Shown here: positions 1-47,695 of the stretch, in pieces
Numbering within the stretch: the first letter of the stretch is position 1
Layout: each line of letters opens with the position of its first letter
From: Solirubrobacteraceae bacterium
Lineage (GTDB): Bacteria > Actinomycetota > Thermoleophilia > Solirubrobacterales > Solirubrobacteraceae
Direction of reading: 5' to 3'
Assembly (NCBI GenBank): GCA_017882375.1
Contig: JADGPP010000018.1
Coordinates: 1 to 47,695, forward strand
Length of the DNA stretch: 47,695 bases
Made by a program: the position numbers and the translations under genes
The notes under the pieces: model-generated
What the model saw: the letters and a program-made list of their open reading frames with translations, nothing else
Told to the model about the DNA's origin: nothing
Databases searched by the model: none

Positions 1-44
1 TCAGGAGCACCAAGCGAAGATCGGCGTCGCGGGCGACACCCAGA

Positions 45-1175
45 TCATCCCATTTTCATCAGCCCGCGCGGGCCCGCAGCGCGGGCACGGGGACTAGCCC
101 CGAACACACCCAACGGCGCTGGCACGGACGCCAGCACTTCGCCCCCCGCCGCGCCCGACGCCGCCACGCACACCCGATCGCGTCCCGTGCGCTTGGCCTC
201 ATACAGCGCAGCATCGGCGGCTGCGAAGACCTCGCCATAGCGAAAGGGCTCTCCCCGAGCTGAGGCACTTACGCCGAAGCTCATGGTCACCCGCTCCCCG
301 CCTCCGTCCGTCTCGGTGACAGCGGCCGTATGCAGGTCGTCGGCAAGCGCCGCGGCTTGCCAAAGGTCGGCGCCCGGGAGCATCACCACGAACTCCTCCC
401 CGCCGATCCGATAGGCGAGGTCGAAGGCGCGTAGGTACACACGCATCCGGTAGGCGACGTCAACGAGCACAGCATCGCCGGCTGCGTGCCCGACGCTGTC
501 GTTGATCGCCTTGAAGCGATCCAGATCGCCCACGATGATCCCGATCGGCTCGCCGCTCACCGCAGACTGCTGGGCCAGTTCCTTCGAGCGGGTGGCCAGC
601 GCCCTGCGATTGAGCAACCCGGTCAGCTGGTCGATCACGCACTCGTCGCGGTGCTCGATGTCCGAGCGCATGAGCGCCACCGAGAGCATCGCGGTGGCAA
701 GGATCAGCGCCGTCGGCACGAGGATCAGAGGTGGATCTCTCAGGAGCGCCTGGGCCTCCGTGCTGAAGCCGACGGCCAGCGCCAAGGAGAGGGCAATCAT
801 CACGCCGACCGCAACCACCCGCGCAGAAAAACGGGCGGGGAGTGTGACGACGGGAATCGCAAGCCAGGATAGAGCCCCGATCGTCACGCTCGTCAACGCC
901 ACGCTTCCCGCAATCAGCGCCTCGGCCATGACCCACGCGCCGAAGATCGCATACTCAGGGTGAGACCCTTTGGGGGCTCGACGGCCGGCCAGCGCGAACA
1001 GACCGGCCGCGGCGACCAACGGGCCGAGGGTCCACCACCCGGTCCAGGGCGCGGAGATCATCAGCGCTGCTGCGAGGACCCCAACGGCGTTGCGACGTAC
1101 CGGCCGCAGTCGCCGATCCATGTCAAGCAACCGCTCCCGATCGATCTCGCCGAAGAGCCAGTTGGACAGGTCCAT
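45..1175 (-). CDS. Membrane-bound diguanylate cyclase (GGDEF)
   Basis: Predicted to make cyclic di-GMP from two GTP at the inner face of the membrane. From the ATG at 1175 the protein has 376 residues. The first ~170 hold about six hydrophobic segments and the rest is a GGDEF domain with DQLTGLLNRR, GDLDRFKAIND and a GGEEF active-site motif near residues 258-262. An RAFD sequence lies exactly five residues before GGEEF and matches the inhibitory I-site (RxxD), so product feedback is likely. The frame stays open to 1409, but the 78 extra residues are Arg/Pro-rich with no recognisable domain, so the internal ATG is preferred; no strong ribosome site supports either. It is divergent from the GGDEF-EAL gene, and the gap carries two ATAAAC elements. 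Seen: motifs and membrane segments. Inferred: activity and topology. The input signal is unknown. Confidence 0.9.
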   Translation of the reverse strand: MDLSNWLFGEIDRERLLDMDRRLRPVRRNAVGVLAAALMISAPWTGWWTLGPLVAAAGLFALAGRRAPKGSHPEYAIFGAWVMAEALIAGSVALTSVTIGALSWLAIPVVTLPARFSARVVAVGVMIALSLALAVGFSTEAQALLRDPPLILVPTALILATAMLSVALMRSDIEHRDECVIDQLTGLLNRRALATRSKELAQQSAVSGEPIGIIVGDLDRFKAINDSVGHAAGDAVLVDVAYRMRVYLRAFDLAYRIGGEEFVVMLPGADLWQAAALADDLHTAAVTETDGGGERVTMSFGVSASARGEPFRYGEVFAAADAALYEAKRTGRDRVCVAASGAAGGEVLASVPAPLGVFGASPRARAAGPRGLMKMG

Positions 1176-1239
1176 GGCTGAGGATCGGTCACGCTGTCGT
1201 CCTCGATTAGCGCAGGGCGCAAAGACCCATCGTTTGCGT

Positions 1240-1392
1240 ATAAACGGCGATACGGGGGAATTAACGACGTCGCCCCCAGTCGTCGGTCTCGGAAGCTCGA
1301 CCGTCTGCAAAAACGCCGCCGACTCCGACTTCCTTGGTTTACGACCCTCAACGGGAGCGGGGCCATTTCGGGTATTGAGGGTTGAGATAAAC
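1240..1392 (-). repeat. Two GTTTAT elements between the divergent c-di-GMP genes
   Basis: ATAAAC occurs at 1240-1245 and 1387-1392 on the plus strand (GTTTAT on minus). The first is part of CGTTTGCGTATAAACG at 1231-1246, whose CGTTT and AAACG arms are inverted, and lies about 65 bp upstream of the diguanylate cyclase start. The second touches the TTG that opens the longest GGDEF-EAL frame. They belong to the recurrent element found in all long gaps up to 10.6 kb. Function is not known. Confidence 0.6.
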
Positions 1393-1454
1393 ACTTGTCC
1401 AGTCCGCAAGAATCGACCTCAGGACTTGGGTGTCACTGGCCGATCTGCTCGACT

Positions 1455-3320
1455 ATGTTCGACCAATCCCCCCGTTCCCCAAGCGATAGGACACGTGCGA
1501 CGGCACTACATGCGGTGTCGATCGAGCCCTGCAAGGACCTCCGTCGCCTCGGCGAGGAGCTCAGAGCCCGGACCGAGGATGTGGTCCGTGCAATGGCCTT
1601 GCGGACCAGTGACTCCGGCCAGCCCCTTGACTCGGCGGTCGAAGAGCGCTTTGAGCGGGTGGGGGCCGTCTCCACGATCGCGGTCGCGAGATGGATGGCG
1701 GGCGAGGGCCCTGAGGTGGCACGCGAGGTCGGCCAGGAGTCCTGGGGCATCTTTGGCCAGCTGGCGGCCCAGCGCGCGGCACCCCTGAACGAGGTCACCA
1801 AGCGATGCCTGCGCTGGTGGAATGCGACCGAGGACGTCGTCTGTGAGATAGCCGCAGCACTGCAGATCCCCCCGGAGGTGAGCTCGCAGGCCCTGGCCAT
1901 GCTGCAGCGCAGCCTCAGCGTCACGCTCGTGCGGATGTGCGAGTCTTTTGAGACCGAGCGCCAGCGCGCTGATGGGGAGCTCTGCCGCCGTCAAGAGGAG
2001 CTCGAGTTCATGGCGACACACGACGCGCTGACGGGACTCCCGAACCGGACGTTGATCATCGACCGCCTCGAGCAGATGCTCCTGCGCTCGCGCCACTCAC
2101 AGACCCCCGTCGCCGCGCTGTTCATCGACCTGGATAACTTCAAGTCCATCAACGACACGCTCGGTCACGTCGCAGGCGACGAGCTTCTGCAAGCGGTCGG
2201 CGCGAGGCTCGACGGAGTGGTACGAGATGTCGACGGGCTCGGGCGCCTCGGGGGCGATGAGTTCGTGGTGGTCGCCGCGGAGATGTCGCTCCTCGCCGGC
2301 CCGGAGCTGGTGGCAGAGCGCCTGCTCGACGCGCTCAAGCAGCCGTTTACGCTCGCGGCGTCCGCGGAGACTCCCTTTACCGTGACCGCGAGCATTGGGA
2401 TCGCGGCGGGCGAGCGGACATCGGCCGGCGAGCTCCTGCGCGACGCGGACATCGCTATGTACCGCGCCAAGTTGGACGGCAAGAGCCGCTACGTCGTGTT
2501 CGAGTCGGGAATGAAAGACACCGTGCAGAGCCGCATGGAGCTCGAGATGGACCTCCGCGTCGCCCTTTCAAACGAGGAGTTCTTCCTGGCCTACCAGCCC
2601 ACATTCGATCTGAGCGACATGAGCCCCACGGGGGTAGAGGCCCTGATCCGCTGGAATAGTCCCACCCGTGGAATTGTCCAGCCTGATGACTTCATCCCGT
2701 TGCTCGAGGAGACAGGACTTATCACGGAGATCGGCAAATGGGTGCTCGAGAGTGCCTGTGCTCAGGGCGCTTCCTGGCGCGAGGCTGGATATCCGATCAG
2801 CATGGCGATCAACGTCTCCGCCCGTCAGCTCGACAGCGATGAGATCGTGACCGACGTGCAATACGCGCTCTCACAGAGTGGCCTTGATCCAAGCGCGCTG
2901 ACGATCGAGATCACCGAGACCACTCTCATGCGCAACGCCGAGGAGACCGCTCGTCGGCTCATTGCGGTCAAGGGGCTCGGCGTGCGGTTGGCGATCGACG
3001 ACTTCGGCACCGGCTACTCCTCGCTTGCACACCTGCGCCAGTTCCCCGTCGATGCACTGAAGATCGACCGCTCGTTCATCACGGGACTCAGAAACAACAA
3101 CGAGGGCGAGACCCTCATCCACACCCTCGTGCAGCTCGGCAAGGCTCTGTCGATCGAGACCATCGCCGAGGGCATCGAGCAGCACAACGAGCTCTCGCTG
3201 CTGCGCGAGGAGCAGTGCGACGGCGGACAGGGCTTCCTCTTCGCCCGCCCCCTCGACGTGGCGGCCACCGAGGCATTTCTCCAGCACTGGGCCAAGAGTG
3301 CCGCGTCTGCATGGGCATGA
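1455..3320 (+). CDS. GGDEF-EAL cyclic-di-GMP turnover protein
   Basis: Likely synthesises and/or hydrolyses cyclic di-GMP in the cytoplasm; no membrane segments are evident. Numbering from the longest frame (TTG at 1395, 641 aa): a helical N-terminal region of ~200 residues of unknown role, a GGDEF domain with HDALTGLPNR at ~209, an intact GGDEF motif at 286-290 and an RDVD I-site at 277-280, then an EAL domain. EAL residues expected for phosphodiesterase activity are visible: E415 of EAL, N473, the ITET glutamate, D535-D536 of DDFGTGYSSL, K556 of LKIDRS and E592 of AEGIE. Both catalytic halves therefore look intact. ATG 1455 is chosen over TTG 1395 because the TTG abuts a repeated GTTTAT element; neither start has a clear Shine-Dalgarno. 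The gene converges on the TetR gene at 3336, 15 bp away. Confidence 0.92.
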   Translation: MFDQSPRSPSDRTRATALHAVSIEPCKDLRRLGEELRARTEDVVRAMALRTSDSGQPLDSAVEERFERVGAVSTIAVARWMAGEGPEVAREVGQESWGIFGQLAAQRAAPLNEVTKRCLRWWNATEDVVCEIAAALQIPPEVSSQALAMLQRSLSVTLVRMCESFETERQRADGELCRRQEELEFMATHDALTGLPNRTLIIDRLEQMLLRSRHSQTPVAALFIDLDNFKSINDTLGHVAGDELLQAVGARLDGVVRDVDGLGRLGGDEFVVVAAEMSLLAGPELVAERLLDALKQPFTLAASAETPFTVTASIGIAAGERTSAGELLRDADIAMYRAKLDGKSRYVVFESGMKDTVQSRMELEMDLRVALSNEEFFLAYQPTFDLSDMSPTGVEALIRWNSPTRGIVQPDDFIPLLEETGLITEIGKWVLESACAQGASWREAGYPISMAINVSARQLDSDEIVTDVQYALSQSGLDPSALTIEITETTLMRNAEETARRLIAVKGLGVRLAIDDFGTGYSSLAHLRQFPVDALKIDRSFITGLRNNNEGETLIHTLVQLGKALSIETIAEGIEQHNELSLLREEQCDGGQGFLFARPLDVAATEAFLQHWAKSAASAWA

Positions 3321-3335
3321 GGGCTGCTAATCGGT

Positions 3336-4649
3336 CTAGGCGTCCCTTCGCGCCTCGGACACCTTGCCCGCGATGAATTCGTTCGCCTCGGCCACGCCGA
3401 GAAATGGCGCCAACGACAGCCACGTCACCTGGGCGACGTATTCAGTCAGCCTCGGATTCGCGCTGCTGCGGAGCTCGCGATAGCCCATCTCGAAGCTCGC
3501 AAGAGCGATCGCCTCGAGCGCGGTGCGCGGCGGAACTGCGATCTCTCGCTCGCGAGCGTACTCGTGGCCCTCCTGCAGGAACAGCGTGAACGCCATCAGC
3601 CCGTCCTCCACGCGTTTGACCGTCTCGGCTCCTCCGGCGTGCGTCTCGACGAACACAACGTGAGCGAGGTTGCGGTTCTCCTCCAGGTACTGCGCGGAGA
3701 CCCGCGCAGAGTTCCAGATCCGCTCAGGCCAGCTTCCGCCGCTGATGAATGCACTGGCGCTGACCGCCATCGTCTGCTGGTAGTAGAGCTCGTTTGCGGC
3801 GGCGAATGCGCGTTGCTTGTCTGTGAAGTGACGGTAGAACACGCGGGAGTCGACGCCTGCGGTCTTGCAAATCTCAGCGATCGTGGCGGCGTTGTAGCCC
3901 TTCTTCTCGGCGATGTTCGCCACGGCGTCAAGGATGCGCAGTCGGTCGCTCTCGCCTTTGGCGTCTCGGCGGCGGCGCGGTGCGGCGGGCGGGCTCTTGG
4001 CCGGGAAGCGAATGGGAGGGGGGTTGGGCACGCTCGTGGCCGGCAGCGGTGTCGGTTCGAGCGCACGCCAGCGCTGCGCTCCGCGTCGCTCGGCGTAGCT
4101 TTCGATCCACGCCAGAAGGTCCTCCAGCAGCGTGAGGTTCTCGCTCTGTCCTCGGCGTAGTCGCGGTGCGAGCATCCGGTAGATCCCGCCCAGCGCCGCG
4201 GCTGGCGAGATGTCGGGCGTGACGGTCTCGGCGCCCAGCCCCGCCTCGGCCTCTTCGACGATCTGCACGAGTTGCGTGACGCTGTGGTCGCGTATGTCCA
4301 GTGCGCGGGGCCCTCCGGCCATGCTGTCGTTGATCAGGACTCGTGCCGTTTCGGGTTCTGCATGGACGAACGTCAACAGCACCTGCAGCGTGGCCCGAAG
4401 GGCATGCTCACCGGATACGCGCCGCACCTCGCGACGCGCCTCGTCGAGCAGGCGGTCGGTCAGTTCGCTCAGGGCAGCCTGGAAGCAGTCGTCCTTGTCG
4501 CTGAAGTAGTCATAGAAGGTCGGTCTCGAGACGCCTGCTCGCTTGATCACGTGCGCGATGCTGGCGCCGGCGTATCCCTCGCGCGCGGCCGCCTCGAGCA
4601 TGCCGTCGATCAGTCGTTCACGTTGAGTGCCTTTGCGGTCGTCGTGCAT
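3336..4649 (-). CDS. Double-TetR transcriptional regulator, paralogue 1
   Basis: A 437-residue protein with two TetR DNA-binding domains in one chain; an ordinary TetR protein has one and about 200 residues. The first helix-turn-helix (about residues 8-60) contains TQRERL and AGVSRPTFYDYF; the second (about 230-285) contains AGVDSRVFYRHFTDK. Each is followed by a helical ligand-binding-type region, and the last ~150 residues align well with the two neighbouring paralogues (WPER, FVETHA, RVEDG, FLQEGHEYA, PFLG). The start MHDDRKGTQRERL fits the family. It probably acts as a DNA-binding repressor or activator whose two unlike HTH domains could read an asymmetric site. Ligand and targets are unknown. 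A GTTTAT element lies 260 bp upstream. Confidence 0.88.
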   Translation of the reverse strand: MHDDRKGTQRERLIDGMLEAAAREGYAGASIAHVIKRAGVSRPTFYDYFSDKDDCFQAALSELTDRLLDEARREVRRVSGEHALRATLQVLLTFVHAEPETARVLINDSMAGGPRALDIRDHSVTQLVQIVEEAEAGLGAETVTPDISPAAALGGIYRMLAPRLRRGQSENLTLLEDLLAWIESYAERRGAQRWRALEPTPLPATSVPNPPPIRFPAKSPPAAPRRRRDAKGESDRLRILDAVANIAEKKGYNAATIAEICKTAGVDSRVFYRHFTDKQRAFAAANELYYQQTMAVSASAFISGGSWPERIWNSARVSAQYLEENRNLAHVVFVETHAGGAETVKRVEDGLMAFTLFLQEGHEYAREREIAVPPRTALEAIALASFEMGYRELRSSANPRLTEYVAQVTWLSLAPFLGVAEANEFIAGKVSEARRDA

Positions 4650-4893
4650 TGCGGTTGCCTACGGTCGTGCTTCTCAGCTCAGCTCATCCGGCACGTCTCG
4701 CGCCCTTCTCCGCGTGGATCCGCCGCCAGCGCTCTGTCTGCGCACGCGATGCGCAACCGCGGCCCCGCCGCCTCCCCTTGAGAAATCCCCCGCCTCCGTT
4801 TCCGCTCAGGAGCATACCGAAGCACGAGCCTCGCGGTAACCCGCGAATAGGAGAAGGATTTGCGCGACCCCATTCGCGAGTTGGCGGCCGGTC

Positions 4894-4914
4894 AAACAGT
4901 TCGAGAGTGTTTAT
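4894..4914 (+). repeat. AAAC-N11-GTTTAT element
   Basis: GGTCAAACA is followed 11 bp after AAAC by GTTTAT at 4909-4914. The same GGTCAAACA start recurs at 6623-6630, followed by GTTTAT with 12 bp spacing. It may be a regulator-binding site for the flanking TetR genes, but that is inference. Confidence 0.55.
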
Positions 4915-5038
4915 ATGCAGGTCTCCCGCTACGCGATGAAACTCCGGATCGCCGCACGCCGCCAGGCGTGCATCAAGGACCACTTCCCCGAACCGCCACG
5001 CCATCCGACCCGCGCCCGCCCACCACCTCGCCCAACCA

Positions 5039-5057
5039 GCTCGCCTGAAAGGCGAGC
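5039..5057. terminator. Perfect 8-bp hairpin downstream of double-TetR gene 2
   Basis: GCTCGCCT and AGGCGAGC form a perfect stem with a three-base GAA loop, 80 bp beyond the stop of the minus-strand gene ending at 5137. No T-run follows on either strand, so it is at best a weak or factor-assisted terminator. Confidence 0.4.
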
Positions 5058-5136
5058 GTCACCAAGCCACGACGCGCTCCTCCACCGCCGTCACGGAACC
5101 ACCGAACCCGCCCCCAACGCCCCGCACCCTTCCCGC

Positions 5137-6495
5137 CTACCGCCCCCGCTTCCCCTTAAGCGTCCCCGTCTCTGCATCCACAAACCCGTTCGTCTCCTGC
5201 GCCCCCAGAAACGGAGTCAAGAAGAACGCCGCCATCAGCCCGAGCATCCGCGACAGCTTCTCTACCCGCCCGGCCCGCACCTCGTGGTACACCAGCTCAT
5301 AGATCCCCGCCACGATCCCCTCGAGCGCCAACCGCCTCGGCGGCACCTCGAGATCCGCGTACTGATACCCCTCCTGCAGGAAGACCGTGAACGCCACGTG
5401 GCTGTCCTCGACACGCTGGACAGCCATCGGCCCGACCGCGTACGCCTCCACGAACCCGACATGCGCGATCAGGGGCTCTCCCTCCAGGAAGCCCGTGAAC
5501 GCAAGCCCCGCCCGCCAGCTGCGCTCGGGCCACGCGGCCCGTTCGAAGAACGCGCTGGCGGTCACAGCCATCAGCTGTTGGAATCCCAGCTCGTGATACC
5601 CCATGAACGCATCCTGCTTGTTGGCGAACATCGTGTAGAAGACGCGCGCGTCAACTTTCGCGACTTTCGCGATATCGGCGACGGTCGTCGCCTCATAACC
5701 CTTTTCCTGAGCGAGTGCTGCCACGGCGAGCAGGATCCTCTGCCGATGTTTTTCAGCGACCTGCTCGGGGGGGAGACGGGGCCGGCCGGGAGGGAGGGGC
5801 TCGGGCTCGCGCAGGGTCGGCTCGAGCGCCCGCGGCTTGTCCTTCGGCGCCGCACCGAGCCGGACGCCGCGCCAACGCTGCGCCGAGCGTGGCACCTCAT
5901 AGCGCGCGATCCAGTCGAGCAGCTCGTCGTGCATGCTCGTGAGCCCGGGCTCTCCGCGGCGCAGGCGTGTCGCCAGGACCCGGAAGATCGCTCCGAACAG
6001 GATTCGTGTGGGGACGTCCGGGGTGCTCGCGTCGGCCGCCAGCCCGCGTTCGGCGCCCTCGATGATCTTCTCGATCTCCAGCAGCCCCTGATCGCGGATG
6101 TCCAACGCGTCCCTTCCCGCGGCGAGCGACTCGGTCGCCAGGAAGCGTCCAGCGGCGGGCTCGGAGCGCGCGAACTCGATCAGCGCGGTTACCGCCGCCG
6201 CGGTCGCCTGCTCCGGCTCGGCCGCCTTCACCGCCGAGCGGATCTCCCGGAGCAGAAGCTTCTGGCTTTCATCCTGCGCCGCGAGGAAGCAGTGGTCGCG
6301 GTCGGCGAAGTATTCATAGAACGTCGGCCTCGAGATCCCGGCCTGCTCGATCACGGCCGAGACGGTCGCCTGCGCATACCCGTCGCGGTTCGCCGCGGCG
6401 ATCATGCCCGCGATCAGCCGTTCGCGCTGGGTGTGCTTCCGGCCCTTTTGCGCAGCGGTGTTTATTGGGGGCCTCGTGGTTGCGCGAAGTGCCAT
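5137..6495 (-). CDS. Double-TetR transcriptional regulator, paralogue 2
   Basis: From ATG 6495 the protein has 452 residues and the same two-TetR architecture as its neighbours. The first HTH contains TQRERLIAG and AGISRPTFYEYFADRD; the second contains AKVDARVFYTMFANKQ. The second effector region carries family blocks WPERSW, HVGFVEAYAVGP, RVEDSHVAF, FLQEGYQYA and PFLGAQETNGF. It is closer to paralogue 3 than to paralogue 1 in these blocks. The N-terminal INTAAQ aligns with VNTMVQ of paralogue 3, and the DNA there (6460-6465) contains a GTTTAT hexamer on the plus strand, so this copy may just reflect shared coding ancestry. A TTG at 6504 would add three residues. Ligand and operator are unknown; two further GTTTAT copies lie upstream (6642 and 6735). 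Confidence 0.88.
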   Translation of the reverse strand: MALRATTRPPINTAAQKGRKHTQRERLIAGMIAAANRDGYAQATVSAVIEQAGISRPTFYEYFADRDHCFLAAQDESQKLLLREIRSAVKAAEPEQATAAAVTALIEFARSEPAAGRFLATESLAAGRDALDIRDQGLLEIEKIIEGAERGLAADASTPDVPTRILFGAIFRVLATRLRRGEPGLTSMHDELLDWIARYEVPRSAQRWRGVRLGAAPKDKPRALEPTLREPEPLPPGRPRLPPEQVAEKHRQRILLAVAALAQEKGYEATTVADIAKVAKVDARVFYTMFANKQDAFMGYHELGFQQLMAVTASAFFERAAWPERSWRAGLAFTGFLEGEPLIAHVGFVEAYAVGPMAVQRVEDSHVAFTVFLQEGYQYADLEVPPRRLALEGIVAGIYELVYHEVRAGRVEKLSRMLGLMAAFFLTPFLGAQETNGFVDAETGTLKGKRGR

Positions 6496-6858
6496 CGGCG
6501 GCAACCGTAGCTGAAGCAGCCCGGGAAAGTGCTAGGTCCAGGCGTCTTTTCCTGACATCAGCTTCGCTTGCTCAGCGTGGATTGCGAACGTCTGGCCGAT
6601 CCGCGACTGGAGTGGCCGCAGGGTCAAACACCAGCGTCATCGTTTATCTAGGTGCGGTGGCCATCGACGGCGCCGTGCATGGGGAGGGGGGAGCGTAGGC
6701 AGTTCAAGTCAGCACACGGAGCGTCCACGATTACGTTTATTGGAGGACCGTGCCCGACAGAGCGAGGTGGTGGCTCAGCTTGATTTCCGAAGCAGCCGCT
6801 TCGAGGACTCGATGCGTAAGCTCGTCTCGACTCCGAGATCCGATCGAGCCTCGACAGC
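6496..6858. other. Intergenic region upstream of double-TetR gene 2
   Basis: No coding gene is supported here. The region carries two GTTTAT elements (6642-6647 and 6735-6740) and leads into the perfect palindrome and antitoxin remnant at 6859-6931. Confidence 0.6.
6623..6740 (+). repeat. Two GTTTAT elements upstream of double-TetR gene 2
   Basis: The first copy reads GGTCAAACA then GTTTAT at 6642-6647 with 12 bp after AAAC. The second, at 6735-6740, is preceded by AGCGTCCACGATTAC and followed by TGGAGGACC. It closely resembles the copy at 8570, where AGGGTCCACGAGAAT precedes and AGGGGGGCC follows. The matching flanks argue that these sites are related by descent or by a long binding site rather than by a chance hexamer. 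Confidence 0.6.
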
Positions 6859-6878
6859 CTGTCTCACGCGTGAGACAG
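6859..6878. promoter_or_regulatory. Perfect 20-bp palindromic operator
   Basis: CTGTCTCACGCGTGAGACAG is a perfect inverted repeat. It ends 9 bp before an ATG that begins MSEVSIRELRNHG, the usual start of Phd/YefM-type antitoxins, which repress their own operons through short palindromes. It therefore looks like the retained autoregulatory operator of a decayed toxin-antitoxin locus. It could alternatively serve one of the flanking TetR proteins. Confidence 0.65.
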
Positions 6879-6887
6879 TGTCCGCAT

Positions 6888-6929
6888 GAGCGAGGTCAGC
6901 ATCCGTGAGCTGCGTAACCATGGCTGATG
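6888..6929 (+). pseudogene. Remnant of a Phd/YefM-family antitoxin (N-terminus only)
   Basis: ATG at 6888 opens MSEVSIRELRNHG and then meets TGA. This 13-residue sequence matches the conserved first strand and helix of Phd/YefM antitoxins, which normally continue for 70-90 residues. No antitoxin-like continuation is recognisable in the next ~45 bp before the stop of the convergent double-TetR gene 3. With the intact palindrome just upstream, this looks like a toxin-antitoxin operon deleted after its 13th codon. No toxin remains. Confidence 0.55.
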
Positions 6930-6972
6930 CAAGAGGTCGGCGACGACATGAACGGCGGTGGATGAGCCTGGC

Positions 6973-8274
6973 TCATGCCGCCTTCAGCTGTTCGTCGATG
7001 AACTCATCCGCCTCCGGTGGCCCGAGGAACGGCGTCAGCCACAGATGCGTTATGTGCGGCAGCATCGAGGCCACCTCGGGCTTGCCCTCGACCCGCGACT
7101 GGCGGTAGACGATCTCAAAGATGCTGGTGATGATCGCCTCCATCGCCAGGCGCGACGGGGGCACGGGCTGAGAGTGGTAGACGAGGCCTTCCTGAAGGAA
7201 GAACATGAACGCGATGTGGCTGTCCTCGACTCGCTGCACCGCGGCGGGTCCGACGGCGTGAGCCTCCACGAACCCGATGTGCGCGACGAGCGGGTTTACC
7301 TCGAGCAGCTGGGTGAGCGCCCGACCGGCTTCCCAGCTGCGATGCGGCCAGTCCGTGCCGGCGAAGAACGCCTTGGAGATCACGTCCATGACCGCCTGAA
7401 AGCCGATTTCGTGCACCGACATGAACGCATCCTGCTTGTCGGCGAATAGCCGGTAGAACACATGCCCGTCCACCCGCGCTAGTTTCGTGATGTCGGCAAC
7501 CCTTGTGGCGGTGTACCCCTTACGCTCGGCCATCAGCGTGGTCGCGTAGAGGATACGCAGACGGTGGTTTTCGGCGATCTGCTCCTCGGAGATCCGCGGG
7601 CGCCCGGGAGGCAGCGCGCCCGGCATATCCTGGATCGGCACGTCGGGCACGAACGGCGAGGGCGGAGCGGGGGGGCCAGGCACGAGCATGCGCCAGCGGT
7701 GCTCGCAGACGGGCCGCTCGTAGGTCTTGATCCACGCCAGCAGCTCGTCGGTCAGCTTGGAGATCGCGGGCTCGCCGCGCCGCAGCCGCGTCGCGAGGAT
7801 CCGGTAGATGCCCCCGAGGAGTATCTGATGCTCCAGGTCCGGGGCGGCGAGCTCTCCCGCCACCCCGACGAGCGCCTCCTCGATCACCGCCGCGAGCTCG
7901 GCGATCCCCTGATCGCGGGCGTCGAGTGCCCGGGGCCCGCCGGCCATCGCCTCGCTCATCAGAAACCGTGCGCGCGCAGGCTCGGCGCTCGCGAAGGCGA
8001 CGATCGCCTCGACCGCCGCGGCCGAGGCCTCTTGTGGCGGGCGTCCCCGCACCTCCTCGCCCACCGTGTCCAGCAGCCGCTGATGAGCATCCGCGATCGC
8101 CGCCAGGAAGCAGTCGTCGCGGTCTGCGAAGTAGTCGTAGAAAGTGGGCCGTGAGACGCCGGCCTCGGCGATGATCGCCGAGACGCTCGCGGCGGCGTAG
8201 CCGCCACGGTTCGCGACGGCGACCATACCCGCCAGAAGGCGCTCGCGCTGCGTGCTCTTGCGTTGTTGCACCAT
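6973..8274 (-). CDS. Double-TetR transcriptional regulator, paralogue 3
   Basis: From ATG 8274 the protein has 433 residues beginning MVQQRKSTQRERL, which matches the start of paralogue 1; the longer frame to 8301 adds nine residues (MDGGRTVNT). The first TetR HTH has AGVSRPTFYDYFADRDDCF and the second has ARVDGHVFYRLFADKQDAF. The second effector domain shares WPHRSW, HIGFVEAHAVGPAAVQRVEDSH, FLQEG and PFLGPPEADEF with its neighbours. It is the third regulator of this unusual fused form in a row on the same strand; gaps of ~480 bp between genes suggest separate promoters rather than one operon. A GTTTAC variant of the repeated element lies at 8278-8283 beside the start codon. Likely a ligand-responsive DNA-binding regulator with unknown target. 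Confidence 0.88.
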   Translation of the reverse strand: MVQQRKSTQRERLLAGMVAVANRGGYAAASVSAIIAEAGVSRPTFYDYFADRDDCFLAAIADAHQRLLDTVGEEVRGRPPQEASAAAVEAIVAFASAEPARARFLMSEAMAGGPRALDARDQGIAELAAVIEEALVGVAGELAAPDLEHQILLGGIYRILATRLRRGEPAISKLTDELLAWIKTYERPVCEHRWRMLVPGPPAPPSPFVPDVPIQDMPGALPPGRPRISEEQIAENHRLRILYATTLMAERKGYTATRVADITKLARVDGHVFYRLFADKQDAFMSVHEIGFQAVMDVISKAFFAGTDWPHRSWEAGRALTQLLEVNPLVAHIGFVEAHAVGPAAVQRVEDSHIAFMFFLQEGLVYHSQPVPPSRLAMEAIITSIFEIVYRQSRVEGKPEVASMLPHITHLWLTPFLGPPEADEFIDEQLKAA

Positions 8275-8420
8275 CGTGTTTACGGTCCTTCCCCCGTCCA
8301 TCTCGCAGCGGCCCGCGAACCGTATCCGAGTTCAGTGGCCCTCGCCCTGGGGCGAAATGCCAACGAAACCCACCGCGCCGCGCTCGCAGCGATCGGCTCC
8401 GCGGGTCCTGCGAGTCGCAA

Positions 8421-8441
8421 AAACGCCTGACAACTGTTTAT
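8421..8441 (+). repeat. AAAC-N11-GTTTAT element
   Basis: The sequence runs GCAAAAACGCCT, then GTTTAT at 8436-8441. The copy at 10464-10487 has the same layout with GCAAAACGCCT before GTTTAT, and both continue with a short TCG-containing tail. The matched half-sites 11-12 bp apart suggest a composite protein-binding site. Confidence 0.55.
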
Positions 8442-8529
8442 TCTCGTCATCCTCCCGTCCCTGTGGCCGCGTGAGAGCTGAACGGATATGGCCTGGTTTC
8501 GAGGCCTTTAGAGCTAGGATAGGCCATGT

Positions 8530-8559
8530 TTGACATCTGGCCGGACTATTCGTTAGGGT
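8530..8559 (+). promoter_or_regulatory. Sigma-A-like promoter for the TetR-winged-helix gene
   Basis: A perfect TTGACA at 8530-8535 is followed after 18 bp by TAGGGT at 8554-8559. The next GTTTAT element begins 10 bp after the -10 box, so it would sit at or just past the transcription start. The same arrangement is seen upstream of the ECF sigma gene (10577-10623). Confidence 0.6.
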
Positions 8560-8723
8560 CCACGAGAATGTTTATAGGGGGGCCTGATTCTCGTACCTGC
8601 ACTGCGCTGGCTCCCGCCGTTGCGGGACGGCGCGTGTCCACTCTCGCACGCCGCTCTCAGTCTCCCGGCGGCGCCCGGGTCGAGTTCGCTGGATGGATCT
8701 GCGCGGACTCGAGCAATGGATGG

Positions 8724-8788
8724 CGCGGGGCGCCCTGGTCTTCATATCGGCCAGGGCGTCCCGCGTGCTCCCAGCCCGCCGTGGGAGC
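8724..8788 (+). promoter_or_regulatory. Tandem hairpins in the leader of the TetR-winged-helix gene
   Basis: Bases 8724-8738 pair with 8751-8765 in a 15-bp stem (one G-T wobble, 12-nt loop). Immediately after, GCTCCCA at 8767-8773 pairs perfectly with TGGGAGC at 8782-8788 over an 8-nt loop. They lie between the promoter at 8530 and the start codon at 8900. No T-run follows, so simple termination is not obvious. An attenuator, a stabilising 5' structure or a small RNA are possible. Confidence 0.5.
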
Positions 8789-8899
8789 TGGCCGATGACG
8801 CCATCCGAGCTCTCCTGTCCCCGTGGCCTGCGCGCTCACCCAGGCCGGCTAGCGGCCCGCTCCCGCGGTGGGTCCTGAGAGGGGGGATTGGCGGAGAAC

Positions 8900-9883
8900 A
8901 TGGCTCTCGCATATGCGACATCCCCCGTGAATGCCAGCGTGCGTCCGGGTACCCGCGGCCTGCCGCGCTCGCAGGTCGCCGAGCTTCAGCGTGCCCGCCT
9001 GATCGCCGCGCTCATCGAAGTGGTCGAAGAGGACGGCTATGCACTGCTGACCGTCAGCAAGGTCATCGGCCGCGCGAGGGTCTCACGCAAGACCTTCTAT
9101 GACCTCTTCAGCTGCCGCGAAGATGGCTTCCTGGCGGCGTTCGAGCAGGCGGTCGCAAGGATGCGCCTGCTCGCCGTGGAGGCATACGCGGGCGAGTCGA
9201 GCTGGCAGGAGGGCATCCGCGCCGGCCTTGCGAGCGTGCTGATGTCCATGGACGAGGAGCCGGGTCTGGCGAGGTTCTGTGTCCTCGAGCCGCTCGCCGC
9301 TGGGCCGAGAGTCCTCGCGCGACGCGCCGAGATGCTCGGAGAGCTCGCCCAAGCGGTCGAGCAGGGACGCGTGACCGGAGCAGGCGCGCTCGATCCGCAG
9401 CCGCTAACAGCCGAGGTGATCCTCGGCGGCCTCCTAGCGGTCCTCCACTCCCGTCTGCTGGCGGGCGGCGAGGCGCCGCTCACCGATGTTCTGGGTCCGC
9501 TCATGAGCGTGATCACGCTCCCCTATCTCGGAGCCGGCGCCGCGCGCCGAGAGCTCACCAAGCCCTGCAAGAAGACCTCGGCACAGAACGGACGCTCCGC
9601 CCCCGAGAGGGACACAGATCCGGTCAAGGGTCTGGGCATACGGCTCACCTACCGCACCGTGCGGGTGGTGATGGCGATCGCAGAGAACCCCGGGTGCAGC
9701 AACCGTGAGGTCTCACAGAGCGCGGGCATCTCAGATCAGGGCCAGATCTCAAGGCTGCTGCAGCGCCTGGCGCGGCTCGACCTGATCGAGAATTTCGGCC
9801 CGGGTCAGGCCGAGGGCGCCGCCAACGCCTGGCACCTGACCCCTCGGGGCGTACGGCTCGAGAAAGCGGCCCGCCCACGCTGA
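8900..9883 (+). CDS. TetR regulator with C-terminal winged-helix domain
   Basis: A 327-residue DNA-binding regulator. The N-terminal TetR HTH (about residues 25-75) includes ARVSRKTFYDLFSCREDGF; a helical effector-type domain follows to about residue 210. The last ~90 residues (GIRLTYRTVRVVMAIAEN, SNREVSQSAGISDQGQISRLL, LTPRGVRLE) look like a MarR-type winged helix, an unusual addition to a TetR protein. The start is ATG 8900, preceded by GGAG three bases away; a TTG at 8888 in frame would add four residues. It is transcribed away from the double-TetR genes, from a good promoter at 8530 through a long structured leader. Ligand and targets are unknown; two DNA-reading modules could allow bridging of two sites. 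Confidence 0.87.
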   Translation: MALAYATSPVNASVRPGTRGLPRSQVAELQRARLIAALIEVVEEDGYALLTVSKVIGRARVSRKTFYDLFSCREDGFLAAFEQAVARMRLLAVEAYAGESSWQEGIRAGLASVLMSMDEEPGLARFCVLEPLAAGPRVLARRAEMLGELAQAVEQGRVTGAGALDPQPLTAEVILGGLLAVLHSRLLAGGEAPLTDVLGPLMSVITLPYLGAGAARRELTKPCKKTSAQNGRSAPERDTDPVKGLGIRLTYRTVRVVMAIAENPGCSNREVSQSAGISDQGQISRLLQRLARLDLIENFGPGQAEGAANAWHLTPRGVRLEKAARPR

Positions 9884-10009
9884 GGTTTGCAACGCAGAGT
9901 GTACGAGCGCGAGGCCACGGCATGATGACCGGGGTTCGCTCGAGCGTCATCGCCCCTCCAGTGGCGCTCGAAGGAACCCGGGCTCACCATCCCTCTCGAG
10001 GGCCCGGCC

Positions 10010-10042
10010 GGGCGCCGCGGCGGCTCCCTTGCCGCGGCGCCC
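10010..10042 (+). terminator. Strong hairpin downstream of the TetR-winged-helix gene
   Basis: GGGCGCCGCGGC (10010-10021) pairs perfectly with GCCGCGGCGCCC (10031-10042) around a 9-nt loop, about 125 bp after the stop at 9883. It lacks a T-run, as often seen in high-GC actinobacteria, so terminator function is probable but not certain. Confidence 0.6.
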
Positions 10043-10303
10043 ACACAAATCTCGCAGCCGCACGGTCGTTCCTCAGTGTCAGACCACAAGGAGCGCTCAC
10101 GTGTAAGCGTCGACGACCCGCTCCTCCGCGCCAGGTGGGGGAGGGGTGAGGCTCGATCACCCGCCCGAGCGCGTGAGCTATCGCCCCGTGAGACTGCCCT
10201 CGGTTTGAGTTCCGCTCAGGTTGACGAACCGACCGTAGATGCGCATCGATGCGTGCTCCCCGGAGTCCGAAAGACGCGCCGCAAGCGCAGCGTGCGCCGT
10301 GGT

Positions 10304-10623
10304 GTTTATCGGTTGTGACGGTGCCGAGCGGCGTCCTGGGACGCGCCAATAACTATCCGAGTGCCACCTGATCGCTGAGGACTCGGTTGATTTGCGCGAA
10401 GCGGGCGGGCGCAAGCAGGCAAGTGGCTTCCCCTCAAACACCAGGTGTGGCTGGCACACTGAGCAAAACGCCTAAGCGACCGTTTATCATCGAAGGACCG
10501 CCGAACTCAAACCGCGCGCAGTTCGCTGCTAGAAAGCCGCTCCCTAAGGCCAGAGACCATCGTGGAAGCCGAACCCTTGACAAGTATTGCGACGATAGGA
10601 TAGCGTGCCATGCTGACGTTTAT
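10304..10623 (+). repeat. Three GTTTAT elements upstream of the ECF sigma gene
   Basis: Copies lie at 10304-10309, 10482-10487 and 10618-10623. The middle copy has AAAC 12 bp before it. The first and third are preceded by AGCGT at 10 or 11 bp, the spacing also seen at 6735 (AGCGT) and 8570 (AGGGT). The third lies 11 bp after a -10 box. Confidence 0.6.
10577..10606 (+). promoter_or_regulatory. Sigma-A-like promoter for the ECF sigma gene
   Basis: TTGACA at 10577-10582, an 18-bp spacer and TAGCGT at 10601-10606 make a near-consensus promoter. Transcription would begin near 10613, just before the GTTTAT at 10618. The start codon at 10687 leaves a ~75-nt leader. Spacer length and -10 type match the promoter at 8530. 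Confidence 0.65.
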
Positions 10624-10686
10624 GTAGGTATGAGTAGCTTTCGCGGCCTATGGGGATTGGCAAGCATTCGCCGGAGAAAGCAGCGC

Positions 10687-11364
10687 ATGGAGAGAGGAAC
10701 GGGACAGATGATCGAGGGCCGACAAGCAGTTGTCCATCCGCCTCATACGCTGGTCGGATCGGAGAGTGAGGTGCAGGAGGCCACGACGCGGCTGGTCTCG
10801 CGGGCCGTGAAGCGAGCCCAGGCCGGGGATCGCGATGCCCTCGCCTTTCTCTACGCCCGCTACGCCGAGAACATCTACGGCTACGTTCGCAGCATCGTCC
10901 ACGACCATCACGAGGCCGAGGATGTCACTCAGCAGGTCTTCGCAAAGCTGATCGGAGTGATCGGCAAATACAAGGAGCGCGAGGTCCCGTTCTTCGCCTG
11001 GATGCTGCGCGTCGCCCGCAACGTCGCCGTCGACCATCTTCGCAAGCAGCTCCCAGTCCCCGTCGAGGAGGTCAGGACGACCGACCACGGACTGGCGCAC
11101 TCCTCCACCGGTGAGCACCTCAATGACCTCAAGGACGCGCTTGCGACCCTTCCTCTGGCGCAGCGCGAGGTTCTGATTCTGCGCCATTTCGCCGGCCTTT
11201 CCCCGACGGAGATCGCGACGCGGACCGGTAAGACAGAGGGCTCGATCCACGGCCTGCACCATCGCGGTCGCAGGGCGCTTACGGCCGAGCTGGAAACCCG
11301 TGGCGCGGCGCCGTCGACGATCGAGTCACGACGAGCATCAATGGAGATCGCGAGCGGAGCTTGA
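10687..11364 (+). CDS. ECF-type RNA polymerase sigma factor
   Basis: A 225-residue sigma-70 family protein. Region 2 covers FLYARYAENIYGYVRSIVHDHHEAEDVTQQVFAKLIGVIGKY and region 4 covers LPLAQREVLILRHFAGLSPTEIATRTGKTEGSIHGLHHRGRRAL; regions 1.1 and 3 are absent, as in ECF factors. ATG 10687 is chosen because GGAGAAAG precedes it by 6-7 bases; the frame is open from 10387, and ATG 10630 or 10708 are alternatives. It would direct RNA polymerase to a specific promoter set in response to a signal. No anti-sigma gene with transmembrane segments follows directly, so control may lie in its three-element upstream region. Its regulon is unknown. Confidence 0.92.
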   Translation: MERGTGQMIEGRQAVVHPPHTLVGSESEVQEATTRLVSRAVKRAQAGDRDALAFLYARYAENIYGYVRSIVHDHHEAEDVTQQVFAKLIGVIGKYKEREVPFFAWMLRVARNVAVDHLRKQLPVPVEEVRTTDHGLAHSSTGEHLNDLKDALATLPLAQREVLILRHFAGLSPTEIATRTGKTEGSIHGLHHRGRRALTAELETRGAAPSTIESRRASMEIASGA

Positions 11365-11446
11365 CGAGGCCCTTGGCGCGAGCTGCAGCGACGCACCCAG
11401 CCGAGTCCGGTGCCGTGTGGGTGTCGGCAGATGCGATCACGGCCGC

Positions 11447-11692
11447 TCACCGAGAGCGAAGGTCGCCCGGGGCGCTGTCCGGATGCGGGCTCCTGGCGAT
11501 TGACCGCGCGATCCGCCCGCTGTCGACGTCGGCGAGATAGTAGAGCACGGAGAAGTTCACGAGCTCCTCCGCCGAGACCCCCAGGCGCGCTGCCTCCTCT
11601 TCGATCGCCTCCGCAGCGAAGCCGTCGATCGCCAGCGCCACGCGACGGCGCTTGTCGATACGGCCTTCGCCTCGCTCGGCCGGCCTACTCAC
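11447..11692 (-). CDS. Small ribbon-helix-helix-like protein
   Basis: An 81-residue protein starting at GTG 11692, preceded by GAGG at a good distance. The core KRRRVALAIDGFAAEAIEEE, then AARLGVSAEELVNFSVLYYLAD, reads as one strand followed by two helices separated by a short turn, the pattern of ribbon-helix-helix DNA-binding proteins. Similar short proteins are, from memory, common in Solirubrobacterales, but I cannot name a family. The open frame extends to 12271, but the upstream part is low-complexity and overlaps the plus-strand secreted-protein gene, so the short form is preferred. It converges on the ECF sigma gene. Function is unproven; a small DNA-binding protein is an inference. 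Confidence 0.6.
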   Translation of the reverse strand: MSRPAERGEGRIDKRRRVALAIDGFAAEAIEEEAARLGVSAEELVNFSVLYYLADVDSGRIARSIARSPHPDSAPGDLRSR

Positions 11693-11866
11693 GACGAGCC
11701 TCGATCTGATCGTGGCACACTCTTCCTTAACGGCCGGCGGGCACGGCAGCTCACGTTTCGAGGGCCCGGCACGGGGACCAAAAAAGGCTGGTTCTGCCGA
11801 GCGCGAAACTTGACCGGCCGGCGGCGCACTCCGTCCCGCGAGATCGGCTGGCGTGAGGTCTGAGTC

Positions 11867-11995
11867 ATGACCGAACCTCCACCGAAGTCTAGTGCGCAGC
11901 AACTCCCACGTTTCGCTGCGGCGTGTCACCCTCAGCGGCGGGGCCGCCTGGACGCCGAGGCGCAAGCCTTGACCGAGCGGGCGAGCGCATCGTGA
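11867..11995 (+). CDS. Possible 42-residue peptide
   Basis: ATG 11867 follows GAGG by eight bases and opens a 42-codon frame, MTEPPPKSSAQQLPRF then an Arg/Ala/Glu-rich tail ending TERASAS. It lies just upstream of the secreted-protein gene at 12018 on the same strand (22-bp gap). No family is recognised and the composition is unremarkable; it may be a leader peptide or chance. Confidence 0.25.
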   Translation: MTEPPPKSSAQQLPRFAAACHPQRRGRLDAEAQALTERASAS

Positions 11996-12017
11996 TCGAG
12001 ATGGGGGAAAGCTGCTC

Positions 12018-12413
12018 ATGAGGCGTTCCGGGCTGCTCGTCGCCCTGCTTCTCGCGGTGGGTCTTGCCGGAACCGCGGTCGCGCTCCGCAGCCGTGAAGG
12101 CGACACCCTCCTCCTGGCCCAACAGCAGGGCCTCTCCCCGGTGAGCGCCGCCGCCCTGCGGCGGCTGATGCTCACGACCAGCGATCCGCGCCCCGGCTCC
12201 GGCGGTCGCGCACACGGTGCGCGTTGCGTCTCTGAAAGCCACACCGCCCTGGGCAACCCGTGGACGTGCACCGTGCGCTATCCGCGCCTGCCGCGCATCC
12301 GCTATCAGACGACCGTATATGCCGACCGCTCGATTCACGGGTTTGGCCTGCCCGAAGGCGCCCTTCGCGGTACGGCGCTGAGCGTCCGAGGGTGCTGCGT
12401 GGGCTCCCCGTGA
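12018..12413 (+). CDS. Small secreted or membrane-anchored protein
   Basis: A 131-residue protein with a clear N-terminal signal or anchor: MRRSGLLVALLLAVGLAGTA, followed by a small exported domain. It has four cysteines after the signal (ARCVSES, WTCTVRYP and RGCCVG), suggesting disulfides outside the membrane. GGGGGAAAG precedes the ATG by about 8 bases. No lipobox or known enzymatic motif is visible, and I do not recognise the family. It converges on the second ECF sigma gene, eight codons from its stop region. Role unknown; location outside the cytoplasmic membrane is inferred from the signal. Confidence 0.7.
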   Translation: MRRSGLLVALLLAVGLAGTAVALRSREGDTLLLAQQQGLSPVSAAALRRLMLTTSDPRPGSGGRAHGARCVSESHTALGNPWTCTVRYPRLPRIRYQTTVYADRSIHGFGLPEGALRGTALSVRGCCVGSP

Positions 12414-12426
12414 CAGCGCAACCGGG

Positions 12427-13011
12427 TCAGCCCAGCTCGTCGCGCAGCTTGCGCAGGGCGCGGTAGATCCGGCCCTCGACTGCGCTCTCCCCGTCGCCCA
12501 CGATCCGCGCGACTTCGCGCAGCTTCAGATCGGCGCCGAAGCGCAGGGCGAGCGCCTCGCGCTCCTCCTCGTTGAGCGTGGCGAGCGCTCTGTGCAACTC
12601 GTCGCGGTGCTCCACCGCGGCCAGTCCGGGGTCGCGCTCCTGCAGCGATGTGCCGGCGCGCACCTCCTGCAGAACGCGATGCTCGTGCGTCTGGCGCCGG
12701 GCATGATCGCGCAGCAGGTTCAACGCGATCGTGTACAGCCAGCGGCGCTCGCTTCCGCGCCGCGGGTCAAAGCGCTGGCGGGAGCGAAGTACGCGCTCGA
12801 AGGTCTCTGAGAGCAGGTCCTCGGCGAGCGCCCGGTCGCCGCTGCGGTAGGCAAGGAAGGAGAAGAGCCGTTCGGCGTGCTCCTCGAACAGCCGCTCGAA
12901 GGTGTCCGGTCGCATGTGCCTAGAGACCCGGGCTGCCGGCGAGGTGCTGTCGCGGGCAGGGAAGCGCGAGGCGAGACGGGCAGCGGGAGGAGGTGTCATT
13001 TCGGGGGCCAT
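12427..13011 (-). CDS. ECF-type RNA polymerase sigma factor
   Basis: A 194-residue sigma-70 family protein from ATG 13011, which has GGAG four bases upstream. Region 2 is FERLFEEHAERLFSFLAYRSGDRALAEDLLSETFERVLRSRQRFD with RRWLYTIALNLLRDHARR; region 4 is LNEEEREALALRFGADLKLREVARIVGDGESAVEGRIYRALRKL. The first ~30 residues are Pro/Ala-rich; ATG 12915 (MRPDTFERL) would give the bare two-domain form. It lies downstream of the Asn-rich surface protein on the same strand, separated by a strong hairpin, so it likely has its own promoter in the 130-bp gap. No typical anti-sigma gene is adjacent; the neighbouring surface protein has one membrane segment and could be regulatory, which is speculative. 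Confidence 0.92.
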   Translation of the reverse strand: MAPEMTPPPAARLASRFPARDSTSPAARVSRHMRPDTFERLFEEHAERLFSFLAYRSGDRALAEDLLSETFERVLRSRQRFDPRRGSERRWLYTIALNLLRDHARRQTHEHRVLQEVRAGTSLQERDPGLAAVEHRDELHRALATLNEEEREALALRFGADLKLREVARIVGDGESAVEGRIYRALRKLRDELG

Positions 13012-13042
13012 GGGTCTCCGGTGTCGGTGCTTGATGAGAGAC

Positions 13043-13087
13043 GGACACGACGCTCCGGGGCTGCTGGCACCCCGGAGCATCGTGTCC
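13043..13087 (-). terminator. 18-bp hairpin between surface-protein and sigma-factor genes
   Basis: Bases 13043-13060 pair with 13070-13087 with a single mismatch and a 9-nt loop. It lies 56 bp after the stop of the Asn-rich surface protein and 32 bp before the sigma-factor start, reading leftward. The stem is long and GC-rich but no T-run follows. Termination of the upstream gene is the simplest reading. Confidence 0.65.
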
Positions 13088-13142
13088 GGTCACGCTGCAA
13101 TAACGTCGCTCGCCATGCGCTTTTTACGCGCTCAGGTTGCCG

Positions 13143-13871
13143 TCAGGCGACGCACAGGTGGTATTGGTGACGGGACGTCACGGTCTTGCCGTTGCTCAAC
13201 GTGACGGACACTTCGATTGTCGTCGCGCCTTTCGAGCAGGACAGGTTGATGAGTTCGACGTTCGCCGAGGCCTTCTTGCCGGTGAGCGTCTTGAGGTGCC
13301 TGCCGTTGACCCGCACGGTCACCCTGCGAAGCTTCAAGCCGTGGGGAACCTTGACGTGGATCTTGATGTGGCGGCTGCTGGTCGCCTTCTTCTTGGTTTT
13401 GGAGCCCAGAACGCTACTGCTCGGCGTGGCGCTGACTGTCGTGTAGTTGTTGGTGACGTTGGTGGCACCGGCGTAGTTGTTGGTGGTGGTGTTGAAGCTG
13501 TTTTCGTTGCAGTTGCCGTTGTTGTTGCCGTTGTTGCTCCCGTTGTTGCCACCGTTGTTGTTGCCGTTGTTGTTGCCGCCGTTGTTCGTGTCGCAGTTGT
13601 TGCCGTACTGCGCGATCGCGGCGTTGCCGGGTGAGTGGCCGTCACCGCGACTGGCGATGACGCCACCGGTGGTCGCTGCCAGAAGCCCGGCGGTCAGGCC
13701 GAGGACGGCGAAGCGGCGAGAGCCGGCGCGCGCAGTGGCCTTGACGCGCGACATGGCCGTCGTCTTGATCCGGTCAAGCTCCAGCGGGCTCGCCTCGGGG
13801 CGCTGCTCGCGCAGGCGCTGAGCGACGCCCTCCAATTCACTTTGCGTCCGTGCGTCGTTCTTGCGCCGCAT
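13143..13871 (-). CDS. Asn/Gly-rich membrane-anchored surface protein
   Basis: A 242-residue protein starting at ATG 13871 with an excellent AAGGAG seven bases upstream. Residues ~1-52 are charged and probably cytoplasmic (LEGVAQRLREQRPEASPLEL). Residues ~53-72 form one hydrophobic segment (FAVLGLTAGLLAATTGGVIA). Then come about 55 residues dominated by Asn and Gly (NNGGNNNGNNNGG and similar), and a C-terminal ~85-residue beta-rich domain with HVKVPHGLKLRRVTVRVNG and two cysteines. The Asn tract may be a flexible, possibly glycosylated, linker. The family is unknown to me. It sits between a polysaccharide polymerase/ligase and an ECF sigma factor, so a cell-surface role is plausible. The longer frame to 13925 lacks support. 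Confidence 0.75.
   Translation of the reverse strand: MRRKNDARTQSELEGVAQRLREQRPEASPLELDRIKTTAMSRVKATARAGSRRFAVLGLTAGLLAATTGGVIASRGDGHSPGNAAIAQYGNNCDTNNGGNNNGNNNGGNNGSNNGNNNGNCNENSFNTTTNNYAGATNVTNNYTTVSATPSSSVLGSKTKKKATSSRHIKIHVKVPHGLKLRRVTVRVNGRHLKTLTGKKASANVELINLSCSKGATTIEVSVTLSNGKTVTSRHQYHLCVA
13504..13602 (-). repeat. Low-complexity GTTGTTGCCG-type codon repeat
   Basis: Irregular tandem runs of AAC and GGC codons (read on minus) encode the Asn/Gly tract of the surface protein. The number of units could vary by slippage. It is coding and not a CRISPR array: there are no constant-length spacers. Confidence 0.8.
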
Positions 13872-13950
13872 TTCGATCTCCTTGCCTGTTGGGTCTGGGG
13901 TGGCCGGGCAAAGGCCTTTGACCACCGATACGAACGAGCGGCGCCTTTTC

Positions 13951-13975
13951 CGACACGAGAACCTCCCGCGTGTCG
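13951..13975. terminator. Hairpin between polymerase and surface-protein genes
   Basis: CGACACG at 13951-13957 pairs perfectly with CGTGTCG at 13969-13975 over an 11-nt loop, 15 bp after the stop of the minus-strand gene ending at 13990. On minus it is followed by GAAAAGG rather than a T-run. It may be a weak terminator or a leader structure. Confidence 0.35.
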
Positions 13976-13989
13976 CGGTGGGCGTCCGC

Positions 13990-16050
13990 TCAGAGGCTCG
14001 CGGTCGCGAACTTACCCGAGCTCAGCGCTTCCTCGCGCAGACGCGGGGCCGCGCGTTCCCACTCGCGGGGGCTGCTCGAGCGCAGCTGCCGCGCGGCGTT
14101 TCGCAGGCCGGACTCGAGCGGGTTCAGCGCGATCGCCTGGCGGATCGCCGCGCGCGGGTCGACCCCGGCGGCGGCGCGTGCGACGGCCAGCCAGAACTGG
14201 TCTTCCCAGCCCTGCGGCTCGAGCTTCTCGGCTTCGGTCATCGCCGGGACGGCCGCCCGGGCGAAGCCCTGCTCCAGGTCACAGACGCCGACGATCACGT
14301 ATGCCTGAGGGCGTCTGGCCGACAGCGACAGAGACGATTGGGCCTCGTGCTTGGCGGCGACGCAGTCGCCGCGCCGCAGCTCCTGCGCGCTTGAGTGCAG
14401 GCGCGCGTAGGAGGTGCTGAGGAGCAGCGGCGCAACGGCGAGGGCGAGCCATCCGAGCGCCACGAACGTTCGCGGCGCGGGCAGGCCGCCGCGGCCGAGC
14501 CTGCGGTCGCCGGGGCGAGCGAGTGCCATCCCCGCGAGGATGAACACGGCGAGCGTGACCGCCGGCATCTGCCAGTCCCAGTCGAAGGCCTGGTGAATGG
14601 CCCAGGCGAGCGTCGCAGCGAACAGCGCCGCGTACAGGCCCCGGTCCGGACCCCGGATTCGCGCCGCCAGGCCGCCCAGGATGCCGAGGGTCACGACGAG
14701 GATCAGCACGAAGCCGACGACGCCGAGCTCGGCCAGGCTCTGCAGATACAGCGAGTGCGCGTCGACGACGTAGAGCCCTTCGGTGCGGTAGCGGGGGTAG
14801 TACAGCTGATAGGTGCCGGCGCCCGTTCCGTGCAGCTGCTGAGTGCGATAGATGCGCAGCGCGGCCTTCCACAGCGACACGCGCCCGTTGTTGGTCACCT
14901 CAGAGAGCCGTTCGCGGGTCTGCGCCGCGGGCGTGTCGCCGTTGCTGTGCGCGAACTTGTCGTACTGGCGATGGACGAAGCCCACGGCGCCGAGCGCGAG
15001 CGCGACCGCCACGAGGAGCGCTGCGACCGCGGCGCCAGCTCCGGCGCGCACGCCACGACGCGGTGGCGTGCGGACCAGCGATAGGTCCGCGACCCGGCGG
15101 TCCAGAAGCAGGAGCGCCCCGCGCAGCACCCCGGCGCCGAGCATGCACGCGCCGAGAACGATCGCCACGTGATGACCCTGGGCGACGGCCGCCGGGCTCG
15201 TGGCCTTGCTGGTCGCCAGCAGCGTCGCGTCCCAGGCGGAGCGCAGAGCGATCACGGTGGCCGGCACGACCGCGATCAGAGCGGAGGGCAGCGTGTGCAG
15301 GCGCGTCAGCAGGCAGTAGGCGAGCAGGCCCACGGCCGCGACGCCGAGCGCTCCGCGCGAGAAGGTCAGCAGCAGTGTCGCTGCGATCCCGGGCAGCACC
15401 GCGGCGGCGAGGACCTGCACGCTCCAGTGCCCGGCGCGATCCGCGGTCAGGTGCAAGCCGAGGATCAGCGTTATCGCCGCGAGCATCCCCTCCGCGTTCC
15501 AGTAGGTCAGCGGATAGTTCAGCCGGTCGTTGTAGAAGCTGCTCGCGGTCGGCCAGGCGTGCGGAAGGACCCGCGAGGTCAGGCCGATCAGACAGACCGC
15601 GGCGAGACCGGCGACCAGCGCCCGAACCAGCCAGCGCAGGCGCTCGCGGGTGTATCGGATCGAGCCGAACAGCGCGAGTGCGAGCATGTAGAGCAGCGTG
15701 CGGTCGTAGCCGTCCAGCGCGCGCGCGGTGGCGTGCGACCACAGCGCCGAGGCCAGCTGCCAGGCGGCGTAGAGGGCGAGCCCCGCGAGCGGAACGGCCA
15801 GCGCACGGCTGAACCCCTCGAACGGCCGCGCCGCCAGGGTCGTTCGCAGCACGAGCGCCTGGGCGAGGATGATCGCGACGAACCCGGACGCGCTGGGGGA
15901 GTAGCCGCCCGCGTTGAACGACAGGTATCCGAGCGCCGCGGGTGCCAGCGCCAGCAGGGCGATCCAGCCGATCCGCTCCAAAGGCCGGCGGCGTTCCCGT
16001 TCGGCCGCGGTGTCGATCTGCGAGCCGATTCCCACCGCTTCAGCTGACAC
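13990..16050 (-). CDS. O-antigen ligase/polymerase (Wzy_C-type) with TPR-like tail
   Basis: A 686-residue polytopic membrane protein with about a dozen hydrophobic segments over residues ~25-550. The long periplasm-side loop carries the family signature region: VSLWKAALRIYRTQQLHGTG, then YVVDAHSLYLQSLAELGVVG. The earlier RLNYPLTYWNAEGM block is also typical of actinobacterial O-antigen-ligase-type proteins. The last ~120 residues are soluble, with repeat-like helices (SLSLSARRPQAYVIVGVCDLEQGF) resembling TPRs. It would polymerise repeat units or transfer chains outside the cytoplasmic membrane. The start is GTG 16050. The stop is followed by the surface-protein gene; upstream is the PHP-family phosphatase on the same strand. 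Polymerase and ligase cannot be separated by sequence alone. Confidence 0.87.
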   Translation of the reverse strand: MSAEAVGIGSQIDTAAERERRRPLERIGWIALLALAPAALGYLSFNAGGYSPSASGFVAIILAQALVLRTTLAARPFEGFSRALAVPLAGLALYAAWQLASALWSHATARALDGYDRTLLYMLALALFGSIRYTRERLRWLVRALVAGLAAVCLIGLTSRVLPHAWPTASSFYNDRLNYPLTYWNAEGMLAAITLILGLHLTADRAGHWSVQVLAAAVLPGIAATLLLTFSRGALGVAAVGLLAYCLLTRLHTLPSALIAVVPATVIALRSAWDATLLATSKATSPAAVAQGHHVAIVLGACMLGAGVLRGALLLLDRRVADLSLVRTPPRRGVRAGAGAAVAALLVAVALALGAVGFVHRQYDKFAHSNGDTPAAQTRERLSEVTNNGRVSLWKAALRIYRTQQLHGTGAGTYQLYYPRYRTEGLYVVDAHSLYLQSLAELGVVGFVLILVVTLGILGGLAARIRGPDRGLYAALFAATLAWAIHQAFDWDWQMPAVTLAVFILAGMALARPGDRRLGRGGLPAPRTFVALGWLALAVAPLLLSTSYARLHSSAQELRRGDCVAAKHEAQSSLSLSARRPQAYVIVGVCDLEQGFARAAVPAMTEAEKLEPQGWEDQFWLAVARAAAGVDPRAAIRQAIALNPLESGLRNAARQLRSSSPREWERAAPRLREEALSSGKFATASL

Positions 16051-16155
16051 GGCGCAAGCCCGCCATCCGACGCGTGCGTGGGACTCCGCCCATAGGAGTT
16101 CAACGGCGCAATGGAACTCGTTCTTGCGCCCGCAGGGCGCACGTCGCTCGCGCGA

Positions 16156-16920
16156 TTAGCGGCGCCGCCACGGCCGCCGCGGCTGGATCTCCTCGGTCGC
16201 GCCGGCGGGCGCTGGTGGGATCTCGCCACCGGCGAGGATCGCGGCGGGCACCTCAGATGTGAGCCACCCAGCGAGCGGCTGCAGACCGGCCGAACGCAGC
16301 TCGGCCGCCATCCCGGGCGCGCGGTCTGAGTGGTCGTGGGCGTCGGAGGCGACGTTGTGGACGAGCCCGTCGCGGACGAGCTCGAGCGCGAAGCGGCGCA
16401 CTTCTCCGCCGAAGCGGCCGACGAGCGAGCCGGCGGTGATCGAGGTGAGGATCCCGGCGCGCACGATGGATTCCAGCACAGCGCGGTCGCGGTGAAAGGC
16501 CGGACAGCGCTCTGGGTGTGCGAGGACCACGCGATATCCGCCGCGGAGGATGTCGAGCAGGATTGTGTCGATGCCGCCGGCAGAAGGGGTGAACGGCGGC
16601 TCGATCAGCAGCCAGGAGCCGCCGCCGAGTCCGAGCTCGGCAAGCCGCGCGGGCGCCATGTTGATGGCGCTCGTCAGCGCGATCTCCGCGCCGGGGCGGA
16701 CCTCGATCGCGATCCGCTCGGCGGCCAGGCGCTCGTTGAGCTCTCCGACGAGTCGCGCGATCGTAGCGGCGTCGTTCGGATAGCGCAGGTTCACGTGCGG
16801 CGTCGCCACGAGCGTGCGCGTGCCGCCGGCGCTCGCGGCGCGCGCGAGCGCCAGCGAGCCCTCGATCGTCTCCGGGCCGTCGTCTATGCCGGGCAGCACG
16901 TGGCAGTGCAGGTCGATCAC
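16156..16920 (-). CDS. cpsB: PHP-superfamily tyrosine phosphatase, CpsB/YwqE type
   Basis: A 254-residue metal-dependent phosphatase expected to dephosphorylate the BY-kinase of the same locus and thereby tune polysaccharide chain export. The start is taken at GTG 16920, because the protein then begins at the PHP motif DLHCHVLPGIDDG; the frame extends to 17001 without conserved sequence. Metal-ligand motifs are seen in order: HCH near residues 5-7, DDG, ATPHV, the RPGAEI glutamate, HPERC and DAHDH near the C-terminus. The length equals that of known YwqE/CpsB proteins. It lies next to the toxin-antitoxin pair that separates it from the kinase gene at 18069, all on the minus strand. The family assignment is firm; the partner is inferred from context. 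Confidence 0.9.
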   Translation of the reverse strand: MIDLHCHVLPGIDDGPETIEGSLALARAASAGGTRTLVATPHVNLRYPNDAATIARLVGELNERLAAERIAIEVRPGAEIALTSAINMAPARLAELGLGGGSWLLIEPPFTPSAGGIDTILLDILRGGYRVVLAHPERCPAFHRDRAVLESIVRAGILTSITAGSLVGRFGGEVRRFALELVRDGLVHNVASDAHDHSDRAPGMAAELRSAGLQPLAGWLTSEVPAAILAGGEIPPAPAGATEEIQPRRPWRRR

Positions 16921-17072
16921 GTCGTCCCCAACCTTAGGATGCGCTGCCTTCGGGTGCCTCCTGAAGTGGAGGAGGGAAGCGACATGCTCATCGGCTGCCA
17001 ACTGGCTCAGCGCCCCAAAGGCCGCCTGCTCGACGAGGGCGATCCCGGCAGCGTCATCCAGAGACCGGGTCC

Positions 17073-17495
17073 TCAGGCTGGCGACTGGCGGCCGATGTAG
17101 CGCATATAGGTCTGCATGGCCTGTTCGTCAGTCATATCCAGCACGTCGTTCTCGGGCAGGCCGATGACGTTGACGAGGAACTCGAAGAGCCAGGCGGGCA
17201 TGCCGGGTTGCTGGGGCGCTGAGGCCGGCGCGCCGCGACCGGCTGGCCGGCGTGTGCGGAGCACCTCCCAGAGCTCGGCTTCGCTTGCAAGCGCGAGTTG
17301 GTATCGCCAGACGCGGTTCCACAGAGCGAGGTCGTCGCACGCCGGGCCGCGGCCGAGCGAGACGCGGGTGCGCAGTATGTCGCCGTTCTCCAGCGTCTTG
17401 CGGTAGCGGTGGTGGTCTGGGCTCGTCGCCTCGGTCTTCTCCCAGCCGTCGAGCTCGCAGAAGCGTCCAAGGTCCTTCTTGTCGGGGACGGGCAC
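17073..17495 (-). CDS. Probable HicA-like toxin of a toxin-antitoxin pair
   Basis: A 140-residue protein from GTG 17495. Its N-terminal ~85 residues (KKDLGRFCELDGWEKTEATS, HHRYRKTLENGDILRTRVSLG) resemble the HicA-like group often labelled cytotoxic translational repressors: a short basic fold with a histidine in a strand. The C-terminal ~50 residues (PAWLFEFLVNVIGLPENDVLDM) are an added helical part of unknown role. It starts 5 bp after the antitoxin stop, consistent with translational coupling. If active it would act on RNA or the ribosome in the cytoplasm. Toxicity is inferred from the family and gene pairing, not seen. The pair sits inside the polysaccharide locus, between phosphatase and kinase. 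Confidence 0.65.
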   Translation of the reverse strand: MPVPDKKDLGRFCELDGWEKTEATSPDHHRYRKTLENGDILRTRVSLGRGPACDDLALWNRVWRYQLALASEAELWEVLRTRRPAGRGAPASAPQQPGMPAWLFEFLVNVIGLPENDVLDMTDEQAMQTYMRYIGRQSPA

Positions 17496-17500
17496 CGCGT

Positions 17501-17974
17501 TCAGCGCCGGGCGGGGGCGCTGACTTCGTCGGTCCTCGCGACCGGCAGGTCCGGAGGGCCCGGAAAGATGACTCGCTCCAACTCGCCGCGCAGGTCGGCG
17601 AGGTAGGCCTTGATGACGTGGGGCAAATGGGCGGCGCGGTTGGGAGCGCGCTGATACTCCGCCGCGTTGGCCAGGTACTCGTCGATGTAGACGCGCACCT
17701 CGTCAAGCAAATCCGCTTTGGCCTGCGCATACGTCGCGCCTTGGCCGTAGACCGCGAACTCCGGGAGCCAGATGCTTACGCTGCCATCGCTACGCATGAC
17801 CTCCGGGGTAAACGAACGGTCAGCCAGCAACGCCCATGCCTCGTCGCCGCCGAGGAGCAACCCAAGGTCCTCGCTGCCTCGCCGGATGGCCAGCGGCGAG
17901 TGCTTGTGCACGGCCTCGGTGAAGTACGGGCCGGTCTTCTGGCGAAAGGAGCTGATGCTGACGGGTTCGGGCAT
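17501..17974 (-). CDS. Antitoxin with Phd-like N-terminus and HicB-like domain
   Basis: A 157-residue protein from ATG 17974, preceded by GAGGAATCAGGA. Residues ~1-50 (ISSFRQKTGPYFTEAV, SPLAIRRGSEDLGLLLGGDE) look like the DNA-binding N-terminus of Phd/YefM antitoxins. Residues ~60-105 (SVSIWLPEFAVYGQGATYAQ, KADLLDEVRVYIDEYL) resemble a HicB-type partial RNase-H fold. Such a Phd-HicB hybrid fits the HicA-like protein encoded next. It likely neutralises the toxin and represses its own operon through the GTACG repeats at 18013-18038. The frame runs open to 18238 but the upstream part overlaps the kinase gene end and is low-complexity. Confidence 0.65.
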   Translation of the reverse strand: MPEPVSISSFRQKTGPYFTEAVHKHSPLAIRRGSEDLGLLLGGDEAWALLADRSFTPEVMRSDGSVSIWLPEFAVYGQGATYAQAKADLLDEVRVYIDEYLANAAEYQRAPNRAAHLPHVIKAYLADLRGELERVIFPGPPDLPVARTDEVSAPARR

Positions 17975-18012
17975 GGGTGATCCTGATTCCTCTGACGCGA
18001 TGAACCAGGGTA

Positions 18013-18038
18013 GCGTACGTGATGTACGTTCCGTACGC
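18013..18038. promoter_or_regulatory. Three GTACG repeats at exact 9-bp spacing (toxin-antitoxin operator)
   Basis: GTACG occurs at 18015, 18024 and 18033, each 9 bp apart, and the outer bases form GCGTACG and CGTACGC arms of an inverted repeat. The array lies 39 bp upstream of the antitoxin start. On minus, a TACCCT that could serve as -10 follows it. Regular half-sites of this kind suit cooperative binding by the antitoxin dimer. Confidence 0.65.
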
Positions 18039-18068
18039 AAGCTTCCTGGTAAGGCGAGCACCCCCCCG

Positions 18069-19742
18069 TCAAGGGAGCATCCGCCGCCATGGGCGAGACT
18101 TCTCTCGCTGGCTTGGGCCCTTGGCCGTCGGCACGGGCTCGTCGGCTGAGACGGCGCCGTTGGCAGACGCGGCCGCGGCCGCGGCGTCGGCAGAGGGCCG
18201 TCTAGTCCCGGTCGCCGCGTAGTTGTACGCGTAGCCATAGGGACCCAGCCGGCCGGACTTCAAGCCGTTGGCGATGACCCCCAGCAACGGGGCGCCGGCG
18301 CCCGTGAGTGTCTCATGCAGACGCTCGGCGACATCGCGGCGATTACGCCCGATGCGCCCGACGATCAGCACCCCGTCGACCTTTCCCAGCAGCGGGAACG
18401 CGTCAGAGACCGCCGTCAGCGGCGGAGTGTCGATCACGACCAGGTCGTAGGTGGACCTGACCCGCTGCAGCAGATACTCCATCGAGTGGCTCTCGATCAT
18501 CTCACCCGGGTTGGGTGGCAACACCGCGCCGGCCACCAGCACGTCGAGCATCCGCCCCCCGGAGCCACCGACAGGCGCGGAGCCCAGGTCGATCTCCTGC
18601 GTCGCCCCGCTCAACGGGACGGCGCCGATCAAGACATCCGACAGGCCCGGCCCGGACTGGATCTCGAGCTGCTGCGCAAGCGTCGGACGGCGAAGATCGG
18701 CCTCGAGGAGCAGCACGCGCGAGCCCATCCTTGCCGCCGCTCCCGCCAGGTGCCGGGCGATCGTCGTCTTCCCGTCACCCGGAGCGGCTGAGGCGACGAG
18801 CAGCGTGTGTAGCTCCCGATCGATGTTGAAATAGCGCAGATGCGCGCGGATCAGATGGAAGGCCTCGGCCTCGGCGGGCAGCAACGCCCCTTTGGCGTTT
18901 TGCCTGCTTCTTCCAGAATCGGAGAGCGCGGCGCTCTGAGGGACGACACCGAGCAGCGGGAGACCGTAGATCGCCTCGAGGTCCTTCGGCTCCCTGATCC
19001 GCCGGTCGAAGCGCTCGAGCACGAGGGCGACGCCCAACCCGAGCAACAGACCCAGCACGGCGCCGAGGATGGTGTTCCTGGAAACCTTTGGCGAGGACGG
19101 ACTAGTCGGCACCGACGCCGTCTGTGCTATCTGGACGCTGCCCGAACGCAGTTCGGCAAGGACCCCCAACGACTGCGCGCGGTTCTCCAGGGCGATCCCC
19201 GCAGTGCTGGCCCTTTCCCTCGGTGAGAGCGCCGCGAGCTCTTTGTTGACTAGAGCGAGAGCCGAGGCGTAGTACGCCTGGTTGCTGTTCTGCTGCTCGC
19301 TGACGAACTGTTCGGCGTAAGTGTTCGCGATATCGGCGGCCAGAGTCGACGAGGTAGCGGTGGCAGAGACGTTGACGATGTTCGATTCGCCCTGGGCGCT
19401 CACGCTGAGGTCTGCCTGGACCGTACCCTTAGTCAACCCCTGACCAAGGGTCGCGGCCGTCTTCTGAGCCATGTCACCGAGTTGGACAAGTTTTACGTTG
19501 GTGCTCTGCACGGCCTGCTGGGTCTCGTTGCTGCCGGCGGCCTGGAGCCCAGCGACCTGCTGGCTGAGCTGGCTGCTGTTGAAGACGAGCGACGCAGTCG
19601 CGGTGTACTTCTTGGCCTGGTGCTTGGAGAAGCCGTAGGCGGCAGCGGCGACTAGCACGCAGCAGAGCAAGATCCACCCACCGCGGCGGCGAAGAACGCC
19701 CAGAAGCCGTTCGAGGCTTAGGCTTGTCTGCTCAGCGTCCAT
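18069..19742 (-). CDS. Wzz-type chain-length regulator fused to BY-kinase
   Basis: A 557-residue bacterial tyrosine kinase/polysaccharide co-polymerase. Membrane segments at ~22-39 and ~224-243 flank a Wzz-type extracytoplasmic loop. The cytoplasmic ATPase follows with Walker A AAPGDGKTT (319-327), Walker A' LLLEADLRRP (344-353; the usual first acidic residue is Glu here) and Walker B DLVVIDTPP (433-441). A tyrosine cluster at 502-508 (YGYAYNY) is the expected autophosphorylation site. The C-terminal ~40 residues are Ala/Ser-rich and basic. It controls chain length and export with the phosphatase at 16156. The start ATG 19742 has only a weak AGGCG ribosome site. It is divergent from wecB across ~140 bp. 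Confidence 0.93.
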   Translation of the reverse strand: MDAEQTSLSLERLLGVLRRRGGWILLCCVLVAAAAYGFSKHQAKKYTATASLVFNSSQLSQQVAGLQAAGSNETQQAVQSTNVKLVQLGDMAQKTAATLGQGLTKGTVQADLSVSAQGESNIVNVSATATSSTLAADIANTYAEQFVSEQQNSNQAYYASALALVNKELAALSPRERASTAGIALENRAQSLGVLAELRSGSVQIAQTASVPTSPSSPKVSRNTILGAVLGLLLGLGVALVLERFDRRIREPKDLEAIYGLPLLGVVPQSAALSDSGRSRQNAKGALLPAEAEAFHLIRAHLRYFNIDRELHTLLVASAAPGDGKTTIARHLAGAAARMGSRVLLLEADLRRPTLAQQLEIQSGPGLSDVLIGAVPLSGATQEIDLGSAPVGGSGGRMLDVLVAGAVLPPNPGEMIESHSMEYLLQRVRSTYDLVVIDTPPLTAVSDAFPLLGKVDGVLIVGRIGRNRRDVAERLHETLTGAGAPLLGVIANGLKSGRLGPYGYAYNYAATGTRRPSADAAAAAASANGAVSADEPVPTAKGPSQREKSRPWRRMLP

Positions 19743-19794
19743 TCAGTCGCCTGATCCGTTTCATCCTGAGAGAACGAAGCCTCGCTCTCGCTAC

Positions 19795-19824
19795 TTGCAC
19801 GGCAATCCTCATTCGGAATAGTAG
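19795..19824 (+). promoter_or_regulatory. Candidate promoter for wecB
   Basis: TTGCAC at 19795-19800 is followed after 18 bp by TAGTAG at 19819-19824, in a relatively AT-rich stretch between the divergent kinase and wecB genes. The -10 lacks the final T, so the assignment is tentative. Confidence 0.35.
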
Positions 19825-19882
19825 ATCACACACGATCACCCGCGCAAGGCAGGCACGATATCGAGCGTTGGTGGATAGAGCC

Positions 19883-21028
19883 ATGTCCCAAACTACGCAC
19901 AGCCGCTACTCCGCCTGCGCCATGCGGATCGTCTACGTGGTCGGCGCCAGGCCGAACTTCGTAAAGATGGCGCCGGTCATTTCCGAGCTGCGCCGGCGGA
20001 TACCGCACGGCCGCCACGCGCTCATCCACACCGGTCAGCACTACGACCGCCTGATGTCCGACATCTTCCTCGAGGAGCTTGGAGTGCCGGCCCCCGACCA
20101 CATGCTCGGCGTGGGTTCGGCCAGCCACGCCGTGCAGACCGCGCGGGTGATGGAGCGCATTGAGCCCGTACTGGAAGAGGAGCATCCCGATCTCGTGATC
20201 GTCCCCGGCGACGTCAACTCGACGCTGGCTGCGACGCTGGTGGCTGTCAAGCTCGGCATGCCCGTAGCCCACGTAGAGTCCGGACTGCGCTCGTTCGACC
20301 GCACCATGCCCGAGGAGATCAACCGGATCGTCGCCGATGAGTTCTCGGAGCACCTGTTCGTGCACTCCGAGGAGGCGATCGAGAACCTGAAGGCGGAGGG
20401 GGTTGCGGGCGAGCATATCCACTTCGTAGGCAACACGATGATCGACAGCCTCATGGCGATGGAACCGAGATTCCGGGACCTGAACGTCGCTGAGCGCTAT
20501 GGGCTCCAAGCCGGCGACTACCTGCTCGTGACGCTTCACAGGCCAGCCCTCGTCGATGGCCCACTCCTGCCCGACACGATCGAGGCGCTCGGGCGGGTTG
20601 CCAGTGAGCTTCCGGTGCTCTTTCCCGTCCATCCGCGTACACGTAAGATGCTCTCCACCGTCGAGCTTCCCGCCGGCGTGCAGCTCACCGATCCTGTCGG
20701 CTATCTGGACTTCCTGTCGCTGGAGACTGACGCGCGCGCCGTGCTGACCGACTCGGGTGGGGTGCAGGAGGAGACGACCCATCTCGGCATTCCCTGCTTC
20801 ACGCTGCGAGACAACACGGAGCGGCCTGTGACCGTGAGGGTCGGGACGAACACCCTGCTTGGTCTTAACCCCGACCGCATCGAGGAGATCCTGCGGATCC
20901 TCGACCATCCAAGCGTGGCCAGCGAGCCACCGGGATTGTGGGATGGGAGTGCTGCCGGACGGATCGGGGATGTGCTGGAAAGTTCCACCGAACGCCTCTC
21001 CGTTGAGCACTCGCTCATCGCTCGCTAA
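19883..21028 (+). CDS. wecB: UDP-N-acetylglucosamine 2-epimerase (non-hydrolysing)
   Basis: Interconverts UDP-GlcNAc and UDP-ManNAc in the cytoplasm, providing ManNAc-type sugar precursors. Family blocks are all present: VGARPNFVKMAPV, HTGQHYD, GDVNSTLA, HVESGLRSFDRTMPEEINR, GNTMIDSL, FPVHPRTR, LTDSGGVQEE and a final NTERPVT. From ATG 19883 the protein has 381 residues; ATG 19922 (MRIVYVVGARP, 368 aa) matches the usual family start but has no ribosome site, so either is possible. The frame is open to 19724, inside the divergent kinase. It is followed 19 bp later by a hexapeptide transferase, the sulfotransferase and the flippase, probably one operon. Confidence 0.93.
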   Translation: MSQTTHSRYSACAMRIVYVVGARPNFVKMAPVISELRRRIPHGRHALIHTGQHYDRLMSDIFLEELGVPAPDHMLGVGSASHAVQTARVMERIEPVLEEEHPDLVIVPGDVNSTLAATLVAVKLGMPVAHVESGLRSFDRTMPEEINRIVADEFSEHLFVHSEEAIENLKAEGVAGEHIHFVGNTMIDSLMAMEPRFRDLNVAERYGLQAGDYLLVTLHRPALVDGPLLPDTIEALGRVASELPVLFPVHPRTRKMLSTVELPAGVQLTDPVGYLDFLSLETDARAVLTDSGGVQEETTHLGIPCFTLRDNTERPVTVRVGTNTLLGLNPDRIEEILRILDHPSVASEPPGLWDGSAAGRIGDVLESSTERLSVEHSLIAR

Positions 21029-21047
21029 ACCGTGCATCGAGAAGCTG

Positions 21048-21539
21048 ATGACTGACCCTCCTCAAGGCAGACACACCACACCACACACCTCCGAAGCTAG
21101 CCGGATCGACGCCATTGCTCTGCATCACTTGGCCCATAAACTCTACACCGCAGGCATCCCAGTTATCCCCCGGCTAATCGATTACCTGATCTTCCTGCTG
21201 TTTAACTCGATCATTCCTCATACCGCGCGCATCGGAGAGGGCACACGATGTGGCTATCGCGGCATGAGCGTGCTGGTCCACAGTGACGCCGTCATCGGTC
21301 GACACGTGATGCTCGGAGCCCACGTCGTGATCGGCGGGCGGTCCAAACAGCCATCACCCGTGATCGAGGACGGTGTTTACATCGGAGCAAATGCCTGCGT
21401 GCTCGGCGATATCCGCGTCGGACGAGACGCGATCATCGGGGCCGGAGCAGTGGTTATCAATGACGTGCCGCCTGGCGCACGAGCAGTCGGCAACAAGGCG
21501 CGCATCCTTGATGGACTTCTTAGTGACAGCGAAGCGTAA
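21048..21539 (+). CDS. Left-handed beta-helix (hexapeptide) acetyltransferase
   Basis: A 163-residue serine-acetyltransferase-like enzyme. The N-terminal ~65 residues are helical and partly hydrophobic (LYTAGIPVIPRLIDYLIFLL). The hexapeptide repeats then build the beta-helix: IGEGTRCGYRGMSVLVHSDA, VIGRHVMLGAHVVIGG, IEDGVYIGANACVLGDI, VGRDAIIGAGAVVINDVPPG and a closing AVGNKARIL. It would acetylate a sugar or similar acceptor using acetyl-CoA. ATG 21048 follows GAGAAG; the frame opens at 20859 within wecB, but that part has no family features. Gene order suggests polysaccharide decoration. A serine acetyltransferase of cysteine synthesis is less likely, given the short helical domain and the context. 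Confidence 0.85.
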   Translation: MTDPPQGRHTTPHTSEASRIDAIALHHLAHKLYTAGIPVIPRLIDYLIFLLFNSIIPHTARIGEGTRCGYRGMSVLVHSDAVIGRHVMLGAHVVIGGRSKQPSPVIEDGVYIGANACVLGDIRVGRDAIIGAGAVVINDVPPGARAVGNKARILDGLLSDSEA

Positions 21540-21624
21540 CGTGCCTAACCGTCAACCACTAGCCGAGCATTCGCCCGAGTTTGGAAGCAGTCGTGCGAAC
21601 TCGCACTGACGAAGAAATCGCGAT

Positions 21625-22614
21625 ATGAAATCACTCCTTGGACCAGACTTCTTTATAGTTGGTGCACCCAAGTGTGGAACCACCTCGCTCAATACGTACC
21701 TCGCTGAGCATCCCTCGGTCTTTATGGCCAAAAAGGAGCAGCACTTCTTCGGCTCTGACCTTGCCCCAAGCTGGCCGCAGCCTACCGCTGAGCGGTACTT
21801 CGATTCTTTTGCAGGAACTGAGTGGGCTATGCGTCGAGGCGAGGCATCAGGCTGGTACCTCTGGTCGCGGCGCGCCGCCGAGGAGATTTGTGCCTACAGC
21901 TCAAGCGCACAGATAATCGCGATGCTCCGTAATCCGGTTGACATGCTTCCCTCACTCCATAGCCAGTACTTGCATGACGAGATCGACGATCTGAAAGACT
22001 TTGCGGAAGCTCTTGCCGCGGAAGACGATCGTCGATGCGGTCGGCGCATACCGCCACTCAACGGCTCATATCCCTGGCGGTTGTTCTACAAGGATGTGAT
22101 CCGCTTTCACGAGCAACTCGAACGGTACTACACGGTGTTCGGCCGCGATCAGGTTCATGTGATCCTCTTTGACGATCTCGTCGGCGACCCAGCGACAACA
22201 TACCGGCGCGCCCTAGAGTTCCTTGGCGTGGATCCAGCGTTCGTCCCAACCTTCCGCGTCATGAATCCCAACAAGCGAACCCGGAGTCCCAGAGTGAAGG
22301 GCATGGTAGCCAAAGTCATGGACCCGACATCGAGGATCCGACGTAGCGGCGTCCGTCTCATTCCAGTTCACGCTGTGCGTAGTGCCATGCTCAGGAGTGC
22401 TGTGCCGGCGGCTACGCGGCTGAACACTTCACTGGCGCCTCGGAGCGTGGTTGATCCCGAGCTCGGAGAGGACCTGGCAGCAGAGCTCGCGCCAAACATT
22501 GAGCGGCTCGGGGAAATCCTCGGGCGTGATCTCAGCCACTGGTACTCATCGGCGTGGGACGCGCGGAGACCCCGGTCGAAGGGACATCCCGTGAACCTAC
22601 GCAGGTCTGCATAA
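21625..22614 (+). CDS. PAPS-dependent sulfotransferase
   Basis: A 329-residue member of the carbohydrate sulfotransferase (Sulfotransfer_1) fold. The 5'-phosphosulfate loop FIVGAPKCGTTSLNTYL is at residues ~10-26 and the 3'-phosphate motif is RNPVDMLPSLHSQYLHDEID near residue 110. A KEQHFFG block near residue 35 is typical of heparan-type sulfotransferases. It should transfer sulfate from PAPS to a hydroxyl or amine of a saccharide precursor or chain in the cytoplasm. It lies between the acetyltransferase and the flippase (2-bp gap to the flippase ATG), so co-transcription is likely. Base composition is lower in GC than its neighbours, a hint of separate ancestry. The acceptor is unknown. Confidence 0.9.
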   Translation: MKSLLGPDFFIVGAPKCGTTSLNTYLAEHPSVFMAKKEQHFFGSDLAPSWPQPTAERYFDSFAGTEWAMRRGEASGWYLWSRRAAEEICAYSSSAQIIAMLRNPVDMLPSLHSQYLHDEIDDLKDFAEALAAEDDRRCGRRIPPLNGSYPWRLFYKDVIRFHEQLERYYTVFGRDQVHVILFDDLVGDPATTYRRALEFLGVDPAFVPTFRVMNPNKRTRSPRVKGMVAKVMDPTSRIRRSGVRLIPVHAVRSAMLRSAVPAATRLNTSLAPRSVVDPELGEDLAAELAPNIERLGEILGRDLSHWYSSAWDARRPRSKGHPVNLRRSA

Positions 22615-22616
22615 CC

Positions 22617-24224
22617 ATGTCGCTGGCACCTGCGGGTAGCGCCCCGCGGCAGGCAACGAAGGCCGCAGGCCACGCCCCCGACGGAGTCTTCAGCGACGTC
22701 AGCGCTCAGGCGGCGAGACCGGCCGGATCGATTCGAGGCGCCACGACCGTCGCCAGGGACCTCACAACTAATGGAAGTGGGCGGATCGCGTTGGCCGTGC
22801 TGTCGGCTGGATCGGTGGTAATTACTACCCGCATGCTTGGACCGGCCGGCTACGGGACTCTCGCCCTCGTCGGGATTGTCGCAACGCTCGTGTTTACCGC
22901 GAGCACGGCGTGGACCGGGATAGCTGTCCGGCGCTACGGCCGGGAAGACCTCGAGCTTGGTCGCACCATGAATCGGCTGACGTGGAACCGCGCATTGATC
23001 GGGGCACCGCTGGCAGCGATCTCGGTTGCCGCCGTCCTCACTCTGAAGCTCGTCGGAGCCCTGCCGTCCTCCCTGACGTGGCCGCTGGTCTGGATCGCCA
23101 TTGGATCGGCCCTAGTGGCAATCGTTGTCGATCACTGGGTCTGCATACTGGAGACGAGCGGAAAGATGAAGGTCAGCGCCGTGAGCCAAGTTGCGAGCCA
23201 GGTCCTATACGTTGGGATCCTCGTGGGGTTGTTTGTGGTCGCCCGGCGCGCCAGCCCTCAGACGGTCCTGATGCTCGCGCTCGGCTGTTCGGTTCTGCTT
23301 TCTATAGGCGTGGCTCCCGTGCTGTGGAGGGTCGGTGTGGTGCCTGTGTCGATCGACCGGACCCTATTGCGCCGGATGTTGCGTCTGTCCACTCCCATGA
23401 TTGCTTTCACGATCAGTCAATACGTGTTGGGCTCCGTTGACATCGTCGTCCTTCGTATGTTTCGCAGTCAAGCGGAAGTAGGTGTCTACGCGGTCGCCTA
23501 TCAGGCGTACACAGTGCTGTCGCGTATCGCGGTAAGCGCCACCGCGGTGTTCGTTCCTCTGTTCGTATCGCTTGAGATGGCAGGCCGGCGCAATCTTATC
23601 GAGCGGCACCTGAGACGCGGCGTGCCGCAAGGAACGTTCTTGCTTGCAGCGATAGGCGGCATTGTAATCCCGCTGCTCCCACTGATCGTGCCCGTCATGT
23701 TCGGCCATCGCTTTGAGGCCGCGGCGGCTCCCTTGTCGATCCTTGCTCTCGGCCTGCTTTGTCTGTTTGCAGGGTACCTCGTCTCTCCAATCCTCACGCT
23801 CCACGAGGATACTCGCGCAATAGCAGCGATCACTGCGTTGGCGGCTGTAATTAACGTGGCCGGCGATACGCTCATGATCGGCGTGCTCCACATGGGGATC
23901 GTCGCCCCGGCAATCGCAACATCGGGAGCTTTGGCTTTCGTATTCGCTGTGTTCTACGTGAGGGCTCAGCGGGCGCTTGACCAGGACGTTCGGTTCGATG
24001 CCTGGGTGGTCGCGCCGATCATCTCGGGACTCGTGCCCACCCTCGCGTGGGGCGGCGTTCTGGGTGCAGTAACCGGCATCGTTGCTGCTGCGGTGGCGTC
24101 AGTCGGGATCATAATGTGGCGATCACCGTTCAGTCGCGAGGACGCTGACCTCATCGCCAAGCTAGATCTGCCTGAGCTCGTCAAGCGCGTAGTTGTCAAG
24201 GTAGTTATCATGGGTTCCCGGTGA
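22617..24224 (+). CDS. Wzx-type oligosaccharide flippase
   Basis: A 535-residue polysaccharide transporter of the MOP superfamily with about 12-14 hydrophobic segments beginning near residue 55 (GSGRIALAVLSAGSVVITTR, MLGPAGYGTLALVGIVATLV). The charged first ~50 residues are cytoplasmic. It would move lipid-linked repeat units across the cytoplasmic membrane. ATG 22617 starts 2 bp after the sulfotransferase stop; the frame is open to 22554 but would overlap that gene. The position after wecB, acetyltransferase and sulfotransferase implies that the repeat unit may already be sulfated or acetylated when flipped. The gene converges on the second sulfotransferase, 10 bp away. Confidence 0.9.
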   Translation: MSLAPAGSAPRQATKAAGHAPDGVFSDVSAQAARPAGSIRGATTVARDLTTNGSGRIALAVLSAGSVVITTRMLGPAGYGTLALVGIVATLVFTASTAWTGIAVRRYGREDLELGRTMNRLTWNRALIGAPLAAISVAAVLTLKLVGALPSSLTWPLVWIAIGSALVAIVVDHWVCILETSGKMKVSAVSQVASQVLYVGILVGLFVVARRASPQTVLMLALGCSVLLSIGVAPVLWRVGVVPVSIDRTLLRRMLRLSTPMIAFTISQYVLGSVDIVVLRMFRSQAEVGVYAVAYQAYTVLSRIAVSATAVFVPLFVSLEMAGRRNLIERHLRRGVPQGTFLLAAIGGIVIPLLPLIVPVMFGHRFEAAAAPLSILALGLLCLFAGYLVSPILTLHEDTRAIAAITALAAVINVAGDTLMIGVLHMGIVAPAIATSGALAFVFAVFYVRAQRALDQDVRFDAWVVAPIISGLVPTLAWGGVLGAVTGIVAAAVASVGIIMWRSPFSREDADLIAKLDLPELVKRVVVKVVIMGSR

Positions 24225-24234
24225 GAACCGAGAG

Positions 24235-25101
24235 CTACGCGTGAAGATGTGTGAAGAACCGAGTTCCTCGAAGCTTCGCTTCTACCTCGTCGTAGTTGTC
24301 GATACCAGCTCGATGTGATTGGGGTGCGAGCCTCAACATCACGGCGGAAAGAGATTGGACAGAGTCGACTCCAATGCCCAGAAACCGGAGCGCATCGACC
24401 AGGCCGGCGTCATCCTCGAGGAGGGACTCGTACGTAACCTCATACGCGGTGACAGTGATCGCTCGGAGAAGGAGCTTCATGATGCGTCTCTCCTCCTCTA
24501 GCCGCGTCAAGTCGCGTAGGAGATGCACGGTATCGACGTGGATGCGAACAGTCTCTTGCTGCTCTGGCGTGCGCGCATGGACAAAGCGTCGCGCCTTCAT
24601 CGCTTCGCGAGACAGTACAATGTCGAGGAGATTCGTGCGGAGAAGGTGCAGCACGCGGACCTGCCGAGCGCGGAGGTAGACAAGGATCTCCGGATGGCGA
24701 ATCACCTGTGGGTACATTAGCTTGAAACCAATCGCACGAAAATTGAGTCGCGGCTCGTAGAGATAGTCGAGGTAGCGGAAGAGATCTAGATGCCAGCGGA
24801 GACGAGAGCCATCAGCGTTGCGTTCCTTGAGGTAGGTCGTGAAGAAGGGGCGATCAGCCGCACCGGGCGGCCAGTTCGACCATCCCTCCACCCCGCGCAG
24901 CAGTACCTCCCCATAGCCACCGACTTCCGGGTGCTTGGCGAGGCGTTCCATTACCCAGCTCGTACCGCTGCGCTGAGTGGAAAGCAAAACGAACCGGGTC
25001 AGGGGCTCGCCGCGGTGAAGAGGCGTAGCTATGTGCGGGACGGGATGAGGAGGCTTAGGGATGGACACTGCCGCTTCTACGTCACGAACGGCCGGGCGCA
25101 T
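24235..25101 (-). CDS. Sulfotransferase (Stf0/NodH-like)
   Basis: A 288-residue sulfotransferase distinct from the one at 21625. The 5'-phosphosulfate loop reads FVLLSTQRSGTSWVMERLAKH near residue 35, and the 3'-phosphate block LLRTNLLDIVLSREAM near residue 155. These match the Stf0/NodH type used on sugar acceptors. ATG 25101 is chosen; an in-frame GTG at 25125 would add eight residues. Either start overlaps the end of the upstream amidotransferase gene on the same strand (20 or 44 bp), indicating an operon of glycosyltransferase, amidotransferase and sulfotransferase. Acceptor unknown. A second sulfotransferase in one polysaccharide locus suggests sulfation at two positions or sugars. Confidence 0.85.
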   Translation of the reverse strand: MRPAVRDVEAAVSIPKPPHPVPHIATPLHRGEPLTRFVLLSTQRSGTSWVMERLAKHPEVGGYGEVLLRGVEGWSNWPPGAADRPFFTTYLKERNADGSRLRWHLDLFRYLDYLYEPRLNFRAIGFKLMYPQVIRHPEILVYLRARQVRVLHLLRTNLLDIVLSREAMKARRFVHARTPEQQETVRIHVDTVHLLRDLTRLEEERRIMKLLLRAITVTAYEVTYESLLEDDAGLVDALRFLGIGVDSVQSLSAVMLRLAPQSHRAGIDNYDEVEAKLRGTRFFTHLHA

Positions 25102-27016
25102 CCGCGACACCCGTCGTTGACGCACGATCGGTGATCGGCGACTCCACGACCTCTCGGTGCCAAAGCTCCAGTTGCAGGAGCACCCACAACCGCAGTGAAT
25201 GGTCGGCCAACCCGGCCTGATGTTGCTCGATCATCTGCGCGATCGCCGCCGGCTTGATGTATGCGTGAACGCGCGTGTCTGATCCCATGAGGACTTCGCC
25301 TGGAAGCTCGCGGAGGTCTTCGCGGAACCAGCGGGTCAGCGGAACACCGAATCCCATCTTCGGCCGGTCGAGCACCTCATCCGGCAGGATGCCCCGCAGA
25401 GCGGACTTAAGCAGCACCTTTCCGGCCATCCCGCGAAGCTTAAGGCTCGTCGGCAGCCCGGCGGCGAACTCCATTAGGTGATGATCCAAGAACGGCGAGC
25501 GCCCCTCTACGGAGTAGGCCATGGTCGCGATGTCCATCTTCACGAGGAGGTCTCCCGGCAGGTAGGTGTTGATGTCAGTGTCGAGCATGCGATCTACGCG
25601 GGATCGTGCGCTGGACCCGTACCACACCTCACGAATCACGTCCTCTGGATGCCAGTCGTCTATGGATGCGAGCAGCTCAGGCTGGAGCATGTCTGCATGG
25701 ATAGACGATGGAAATGCCGACATCCAATACGCGTAACGCTCGTATGGCTCCCTGGCCAGCACTCGAGCGAGACGCTGAATTCGTGCGCGCCAGCTATTGC
25801 TACGAGGCCCGTCGCCAAGCGGCGCTAGCACCGCTGGTGCCAGGCGTCGCAGCGACCGTGGGAGCCAGTTGAAGCGGTCAGCCAAGTCATTGCTGATGTA
25901 GCGTCCGTAACCGGCGAAGCTCTCATCCCCGCCATCGCCGTTAAGCGCTACCGTCACATGTTGTGAACTCAATTTGGCGAGGTAGAAGCTTGGAATCGCT
26001 GATGGATCGGCGAATGGCTCGCCGTAATGGCGCGCAAGCGTTGGCATGATCTCAAGAGCGTGAGGCTCGACGACAAACTCGTGATGATCCGTCGAGAAGC
26101 GCTCGGCGATCATTCGTGCATAGCGAAGCTCATCGAATTCGGCATCGGGAAAGCCGATCGAAAATGTCTTGACAGGCTCGGACGTCTGCTCGGACATAGC
26201 CGCGACGATTGCGCTCGAGTCAATCCCTCCCGAAAGAAACGCTCCAAGCGGAACCTCACTGATCAGGCGAACACGAGTCGCCTCCCAGATTAATTCGCGC
26301 AGTCGCTCTCTCAGGTCCTTCTGTGCAGGCTGTCGCTCTGGCTTTCTATAGTCGAGTGTCCAGTAGCGGCACGCACTGACTTCGTCTACGCTTACCGCTA
26401 GCGTTGACGCGGGCGGCAGCTTCTCGATGCCGACAAATGCGCTCATGGGATTAGGCACATATTGATAGGCGAGGTAGCTGACGATCGCTCGCGTGTTGGG
26501 CGTGCGATCGATCTCCGGGTCCTGCAGAAGCGCCATCATCTCGGAGGCAAACCACACCTTGCTGCCACGCCGCATAAGAAAGAGAGGCTTCTTACCGACA
26601 CGGTCTCGGCCTAGCAGCAATCGCTGCTGTCGGACGTCCCAGATCGCGAATGCGAACATGCCGCGGAGCTGGTTGACAAAACGGTCACCGTAGTCCTCGT
26701 ACAGGTGGACGAGTACCTCCGTGTCACAGTGGGTTGTAAACGCGTGGCCCCCAGCGAGAAGTTGGGCACGCAGCTCTTGAAAATTGTAGATCTCACCGTT
26801 CATGACGACTGCGGCCGAGCGATCCTCATTGAAGATGGGCTGATCTCCACCAGCGACATCGATGATGGCAAGGCGCTGCATGCCAAGGCCCGCGTGTCCA
26901 TCACACCAGACACCTCGCGAGTCCGGTCCCCGATACTCCATGGCAGCGCACATGCGATGAAGGAGCGCTGGGTCGACATCACCCGCAAAGTCGATCTTGC
27001 CGACTATTCCGCACAT
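25082..27016 (-). CDS. asnB: Asparagine-synthetase-type amidotransferase (AsnB family)
   Basis: A 644-residue glutamine-dependent amidotransferase. Cys2 of MCGIVG is the glutaminase nucleophile; YRGPDSRGVW, GEIYNFQEL and HCDTEVLVHLYEDYG complete the class-II glutaminase domain (residues 1-~200). The synthetase domain has the ATP pyrophosphatase loop FLSGGIDSSAIVAAM near residue 260. It could make asparagine. In polysaccharide loci, however, similar enzymes (for example WbpS of Pseudomonas) are thought to amidate uronic-acid sugars, and here it lies in an operon with a glycosyltransferase and a sulfotransferase. It overlaps both neighbours (13 bp with the glycosyltransferase gene). A second paralogue is at 39896. 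Confidence 0.9.
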   Translation of the reverse strand: MCGIVGKIDFAGDVDPALLHRMCAAMEYRGPDSRGVWCDGHAGLGMQRLAIIDVAGGDQPIFNEDRSAAVVMNGEIYNFQELRAQLLAGGHAFTTHCDTEVLVHLYEDYGDRFVNQLRGMFAFAIWDVRQQRLLLGRDRVGKKPLFLMRRGSKVWFASEMMALLQDPEIDRTPNTRAIVSYLAYQYVPNPMSAFVGIEKLPPASTLAVSVDEVSACRYWTLDYRKPERQPAQKDLRERLRELIWEATRVRLISEVPLGAFLSGGIDSSAIVAAMSEQTSEPVKTFSIGFPDAEFDELRYARMIAERFSTDHHEFVVEPHALEIMPTLARHYGEPFADPSAIPSFYLAKLSSQHVTVALNGDGGDESFAGYGRYISNDLADRFNWLPRSLRRLAPAVLAPLGDGPRSNSWRARIQRLARVLAREPYERYAYWMSAFPSSIHADMLQPELLASIDDWHPEDVIREVWYGSSARSRVDRMLDTDINTYLPGDLLVKMDIATMAYSVEGRSPFLDHHLMEFAAGLPTSLKLRGMAGKVLLKSALRGILPDEVLDRPKMGFGVPLTRWFREDLRELPGEVLMGSDTRVHAYIKPAAIAQMIEQHQAGLADHSLRLWVLLQLELWHREVVESPITDRASTTGVADAPGRS

Positions 27017-28191
27017 GTGAGTTCAACCCCCTCACCCAATGACGGTCTATCGTCGCCGACCGCACGATCTGACAGGATGTCAAGCCATCGGACAGCTATC
27101 ATGTCCGGGGCGTGATGTGCTGCTATGTACGAGCGGCACCGCTCTGAGAGATCTCGCCTGTCGTTGCGGGTCTGCCATTGCTCGCGCGCGAGCGCCACGA
27201 AAGCCCGGTGTGACCCACCAGCAAAGCTGCCTAACCCGTATCTGCCTATGACTCCGCCCGGATCATGGTTTAGGGCAAGCGCCGGCACGCCTCTGCTCCA
27301 CGCCTCAAGCAAGACGTTTGGCATACCCTCAAAGTCAGCCGTGTTAACCGACGCGACCGCGCGCGACATGAGTGCCTCAATCTCCGAGTGTGACCGAGGA
27401 GGTAGCAACTCAACGTTGGAAAGCTCCTCGGCCCCCGCAATCACCGCATCGACCAGCCGCTTATCATGCTCGTCGCTCGGCGTAGGTACGCCGATCATCC
27501 AGAAGCGTGCTTCTGGTAGAGCGCGGGCGAGAGCGAGATACTCGAGCGGGCGCTTGTAAGAGACCAGACGCCCAACCCAGATGAAGGCCTCTGGCATTCC
27601 ACGCTGTGGCTCGGCGGTCGCTGAAATGCTCTTGATCAGTGTGGGGTGACGACCAAACTTCGCCTTGCACAGCTCGATTTGCTCCTCTGTCTGGACAACG
27701 ATGCAGTTGGCCAGACGGACGCCCAGACTGTAGATGAGTAGATCGCGGTGGCGGGGCATCAACTTGCAGTAGTCAAAGTCGACGACATTCGCGCTCGAGA
27801 ACACCAAGCGCCGGCCAGCCATCCGTGCGTACACGGCAATCAAGCCGAGATCGATGCCGGCACCACGCTTAACCACCGTCCTGGAGGGCGCACGCCAGAG
27901 CGCCCTCCATATCTGGAAGGTCTCGAGGAACTTACCGATAAGCCGACTTCTCTTGCGATAATGCGGACGCGTGACGATGCTCACGCCATCGACGATCTTT
28001 GGTAGCTCATCAGCCCTGCCGTATACGATGATCGCGACAGACAAGCCGTGCCGGACTAGGACCTTGGCAAGCGCCAGTACCTGCGTCTCCGCTCCGCCCG
28101 GTGGCAGCGATGCCGTCGTGGACAGGATCGAACCTACCCACGGAGTGTAAAACACTACGTCGTGGCGTCGTGCTGTGCGCTCGCGCCTCAT
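27004..28191 (-). CDS. Family 4 glycosyltransferase
   Basis: A 395-residue GT-B fold enzyme. The N-terminal acceptor domain has the loop SLPPGGAETQVLALAKVLVR; the C-terminal nucleotide-sugar domain has FIWVGRLVSYKRPLEYLALA and the family EX7E element as EGMPNVLLE, followed by GVPALALN. It would transfer a sugar with retention at the cytoplasmic face of the membrane. It is the first gene of the minus-strand operon continuing into the amidotransferase and the sulfotransferase, overlapping the former by 13 bp. Donor and acceptor are unknown. The same pairing of a GT4 enzyme with an AsnB-type protein recurs at 39.9-42.8 kb. Confidence 0.9.
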   Translation of the reverse strand: MRRERTARRHDVVFYTPWVGSILSTTASLPPGGAETQVLALAKVLVRHGLSVAIIVYGRADELPKIVDGVSIVTRPHYRKRSRLIGKFLETFQIWRALWRAPSRTVVKRGAGIDLGLIAVYARMAGRRLVFSSANVVDFDYCKLMPRHRDLLIYSLGVRLANCIVVQTEEQIELCKAKFGRHPTLIKSISATAEPQRGMPEAFIWVGRLVSYKRPLEYLALARALPEARFWMIGVPTPSDEHDKRLVDAVIAGAEELSNVELLPPRSHSEIEALMSRAVASVNTADFEGMPNVLLEAWSRGVPALALNHDPGGVIGRYGLGSFAGGSHRAFVALAREQWQTRNDRRDLSERCRSYIAAHHAPDMIAVRWLDILSDRAVGDDRPSLGEGVELTCAE

Positions 28192-28557
28192 CAGCTTGCC
28201 GTCATCCGCTGTTGGTAAATTGCTAGTTCTCAGATCGGCTTAGTCGAGAAAGCGGTTTGCTGTCCGGCGAAGAAGTGAGAGCACTCAAGTGGGACAGGCC
28301 GGCGACCAATCGGTACACCGGACGTCGGTAGTTTAGCGCAAGCCTCATGCAAGTCGCGATAGCGATGCACTTGCCATGATCCCCTGTACGGCCGGACGCA
28401 AGCCTCGGTTAGCCACTGGCGTGGAATGCAGGCACTCGTGTTCACCCCGCGCCCGGTTCCGACCGGACACTCGATTAGACGCAGGAGGTCAGCATGTCGA
28501 GAGTCAGGGAGGCCCGGCATGGTTGGAGCACTGGAGGTGGATGTGCAGCACATTGGG
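28192..28557. other. Non-coding stretch left of the integrase remnant
   Basis: No gene is supported. A consensus-like AGGAGG at 28481-28486 precedes ATG 28494, but the frame (MSRVREARHGWSTGG and on) ends after about 40 codons, runs antisense to the integrase remnant and matches nothing I recognise. The region probably includes mobile-element debris. Confidence 0.45.
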
Positions 28558-28790
28558 GAGGGATCACGGCGAGCCGCGCGTTGCGGATGCGGATGCTGTT
28601 GTGGCGTTCGTGCTCGAGGTAATCGAGGAATGCGCCGATCAGCGGAGCGTCGAGGTCCTCGGGATCGACCTGGCAGGGCTGTTTGCCGGTTCGCCGTGCG
28701 GCGAAGGCAAGCAGCAGCCTGAGCGTGTCACGGTAGGCGTCGAAAGCCCCTTGGCGGGGAAGCGAAAGAACCGCGTTTCGCCGGCCGTTG
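28558..28790 (-). pseudogene. Truncated tyrosine recombinase/integrase (N-terminal domain)
   Basis: On the minus strand an open stretch encodes FDAYRDTLRLLLAFAARRTG, KQPCQVDPEDLDAPLIGAFL, then DYLEHERHNSIRIRNARLAVI. This is the SAM-like N-terminal core-binding domain of the Xer/phage-integrase family as found in IS91-associated integrases. The usual continuation (a segment like HSLFRYAAL and the catalytic R-H-R-Y domain) is missing; after ARLAVI the frame runs into unrelated sequence. The expected N-terminal block before AYRDT is degraded. The product cannot be an active recombinase. It lies between the glycosyltransferase start and the acyltransferase start and marks a past insertion or recombination. 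Confidence 0.75.
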
Positions 28791-28913
28791 ATGGGTTATG
28801 TGGCCCATGCGCCCGCTTATAGGATTCTCGATTTGAGCCTGCCAGGCGTCCTCGGGCGCCGCCTCGGAGGTCGACGCCCTTCCTCCCGCCTATCGAGCGG
28901 TCCCTCCCCTAAA

Positions 28914-31169
28914 ATGCGCCGAGCGTCGAGTGAAGGGGGGGGGACGCAGAGCGGCAAGTATCTCGCGACGCGTCGTCGCCGAGACATCCAGGGTTTGCGC
29001 GCAGTCGCCGTGCTCTTGGTCGCCCTCAACCATGCGGGCGTTGGTTTTCTGAAGGGCGGCTATGTCGGTGTAGATGTGTTCTTCGTTCTCTCCGGCTACC
29101 TGATCACCGGATTGCTTGTGTCGGCAGCCGACAAGGCACGTGGTCGCAGGGACTTCTCCCGTAAGTACTTTTCCGAGTTCTATGCGCGCCGAGCGCGTCG
29201 CATCCTCCCCGCCGCGACACTCACGCTGGTCGTCACCGACCTCGCGGCGTCCGGCCTGCTCAACGTGGAGCGGGCGCATCAAGTTCTGGTGGACAGCATC
29301 TATTCCACCTTCTTTGTGGCCAATTTCCACTTCGCGAGCATCGGCACGAACTACTTTGACATCGGGCAACCGCCATCGCCGCTCCAGCACTTCTGGTCGC
29401 TGTCAGTCGAGGAGCAGTTCTATCTCGTCTGGCCTCTGCTGCTGGTGATCGCCCTTCTAGGCATAACCCTTCGCGGGCACCATGATGACCAACGGAACAG
29501 ACCGTTATCCCGGGGAGCATTCCGCGCTTTGGGGGGCATCGCGGTGGTTATCACAGTGGCGTCTTTGGTGTATGCCGTCTACGACACGCATCACAGCTCG
29601 ACGGCCGCGTACTTCTCGTCACCTGCACGCGCGTGGGAGTTGGGCTTGGGCGCAATTCTTTCGCTCAACGTGCGCCGGTTCGCGCGCCTACCATCAGCGC
29701 TGCTAATGCCTATTGGCTGGTTGGGGGTTGCCGCCATCCTCGTCGCGAGCACCTTGTACTCCGCCTCCACTTTGTTCCCGGGACTACCCGCCCTCTTGCC
29801 GGCTATCGGTGCCGCAGCCGTTATTGCGGCTGGACTCAACGTCGATCAGTCTCCCAGCGCGCCGTCGCGGATCTTGTCCCTGCGGCCCTTTCGCTACGTC
29901 GGCGATCGCTCGTACACCTTTTACCTCTGGCACTGGCCGGTGCTTGTCTTGGTCGCGGAGCATGTCGGCCATAGCCTTTCGCTCACCACGAACCTCCTTC
30001 TTCTCGCTGGCGCATTTGTGCTCTCGATCGTCACTTACGCGCTCTTTGAGAACCCGATTCGTCAAACGGCCAAGGTGCCAGGTCCGGTTGCACTCGCATT
30101 TTGGCCGACGGCGATAATCACCGTACTTCTCGTCAGCTCGATCCATTGGAGCGATTACCAAGACGCGTTGAATTTCGCCTACGTGCCCGCTCACCGCCCG
30201 GAAATCCTAAAGGAATCGGAGGCCTCCTTTGTTGCGTCCACAGAACCCGCTCACCCTGGCTGGCGTCCATCGAGCCCGCCGGCTCTCGTGGAAGCTGTCG
30301 CTGCGGTACGCAGTTCGCGCAGGCTTCCGTCACCCCTGATACCGTCGGCTCTCGAACTCCCAAGCTCTGAGTACACACCCCCCGGAGGGTGCCTTGGCGA
30401 GCTCGTGGGGACACACAGTTCGATATGTAGCCTCGGAGACACCTCCAGCAGGAAGTCCCTCGTGGTGTTCGGGGACTCACACGCTAACATGTGGATGCCG
30501 GCGATCCTAAGCTTCGCGCAGCGTGAAAAATACGATGTGCGAGCGATTATGAAAAGTGGCTGTACAGCGAACCAGTGGGGTGGAAAAACCGAATGCGGCA
30601 CTTGGTACAAGTGGGGAGTTTCGCAGGCGCGCGGCCTGCATCCGTCGCTCCTAATCGTTACGGCCAGCTATAACGCAGTGGACTCGGAGGGCGTCGAATC
30701 CGAGGAACCAACCGTGATCGAAAATCTCTCCAAATTTGGTGCGGCCGTTCGATCGTCAGCCCACCGGATCGTTGTTATCGGTGATCCGCCCAAGCAGGGT
30801 CAGGAACCGACCGACTGTCTCCTTTCGTCACAGGCCACGATGAAGCGCTGTAGCGAGTCGGAAGGATCTGGGCAAGCCAGAATCACTGCGGGCGTCGAAT
30901 CGGCAACGAAGGCTTTTGGTGTGTTTCTCGACACCACACCGTGGTTGTGCTACCAGGGCGTATGCCCGATGGTCGTCGGCCATACGGTCGTTAAGCTCAA
31001 CCAGGGTCACATTACGGCGAGGTACGCCGAAGAGCTGGAGCCATTGTTCACTTCGGCGCTGAGGCGACTGCTGGCCCTTGGGGGGGCAGCTAGGCCGCGC
31101 CGCGCCGTAACCGTCTCGCATGCGCTGCGTAGCGGGGCATCCGTATCCGGCCACACGCACTTTCGGTAG
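28914..31169 (+). CDS. AT3-SGNH O-acyltransferase (OafA/YrhL type)
   Basis: A 751-residue membrane acyltransferase. The N-terminal AT3 domain begins DIQGLRAVAVLLVALNHAGV with YVGVDVFFVLSGYLIT and has about 10-11 membrane segments; ARRARRILPAATLTLVV and SVEEQFYLVWPLLLV are classic AT3 blocks. The C-terminal ~300 residues form an SGNH-type extracytoplasmic domain with LVVFGDSHANMW (block I) and a late LNQGHITA in the place of the catalytic Asp-His block. It would move acyl groups (usually acetyl) onto the polymer outside the membrane. ATG 28914 is chosen, though no good ribosome site precedes it and the frame opens at 28788 inside the integrase remnant; the remnant may have displaced the natural start. 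Confidence 0.9.
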   Translation: MRRASSEGGGTQSGKYLATRRRRDIQGLRAVAVLLVALNHAGVGFLKGGYVGVDVFFVLSGYLITGLLVSAADKARGRRDFSRKYFSEFYARRARRILPAATLTLVVTDLAASGLLNVERAHQVLVDSIYSTFFVANFHFASIGTNYFDIGQPPSPLQHFWSLSVEEQFYLVWPLLLVIALLGITLRGHHDDQRNRPLSRGAFRALGGIAVVITVASLVYAVYDTHHSSTAAYFSSPARAWELGLGAILSLNVRRFARLPSALLMPIGWLGVAAILVASTLYSASTLFPGLPALLPAIGAAAVIAAGLNVDQSPSAPSRILSLRPFRYVGDRSYTFYLWHWPVLVLVAEHVGHSLSLTTNLLLLAGAFVLSIVTYALFENPIRQTAKVPGPVALAFWPTAIITVLLVSSIHWSDYQDALNFAYVPAHRPEILKESEASFVASTEPAHPGWRPSSPPALVEAVAAVRSSRRLPSPLIPSALELPSSEYTPPGGCLGELVGTHSSICSLGDTSSRKSLVVFGDSHANMWMPAILSFAQREKYDVRAIMKSGCTANQWGGKTECGTWYKWGVSQARGLHPSLLIVTASYNAVDSEGVESEEPTVIENLSKFGAAVRSSAHRIVVIGDPPKQGQEPTDCLLSSQATMKRCSESEGSGQARITAGVESATKAFGVFLDTTPWLCYQGVCPMVVGHTVVKLNQGHITARYAEELEPLFTSALRRLLALGGAARPRRAVTVSHALRSGASVSGHTHFR

Positions 31170-31190
31170 AAGGGATGCGGTGACTAGCAC

Positions 31191-32174
31191 ATGAGTGAGG
31201 CGCCTCTGCACGAGATCCGCGGCGGCCGATTCCTGCCGTTTGCGGTCGAGCGCGCAGTGAACGCGGCCCGCTCACGTGGACCGGGATACGAGCCGACCCC
31301 CATCGGAACTGCCTTCGACAACGAAACCGTCTTGGGCTACTACATCGACTTTTGCTCCAAGACTGTCTCCAAGATCGCGGCTGACACCGACCGAATCCTT
31401 GCCGTCGCTCTCATGCAGCTGGCGCTTGGATGGTGGGAGCGCAATGTGGCGGGGGAGTCCCGTGCGCTGGATGAGTTCCTGAAGGTGTGCGACGTGATCG
31501 AGGGTCGCGCGCAGAAGACAGGGGATGAGCTGCGCTGGCCAGCCTCCGTGCCGGTTGCCAAGTACGGGCTCAAGCCCCCGTGGTGCTCTGCGCTGACGCA
31601 AAGCCAGGCCGCCTCGGTGTTCGTGCGTGCTCATCTGGCGACCGGGGAGGAACGCTATGCCGACCTCGCCAACCGCGCGGTGCGGCCGCTGCTCAGCGAC
31701 CGCTCGTCAGCCCTGGTGAGTCAGACAGCCTTTGGACCGATCCTCGAGGAGGCACCCGGTGCGCCGGCCAGCCATATCCTGAACGGCTGGATCACTGGGC
31801 TGTGGGGTCTTTGGGACGTGCACCTGGGTCTTGGGGACGCGTGCGCCGGCGAAAGCTTCTACGCAGGCGTGGAGTGCTTGCGCGTGCATCTCCATGCGTA
31901 TGACACGGGCTGGTGGAGCCGCTACAGCCTCTATCCGCACGCGCTCGAGGATCTCGCGAAGCCGATCTACCACCGTTATCACGTGGACCAGCTTGAAGTC
32001 CTCCATCGCCTCACAGGCCACGAGGACCTGAAGGAGGTCGCGACTCGCTGGGAGAGCTACGACCGCTCCCCTCTGCGCGCGCTCGCACTTGCGCAGAAGG
32101 CGGCGTTTGCCGTAGCCGAGAGGGGTAGGCGGCAACGCTGGCAAGTCCGTTTTGAGGCACAGCGGTCACCTTGA
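31191..32174 (+). CDS. D-glucuronyl C5-epimerase-like protein
   Basis: A 327-residue protein matching the C-terminal catalytic domain of D-glucuronyl C5-epimerases (Glce_C family). Family blocks: SHILNGWITGLWGLWDVHL (194-212), FYAGVECLRVHLHAYDTGWW (223-242), SRYSLYPH and IYHRYHVDQLEVLHRLTG (259-276). Animal and bacterial members turn D-glucuronate into L-iduronate within heparosan- or alginate-like chains. No signal peptide is visible, so it would act in the cytoplasm or on lipid-linked units, or be exported by another route. It is 21 bp after the acyltransferase and followed by a Wzy-type gene. With two sulfotransferases in the locus, an iduronate-containing sulfated polymer is a reasonable hypothesis; substrate specificity cannot be read from sequence. 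Confidence 0.82.
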   Translation: MSEAPLHEIRGGRFLPFAVERAVNAARSRGPGYEPTPIGTAFDNETVLGYYIDFCSKTVSKIAADTDRILAVALMQLALGWWERNVAGESRALDEFLKVCDVIEGRAQKTGDELRWPASVPVAKYGLKPPWCSALTQSQAASVFVRAHLATGEERYADLANRAVRPLLSDRSSALVSQTAFGPILEEAPGAPASHILNGWITGLWGLWDVHLGLGDACAGESFYAGVECLRVHLHAYDTGWWSRYSLYPHALEDLAKPIYHRYHVDQLEVLHRLTGHEDLKEVATRWESYDRSPLRALALAQKAAFAVAERGRRQRWQVRFEAQRSP

Positions 32175-32372
32175 CGACTTGGCTGTTAACTGCCCTGGTT
32201 TACTCTGCGCTAAGATTCCGCGATGGGTCCTTGTAAACCCGATCCGCAAGGATGGGGTGAGTACCTTGCTCCGCCTCGTGAGTCCACAGCCGAGGTGAGG
32301 TTCTTGGCATCTCTTGCCCGTCGAAAGATCCGGCAGCTGCACGTGTCGGCTGACCCGCAGTAGAACAAAGTG

Positions 32373-33770
32373 ATGCCGGCGAACTGGAGATCAGCTAACC
32401 GGCTGGCGGGAGCGGCCATGCTTTTCGGGCTTATAGCGCTCGTAGATGGCTATGCCATCGCAGAGGGTAAAGCGACGATCGCGATTGCATTTGTGGTCGT
32501 GCCGTTGTTGATATTGCGGCGCATCAGAAGGTACGATGGACTCGCCGTTGCGTTGATACTCACGTTGGCGCTGCCGTCCTGGTACACGCTCGGGAGTCCA
32601 CAGGCTACCGTGTTTCGGATAGCTGCGATATCTGCATTGGCGACAGCGCTCTTTGCGCGAGGGGTCCGTTTCACGCTTGCCGACGCTGCGGTCGTCGCAA
32701 TAGTCGTGGTGGCCGTACTTGGCTGGCTACTGCAGGACGATCAGCCGGGCGTCGGCAAACTCGTGCTCAACGAGATGCTTCCTCTCTCTTTCTACGTGTC
32801 GGCGCGTACGCTGCCAGTTCGCCAAATTGGGCGGTTCATGACTCTCGTTTCTATTGCCGGTGTCTTCGGGGCCGCAACCGTGATCTACGAGTTCGTCGCA
32901 GGCCACGTTTTGTTCCACGAACGCCTAAGCTACGTCTGGAACACAACCGAAACAACGATCTTTCGGCCGGGAGGCATATTTGGGAGCCCGCCCACTGCCG
33001 CATCGGTGCTCGCAATGGCGATTCTCTGCGGCATACCTGTCAACCGTATGCTGAACGGAAAGTGGCGCTTGATGCATAGAGTTTGCCTTGCCGTGATGAC
33101 CACCGCGTGCGCTCTGACTTTCACACGCACGAGCCTTATCGGGCTCGGTGTTGGATTGCTCACTTACCTTTTCTTGATGCGGTCATCGCTGATTACTCCG
33201 CCACGGTTGCTCGCAGGCGCCGTCACGTTGTTTGTGGTTGTAGTCGTTGTGCTCCCGCAGATCGAAAATACCAGGACGTTCCAGCAAGGCATCGTCCGCC
33301 CAGGCAGCTTGGCGGTGCGAGAGGATTACTGGCAACTGGCGCTACCCATAATAACCGCGAGTACTCACAATGTGATCTTTGGAATCGGCTCCGAGCGTAC
33401 GCTTATCTCTCGAACCGGAGGTGCTGTACCGTCGTCGCTTGCGACCGCGCCCGCGCTCTTCGAGCACAGCATCCAGAATCAATATGTGTTGACGGCGCTT
33501 GAGAATGGATTCATCGGGCTACTTGTGCTTTTGGCATGGATCGCTGCCGTGATACGCACAGGGCTTCGGACGGTGCGCAAGGAGAGTGATCATCTCAGCG
33601 CAGCACTTGTTGGAGTTCTTCTCGCATTCGTCGTGGTGCTGGTGGCTAACGATGCGTTGCTTTCTCAACCGGGCTTTGCGATGGCCGCGCTGGTATCGGG
33701 ACTCATCGTTGCGAGAAGTATGGCGAAGCGTGGGACGGAGGAGGATCTCTCCAGGATGATCCGACCCTAG
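32373..33770 (+). CDS. O-antigen polymerase/ligase-type membrane protein (Wzy-like)
   Basis: A 465-residue protein with about 11-12 hydrophobic segments (for example AGAAMLFGLIALVDGYAI and LLAGAVTLFVVVVVVLPQI) and a large extracytoplasmic loop near residues 300-370. TFTRTSLIGLGVGLLTYLF and HSIQNQYVLTALENGFIGLL are typical of the O-antigen ligase/Wzy group. It likely polymerises flipped repeat units. ATG 32373 and the GTG three bases earlier are equivalent. GC content is lower than in region 1. This is the second Wzy-like protein in the window (see 13990), so one may polymerise and the other ligate chains to a lipid or wall anchor. Confidence 0.85.
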   Translation: MPANWRSANRLAGAAMLFGLIALVDGYAIAEGKATIAIAFVVVPLLILRRIRRYDGLAVALILTLALPSWYTLGSPQATVFRIAAISALATALFARGVRFTLADAAVVAIVVVAVLGWLLQDDQPGVGKLVLNEMLPLSFYVSARTLPVRQIGRFMTLVSIAGVFGAATVIYEFVAGHVLFHERLSYVWNTTETTIFRPGGIFGSPPTAASVLAMAILCGIPVNRMLNGKWRLMHRVCLAVMTTACALTFTRTSLIGLGVGLLTYLFLMRSSLITPPRLLAGAVTLFVVVVVVLPQIENTRTFQQGIVRPGSLAVREDYWQLALPIITASTHNVIFGIGSERTLISRTGGAVPSSLATAPALFEHSIQNQYVLTALENGFIGLLVLLAWIAAVIRTGLRTVRKESDHLSAALVGVLLAFVVVLVANDALLSQPGFAMAALVSGLIVARSMAKRGTEEDLSRMIRP

Positions 33771-34547
33771 CCTCCACCTGACGGCTTGGTCCTGCCTCGA
33801 TCACGGCACGATCTTGCAGCCGGGCGACGCAATCCCAACGCCTGATTTGAGCATGGACACGGGTTGCTTATCTGGAACGGTGCCCCGGTACTTCGCTCAG
33901 CAGGCTCCTATGCTACGTCCTTTGGGACGCAGTGGCTGAAGTATCGTCGAGCCCAGCGTGACTCGTTCATACTTTCTCGCACCGGGTTGCAACCGGCCAC
34001 TCGATTGGGCCGTGGGGTCAGCCGTTCCTGGGTGAGGGGGTCAAGGGCCCTTGCAAGGTGTGGGCGCGTGTGCGGCTCATGGCGTGTGCGCACGAGCCGC
34101 AAGCGGGCGCTGCGCCTACGAGCGAGTCAGGGCTTCCGCCCCCACGGCGAGGGGGTGCGCAAGCGCGCCCAGCGGCTGCCTGACCCGAGCGCTTCGGGCT
34201 CGGTCGGTGCCGCCGTGGCCGCCGGGCTCGCTTTGCGCTACGAAGGCGGGCGTTGCTTTCGCTCCGAGCATTACCAGGTCGAGATTGATCACCTCGGGCC
34301 GTGCGCCGTGAACCCGCCGCGCGCGGGGTTGCGTACACCTCGCCCTTCGGCGCTCTCGCGGCCCTCTCCGTCGTGCTCATGTCAAAGCCTCCCCCGGACG
34401 CCGGCCCAGCGCGACGCTCGGCCCACGATGATGTTCTGTGCGCAGCGCGGCGCTTTGCCCGTCCGCACAGCCCGGCCGGACGCACTCAGGCGGCGAGGTT
34501 GATGAGCTCCGGCGAGCCATGTGCACACCCTCCCGGTTCGCATGCGG
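33771..34547. other. Degenerate region between polymerase and GT-C genes
   Basis: Nearly 780 bp without an intact gene. The left part carries a methyltransferase fragment (33897-33968). The rest (34.0-34.5 kb) is very GC-rich, with long overlapping frames on both strands that show Arg/Ala/Pro composition and no family motif. It looks like decayed DNA. Confidence 0.6.
33897..33968 (+). pseudogene. Fragment of a class I SAM methyltransferase
   Basis: A 24-residue stretch, SAGSYATSFGTQWLKYRRAQ followed by RDSF, matches the segment (often YASSFGFQWNRFARTQLDSF) found in a group of sugar-locus methyltransferases between an N-terminal zinc ribbon and the SAM domain. The rest of the enzyme is absent and the frame drifts into Arg-rich sequence. 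It is a relic only. Confidence 0.5.
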
Positions 34548-35909
34548 TCATCCTTCGGCCGGGCTTCCACGTCCGCGATGGGCGACGGATCGCGCGCCGG
34601 ATAACGGCGCTCGCGGCGTGTCACTGCTTAGTCCGTCGCGCCTCGAGCGAATGTACCGTGCTCCATACAGCGCGATCACGGCCAGCGCAGGCACGATCGG
34701 CACGAGCATCCTGGCGTACGCGGCAACGACGGTATGGAGCGCGAACGTGGTCACCGAAAACCATGCGAGCAGGAGCGGCGCTGGCGACATAGCCTGCCGA
34801 CGTCGTCGAATGGCCCGCAAGCTAAGGCCCGCCGCGATGATGAGCACGAGGCTCGGTAAGCCGTAGAACAGAACCGTGCCCCACTTGAACGGCGTGTAGC
34901 TGTACGGCTCGTTGAACACTTGTCTGCTGAAGTTCAAGACGAGGTTTCGGACGTAGAGCAACGGGTGCTGCCGGATGTTGCGAAAGGCGGCGTTTCTCAG
35001 TTCAGTGTCCCAGTCTTTGGGCGGGCGGGCTTGGATTTTCCGGAACAGGGCACGGTGAGCCGCGAGGTTGGGATCGCTGAAGACGAGCGGCGGGTTATGC
35101 CAGTCCCCTTCATCCTGTGACCGTCCCGTGTCCATCCAGTAGAGCTGTGCGCCGCCCGAGCTGCTCCAGTAGAAGTACTGGTCCGTGACTGACTGCGTGT
35201 AGGCGAGATACGGGATGCAGAGGATCAGGGCAAGCACCGAAGAAGCGAGCGCGTACCGAGCTACGTCGGCCCGTTGGCGCAGCGCGAGCGCGCCGGCGGC
35301 GATGATGATCCAGACGATCAGCAGATATCCGAACTCGACACGCACGAGTGCAAGCGCCGCGAGTATGACCCCAGTGATCACGACATCCCTCCGTCTGCGG
35401 GAGTGTGACCATACGGCGATCCGATGCGCAAGGGCGACAACAAGCAACACGGTGAGCGGCTCGTCGTAGATCACCCGGAGGACTTTTTCGAACGGCCAGT
35501 AGGCGGCGAACAGATACGCGCACACAAGCGCGCGTTTCCGATCCAGGACCATGTCGGCGACCTTGAAGAAAACAGCGACGGCGCAGAACAGGATGGCCGG
35601 TCCGACAACGATACGAGCAGCGAGAATCGGCGCATGAGCGGCGACAAACGGCGTAAGCACTAAGGGAAGCCCGGGACCGTGCGCGAGCCAGGTCCAACCG
35701 GGGGCAAGAGCGTAGTGGCCGTGCACGAGATTCCGTGCAAATTTCAAGAAGATGCCCTCATCCCCCATGTTACCCCCCGGACCGAGCAGCACAGGGATGG
35801 ATGCATACACGGGCAGGATGGGCAGCAACACTAGTAGCGGATGCGAGTCCGCGATACTCTTGATCAATGCACGCACGCGCGCGAAGCGACTCGAGACGCT
35901 AGGTGACAC
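34548..35909 (-). CDS. GT-C family membrane glycosyltransferase (GT39/ArnT-like)
   Basis: A 453-residue polytopic protein with about 10 hydrophobic segments. The first extracytoplasmic loop holds the acidic motif GGNMGDEGIFLKFARNLVHG, and HGPGLPLVLTPF follows; together these are the hallmark of GT-C transferases that use polyprenyl-phosphate sugars. A long soluble loop (~240-320; WHNPPLVFSDPNLAAHRALF) precedes the last three segments. It would add a sugar outside the membrane to lipid, protein or polymer. The start is GTG 35909 with AAGG seven bases upstream. The gene stands alone, flanked by decayed DNA on both sides. Donor and acceptor are unknown. Confidence 0.8.
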   Translation of the reverse strand: MSPSVSSRFARVRALIKSIADSHPLLVLLPILPVYASIPVLLGPGGNMGDEGIFLKFARNLVHGHYALAPGWTWLAHGPGLPLVLTPFVAAHAPILAARIVVGPAILFCAVAVFFKVADMVLDRKRALVCAYLFAAYWPFEKVLRVIYDEPLTVLLVVALAHRIAVWSHSRRRRDVVITGVILAALALVRVEFGYLLIVWIIIAAGALALRQRADVARYALASSVLALILCIPYLAYTQSVTDQYFYWSSSGGAQLYWMDTGRSQDEGDWHNPPLVFSDPNLAAHRALFRKIQARPPKDWDTELRNAAFRNIRQHPLLYVRNLVLNFSRQVFNEPYSYTPFKWGTVLFYGLPSLVLIIAAGLSLRAIRRRRQAMSPAPLLLAWFSVTTFALHTVVAAYARMLVPIVPALAVIALYGARYIRSRRDGLSSDTPRAPLSGARSVAHRGRGSPAEG

Positions 35910-36182
35910 TGAAGGCCTTGCCGCCGGGGCCGAGGTAGGCCGCCCCTGCCATTACGTTCGACATGCTTCGGCGATTGTAACGCCCTTCACAGACGGCGCA
36001 ATTCCAGGGACGGAAATCCCGCGATGACCAAGGCCACGCCGGCGAGTACCCGCCACGTCGAAGCACCATACAGCGTAACCTCGATTCGTCATCAAGGTGA
36101 GCTGCGCGTGGTTTTGGGTGAGGTCGTGAACCTAGCGGCAGCCTGGCGCGCCCGTGCGGGTGCGCGGTGAAGGTTCACGCGG
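35910..36182. other. Intergenic stretch between GT-C gene and transposase remnant
   Basis: No gene is supported here. GTGAAGGTTCAC at 36167-36178 is a short palindrome near the transposase-derived frame, and GTGAACCTAGC at 36126 repeats its start; these might be vestiges of an insertion-sequence end, but no clear terminal repeat pair was found. Confidence 0.4.
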
Positions 36183-36703
36183 TTAGGTTCGGCGGCCCCG
36201 TGTTGTGGGCAGCTTCGAGAGGGGACTGCGGCCGGTGATGCTCGGGTGGTGGGCACGGCCGGCCTCGGCGGTCAGCGGTAGGCGGGGAGCGTGTCGAGGC
36301 GCTTGAACGCGCAGGATGGCTCCAGCCCAGGGCTGGTTAACGGGTAGGTGCAGGGCGGTGCGCCGGGCGTGGCGGTTGATCTGCTCTGCGATGTCCGGGA
36401 TTCGGTAGCGCACCCGCTTGGGTTCGCTGATGGCGGCCGCGCCGTCGAGAGCCAGCGGCTGTGTCAAGACAAGGATGGCGTGGGCCAGCAACGCAAGCTC
36501 GAACCATGTGGCGTTCACCTGAAGGTACTAGAACGGGAGTTACTCCGCGCCGGTGGCCTTCAGCGTCTTGACGCGTCTTCAACTTCCGCGTGCTGGCGGT
36601 GCCGGGCCTCAAGCGCCGCGATGTCCTGGTCGTCTTGGTTGGTGATGAAGGATTGGAAGTGCCGCCCGTCCACGTCGGTGAACGCGTGAGCTGCGCCCCG
36701 GGG
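36183..36703 (-). pseudogene. Frameshifted IS1380-like transposase remnant
   Basis: Two frames together spell the C-terminal third of an IS1380-family transposase. The first (36703 down to 36560) reads GAAHAFTDVDGRHFQSFITN and QDIAALEARHRQHAEVED; the second (36518 down to 36183) reads NATWFELALLAHAILVLTQP, LALDGAAAISEPKRVRYRIP and on. These correspond to the FTDVDGHRFTCFATN, LELRHRRRARCED and EPKRLRLRLF blocks of intact members. A frameshift and stop separate them and the N-terminal part is gone. No terminal inverted repeats were identified. It is an inactive remnant. Confidence 0.7.
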
Positions 36704-37034
36704 TATGGCCGCTCGCGGCGGCAGATCCGCCGGGTGCCCGCCGGTCAGGAGGCGCTTCGAATAACGGCATCCAAGGGGCGCAATCCCGTATGGATAGTGA
36801 GGTTCCGCTCCGTTCGCCGCTCGGGACTGTCCGCCCGCATCGCTCCGAACAGTGTGAGGTGCACTCAGGAGCTCAAGCGGCGACACGCCGCGGAGGCAGA
36901 CCCAGTCCTCGCGAACCAAGCTGCTCCCGAGCCCTGGTGGGCCGCTGACCGTCGGTCGGGCACGATCACAAGTCTACTACCAGGTCTGGAAACGTGAACC
37001 TGAACAGCGTTCAATTCTCGCTCGAACCATCGAT
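36704..37034. other. Stretch upstream of the transposase remnant
   Basis: No gene is supported. The open frame on the minus strand up to 36919 has no transposase-like blocks beyond 36703. The sequence is probably unrelated flanking or decayed DNA. Confidence 0.4.
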
Positions 37035-37883
37035 CTAATCCGAAAGCGATGCCTGAGCAGTCAAGTCGGCGACCTCAGAGCCACCGTTCAACTCCTCCAC
37101 GAGCTCAAGCCCGCTTCCGACACGCCGGAAAATCGACGCTCGGTTGCCGACCTCTAGATCGGTGCGGCAAACGGCGAGCAGTCCTCCCGGCGTTAGGCTC
37201 CCAACCAGATTGCGGATGATCACTTGTAGCGTTGAGTCTGTAAAATAACCGCGGTTGATGATATTCGCCGCTCTAATCACATCCCATTCCCCGGCGGTCG
37301 GCGCGAGCAGATCCTCCTCGACGATGGTCACGGCGGGATTGCCGAGGAGGCGCGGCGACATGAGAACGACCGGGTACTCGTGTCGTGTCAGACGGTGAAG
37401 CAGCTGCGGACGTTGCGCTAACGCGATCGGCGCCGCGAAGAACATGCGCTTACGGGGCGCTAGCTCTGGTTGGAACGCAAAGCCTGCAACGTCGATTTGC
37501 AGTAGGCGTCCGGCTTGATCCAGCAGAACGCGAAAGCCACGTGCTTCCACTAGGCGAGCGTGCAACCAAATGTCGGTGGCGGTCATCTCGCACTCGATCC
37601 CGGCTTTCGTCAGCGCCCCATACCACTCGAGAGTGCTGATTCCCGACGAAACCGCTACGTCCTTTATCCGAAGCGGATAACGACGAGGCAGATGAGGGGC
37701 TATCGCGTTGTTCAGGTCATCAAGCCGGCGGTCAGAAGTTGTCTTGAACGTGCCGTTCGGAAGACGCACCCCAGCGAAAAACTGCTGCTCTTGCTGCGGC
37801 GTCGGTGCGGCATCGGGACCGTAGATCAGTACTGCGGGCACTCCGGTACCCGGCCGCCTGAGCGCTGCTCGTAGCTTTGGCAT
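37035..37883 (-). CDS. SAM-dependent methyltransferase-like protein
   Basis: A 282-residue protein from ATG 37883. A class I SAM-type core is suggested by IKDVAVSSGISTLEWYGALT (glycine-poor motif I region, ~78-98), then ECEMTATDIW (acidic end of strand 2), and DVIRAANIINRGYFTDSTLQ with SLTPGGLLAVCRTD, like the motif IV-V region of CheR-type methyltransferases. The N-terminal ~70 residues are basic and unassigned. The frame is open to 37973 without further conserved sequence. It may methylate a sugar of the polymer or a small molecule. It is flanked by mobile-DNA remnants on both sides. The family is probable but the substrate is unknown. Confidence 0.7.
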   Translation of the reverse strand: MPKLRAALRRPGTGVPAVLIYGPDAAPTPQQEQQFFAGVRLPNGTFKTTSDRRLDDLNNAIAPHLPRRYPLRIKDVAVSSGISTLEWYGALTKAGIECEMTATDIWLHARLVEARGFRVLLDQAGRLLQIDVAGFAFQPELAPRKRMFFAAPIALAQRPQLLHRLTRHEYPVVLMSPRLLGNPAVTIVEEDLLAPTAGEWDVIRAANIINRGYFTDSTLQVIIRNLVGSLTPGGLLAVCRTDLEVGNRASIFRRVGSGLELVEELNGGSEVADLTAQASLSD

Positions 37884-38276
37884 ACGCCGAACCGTAGCGC
37901 CATTTTCCGGCGTGCGGAGAGTGGACTTCTTCCGGTTCGCCAAACAGTTTGATCTGACCCTGGTTTGGCTCACTCCGCCCAGGCGGACGTTTCAAGACCC
38001 CGCCCCCCGCCCCACCACAACCCGCACCGCTACTGCAGGTCGTCATCGAGCCCGGCGCCCCTTCGACGACGAGTGGGTCTCCTCGCCGTTTGGGGGTGAA
38101 GGGGCGGCCTGAAAGGCCGCGTTCGTTGGGTGCCTGCGGGTCTTTCCCCGAGAGCAGGCGCTTCTCGCAAGTTGCGCAGTTGCTGAGGGACGCGCAGCCG
38201 CCCTCCCAGCAGGCTGCTGGCTGTCAGAAGGTCAGCAACTTGCGAAGGAGGACGACGTGCGCGTCACCACGGCATT
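37884..38276. other. Non-coding stretch with competing inverted repeats
   Basis: No gene is supported. TCGCAAGTTGC (38165-38175) can pair with GCAACTTGCGA (38235-38245). AGTTGCTGA (38178-38186) can pair with TCAGCAACT (38232-38240), which overlaps the same partner, so the two helices exclude each other. This precedes the group II intron remnant, whose class often inserts next to hairpins. Confidence 0.45.
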
Positions 38277-38760
38277 GTGCGCCACGAGGCGCTACGTGAT
38301 CGAGCGGAGATGAAAGGACTCCGCCTTCGGGCTGTCGCAGCAGCCCGGTGAAGCTGGGGCAGCCTGATCGTGGGAGCGCAGGGGAGGGCGGGAGCAGCCC
38401 CGACGAAGGCGAGGCGGGCCGGCACCACCAGACGGCTCAGTGCTCGTTCAGCGAGACGGAAAGGCGTAACGAAAGTGAACCAGTGGTCGAACCCCATTAA
38501 GCGTGAAGCCGGCTCCAATCTGGTGGATGTGGGCCGGATCGCAGCGCACGTCGTCCGTGCTGGTCGCGGGCGGCGACTCCGAAGCCGATCTAATGCAGTC
38601 GGTGGTGAGGCCACGAGGAAGGTCTGCAGCGTACTCGTGGCGATGCTGCAAGGGGAAGAGCTGGGCGCCGACCCTGTCGATCGAGACGTGGTGAACGTGG
38701 GAACCGCCCCGGGATCGCCCTTCCTGCCGCCCATTGTGGGGCGCTTCGCACCGTTCGGTG
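38277..38760 (+). mobile_element. 5' part of a group II intron, truncated
   Basis: The stretch begins GTGCGCCACGAGGCGCTACG, fitting the GUGYG 5' end of bacterial group II introns. It shows hallmark ribozyme segments: GATGAAAGGACTCCGCC, CCCGGTGAAGCTGGGGCAGC, GGCGTAACGAAAGTGAACC and GTGAACGTGGGAACCG. It lacks protein-coding signal on either strand. The reverse-transcriptase/maturase gene and domains V-VI that should follow are absent; instead the 3' end of a methyltransferase gene on the opposite strand begins at 38803. It is therefore a dead 5' fragment. A GTGCGCG at 38257 is an alternative 5' end. The assignment rests on recalled consensus and needs a covariance-model search. Confidence 0.6.
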
Positions 38761-38802
38761 GTGAAAAGCTGTTACGCTCGTCACAGATAGCGGCAGACAC
38801 GG

Positions 38803-39519
38803 CTAAGCCAGCAGGAGAGTTCGACCTCGTGTCTCGCTCCAGATCCTCGCGAGAACTGGCGCGTGGCACGAGAGGGCGTAGAGCTGGCGGGCACAACGAC
38901 CCGGCCGTGTGGCCAGCGTCTCCAACTCCAACAGCCGCGCGTCAGGGAATATCTCGCGTGCCTGGGTGAGCAGCTTGCGACGGCCGTAGTATGTTGTGTG
39001 GTCTGCTAGGAACGTGGCGTTGAGGTCCGTGACCTCCCTTGAGTTCTTGCCCTGCTGGAAGTCGTTCCTGATCCCCAGCCGTGCCCACAATGACAGCCAT
39101 AGACGGGACTGCATCACAGTCGCGAATGGAACAAAGATGTGCGGCTCGCGCAGCGAATACCGGGGAGGAAAAATGTTCAGCGAAGCCCCGCCTGGACGGA
39201 GCACGCGGCGTATCTCCCGCAGAGCCACGCCGTAGTCCTGGATATGCTCAAAAACCTGGTCGGAGACCACGCAGTCAAACGAATCGTCATCGAAGGGAAT
39301 GCGATAGGGCGACTCGTCCAGAGCGCGCATCTGGTCGGTCTGCTCGCTCATCTCGAAGGCAAAGTCGCACCCGAAAGCGTTGAACTCTGCTTCGCTAAAC
39401 GCTCGCACAAGGCCCGCTTTGCCGCACCCGAAATCCAAGACCACGCTGGACTCGGCTAGCGGGTGCCCAGCGTCGACAAGCAGCCGCTGGAAATGATCCG
39501 CTCGCATCCGATTATCCAT
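38803..39519 (-). CDS. Class I SAM-dependent methyltransferase
   Basis: A 238-residue methyltransferase. Motif I VVLDFGCGKAGLVRAF is at ~26-41, the acidic end of strand 2 is NAFGCDFAFEMSEQ, and FDDDSFDCVVSDQVFEHIQD with LREIRRVLRPGGASLNIFPP gives motifs IV-VI of the Methyltransf_11 type. It likely methylates a sugar or lipid-linked intermediate in the cytoplasm. The start ATG 39519 gives MDNRMRADHFQRLL; ATG 39507 is a possible alternative. Its 3' end directly abuts the intron fragment, so the last residues (SETRGRTLLLA) may have been altered by that insertion. Upstream, 376 bp separate it from the amidotransferase gene. Confidence 0.85.
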   Translation of the reverse strand: MDNRMRADHFQRLLVDAGHPLAESSVVLDFGCGKAGLVRAFSEAEFNAFGCDFAFEMSEQTDQMRALDESPYRIPFDDDSFDCVVSDQVFEHIQDYGVALREIRRVLRPGGASLNIFPPRYSLREPHIFVPFATVMQSRLWLSLWARLGIRNDFQQGKNSREVTDLNATFLADHTTYYGRRKLLTQAREIFPDARLLELETLATRPGRCARQLYALSCHAPVLARIWSETRGRTLLLA

Positions 39520-39895
39520 AGATGCATTCTAACCCGTCGATTGGATCTAGGCAGAACCGGCAATGCACGCGTCAGCCCTATGCAGCGAGGGACGCGGTTC
39601 TGTGGCCGCTCATCGGTGGACACGACCCGCCACGTGTGCAATTCCGTGGTCATCTGGACATCGCCGGACGAAAGCATGCGGGCCACGCTTTTTACCGCGC
39701 TCGTCGCTGCGATTCGCGCTCGACGATCTGAAGCTTGTACTTAGCGCTGAACCCCGCCGTGTTACTCGCTCCACCAGCTCGGGGTCCGGGACCCCCGCGG
39801 CGCGCCCGACGGCCGTTCGATTCCACTTCGCGGCCGTCGGAGCTGAGCGAGCGCGCTTTGAGGCGCAGCGGTCGGGTTGACGAGCCGTGTTGTGC
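39520..39895. other. Intergenic stretch between methyltransferase and amidotransferase
   Basis: No gene can be supported. A plus-strand frame around 39610-39740 encodes HVCNSVVIWTSPDESMRATL, which looks protein-like but has no upstream start with family features and matches nothing I recognise. It may be another decayed fragment. Confidence 0.4.
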
Positions 39896-41773
39896 CTACG
39901 CCGCCAGGAAGCGTCGCGCCCAGAGCTCGAACGAAAGCAGGCAGAATATCTGCCGGGTGTGATCGAACTCACGGCGTTGATGTCGGTGCAGCAGGGCTCG
40001 CACCGCGTCGCGGGAGAACAGCTGCGTCGAGAATGCATCGTCGGCCAGGAGCAGCTCGTCGGCGAACGCCTTCATGTCGGTTCGCAGCCAGCGATCGACC
40101 GGTGTGACGAAGCCGCGCTCCTTGCGATGCACGATCTCGCGTGGAAGCACCGGCGTGAGGGCCGCCTTCTCGACCACCTTGCGCCGGCCCCGGCGGATCT
40201 TGAACGAGCTGGGCATGGACTCGACGAACTCGACGAGGTCGGAGTCCAGGAATGGCACGCGCATCTCAACCGACTCGGCCATCGACATCTTGTCTCCAAC
40301 CAGGAGCAGGTCGTCAGGCAGCCACAGCCTGGTGTCCACATACATAATCTGATTGAGCGGATCACGGTCCAGGACTTCACGGCGCAGGTGCTCAACGCGC
40401 TCGGCTGCAGTACTGTGTCCATTCGCCAGGCACTGTGCGGTCAGCTCAGGACCGTAGAGTTCGCGCTTTTGCTCCTCCGTGAAGACGGCATAGATGTTCA
40501 TGAAGCGCTGAAGCACATTTGGGTACCTGAGAGCCCTCAGGCCGCGCTCAAGGCGGGCGGAGCGAACCCGATCCGATGCGCGCCCCAGCGGCGCCAGCGC
40601 GCTCGGCAGAGGTCTGGGCAGTCGCAGCGCGATGCCAGCGACCCACTCGCCTACGTAGCGCCAGTACCCGGCCAGCAGCTCATCGGCCCCCTGTCCACTG
40701 AGCAAAACGGGTACGTGCTCGCGGGCCAGACGCGAAATCTGGCGGAAGCCGAGCGCCGAGCTGGTACCGACCGGCTCCTCGAGCATCTCGATGACCGCCG
40801 GAAGCTCGGCCGCGAAATCACTGTGGCCCACGATGAGCTCGTGGTGTTCGGTCCCAAACAGCTCGGCGGTCTCCCGGGCGAGCCCGGTCTCGTCCGCGTC
40901 ACCTCCCCCTTCGAAGCCTACGGTGAACGTCTTGACCTGCGAGCTCCTCTCGGCCATTAGCGCCACGACCGCCGCCGAGTCGACTCCGCCGCTGAGCATC
41001 ACGCCGATCGGCCGGTCACTCATCATCTGACGGTGAACGGACCTGCGTAGGTGCTCGCGCAGCCCGTCGGCAGCGTCGTCGAATGGCATGTCGTCCCGAA
41101 TCGCCGGCCGTGGATTCCAATAGCGCCGCTTGTTCCCCGTCCCCTCCCGCCAGACCAGGACGGTCGCTGGCTCGAGCTTCTCGACCCCGGCGATCAGCGT
41201 GCGCGGCGCGGGCGTGAATCGGTACGTGAGGTGCTCATCCAGGGCGACCGGATCGAGTTGCCGCGGAACGGCTGGATCCTGCAACAACGCCTTGATCTCG
41301 GAGGCGAAGCGCAGCTGGGAGCCTGTGCGATGGAGATAGAGCGGCTTGACCCCAAGCTGATCGCGGGCGAGGAGCAGCGTGCGCGACTGCTCGTCCCAAA
41401 GTGCGATCGCGAAGATGCCGTTCAGGCGTCCTGCAAACTCCGGGCCCAGCTCCTCGTAGAGATGAGGGATCACCTCTCCGTCGGTGCGTGAGCGGAAGCG
41501 ATGGCCACGCTCTTGCAGTTCGGCTCGGAGCTCGTCGTGGTTGTATATCTCGCCGTTGAAGACGACATGCACGGTCCTCGCCTCGTTGCGAAGCGGCTGC
41601 GCGCCCCCCTGCACGTCGACGATCGCAAGCCGTCGCATGCCGAGCGCGACATCCTCCTCGCCCCACAGGCTCTCGCCATCCGGTCCGCGGTGGGCCATGG
41701 CTGACACCATGCGAGCCAGGACCTCGCGCCGCACTGGAACTCCAGGCGTGATGATGCCGGCGATGCCGCACAC
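39896..41773 (-). CDS. asnB: Asparagine-synthetase-type amidotransferase, second copy
   Basis: A 625-residue glutamine-dependent amidotransferase starting at GTG 41773, which shares its G with the TAG stop of the upstream glycosyltransferase, so translation is coupled. Cys2 of the CGIAGI start, HRGPDGES, GEIYNHDEL and RTDGEVIPHLYEELG make the glutaminase domain; MLSGGVDSAAVVALM near residue 260 is the ATP-binding loop of the synthetase domain. The frame open to 42133 is only overlap with the upstream gene. It is the last gene of a five-gene polysaccharide operon. The role is either asparagine synthesis or, more likely from context, amidation of a uronic-acid sugar; compare the paralogue at 25082. 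Confidence 0.92.
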   Translation of the reverse strand: MCGIAGIITPGVPVRREVLARMVSAMAHRGPDGESLWGEEDVALGMRRLAIVDVQGGAQPLRNEARTVHVVFNGEIYNHDELRAELQERGHRFRSRTDGEVIPHLYEELGPEFAGRLNGIFAIALWDEQSRTLLLARDQLGVKPLYLHRTGSQLRFASEIKALLQDPAVPRQLDPVALDEHLTYRFTPAPRTLIAGVEKLEPATVLVWREGTGNKRRYWNPRPAIRDDMPFDDAADGLREHLRRSVHRQMMSDRPIGVMLSGGVDSAAVVALMAERSSQVKTFTVGFEGGGDADETGLARETAELFGTEHHELIVGHSDFAAELPAVIEMLEEPVGTSSALGFRQISRLAREHVPVLLSGQGADELLAGYWRYVGEWVAGIALRLPRPLPSALAPLGRASDRVRSARLERGLRALRYPNVLQRFMNIYAVFTEEQKRELYGPELTAQCLANGHSTAAERVEHLRREVLDRDPLNQIMYVDTRLWLPDDLLLVGDKMSMAESVEMRVPFLDSDLVEFVESMPSSFKIRRGRRKVVEKAALTPVLPREIVHRKERGFVTPVDRWLRTDMKAFADELLLADDAFSTQLFSRDAVRALLHRHQRREFDHTRQIFCLLSFELWARRFLAA

Positions 41774-42810
41774 TAGACGGGAATCTTCATGGGAGCCAAG
41801 CCGGGAACGAGCTCGGCGTAGAGGTCCAGGAGGCGCTCCGCGATCCGCTCCTGGCCGAGCCAGTCCGAGCGCTCCGAGCCGTTGCTGCGTCGCCGCACGG
41901 TCAGGCATTCGACAAGCGCGCCGGCGAGGGACCCTGGCTCCGCGGCGCAGACCCACGAGGGATCGATGTCGCCCAGGATCTCGGCGACGTCCCCGACGTC
42001 CGTGGAGATGACCGGGAGGTCGCAGGCCATCGCCTCCTTGACGACGTTCGGCGAGCCCTCGATCGCCGAGGTGAGCAACAGGCAGTCGGCGCCCGCCATC
42101 AGCATCGGCATCTCCGCTGGAAGCGTGCCCCAAGCCACCTCGAGTCGGACCGGTCCAAGCTCTCGCTCAGCGTCTCGGCACGCCGCCTCGGCGAGCCAAT
42201 GGCGCTTGCGCTCCACCGCCGGATCCGCCGCGAAGAGGACGATGCGATCCTCGGCAGCCCAGCCCAGGGAGCGGCGAGCCTCCTCCCCTGAGCGAGGATG
42301 AAAGATCGAGCGGTCGACGCCGTTGGGCACCACTAGGTTGCGTTTGCGCGCGGAGGGGTGCAGCGTGCCCTCCATCTCGGCCGACTTGGTGACGGTGCGA
42401 TTTATCAGCCGCGCATGGGCGCGCAGCAGTGCCCGGCGAACGCGACTCGCTGGAGTAATCGAACCGTCCGCTCGCGGGGTGCCCAGCACGTCGTCCCCGC
42501 AGTAGGAGACCACCACCGGTCCTCGTACGTACCAGCGCGCTACGAGTGCGGTCTCTCCCCCGTGGGCATGCACCAACCGCGGCCGACGCGATGAGAAGTT
42601 GCGTCGCAGCATGCGTAGTGACTCACGAACATAGGCCCAGCGCGTTCGGTGGCCTTCAATGAAGATCACCTCGCAGTCGAGCCCTCGTGTCCGCAGCGAT
42701 TCGATCTGGCGGAAGACGAAGATGCCATACCCCGGATGCTCCTCCGTCGGCCACATGTTCGTGACCATCAGCACATCAGGTCGGTCTTCTCTGGCGGAGC
42801 GAAGCCGCAT
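41773..42810 (-). CDS. Family 4 glycosyltransferase
   Basis: A 345-residue GT-B enzyme. It opens PDVLMVTNMWPTEEHPGYGI with VFRQIESLRTRG, a typical GT4 acceptor-side start; the donor side has VVPNGVDRSIFHP, IVLFAADPAVERKRHWLAEA and the EX7E element as EGSPNVVKE, followed by LPVISTDVGDVAEIL. It probably adds one sugar to the lipid-linked repeat unit at the cytoplasmic face. ATG 42810 lies 2 bp after the stop of the DUF354 gene and its stop overlaps the amidotransferase start, so both neighbours are co-translated in one operon. The donor is unknown. Confidence 0.9.
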   Translation of the reverse strand: MRLRSAREDRPDVLMVTNMWPTEEHPGYGIFVFRQIESLRTRGLDCEVIFIEGHRTRWAYVRESLRMLRRNFSSRRPRLVHAHGGETALVARWYVRGPVVVSYCGDDVLGTPRADGSITPASRVRRALLRAHARLINRTVTKSAEMEGTLHPSARKRNLVVPNGVDRSIFHPRSGEEARRSLGWAAEDRIVLFAADPAVERKRHWLAEAACRDAERELGPVRLEVAWGTLPAEMPMLMAGADCLLLTSAIEGSPNVVKEAMACDLPVISTDVGDVAEILGDIDPSWVCAAEPGSLAGALVECLTVRRRSNGSERSDWLGQERIAERLLDLYAELVPGLAPMKIPV

Positions 42811-42812
42811 CG

Positions 42813-43862
42813 CTATGCAAGCTCCTCGATCCGAGCGATCAACCGGTTGCGCAACTCGCGGCCCCGCTCATGCCGTCGCTGACGCGCCTGCTCCGTCTCA
42901 TGAGCGTCCCTGGGAGCCCAGTCGACGCTCGTGGGCTCCTGACCCCGAAGGTCGTGCAACAGGCCTCGCTGGATGAGCTCCGCGTCGACCGCCGCGAACC
43001 GCCCGGCGAACATCGTGTACGCGCGAACTCCGAGCAGTGCCGCCTCCCGGCACATCGTTCCCCCGGCCCCCACAAAGACGTCGGCCGAGCGCAGGAGCGC
43101 CAGACCATCAACGGCATGCTCGGGCGCTTGCACGCCGGCCATCTCGGAGTATTGGCTTCGCTGATGCGCCATCCGAGGCAGGACGACGACCTGCAGGTCC
43201 TCGCGTTCGATCGCGCGCCGCAGCACCAGATCAAACAGGGAGTTGCCCCGCTGGTGGTAGAGCGCACCCTCCGGTGGGGGACGGAACACAGCCAAGCTCC
43301 TGCCATCCTCGATCTCGATCGGATCGGCAACAGCGTCGACCTCGTCGAGATACAGCTCCTCCTTGAATCCGTCGAACTTAGCCACGCGCTTGGCGGAGGC
43401 GCCGTACCGCCTCAGCCGCTCTGGCGGAAAGACGCTGGGGACGACCACACGATGCGCCAGCCGAAAGCTCAAATGGTTCGCCGGCTGATACTCGTAGTCC
43501 ATCAGCGTCAGAACCGGTATGCCGAGGCTGCGGGCAGCGACGATCTGCGCATACGAGCCCAGCGACGCGGCGGCGTCAACGTTGATCGGCGCGAGCACCC
43601 TGCGAAGCCCTAAGACCCGGCTCGCGATCGCTCGGGCCTTCGCGCCCCGCGACCCCGGGCTCTCGCCGCCGACGACCGTCGCATCCGGCCATATCGACAG
43701 CGTCAAGTCGCGCGTCTGGGCGTGATCACGGGTTGTCACGAAGAGCTCGTGCCCACGAGCCTCCAGCTCGCGCGCCACCGGCCCGAGCAAGACCGGATGC
43801 GGCGAATTCGCCATGTCGAGCCAGATGCGCAAGGTTCTCTGTGGAGGTTCGGTCTCGATCAC
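42813..43862 (-). CDS. DUF354 family protein (GT-B-like)
   Basis: A 349-residue protein of the DUF354 family, which has a UDP-GlcNAc-2-epimerase/GT-B-like fold and is found in archaeal and bacterial polysaccharide loci. The signature start is LRIWLDMANSPHPVLLGPVA; later blocks include HELFVTTRDHAQT, TLMDYEYQPANHLSFRLAHR, VVVLPRMAHQR and GGTMCREAALLGVRAYTMF. GTG 43862 is chosen because it falls 13 bp after the epimerase stop, with GAGAG upstream; the frame continues to 44030 inside the epimerase. Catalytic activity for the family is unproven; a nucleotide-sugar transferase or epimerase is likely from the fold. It is the middle gene of the operon. Confidence 0.85.
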   Translation of the reverse strand: MIETEPPQRTLRIWLDMANSPHPVLLGPVARELEARGHELFVTTRDHAQTRDLTLSIWPDATVVGGESPGSRGAKARAIASRVLGLRRVLAPINVDAAASLGSYAQIVAARSLGIPVLTLMDYEYQPANHLSFRLAHRVVVPSVFPPERLRRYGASAKRVAKFDGFKEELYLDEVDAVADPIEIEDGRSLAVFRPPPEGALYHQRGNSLFDLVLRRAIEREDLQVVVLPRMAHQRSQYSEMAGVQAPEHAVDGLALLRSADVFVGAGGTMCREAALLGVRAYTMFAGRFAAVDAELIQRGLLHDLRGQEPTSVDWAPRDAHETEQARQRRHERGRELRNRLIARIEELA

Positions 43863-43875
43863 GGCCCAGTCGGCG

Positions 43876-44850
43876 TCAGCTCTCCAGCGCGGGCGCCGTC
43901 GCCACAGGCCGGCTCTCGCCTCGGTGCCACGCGACCTGCTCGCTGAGCCCCTCGTAGAGCGAACGCGAGGGAGCGAAGCCGAGTTGCGCACGGGCCCTGC
44001 TCGTGTCGGCCGCCGTATCGCGGGCGTCACCGGCCTGCGCGGCGACGCGGCGAACGTTGAGATCCTCTCCCGTGAGATCGGCGATCATCTCGAGCACCTC
44101 GTTCATGGATGTCCTGGCGCCACCGCCGAGGTTGTAGACCGCACCGGGATGCCCATCCACGGCGGCGGCGATCGTGCCATCGACCGCGTCACGGACAAAT
44201 GTGAAGTCGCGGGTCTGACCGCCGTCGCCGTAGATGACGATCTCCTCGTGCTCCAGGGCCGCGCGTATGAGCTTGTTGAACGCCATGTCCGGGCGCTGGC
44301 GCGGCCCGTATACGGTGAAGTAACGGAGCATGACTATGGGCAGCGCATGGCTGCGGTGGTATAGACGGCACAGGTGCTCGCCGAGCACCTTGGTCGCACC
44401 GTATGGAGAGATCGGCTGCAGCGAGGATTCCTCAGTGGTGGGAAATCGCGTCGCGTCACCGTACACCGACGATGAGGACGCGAATACAAAGCGTTCGAGC
44501 GCGACCGACCGAGACGCCTCCAGCAACCGCTGTAGTGCGGTCACATTGCTGTCGACGTACACCCCAAATGTCTGCCCCCAGCTCGCCCGCACCCCGGGCT
44601 GCGCCGCGAGGTGAAAGACGACCTCGATCCCATCGAGAAGGGAGATCAGGTCCAGATCCACGAGATCTCCCTCGAGGAACGTCCACGCTGCGTGGTCCTC
44701 CATCTGCGCCACGTTCGCGCGCTTGAGCTCGGGCTCATAGTACGAGGTGAAGGAATCAATTCCGAGCACACGGTGCCCCTGCTCCAGACATCCCTGAGCC
44801 AGGTGCGAGCCAATGAAGCCGGCGGCGCCGGTTACGAGCACGTTTGCCAT
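43876..44850 (-). CDS. NAD-dependent nucleotide-sugar epimerase (UDP-glucuronate 4-epimerase-like)
   Basis: A 324-residue short-chain dehydrogenase/reductase of the extended type. It has the Rossmann motif VLVTGAAGFIGSHLA, the block GIDSFTSYYEPELKRANV characteristic of the CapI/UDP-glucuronate 4-epimerase group, HLAAQPGVRAS, SSSSVYG, the catalytic SPYGATKVLGE (YxxxK) and RYFTVYGPRQRPDMAF. It likely interconverts UDP-GlcA and UDP-GalA, supplying uronic acid to the polymer; other UDP-sugar 4-epimerisation or decarboxylation is possible. ATG 44850 has an ideal GGAGG seven bases upstream; the frame beyond it to 45009 is overlap with the sugar transferase. It follows that gene by 11 bp. Confidence 0.9.
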   Translation of the reverse strand: MANVLVTGAAGFIGSHLAQGCLEQGHRVLGIDSFTSYYEPELKRANVAQMEDHAAWTFLEGDLVDLDLISLLDGIEVVFHLAAQPGVRASWGQTFGVYVDSNVTALQRLLEASRSVALERFVFASSSSVYGDATRFPTTEESSLQPISPYGATKVLGEHLCRLYHRSHALPIVMLRYFTVYGPRQRPDMAFNKLIRAALEHEEIVIYGDGGQTRDFTFVRDAVDGTIAAAVDGHPGAVYNLGGGARTSMNEVLEMIADLTGEDLNVRRVAAQAGDARDTAADTSRARAQLGFAPSRSLYEGLSEQVAWHRGESRPVATAPALES

Positions 44851-44861
44851 CAAATGCCTCC

Positions 44862-46484
44862 TTAATTCGCTCCGCTGCGCCGCAGCACAACCGGAAGCGT
44901 GCGCAGGATCAGCCGCACGTCCCCCCAGAGCGACCAGTTCGTGACGTACAGGTAGTCGAGCTTGACCATCTCCTCGAAGGGGATGCTCGTGCGACCGAGA
45001 ACCTGCCACAGCCCGGTGATCCCCGGGGTCAGGTCGAGTCGTCCGCGCGCCCAGTCGTCGACCATCATGTCCTCGTCCGCGACCAGCGGCCGTGGACCCA
45101 CGAGGCTCATGTCGCCCTTGAGCACGTTCCAGAGCTGGGGGAGCTCGTCGAGGCTCGCCAGCCGCAGGAGGCGACCGACGCCCGTGATGCGCGGATCGTG
45201 CTCGAGGTGCAGCCAGTGCAGGTCCTTGCTCTGCACGAGGAGCTCCGCGCGGTGCGCCTCGGCGTCGACGGCCATCGTGCGTAGCTTGAGCAGCGTGAAG
45301 CGATGCCCTTCCTTGCCGATGCGCTCTTGGCGGAAGAACACAGGGCCCGGCGAGTCGAGCTTGATCGCGACCGCCAGCACCATGAGGGCGGGGAGCGCGA
45401 CGATGCTCAGCAGCCCTGCCCCCGCGACATCCAGGCCGCGCTTGGCCAGGCGCGAGGAACGCGAGAGCACCGACGGGTTGATCCCCAGCACCGTCACCCC
45501 CTGCACGTCATCGACCTCGACCGACGGCCCCAGCGCGCTGCACGTCGCCGGCAATAGGCTCACCTTCACCGATACCGTCTTGCAGTCGCGCAGTACACCC
45601 AACAGCCGCTCGCCGTCGACCTCGGCGTCCGCCACTACCACCCGCCCCACACGATGCTTCACCATCAGGCCCGGCAGGTCGACCTCCTCCAGGCAGCCCA
45701 GGCGCGGCAACCCGAGCGCCTCCCCCGCGTCCTCGGCGCAGCTGACCATCCCGATCGGCTCCAGGCGCAGGCTCGCCCTGGCGCGCATCTTCTCAATCAG
45801 CGCGCCACTGGTCTTGCCCGTGCCGATCAACAGCACCCGCTCCGGCGAGACCAGGCGCAGGAAGCCCGCGCGCGCAAGCGCACGACCCGCGAGCACCAGC
45901 ACCATCGCCAGAGCTCCGAACGCAAGGATCGCCGCGAACATCAGCTTCGCCGGCGCCACGACCACAAACCAGCACCACATCAAGAGACACCCCAAGAGAA
46001 GGCCATGAAACAGCGAAGGCAAGTCGTCCAGCGTGCTGTGGCTCAGCCGCTTGGCGTCCCGCTCATACAACCCGTACAGCTTGAAGAGCACCACCCACGC
46101 GGGCAGCGTGATCAACCCGTAGAGCAGGTACTCCTGCCAGGAATGTCCCCGCGCGCCGGCGACCAGCGCCATCGCCACAGCCATCGCCAGAGCTAGGCAC
46201 ACCGCGTCACTCACCGCCAGCAACCGCCGCAGGAACCAGTCGCGGCGGCCGTAGCCGCGCGCCACCAGCATCCCCGCGCGCGACGGATCGGCCCGCGGGC
46301 GGGGATGCGAGTCAAAGGCAGCATCGAGCGACGCCTCCTGGGCCTCCGTGCCAACGGGAGCCACGTCAGGCATCGGCGCAGACCCGGTCACGGACGAGAA
46401 TCGGGGCGAGGCCGGCGGCCCGGCGAAGCTCGCAGCGGAGGAGAACGCGTCCGTGCGTTGTGTTTCTGTGCCGTCCTTGGACAT
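44862..46484 (-). CDS. Polyprenyl-phosphate sugar phosphotransferase (initiating transferase)
   Basis: A 540-residue PHPT enzyme that attaches the first sugar-1-phosphate to undecaprenyl phosphate. The first ~75 residues are polar. Four hydrophobic segments (~75-185) precede a Rossmann-like CoA-binding domain (RVLLIGTGKTSGALIEKMRA). A fifth segment (LLSIVALPALMVLAVAIKLD) leads into the catalytic domain with SPGPVFFRQERIGKEG, FTLLKLRTM, ASLDELPQLWNVLKGDMSLV, GPRPLV and LTPGITGLWQV. All blocks of the WbaP/CpsE/GumD family are present. ATG 46484 is the operon's first start; transcription runs left through the epimerase, DUF354, GT4 and amidotransferase genes. The sugar (often galactose or glucose) is not readable. 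Confidence 0.94.
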   Translation of the reverse strand: MSKDGTETQRTDAFSSAASFAGPPASPRFSSVTGSAPMPDVAPVGTEAQEASLDAAFDSHPRPRADPSRAGMLVARGYGRRDWFLRRLLAVSDAVCLALAMAVAMALVAGARGHSWQEYLLYGLITLPAWVVLFKLYGLYERDAKRLSHSTLDDLPSLFHGLLLGCLLMWCWFVVVAPAKLMFAAILAFGALAMVLVLAGRALARAGFLRLVSPERVLLIGTGKTSGALIEKMRARASLRLEPIGMVSCAEDAGEALGLPRLGCLEEVDLPGLMVKHRVGRVVVADAEVDGERLLGVLRDCKTVSVKVSLLPATCSALGPSVEVDDVQGVTVLGINPSVLSRSSRLAKRGLDVAGAGLLSIVALPALMVLAVAIKLDSPGPVFFRQERIGKEGHRFTLLKLRTMAVDAEAHRAELLVQSKDLHWLHLEHDPRITGVGRLLRLASLDELPQLWNVLKGDMSLVGPRPLVADEDMMVDDWARGRLDLTPGITGLWQVLGRTSIPFEEMVKLDYLYVTNWSLWGDVRLILRTLPVVLRRSGAN

Positions 46485-46579
46485 GCTCCATCAACGTCGT
46501 GGCTGCACGTGGACTTCTGCGCTCCACCCTGCGCATCCGGCTCATCCGAGACGGTCTTCGATGCCGGTACGCTGATCCG

Positions 46580-46789
46580 GTGAGAACGCCCGAAGAACCC
46601 GCCCGCGCCACGGACCCGCAGGTCGCCGACGCCGTTCGCGACCCGCTCGCCGCCGCCGAGACGCTACGTGCCGCTCGGCAGCGCCCGATGGCCGAGCGCC
46701 TGGAGCTGGCATTGAGCTGGAACGCCGTCGCCGCCGAGCTTCGCGCCGGTCTCGCTGCGGCCACCAGACACACGAACCCTAGCCAGTGA
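46580..46789 (+). CDS. Small partner protein of the nucleotidyltransferase
   Basis: A 69-residue acidic-helical protein starting at GTG 46580 (VRTPEEPARATDPQVADAVR, with AERLELALSWNAVAAELRAG later). Its stop overlaps the next gene's GTG by 3 bases (GTGA), so the two are translationally coupled. A TACGCT hexamer ends 8 bases before the GTG, suggesting a leaderless transcript. No family is recognised; small proteins encoded just before AbiEii-like nucleotidyltransferases often act as antitoxins, which is the basis for the role suggested here. The frame extends to 46460 but overlaps the divergent sugar transferase gene. Confidence 0.55.
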   Translation: MRTPEEPARATDPQVADAVRDPLAAAETLRAARQRPMAERLELALSWNAVAAELRAGLAAATRHTNPSQ

Positions 46790-47277
46790 CCAAACCGGGC
46801 AGCTTCGACGCTCGCGAGCTGTTCACAGCGCTCGCACACCGCGACGTGGAGTATGTGACGATCGGCGGTATCGCGATCCAGGCGCACGGCGGCCAGCGCC
46901 TGACACAGGACCTCGATGTCGCCATCGCCGCATCCACCGAGAACCTCGCGCGACTGGCCGATGCGCTGCTCGACCTCGACGCTCGAATCCTCGGCCCCGA
47001 CGGCCAGCGCTCACTCTCGACGCCGACCGCGCCCCTTCTCGCCTCAAGCGATCAGTGGCATCTCATCACCGACCACGGCCCGCTGGACCTCATCACGCTG
47101 CCGGCTCACCTCGGAACGTTCGCTGAGCTGCGAGCCCGCGCTCACCAGGTGCCCCTGGGCGAGTTGTCGATCCCCATCGCTCACCGCGAGGATCTGCTGA
47201 AGATGAAGCGAGCCGCCGGCCGGCCGCAGGATCTCGCTGACGTCCGACTGCTCGAATCGCTCGACGACGCACCGTGA
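46786..47277 (+). CDS. Nucleotidyltransferase-fold protein (AbiEii/MNT-like)
   Basis: A 163-residue protein with a nucleotidyltransferase core: VEYVTIGGIAIQAHGGQRLT followed by QDLDVAIA, where the DLD pair is the likely metal-binding site, then a third conserved acidic region near GPLDLITLP. The tail IPIAHREDLLKMKRAAGRPQ with DLADVRLLESL is typical of the AbiEii/DUF6036 group that uses this end to contact substrate. Such proteins are toxins or tRNA/protein-modifying enzymes in toxin-antitoxin pairs and abortive infection systems. Its start overlaps the small gene upstream. Activity and target are inferred only. It converges on the oxidoreductase gene with a 21-bp gap. Confidence 0.75.
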   Translation: MTKPGSFDARELFTALAHRDVEYVTIGGIAIQAHGGQRLTQDLDVAIAASTENLARLADALLDLDARILGPDGQRSLSTPTAPLLASSDQWHLITDHGPLDLITLPAHLGTFAELRARAHQVPLGELSIPIAHREDLLKMKRAAGRPQDLADVRLLESLDDAP

Positions 47278-47298
47278 GGCAGCAGGCGGGCCGGCGCT

Positions 47299-47695
47299 CT
47301 AGGGGGAGACCCTCGATGGCACGCGCAGATCTCCACGGTAGCTCGCGCCCCACGCGATCGGAACGCTGTCGCGGGTCCTCGCACCATCCGCGCCCGGCCC
47401 GGACGGCGCAACGTGCTCGCCGTACGTCGGACGCTCGCCGTCGACGAGCTCGATCGGGCCGCCCGAGCGCTCCATCGAACGGTGTGCTGCCTCCACAGCA
47501 CGCACGACTTCCAGTCCGAGCGCGCTGCTGGAGCGCGGTTCCTCACCGGTGCGTATGGCATGTGCGAAATCGGCCAGCTCCAGTCCCAGCGGCTCACCCG
47601 CCTCGATGCGGGGCACCACGATGTCCCCGCTGCGGTATGTCAGCCGATACTCCCCGAACGTCGCCGGCGCCTCGGTTGTCGAGACGTCCAGCCCC
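47299..47695 (-). CDS. Gfo/Idh/MocA-family oxidoreductase, C-terminal part (cut by window edge)
   Basis: The visible 131 codons encode the C-terminal part of an NAD(P)-dependent sugar-type dehydrogenase. The frame is open to the window end: LDVSTTEAPATFGEYRLTYR, then SGDIVVPRIEAGEPLGLELA and DFAHAIRTGEEPRSSSALGL with VVRAVEAAHRSMERSG. The LxxExxDFxxAIRxGxxPxxxxxxGLxVVxxxEAAxxS pattern is typical of this family. The NAD-binding domain lies beyond the window, so substrate and length cannot be judged. Members in polysaccharide loci oxidise UDP-sugars, for example UDP-GlcNAc(3NAc)A precursors, which would suit this neighbourhood. A GTG at 47619 is not the true start. Confidence 0.85.
   Translation of the reverse strand, partial: GLDVSTTEAPATFGEYRLTYRSGDIVVPRIEAGEPLGLELADFAHAIRTGEEPRSSSALGLEVVRAVEAAHRSMERSGGPIELVDGERPTYGEHVAPSGPGADGARTRDSVPIAWGASYRGDLRVPSRVSP

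What the first reader, a model, noticed from the sequence alone, without database searches (positions are those of the whole stretch)
21625..32174. Gene set for a sulfated, uronic-acid (glycosaminoglycan-like) polymer
Within 11 kb there are two different PAPS sulfotransferases, a D-glucuronyl C5-epimerase-like protein, a flippase, a Wzy-type polymerase just beyond (32373) and an acyltransferase; a UDP-glucuronate-type 4-epimerase lies in the same locus (43876). Sulfotransferase plus glucuronyl C5-epimerase is the combination that makes heparan sulfate in animals. Such a set in an actinobacterial polysaccharide locus would be notable and may be an undescribed polymer.
Basis: inference. Interest (0 to 1): 0.75.

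Follow-up and report, generated by a model that had tools for sequence, protein, structure and literature searches.

The report
Capsule locus: sulfotransferases plus C5-epimerase
An uncultured actinobacterium carries a complete surface-polysaccharide gene set with two sulfate-adding enzymes and a relative of the enzyme that makes iduronic acid in heparin, so it probably makes a sulfated acidic sugar polymer, but one key residue of the epimerase is missing and nothing ties the polymer specifically to heparan sulfate.

Summary
The genes are real and in place. 21625-22614(+) is a clear PAPS sulfotransferase; 24235-25125(-) is a divergent one, supported by fold; 31191-32174(+) is a GLCE-family (C5-epim_C) protein; Wzx, Wzy, AT3-SGNH acyltransferase and a UDP-glucuronate 4-epimerase are confirmed. 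Its refutation tests were run: the genome encodes UDP-glucose dehydrogenase and CysD-CysNC; the only APS kinase lies on a contig with six more sulfotransferases, apart from an APS-reductase operon, so PAPS is probably for sulfation. A same-genus genome carries an allele of this locus that keeps the sulfotransferase, flippase, GT4, AsnB, 4-epimerase and priming transferase but lacks the C5-epimerase. GLCE's catalytic residues E499, N510, Y560 and Y578 are kept, but Y500 is Ala. The modifying enzymes look cytosolic, so they should act on lipid-linked repeats before flipping, unlike heparan sulfate. Best reading: a Wzx/Wzy capsule, probably sulfated and uronate-containing, with a possible iduronate (or other L-uronate) step. 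'Glycosaminoglycan-like' is not supported as such. New variant of a known kind.

The parts
13990..16050 (-). Wzy_C / O-antigen-ligase-like membrane protein (second polymerase or ligase)
   Evidence: PF04932 E=9.8e-15; about 11 TM-like segments; also in the G530 allele
16156..17001 (-). CpsB/CapC-like tyrosine phosphatase of capsule synthesis
   Evidence: PF19567 E=8.9e-41
18069..19742 (-). Wzz chain-length determinant fused to tyrosine-kinase-like ATPase
   Evidence: PF02706, AAA_31, GNVR; 53-75% identical copies in several genus mates
19922..21028 (+). WecB, non-hydrolysing UDP-GlcNAc 2-epimerase (UDP-ManNAc supply)
   Evidence: TIGR00236 310 bits, above its cut-off; start
21048..21539 (+). 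EpsC/CysE-like hexapeptide acyltransferase (start uncertain)
   Evidence: PF00132; NF041874 EpsC 99 bits, below cut-off 150
21625..22614 (+). ST1, PAPS sulfotransferase, cytosolic by sequence
   Evidence: 63% identical copy next to Wzz and Wzx in G530
22554..24224 (+). Wzx flippase (likely start near 22611)
   Evidence: PF01943 E=2.2e-15; about 14 TM-like segments
24235..25125 (-). ST2, divergent sulfotransferase-fold protein
   Evidence: subthreshold PF13469; fold matches are sulfotransferases; relatives in only 3 other genomes of the order
25082..27016 (-). AsnB1, glutamine-dependent amidotransferase
   Evidence: PF00733 E=1.6e-101; TIGR03108-like, TIGR01536; also in the G530 allele
27004..28191 (-). 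GT4-type glycosyltransferase
   Evidence: PF00534; also in the G530 allele
28788..31169 (+). AT3 + SGNH O-acyltransferase (membrane)
   Evidence: PF01757 E=8.2e-30, PF19040 E=2.3e-20
31191..32174 (+). C5-epim_C (GLCE-family) putative uronyl C5-epimerase; residues E187, A188, N198, Y245, Y260 stand at GLCE E499, Y500, N510, Y560, Y578
31752..31754 (+). GCA codon (Ala188) at the position of GLCE Y500
   Evidence: alignments
32370..33770 (+). Wzy polymerase
   Evidence: PF04932 E=1.1e-11; 11 TM-like segments
34548..35909 (-). polytopic membrane protein, glycosyltransferase-C-like by appearance; no family hit
38803..39519 (-). SAM-dependent methyltransferase
   Evidence: PF08241 E=6.2e-18
39896..41773 (-). 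AsnB2, glutamine-dependent amidotransferase (real start about 41773)
   Evidence: PF00733 E=6.6e-92; start
41773..42810 (-). GT4-type glycosyltransferase
   Evidence: PF13692; also in the G530 allele
42813..44030 (-). DUF354 glycosyltransferase-like protein (core begins about 43832)
   Evidence: PF04007 E=3.5e-32
43876..45009 (-). UDP-glucuronate 4-epimerase (real start about 44850)
   Evidence: 6ZL6 E=2e-82, MoeE5 8e-66; Tyr149, Lys153, Arg185 conserved
44862..46484 (-). polyprenyl-phosphate priming glycosyl-1-phosphate transferase
   Evidence: PF02397 E=6.1e-61; TIGR03025 360 bits above cut-off

Best explanation
This is a Wzx/Wzy-dependent capsule or exopolysaccharide locus of an uncultured Solirubrobacterales bacterium whose polymer is probably sulfated and contains uronic acid. 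Inferred route: the priming transferase (44862-46484) starts a repeat on undecaprenyl phosphate; GT4-type transferases extend it with GlcA and/or GalA (UDP-GlcA from the Ugd on contig C150, UDP-GalA through 43876-45009) and a ManNAc-type sugar (WecB). In the cytosol, before flipping, the GLCE-family protein inverts C5 of a uronate in the lipid-linked repeat (GlcA to IdoA, or GalA to L-altruronate), and ST1 and ST2 add sulfate from PAPS made by CysD-CysNC; the AsnB proteins may amidate uronate carboxylates. Wzx flips the unit, AT3-SGNH O-acylates it, Wzy polymerises under Wzz control. Shown: gene families, fold, conserved residues, supply genes, conservation of the sulfation frame in a genus mate. 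Inferred: sulfation itself, order of steps, substrates. Least certain: that the C5-epimerase is active, since Y500 is Ala.
For: Families and assembly frame. ST1 and ST2. GLCE fold with E499, N510, Y560, Y578 kept. UDP-glucuronate 4-epimerase with the carboxylate-binding Arg185. UDP-glucose dehydrogenase. The only APS kinase of the genome is a CysNC next to CysD on C56, with six sulfotransferases in a second polysaccharide locus, while a separate operon on C53 holds sulfite reductase, an APS-reductase-like CysH (CC and CxxC), CysD and CysN without kinase. G530 of the same genus keeps Wzz, ST1 (63%), Wzx, GT4, AsnB, Wzy, GT4, 4-epimerase and priming transferase in a compact locus. In nearly all order-level relatives the epimerase lies beside Wzz, priming transferase or GT4 genes. 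No signal peptide or TM segment in C5epi, ST1, ST2. Precedent for a C5-epimerase plus two sulfotransferases on a lipid-linked glycan: Halobacterium Agl32, Agl30, Agl31 (PMC13308652, PMC11980604).
Against: Y500 of GLCE is Ala188; all 23 nearest orthologues aligned keep Tyr. In 80 wider relatives 27 lack it while the other four residues are constant, apart from one locally misaligned E499 cell, so loss is common but its effect is unknown. Sulfotransferases are frequent in this order, so co-location alone is not significant. ST2 rests on a middling model. Substrate specificities cannot be read from these families. The genome is a draft in 172 contigs.
Confidence: 0.6

Rival explanations
1. Sulfated uronate capsule without epimerisation: the C5-epim_C protein has lost or changed its activity (Y500 to Ala) and is a relic, a binding protein or an enzyme of another reaction on the repeat; the sulfation part works.
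For: Y500 replaced by Ala, and by Val in the closest relative L126; the same-genus allele in G530 lacks the gene; a second EPS-type copy with intact EEYP exists on C167 in the same genome.
Against: The frame is intact, four other catalytic residues are kept, the fold is confident (pLDDT 88), and it sits in a tight array with AT3 and Wzy; the window/L126 pair is a supported clade with long branches but no decay.
Confidence: 0.27
2. The sulfotransferases act on something else (lipid, trehalose-like glycolipid or secondary metabolite) and only happen to lie in the capsule locus.
For: Stf0, which binds trehalose, is the best structural match of ST2; sulfotransferases are abundant in the genus.
Against: ST1 lies between Wzz and Wzx in both this genome and G530 and abuts wzx; ST2 abuts AsnB1 and the GT4 gene.
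Confidence: 0.09
3. A heparan-sulfate-like glycosaminoglycan: repeating GlcA/IdoA-GlcNAc polymer with N- and O-sulfate.
For: GLCE homologue with ST1, whose nearest animal relatives in the PDB are heparan sulfate 3-O-sulfotransferases.
Against: No gene of the locus indicates an alternating GlcA/GlcNAc polymerase; Wzx/Wzy assembly, WecB, AsnB and acyltransferase point to a more complex repeat; modifying enzymes look cytosolic; no hit to N-deacetylase PF12062 or Sulfotransfer_2 PF03567, though the controls did not ring.
Confidence: 0.04

Closest known systems
[quoted passage not shown]
   Same: Homologous catalytic alpha-helical domain; E499, N510, Y560, Y578 equivalents kept
   Different: Y500 is Ala; [quoted passage not shown] cytosolic by sequence instead of Golgi; substrate unknown
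Bermanella marisrubri RED65_08024, the only characterised bacterial glucuronyl C5-epimerase (as cited in PMC13308652, PMC4432689)
   Same: Bacterial relative of human GLCE by sequence
   Different: Sequence not available here for comparison; its natural polymer is unknown; no sulfotransferase pairing reported in the sources read
Halobacterium salinarum N-glycan pathway: Agl32 epimerase with sulfotransferases Agl30 and Agl31 (PMC13308652, PMC11980604)
   Same: One C5-epimerase and two sulfotransferases modifying uronates of a short lipid-linked glycan before flipping
   Different: Archaeal, one tetrasaccharide on proteins, and Agl32 is reported to lack the GLCE catalytic residues and to align poorly with GLCE
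Capsule locus of same-genus genome G530 (contig C7, about 209-227 kb)
   Same: Wzz, ST1, Wzx, GT4, AsnB1, Wzy, GT4, UDP-GlcA 4-epimerase, priming transferase
   Different: Lacks WecB, ST2, AT3-SGNH and the C5-epimerase; has a divergent Wzy
Sulfated marine exopolysaccharides such as Alteromonas infernus GY785 (PMC4189415)
   Same: Bacterial sulfated polysaccharide precedent
Bacillus cereus UDP-glucuronate 4-epimerase (PDB 6ZL6) and MoeE5
   Same: Closest solved relatives of 43876-45009, key residues conserved
   Different: None of note at the residues tested

Membership tests
GLCE-type D-glucuronyl C5-epimerase | C5-epim_C domain above the curated cut-off | tested here: met
   120.7 bits against cut-off 23.3
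GLCE-type D-glucuronyl C5-epimerase | GLCE catalytic-domain fold | tested here: met
   Z 28-29 to 6HZZ, 6I01, 4PW2; next fold Z 15.6
GLCE-type D-glucuronyl C5-epimerase | Catalytic residues E499, N510, Y560, Y578 | tested here: met
   E187, N198, Y245, Y260
GLCE-type D-glucuronyl C5-epimerase | Catalytic residue Y500 | tested here: not met
   Ala188, codon GCA at 31752
GLCE-type D-glucuronyl C5-epimerase | N-terminal beta-hairpin and beta-sandwich domains | tested here: not met
   327 aa, model almost all helix
GLCE-type D-glucuronyl C5-epimerase | C5 epimerisation of GlcA in a chain | not testable with these tools
   needs enzyme assay
PAPS-dependent sulfotransferase | ST1: Pfam sulfotransferase above cut-off, solved relatives | tested here: met
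   54.5 bits against 27; 3RNL 6e-37
PAPS-dependent sulfotransferase | ST2: Pfam sulfotransferase above cut-off | tested here: not met
   17.9 bits against 27
PAPS-dependent sulfotransferase | ST2: sulfotransferase fold | tested here: inconclusive
   best 25 matches are all sulfotransferases, Z 12.8 to 10.6, but the model has pLDDT 67.6
UDP-glucuronate 4-epimerase | Closest relatives are characterised enzymes; Tyr149, Lys153, Arg185 kept | tested here: met
Wzx/Wzy-dependent polysaccharide locus | Priming transferase, GTs, Wzx, Wzy, Wzz/kinase, phosphatase together | tested here: met
Heparan-sulfate-type biosynthesis | UDP-GlcA and PAPS supply in the genome | tested here: met
Heparan-sulfate-type biosynthesis | GlcNAc N-deacetylase/N-sulfotransferase | tested here: inconclusive
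   PF12062 gave no hit but the control rang nowhere
Heparan-sulfate-type biosynthesis | Alternating GlcA/GlcNAc polymerase and polymer composition | not testable with these tools
   GT specificities not predictable; polymer not available

The most novel reading that the evidence does not exclude
A bacterial capsule whose lipid-linked repeats are C5-epimerised to iduronate (or L-altruronate) by a stand-alone GLCE-fold enzyme and sulfated in the cytosol, i.e. an independently assembled sulfated L-uronate polymer, with the same pairing arrived at several times (window; one Solirubrobacterales genus; Rhodopirellula maiorica; one further actinobacterial genome).
Probability: 0.33. Interest if true: 0.72.

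Novelty: new variant of a known kind. Interest (0 to 1): 0.45.

Why it matters
A 2015 review states that sulfation had not been observed among prokaryotic GAGs although iduronate had (PMC4432689), and a 2026 paper counts one identified bacterial glucuronyl C5-epimerase (PMC13308652). If this locus makes a sulfated iduronate polymer, it gives compact, soluble, single-domain enzymes and shows epimerisation and sulfation moved to the lipid-linked stage. The natural variation at Y500, with the other four catalytic residues fixed, is a ready test of that residue's role.

Tried and rejected
Chance or mis-called frames: rejected, E-values and operon overlaps. ORF 19826-21037(-) as a gene: rejected, WecB is on the other strand. 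Frameshift or sequencing error as cause of Ala188: unlikely, the alignment is in register and Tyr to Ala needs two base changes. Misbinned contig: unlikely, Wzz is 75% identical to a genus mate and the locus is syntenic with G530. Statistical enrichment of sulfotransferases next to the epimerase: not claimed; 4 of about 23 order-level loci, three of them one genus, against a high background; on the tree the pairing needs at least 4 changes (quick tree). Absence of heparan N-deacetylase and Sulfotransfer_2: not usable, controls silent. PDB sequence search with ST2 gave no sulfotransferase. Literature searches for sulfated exopolysaccharide clusters in actinobacteria, for Solirubrobacterales sulfotransferases and for infernan gene clusters found nothing in the held library; Debarnot 2019, Raedts 2011 and 2013 are not held, so the catalytic role of Y500 is taken from the list in PMC13308652.
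Full report
What was checked. The finding names two sulfotransferases, a D-glucuronyl C5-epimerase-like protein, a flippase, a polymerase, an acyltransferase and a UDP-glucuronate-type 4-epimerase. All are present at the stated coordinates. ST1 (21625-22614+) is beyond doubt. ST2 (24235-25125-) falls below the Pfam cut-off and finds no sulfotransferase in the PDB by sequence; an AlphaFold model from five sequences (mean pLDDT 67.6) matches Stf0, tyrosylprotein sulfotransferases, 3RNL and heparan 3-O-sulfotransferases best, and nothing but sulfotransferases in the first 25 rows. I accept it as a divergent sulfotransferase with moderate confidence.

The long minus-strand frame 19826-21037 is not a gene; the plus strand codes WecB, UDP-GlcNAc 2-epimerase. 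Two AsnB-type amidotransferases, an EpsC/CysE-like acyltransferase, Wzz with kinase domain, a CpsB-like phosphatase, a second Wzy_C protein and the priming transferase complete a Wzx/Wzy locus of about 32 kb, 13990-46484. G+C falls from 0.65-0.72 in the flanking assembly genes to 0.58-0.62 in most of the middle, the usual look of a variable capsule core (inference).

The epimerase. PF06662 at 120.7 bits; only animal GLCE among significant solved sequences; model pLDDT 88, Foldseek best matches all GLCE, structural Z 28-29 against 15.6 for the next fold. PMC13308652 lists GLCE's key residues as E499, Y500, N510, Y560, Y578. The window protein has E187, A188, N198, Y245 and Y260 there; the codon is GCA at 31752. 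All 23 nearest orthologues aligned keep Tyr; more distant ones such as L097 do not. Among 80 relatives from named genomes 53 have Tyr and 27 do not, while the other residues are constant except one E499 cell that is a local misalignment in L126. L126, the closest relative (46%), has Val after the two Glu and pairs with the window protein at 99% support (quick tree, the careful one was not finished). So the loss is a lineage trait rather than a one-off error, and its effect on catalysis is unknown.

Distribution. Biosynthetic-type epimerases occur in about 22 of 232 genomes of the order and in scattered phyla, nearly always beside Wzz, priming transferase or GT4 genes. A second, secreted-looking, about 540-residue PF06662 type is found in most genomes of the family. 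No genus mate holds the biosynthetic type. Sulfotransferases lie near the epimerase in the window, in three species of one genus (L073/L134, L085/L145, L086/L149), in L097 and in Rhodopirellula maiorica. Since 129 of 232 genomes have sulfotransferases, some with a dozen or more, this alone is weak.

Stronger locus evidence. In G530, same genus, a compact allele of the locus reads Wzy2, Wzz, ST1 (63% identity), Wzx, GT4, AsnB1, an unassigned gene, Wzy, GT, GT4, UDP-GlcA 4-epimerase, priming transferase. So ST1 and the UDP-GlcA 4-epimerase belong to a shared frame, and WecB, ST2, AT3-SGNH and the C5-epimerase are additions in the window's version (or losses in the other).

UDP-glucose dehydrogenase is on C150; a second dehydrogenase on C167 is nearest UDP-ManNAc dehydrogenases, which would fit WecB. 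CysD and CysNC are on C56, and this is the only APS kinase found. A separate operon on C53 has sulfite reductase, CysH with the CC and CxxC motifs of APS reductases, CysD and a CysN without kinase. PAPS is therefore probably made for sulfation (inference). C56 also holds six sulfotransferases with an ABC exporter, Wzz, GTs and AsnB: a second candidate sulfated-polysaccharide locus.

Mechanism. C5epi, ST1 and ST2 show no signal peptide or TM segment by hydropathy. PAPS is cytosolic and Wzx flips finished repeats, so both modifications should take place on the lipid-linked repeat (inference). This resembles Halobacterium, where Agl32 epimerises a lipid-linked tetrasaccharide and Agl30/Agl31 sulfate it (PMC13308652, PMC11980604), and differs from heparan sulfate, which is modified as a polymer. 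The 4-epimerase keeps Arg185, which binds the UDP-GalA carboxylate (PMC12338863), so GalA is as likely a uronate as GlcA, and the C5 product could be IdoA or L-altruronate. The AsnB proteins might amidate uronates (from general knowledge of O-antigen loci; untested).

Verdict. Observation confirmed. Interpretation partly supported: a sulfated uronate polymer is likely, C5 epimerisation is possible but one catalytic residue short, and a glycosaminoglycan-type structure is not indicated. New variant of a known kind, interest 0.45.

Noticed in passing
own genome contig C56: L040:152-3187, L040:3250-7809, L041:1613-3551, L041:6866-10774, L041:10814-15860: Second polysaccharide locus with six sulfotransferases (four in tandem), ABC exporter, Wzz, GT4s, AsnB and the genome's only CysNC (APS kinase). 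Sulfation seems to be a general trait of this organism.
   Followed up: partly
own genome contig C167: L042:8110-9177(+), L043:6782-8089(-): A second biosynthetic-type C5-epimerase with all GLCE catalytic residues, in another EPS locus with Wzz, two SDR genes and a UDP-ManNAc-dehydrogenase-like gene; no sulfotransferase found on the contig.
   Followed up: partly
own genome contig C47: L045:7569-9179(-), and most genomes of the family: A secreted-looking PF06662 protein of about 540 aa is nearly universal in the family and lacks the H..Q part of the GLCE motif; its function is unknown.
   Followed up: no
PF06662 alignment, loci L126-L205: The position of GLCE Y500 varies (Y, F, C, V, A, I and others) while E499, N510, Y560 and Y578 are fixed: natural variation at a listed catalytic residue across bacterial C5-epim_C proteins.
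   Followed up: partly
window 13143-13925(-) and 12427-13080(-): ECF-type sigma factor and a protein with an Asn/Gly-rich low-complexity stretch next to the capsule locus; a similar sigma factor frame lies near the locus in G530.
   Followed up: no
window 45-1409(-), 1395-3320(+): GGDEF and GGDEF-EAL proteins on the same contig as the polysaccharide locus; c-di-GMP control is possible.
   Followed up: no
window about 35910-37034 and 37974-38802: Stretches with no convincing gene inside the locus, perhaps remnants of past gene exchange.
   Followed up: no

What the first reader, a model, noticed from the sequence alone, without database searches (positions are those of the whole stretch)
31191..32174. 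Cytoplasmic-looking C5-epimerase-like protein
The protein is only the catalytic C-terminal domain (327 residues) and lacks a signal peptide, unlike secreted or Golgi C5-epimerases. If active it would act before export, on lipid-linked units, which differs from known polymer-level epimerisation.
Basis: partly seen in the sequence, partly recalled or inferred. Interest (0 to 1): 0.55.

Follow-up and report, generated by a model that had tools for sequence, protein, structure and literature searches.

The report
Intracellular uronate C5-epimerase in polysaccharide cluster
[quoted passage not shown] unlike the animal enzyme it looks built to work inside the cell, which would make the flip an early step of building a surface polysaccharide rather than a finishing step, but its activity has not been tested.

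Summary
The ORF at 31191-32174 (+) is a genuine PF06662 (D-glucuronyl C5-epimerase C-terminal) protein of 327 residues. An in-frame stop sits directly upstream of its start, and hydropathy shows no signal or membrane segment. It keeps the proposed proton-transfer pair of human GLCE (E187 = E499, Y260 = Y578) plus N510 and Y560, but has Ala in place of Tyr500. The short form is not peculiar to this window: searches gave 60 short-class loci (52 clusters at 85% identity), 56 without a hydrophobic segment before the domain. A GT4 glycosyltransferase lies within 1.5 kb in 42 of 60, against 1 of 24 long-class loci; the window itself is not among the 42 (nearest GT4 3 kb away). In relatives the domain is fused to glycosyltransferase or deacetylase domains, and in the nearest relative it lies inside an overlapping GT4 operon. 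This supports a cytosolic step before Wzx export. Activity, substrate and stage are untested. A new variant of a known kind.

The parts
31191..32174 (+). Short, signal-less C5-epimerase-like protein (327 aa, PF06662), focus of the finding
   Evidence: structure; fold
31185..31187 (+). In-frame TAG stop just upstream of the start codon, excludes a longer N-terminus
   Evidence: sequence
31749..31754 (+). Codons of E187 (= human E499, proposed proton donor) and A188 (= human Y500, lost here)
   Evidence: alignment; numbering; mechanism PMC12834895 section 16
31782..31784 (+). Codon of N198 (= human N510)
31923..31925 (+). Codon of Y245 (= human Y560)
31968..31970 (+). Codon of Y260 (= human Y578, proposed general base)
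28788..31169 (+). AT3 acyltransferase with SGNH domain, ends 21 nt before the epimerase, same strand (co-transcription is an inference)
   Evidence: gap
32370..33770 (+). Wzy_C O-antigen polymerase/ligase-like protein, downstream neighbour
13990..16050 (-). Second Wzy_C polymerase/ligase-like protein
22554..24224 (+). Polysacc_synt (Wzx-type flippase)
21625..22614 (+). Sulfotransferase (PF13469/PF00685)
24235..25125 (-). Possible second sulfotransferase (weak: PF13469 17.9 bits, under the cut-off of 27; P-loop-like N-terminal motif recognised from memory)
25082..27016 (-). Asn-synthase-type amidotransferase
27004..28191 (-). GT4-type glycosyltransferase, nearest to the epimerase (3 kb upstream, opposite strand)
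39896..42133 (-). Second Asn-synthase-type amidotransferase
41773..42810 (-). GT4-type glycosyltransferase
43876..45009 (-). NAD-dependent sugar-nucleotide epimerase/dehydratase, specificity not resolved (no NCBIfam model shown over its cut-off)
44862..46484 (-). Polyprenyl glycosylphosphotransferase (Bac_transf), start of lipid-linked assembly
18069..19742 (-). Wzz/P-loop chain length protein

Best explanation
The protein is a cytosolic uronate C5-epimerase, most likely D-glucuronate to L-iduronate, of a short PF06662 class that serves bacterial surface-polysaccharide assembly. Working model: Bac_transf starts an undecaprenyl-linked unit, GT4 enzymes extend it with a hexuronate, this enzyme abstracts the C5 proton with Y260 and re-protonates from the other face with E187, then Wzx flips and Wzy polymerises the unit. 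Shown here: domain, fold, retained residues, lack of a visible export signal, and clustering or fusion with glycosyltransferases in relatives. Inferred: activity, GlcA as substrate, and the lipid-linked stage rather than a cytosolic polymer.
For: PF06662 120.7 bits. GLCE structures are the best fold matches: Foldseek E 1e-10, rmsd 2.1 over 213 columns; Z 28.3, rmsd 7.7, 285 aligned, next family Z 16.0. E499, N510, Y560 and Y578 equivalents are kept here, and in 59, 59, 60 and 58 of 60 short-class rows. No upstream start or hydrophobic N-terminus; 56 of 60 short-class rows lack a hydrophobic segment before the domain against 7 of 27 long-class rows. GT4 within 1.5 kb in 42 of 60 short-class loci against 1 of 24; 41 of 57 when the window, L077 and L078, which gave GT4 seeds, are left out. 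One-ORF fusions: GT4 + epimerase (L070), epimerase + glycosyltransferase (L120), GINT1_N-like + epimerase (L102, L104, L110), epimerase + deacetylase (L064). In the nearest relative L077 (52% identity) the gene overlaps a GT4 gene by 13 nt upstream and another by 4 nt downstream. Tree: window, L077 and L078 form a clade (100/98), sister to the clade of the GT4 fusion L070 (97/96).
Against: Tyr500, listed among the key catalytic residues of GLCE (PMC13308652), is Ala188. I saw no assay of any enzyme shown to belong to this class. In the window itself no GT4 lies within 1.5 kb; the nearest, 27004-28191, is 3 kb away on the other strand. UDP-glucose dehydrogenase (PF03721) is not in the window but on contigs C150 and C167. 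No gene of the window was identified as a glucuronosyltransferase. GLCE needs substrates of at least six sugars. Of 23 other same-genus genomes, 20 gave only weak matches to P0001 (E 1.7e-14 or worse) and 3 none, so the gene is sporadic. The two classes are not cleanly separate: 4 of 60 short-class rows (L098, L118, L121, L124) have a hydrophobic segment, and six long-class rows (two of L119; L143, L147, L148, L150) branch among the short class, 4 of those 5 loci with a GT4 in their flanks. The model is poor over residues 1-45 and 55-64.
Confidence: 0.6

Rival explanations
1. Cytosolic epimerase that acts on an intracellular polymer rather than on lipid-linked repeat units, as could happen in capsules whose chain is completed inside the cell before export.
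For: GLCE acts on chains of at least six sugars; the Bermanella enzyme was shown active on heparin- or heparan-type polymer (passages).
Against: The window carries Wzx, two Wzy-like proteins, Wzz and Bac_transf, the parts of a unit-by-unit pathway; P0001 lacks the extra GLCE domains.
Confidence: 0.12
2. C5-epimerase on a different uronate (for example galacturonate to L-altruronate, or an N-acetylated or amidated uronate), not glucuronate.
For: Position 188 differs from GLCE and varies in the class: Y 39, C 12, A 3, others 6 of 60. Two amidotransferases and a sugar-nucleotide epimerase of unresolved specificity lie in the cluster.
Against: The proton-transfer pair and N510, Y560 are those of a GlcA enzyme; no direct evidence for another substrate.
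Confidence: 0.15
3. Catalytically dead or merely substrate-binding paralogue.
For: Loss of Tyr500; a second short-class copy with Tyr there on contig C167 of the same genome.
Against: E499, N510, Y560, Y578 equivalents are all kept; the nearest relative L077 shares the Ala and keeps the rest; the frame is intact.
Confidence: 0.09
4. Exported enzyme acting outside the cell despite lacking a signal peptide.
For: 20 of 27 long-class rows have a hydrophobic segment before the domain, so export is common in the family.
Against: In-frame stop before the start codon, no hydrophobic segment, relatives fused to glycosyltransferases of cytosolic type.
Confidence: 0.04

Closest known systems
GLCE, animal heparan-sulfate D-glucuronyl C5-epimerase (PDB 4PW2, 4PXQ, 6HZZ, 6I01, 6I02)
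   Same: Catalytic domain family PF06662, fold, proton-transfer pair E499/Y578, N510, Y560
   Different: P0001 lacks Tyr500, the beta-hairpin and beta-sandwich domains and any visible export signal; sits in a bacterial Wzx/Wzy cluster
Bermanella marisrubri RED65_08024 (bacterial C5-epimerase, Raedts 2013; known here only through passages of other papers)
   Same: Bacterial and GLCE-like; PMC13308652 section 6 says that alignment suggests a GLCE-like mechanism
   Different: Its sequence was not obtained here, so length, topology and relation to P0001 are not compared
Agl32 of Halobacterium salinarum
   Same: Reported to epimerise GlcA in a lipid-linked oligosaccharide before export; predicted to be a helical domain only
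   Different: Reported to have none of the GLCE catalytic residues; P0001 keeps four of five; archaeal N-glycan rather than bacterial surface polysaccharide
Long-class PF06662 proteins of Solirubrobacterales (own paralogue on C47, L075)
   Same: Same Pfam domain, same genome
   Different: 536 aa in L075; hydrophobic segment near the N-terminus; no GT4 found in its flanks; E499 kept in only 12 of 27 long-class rows

Membership tests
PF06662 C5-epim_C domain family | Profile score above the curated cut-off | tested here: met
   120.7 bits against 23.3
PF06662 C5-epim_C domain family | Fold of the GLCE helical domain | tested here: met
   Foldseek E 1e-10 to GLCE, rmsd 2.1; Z 28.3, rmsd 7.7, 285 aligned; model pLDDT 75.6
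GLCE (animal-type heparan-sulfate C5-epimerase) | Proton-transfer pair E499 and Y578, with N510 and Y560 | tested here: met
   E187, Y260, N198, Y245
GLCE (animal-type heparan-sulfate C5-epimerase) | Tyr500 | tested here: not met
   Ala188
GLCE (animal-type heparan-sulfate C5-epimerase) | Exported protein with N-terminal beta-hairpin and beta-sandwich domains | tested here: not met
   327 aa, mostly helical model, no hydrophobic N-terminus, stop upstream
GLCE (animal-type heparan-sulfate C5-epimerase) | GlcA to IdoA activity | not testable with these tools
   needs an enzyme assay
Agl32-type archaeal C5-epimerase | Active site without the GLCE residues | tested here: not met
   four of five GLCE residues present; Agl32 description from PMC13308652 section 6
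Agl32-type archaeal C5-epimerase | Acts on a lipid-linked oligosaccharide before export | not testable with these tools
   gene context only
AGE-superfamily 2-epimerases (cellobiose 2-epimerase) | Helical barrel with the AGE catalytic residues | tested here: inconclusive
   similar fold, Z up to 16.0 (rmsd 3.8, 248 aligned) against 28.3 for GLCE; no AGE family among Pfam matches at E 0.001; AGE residues not checked

The most novel reading that the evidence does not exclude
Solirubrobacterales, and perhaps other bacteria, run a glycosaminoglycan-like modification programme inside the cell: a signal-less NodB-type deacetylase, a PF06662 C5-epimerase and sulfotransferases modify lipid-linked units next to or fused with the glycosyltransferases, before Wzx export, in the reverse order of compartments from the Golgi pathway. 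In the window itself the deacetylase is missing, so only the epimerase and sulfation parts would apply there.
Probability: 0.25. Interest if true: 0.75.

Novelty: new variant of a known kind. Interest (0 to 1): 0.45.

Why it matters
In animals iduronate is made after polymerisation, in the Golgi. A GLCE-type enzyme working on growing lipid-linked units would show that one catalytic domain serves two opposite orders of synthesis, and it would offer small, soluble, single-domain enzymes for making iduronate-containing sugars. The fusions make the question directly testable: L070 suggests which glycosyltransferase hands over the substrate, and L064 suggests that deacetylation and epimerisation are coupled. 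A 2015 review passage (PMC4432689) says that sulfation had not been observed in prokaryotic glycosaminoglycans, and passages of a 2026 paper on Actinoplanes (PMC13390465) raise a sulfated actinobacterial polysaccharide as a possibility.

Tried and rejected
Rejected: a missed upstream start (in-frame TAG); the minus strand in register with the ORF as one gene (three stops inside); a lanthionine-synthetase reading (NCBIfam LanL hit of 20.4 bits against a cut-off of 650); Agl32-type membership (active site differs). The idea that short signal-less forms are unusual was dropped.

Led nowhere: the first scan of genome contigs with the single protein found no relative, so a 13-member alignment was used. 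PHROGs gave nothing for two unannotated neighbours. Papers of Debarnot 2019, Raedts 2011 and 2013 and Qin 2015 are not held; their content is known only through other papers. No paper of the held library names PF06662 by accession. Searches for bacterial C5-epimerase, and for it with sulfotransferase, exopolysaccharide and iduronic acid, with Bermanella, with Wzx and capsule, with N-deacetylase and gene cluster, and with Wzy and glycosyltransferase listed no report that I recognised of a signal-less bacterial PF06662 enzyme acting before export. That is judged from listings (30 of 54, 15 of 109), starts of abstracts, and passages or sections of PMC4432689, PMC12834895, PMC12561193, PMC4189415, PMC9000132, PMC13390465, PMC11980604 and PMC13308652.

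Limits: the split into short and long class uses my own threshold of 130 bits against profile A1, and the hydropathy cut of 1.9, both chosen after seeing the values. The classes are not two clades. The pattern scan lists at most 80 loci and favours forms like the query. The 60 short-class loci are the window, 12 taken from whole genomes and 47 from genome contigs, and fall into 52 clusters at 85% identity, so they are not independent. Phylum names come from record titles of metagenome bins, and some bins may be mislabelled: L121 and L124 are nearly identical under two phyla. Neighbour families were found by phmmer with seeds from the window, L064, L070, L077 and L078, so sulfotransferases and flippases are undercounted. 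Many loci are cut by contig ends, and many long ORFs have over-extended 5' ends. Nine loci on contigs already fetched were dropped before counting (L079, L080, L084, L085, L089, L091, L093, L095, L096). The counts therefore rest on 60 and 24 loci, 60 and 27 protein rows. Some exceptions in the residue counts may be alignment faults: L078 has one extra residue in the E499 motif, and L121 and L124 lack an aligned Y578.

Full report
What is there. The ORF 31191-32174 (+) encodes 327 residues with a strong PF06662 match (120.7 bits, cut-off 23.3) and sequence matches to solved animal GLCE (E 1.9e-20 to 3.6e-18). An in-frame TAG at 31185-31187 bars a longer N-terminus. Hydropathy shows no signal or membrane segment; no dedicated predictor was on hand. 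An AlphaFold model from a 13-row alignment has mean pLDDT 75.6 and pTM 0.78, poor over residues 1-45 and 55-64. Its best fold matches are GLCE structures: Foldseek E 1e-10, rmsd 2.1; Z 28.3, rmsd 7.7 over 285 residues, next family Z 16.0.

Active site. The numbering of the human chain was checked by script. E187, N198, Y245 and Y260 correspond to human E499, N510, Y560 and Y578; A188 takes the place of Y500. A review describes Tyr578 as the base and Glu499 as the proton donor (PMC12834895, section 16 read). Another paper lists E499, Y500, N510, Y560 and Y578 as key residues (PMC13308652, section 6 read), and a third calls Y500, Y560 and Y578 critical (PMC12561193, passages). So the proposed proton-transfer pair is intact and one key tyrosine is lost. 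Among 60 short-class rows the Y500 position is Tyr in 39, Cys in 12, Ala in 3 and others in 6; E499 is kept in 59, N510 in 59, Y560 in 60, Y578 in 58. The nearest relative L077 also has Ala.

Relatives. The own genome holds three PF06662 proteins: this one, a short-class copy on C167 (39% identity over the aligned part) and a long one with a hydrophobic N-terminal segment on C47. Of 101 genomes searched, the own one included, 81 have a PF06662 match. Strong matches to P0001 (E 6.6e-38 or better) occur in only 11 besides the own genome, all marked same order and none same genus or family; of 23 other same-genus genomes 20 gave weak matches and 3 none. A profile scan of named genomes gave 78 loci. 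Titles and lineages of the short-class loci name 14 phyla, with the caution that metagenome bins can be mislabelled. Contigs shared with same-order relatives are titled Solirubrobacterales, Thermoleophilaceae and Conexibacter among others, so the window most likely comes from that actinobacterial order (inference). The tree puts the window with L077 and L078 (100/98), sister to L070, L083 and L090 (97/96), while the own long-class protein falls in a separate clade of 20 rows (100/100). Six further long-class rows, from L119, L143, L147, L148 and L150, branch among the short class.

Topology and company. In the short class 4 of 60 rows have a hydrophobic segment before the domain, in the long class 20 of 27. 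A GT4 gene lies within the fetched flanks in 50 of 60 short-class loci and 4 of 24 long-class loci, and within 1.5 kb in 42 of 60 and 1 of 24; without the window, L077 and L078, which gave GT4 seeds, it is 41 of 57. The window itself is not among the 42: its nearest GT4 is 3 kb upstream on the other strand. In L077 the order is Wzy_C, GT4, GT4, epimerase, GT4, GT4, with overlaps of 13 and 4 nt around the epimerase. Single ORFs join the epimerase domain to GT4 (L070), to a group-1 glycosyltransferase (L120), to a GINT1_N-like domain (L102, L104, L110) and to a polysaccharide deacetylase (L064). GT4 enzymes as a rule use cytosolic nucleotide sugars (established knowledge), so these fusions argue for a cytosolic epimerase.

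Deacetylase link. In 8 of 11 same-order relatives a PF01522 gene lies beside or is fused to the short-class epimerase gene (7 directly, 1 with a GT4-like gene between), although these 11 genomes hold only 2 to 10 such genes each. Both short-class genes of the own genome lack it: none lies on the window's contig, and the nearest on C167 is about 13 kb away. In L066, L068, L074 and L088 the deacetylases (PF01522) begin at or close to the catalytic domain without a signal peptide by hydropathy; that of L068 overlaps the epimerase gene by 4 nt, that of L088 lies about 3.2 kb away. Sulfotransferase genes (PF13469) lie within about 12 kb of the short-class gene in G065, G095, G087, G074 and the window, 5 of 12 genomes examined; G073, G086 and G100 have none at all.

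The window cluster. Around the gene lie a Bac_transf, Wzx, Wzz, two Wzy-like proteins, GT4 enzymes, two amidotransferases, one clear and one weak sulfotransferase, and an SGNH/AT3 acyltransferase whose stop is 21 nt before the epimerase start. UDP-glucose dehydrogenase is elsewhere, on C150 and C167.

How it works. Most likely the enzyme equilibrates a hexuronate at C5 within an undecaprenyl-linked oligosaccharide before Wzx. Shown: family, fold, residues, lack of a visible export signal, association. Inferred: activity, substrate, stage.

What is known. Agl32 acts on the GlcA of a lipid-linked glycan before membrane transfer (PMC13308652; abstract, first of five parts of the text, section 6 and passages seen), but reportedly without GLCE's active site. 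[quoted passage not shown] its own paper is not held. So pre-export epimerisation is not new as an idea; a GLCE-type enzyme doing it in bacteria, with glycosyltransferase and deacetylase fusions, was not seen in the searches made.

Noticed in passing
G000:C56:13883-22714 (own genome, outside the window): A run of PF13469 sulfotransferase matches on one strand, apparently a tandem array.
   Followed up: no
L075 and the other long-class rows: Long-class PF06662 rows keep the Y500 equivalent in 21 of 27 but E499 in only 12 of 27, so many may not be epimerases of the GLCE type.
   Followed up: partly
window 36183-36518 (-): Fragment matching the C-terminal part of a DDE transposase (20.7 bits, below the cut-off of 34.7), perhaps a remnant of an insertion in the cluster.
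   Followed up: no
window 25082-27016 (-) and 39896-42133 (-): Two Asn-synthase-type amidotransferases in one polysaccharide cluster, both nearest to the XrtA/PEP-CTERM amidotransferase model but below its cut-off.
   Followed up: no
L102:8165-10738, L104:8168-10738, L110:4945-7518: Proteins of 856-857 aa that join a GINT1_N-like domain to a C5-epimerase domain.
   Followed up: partly
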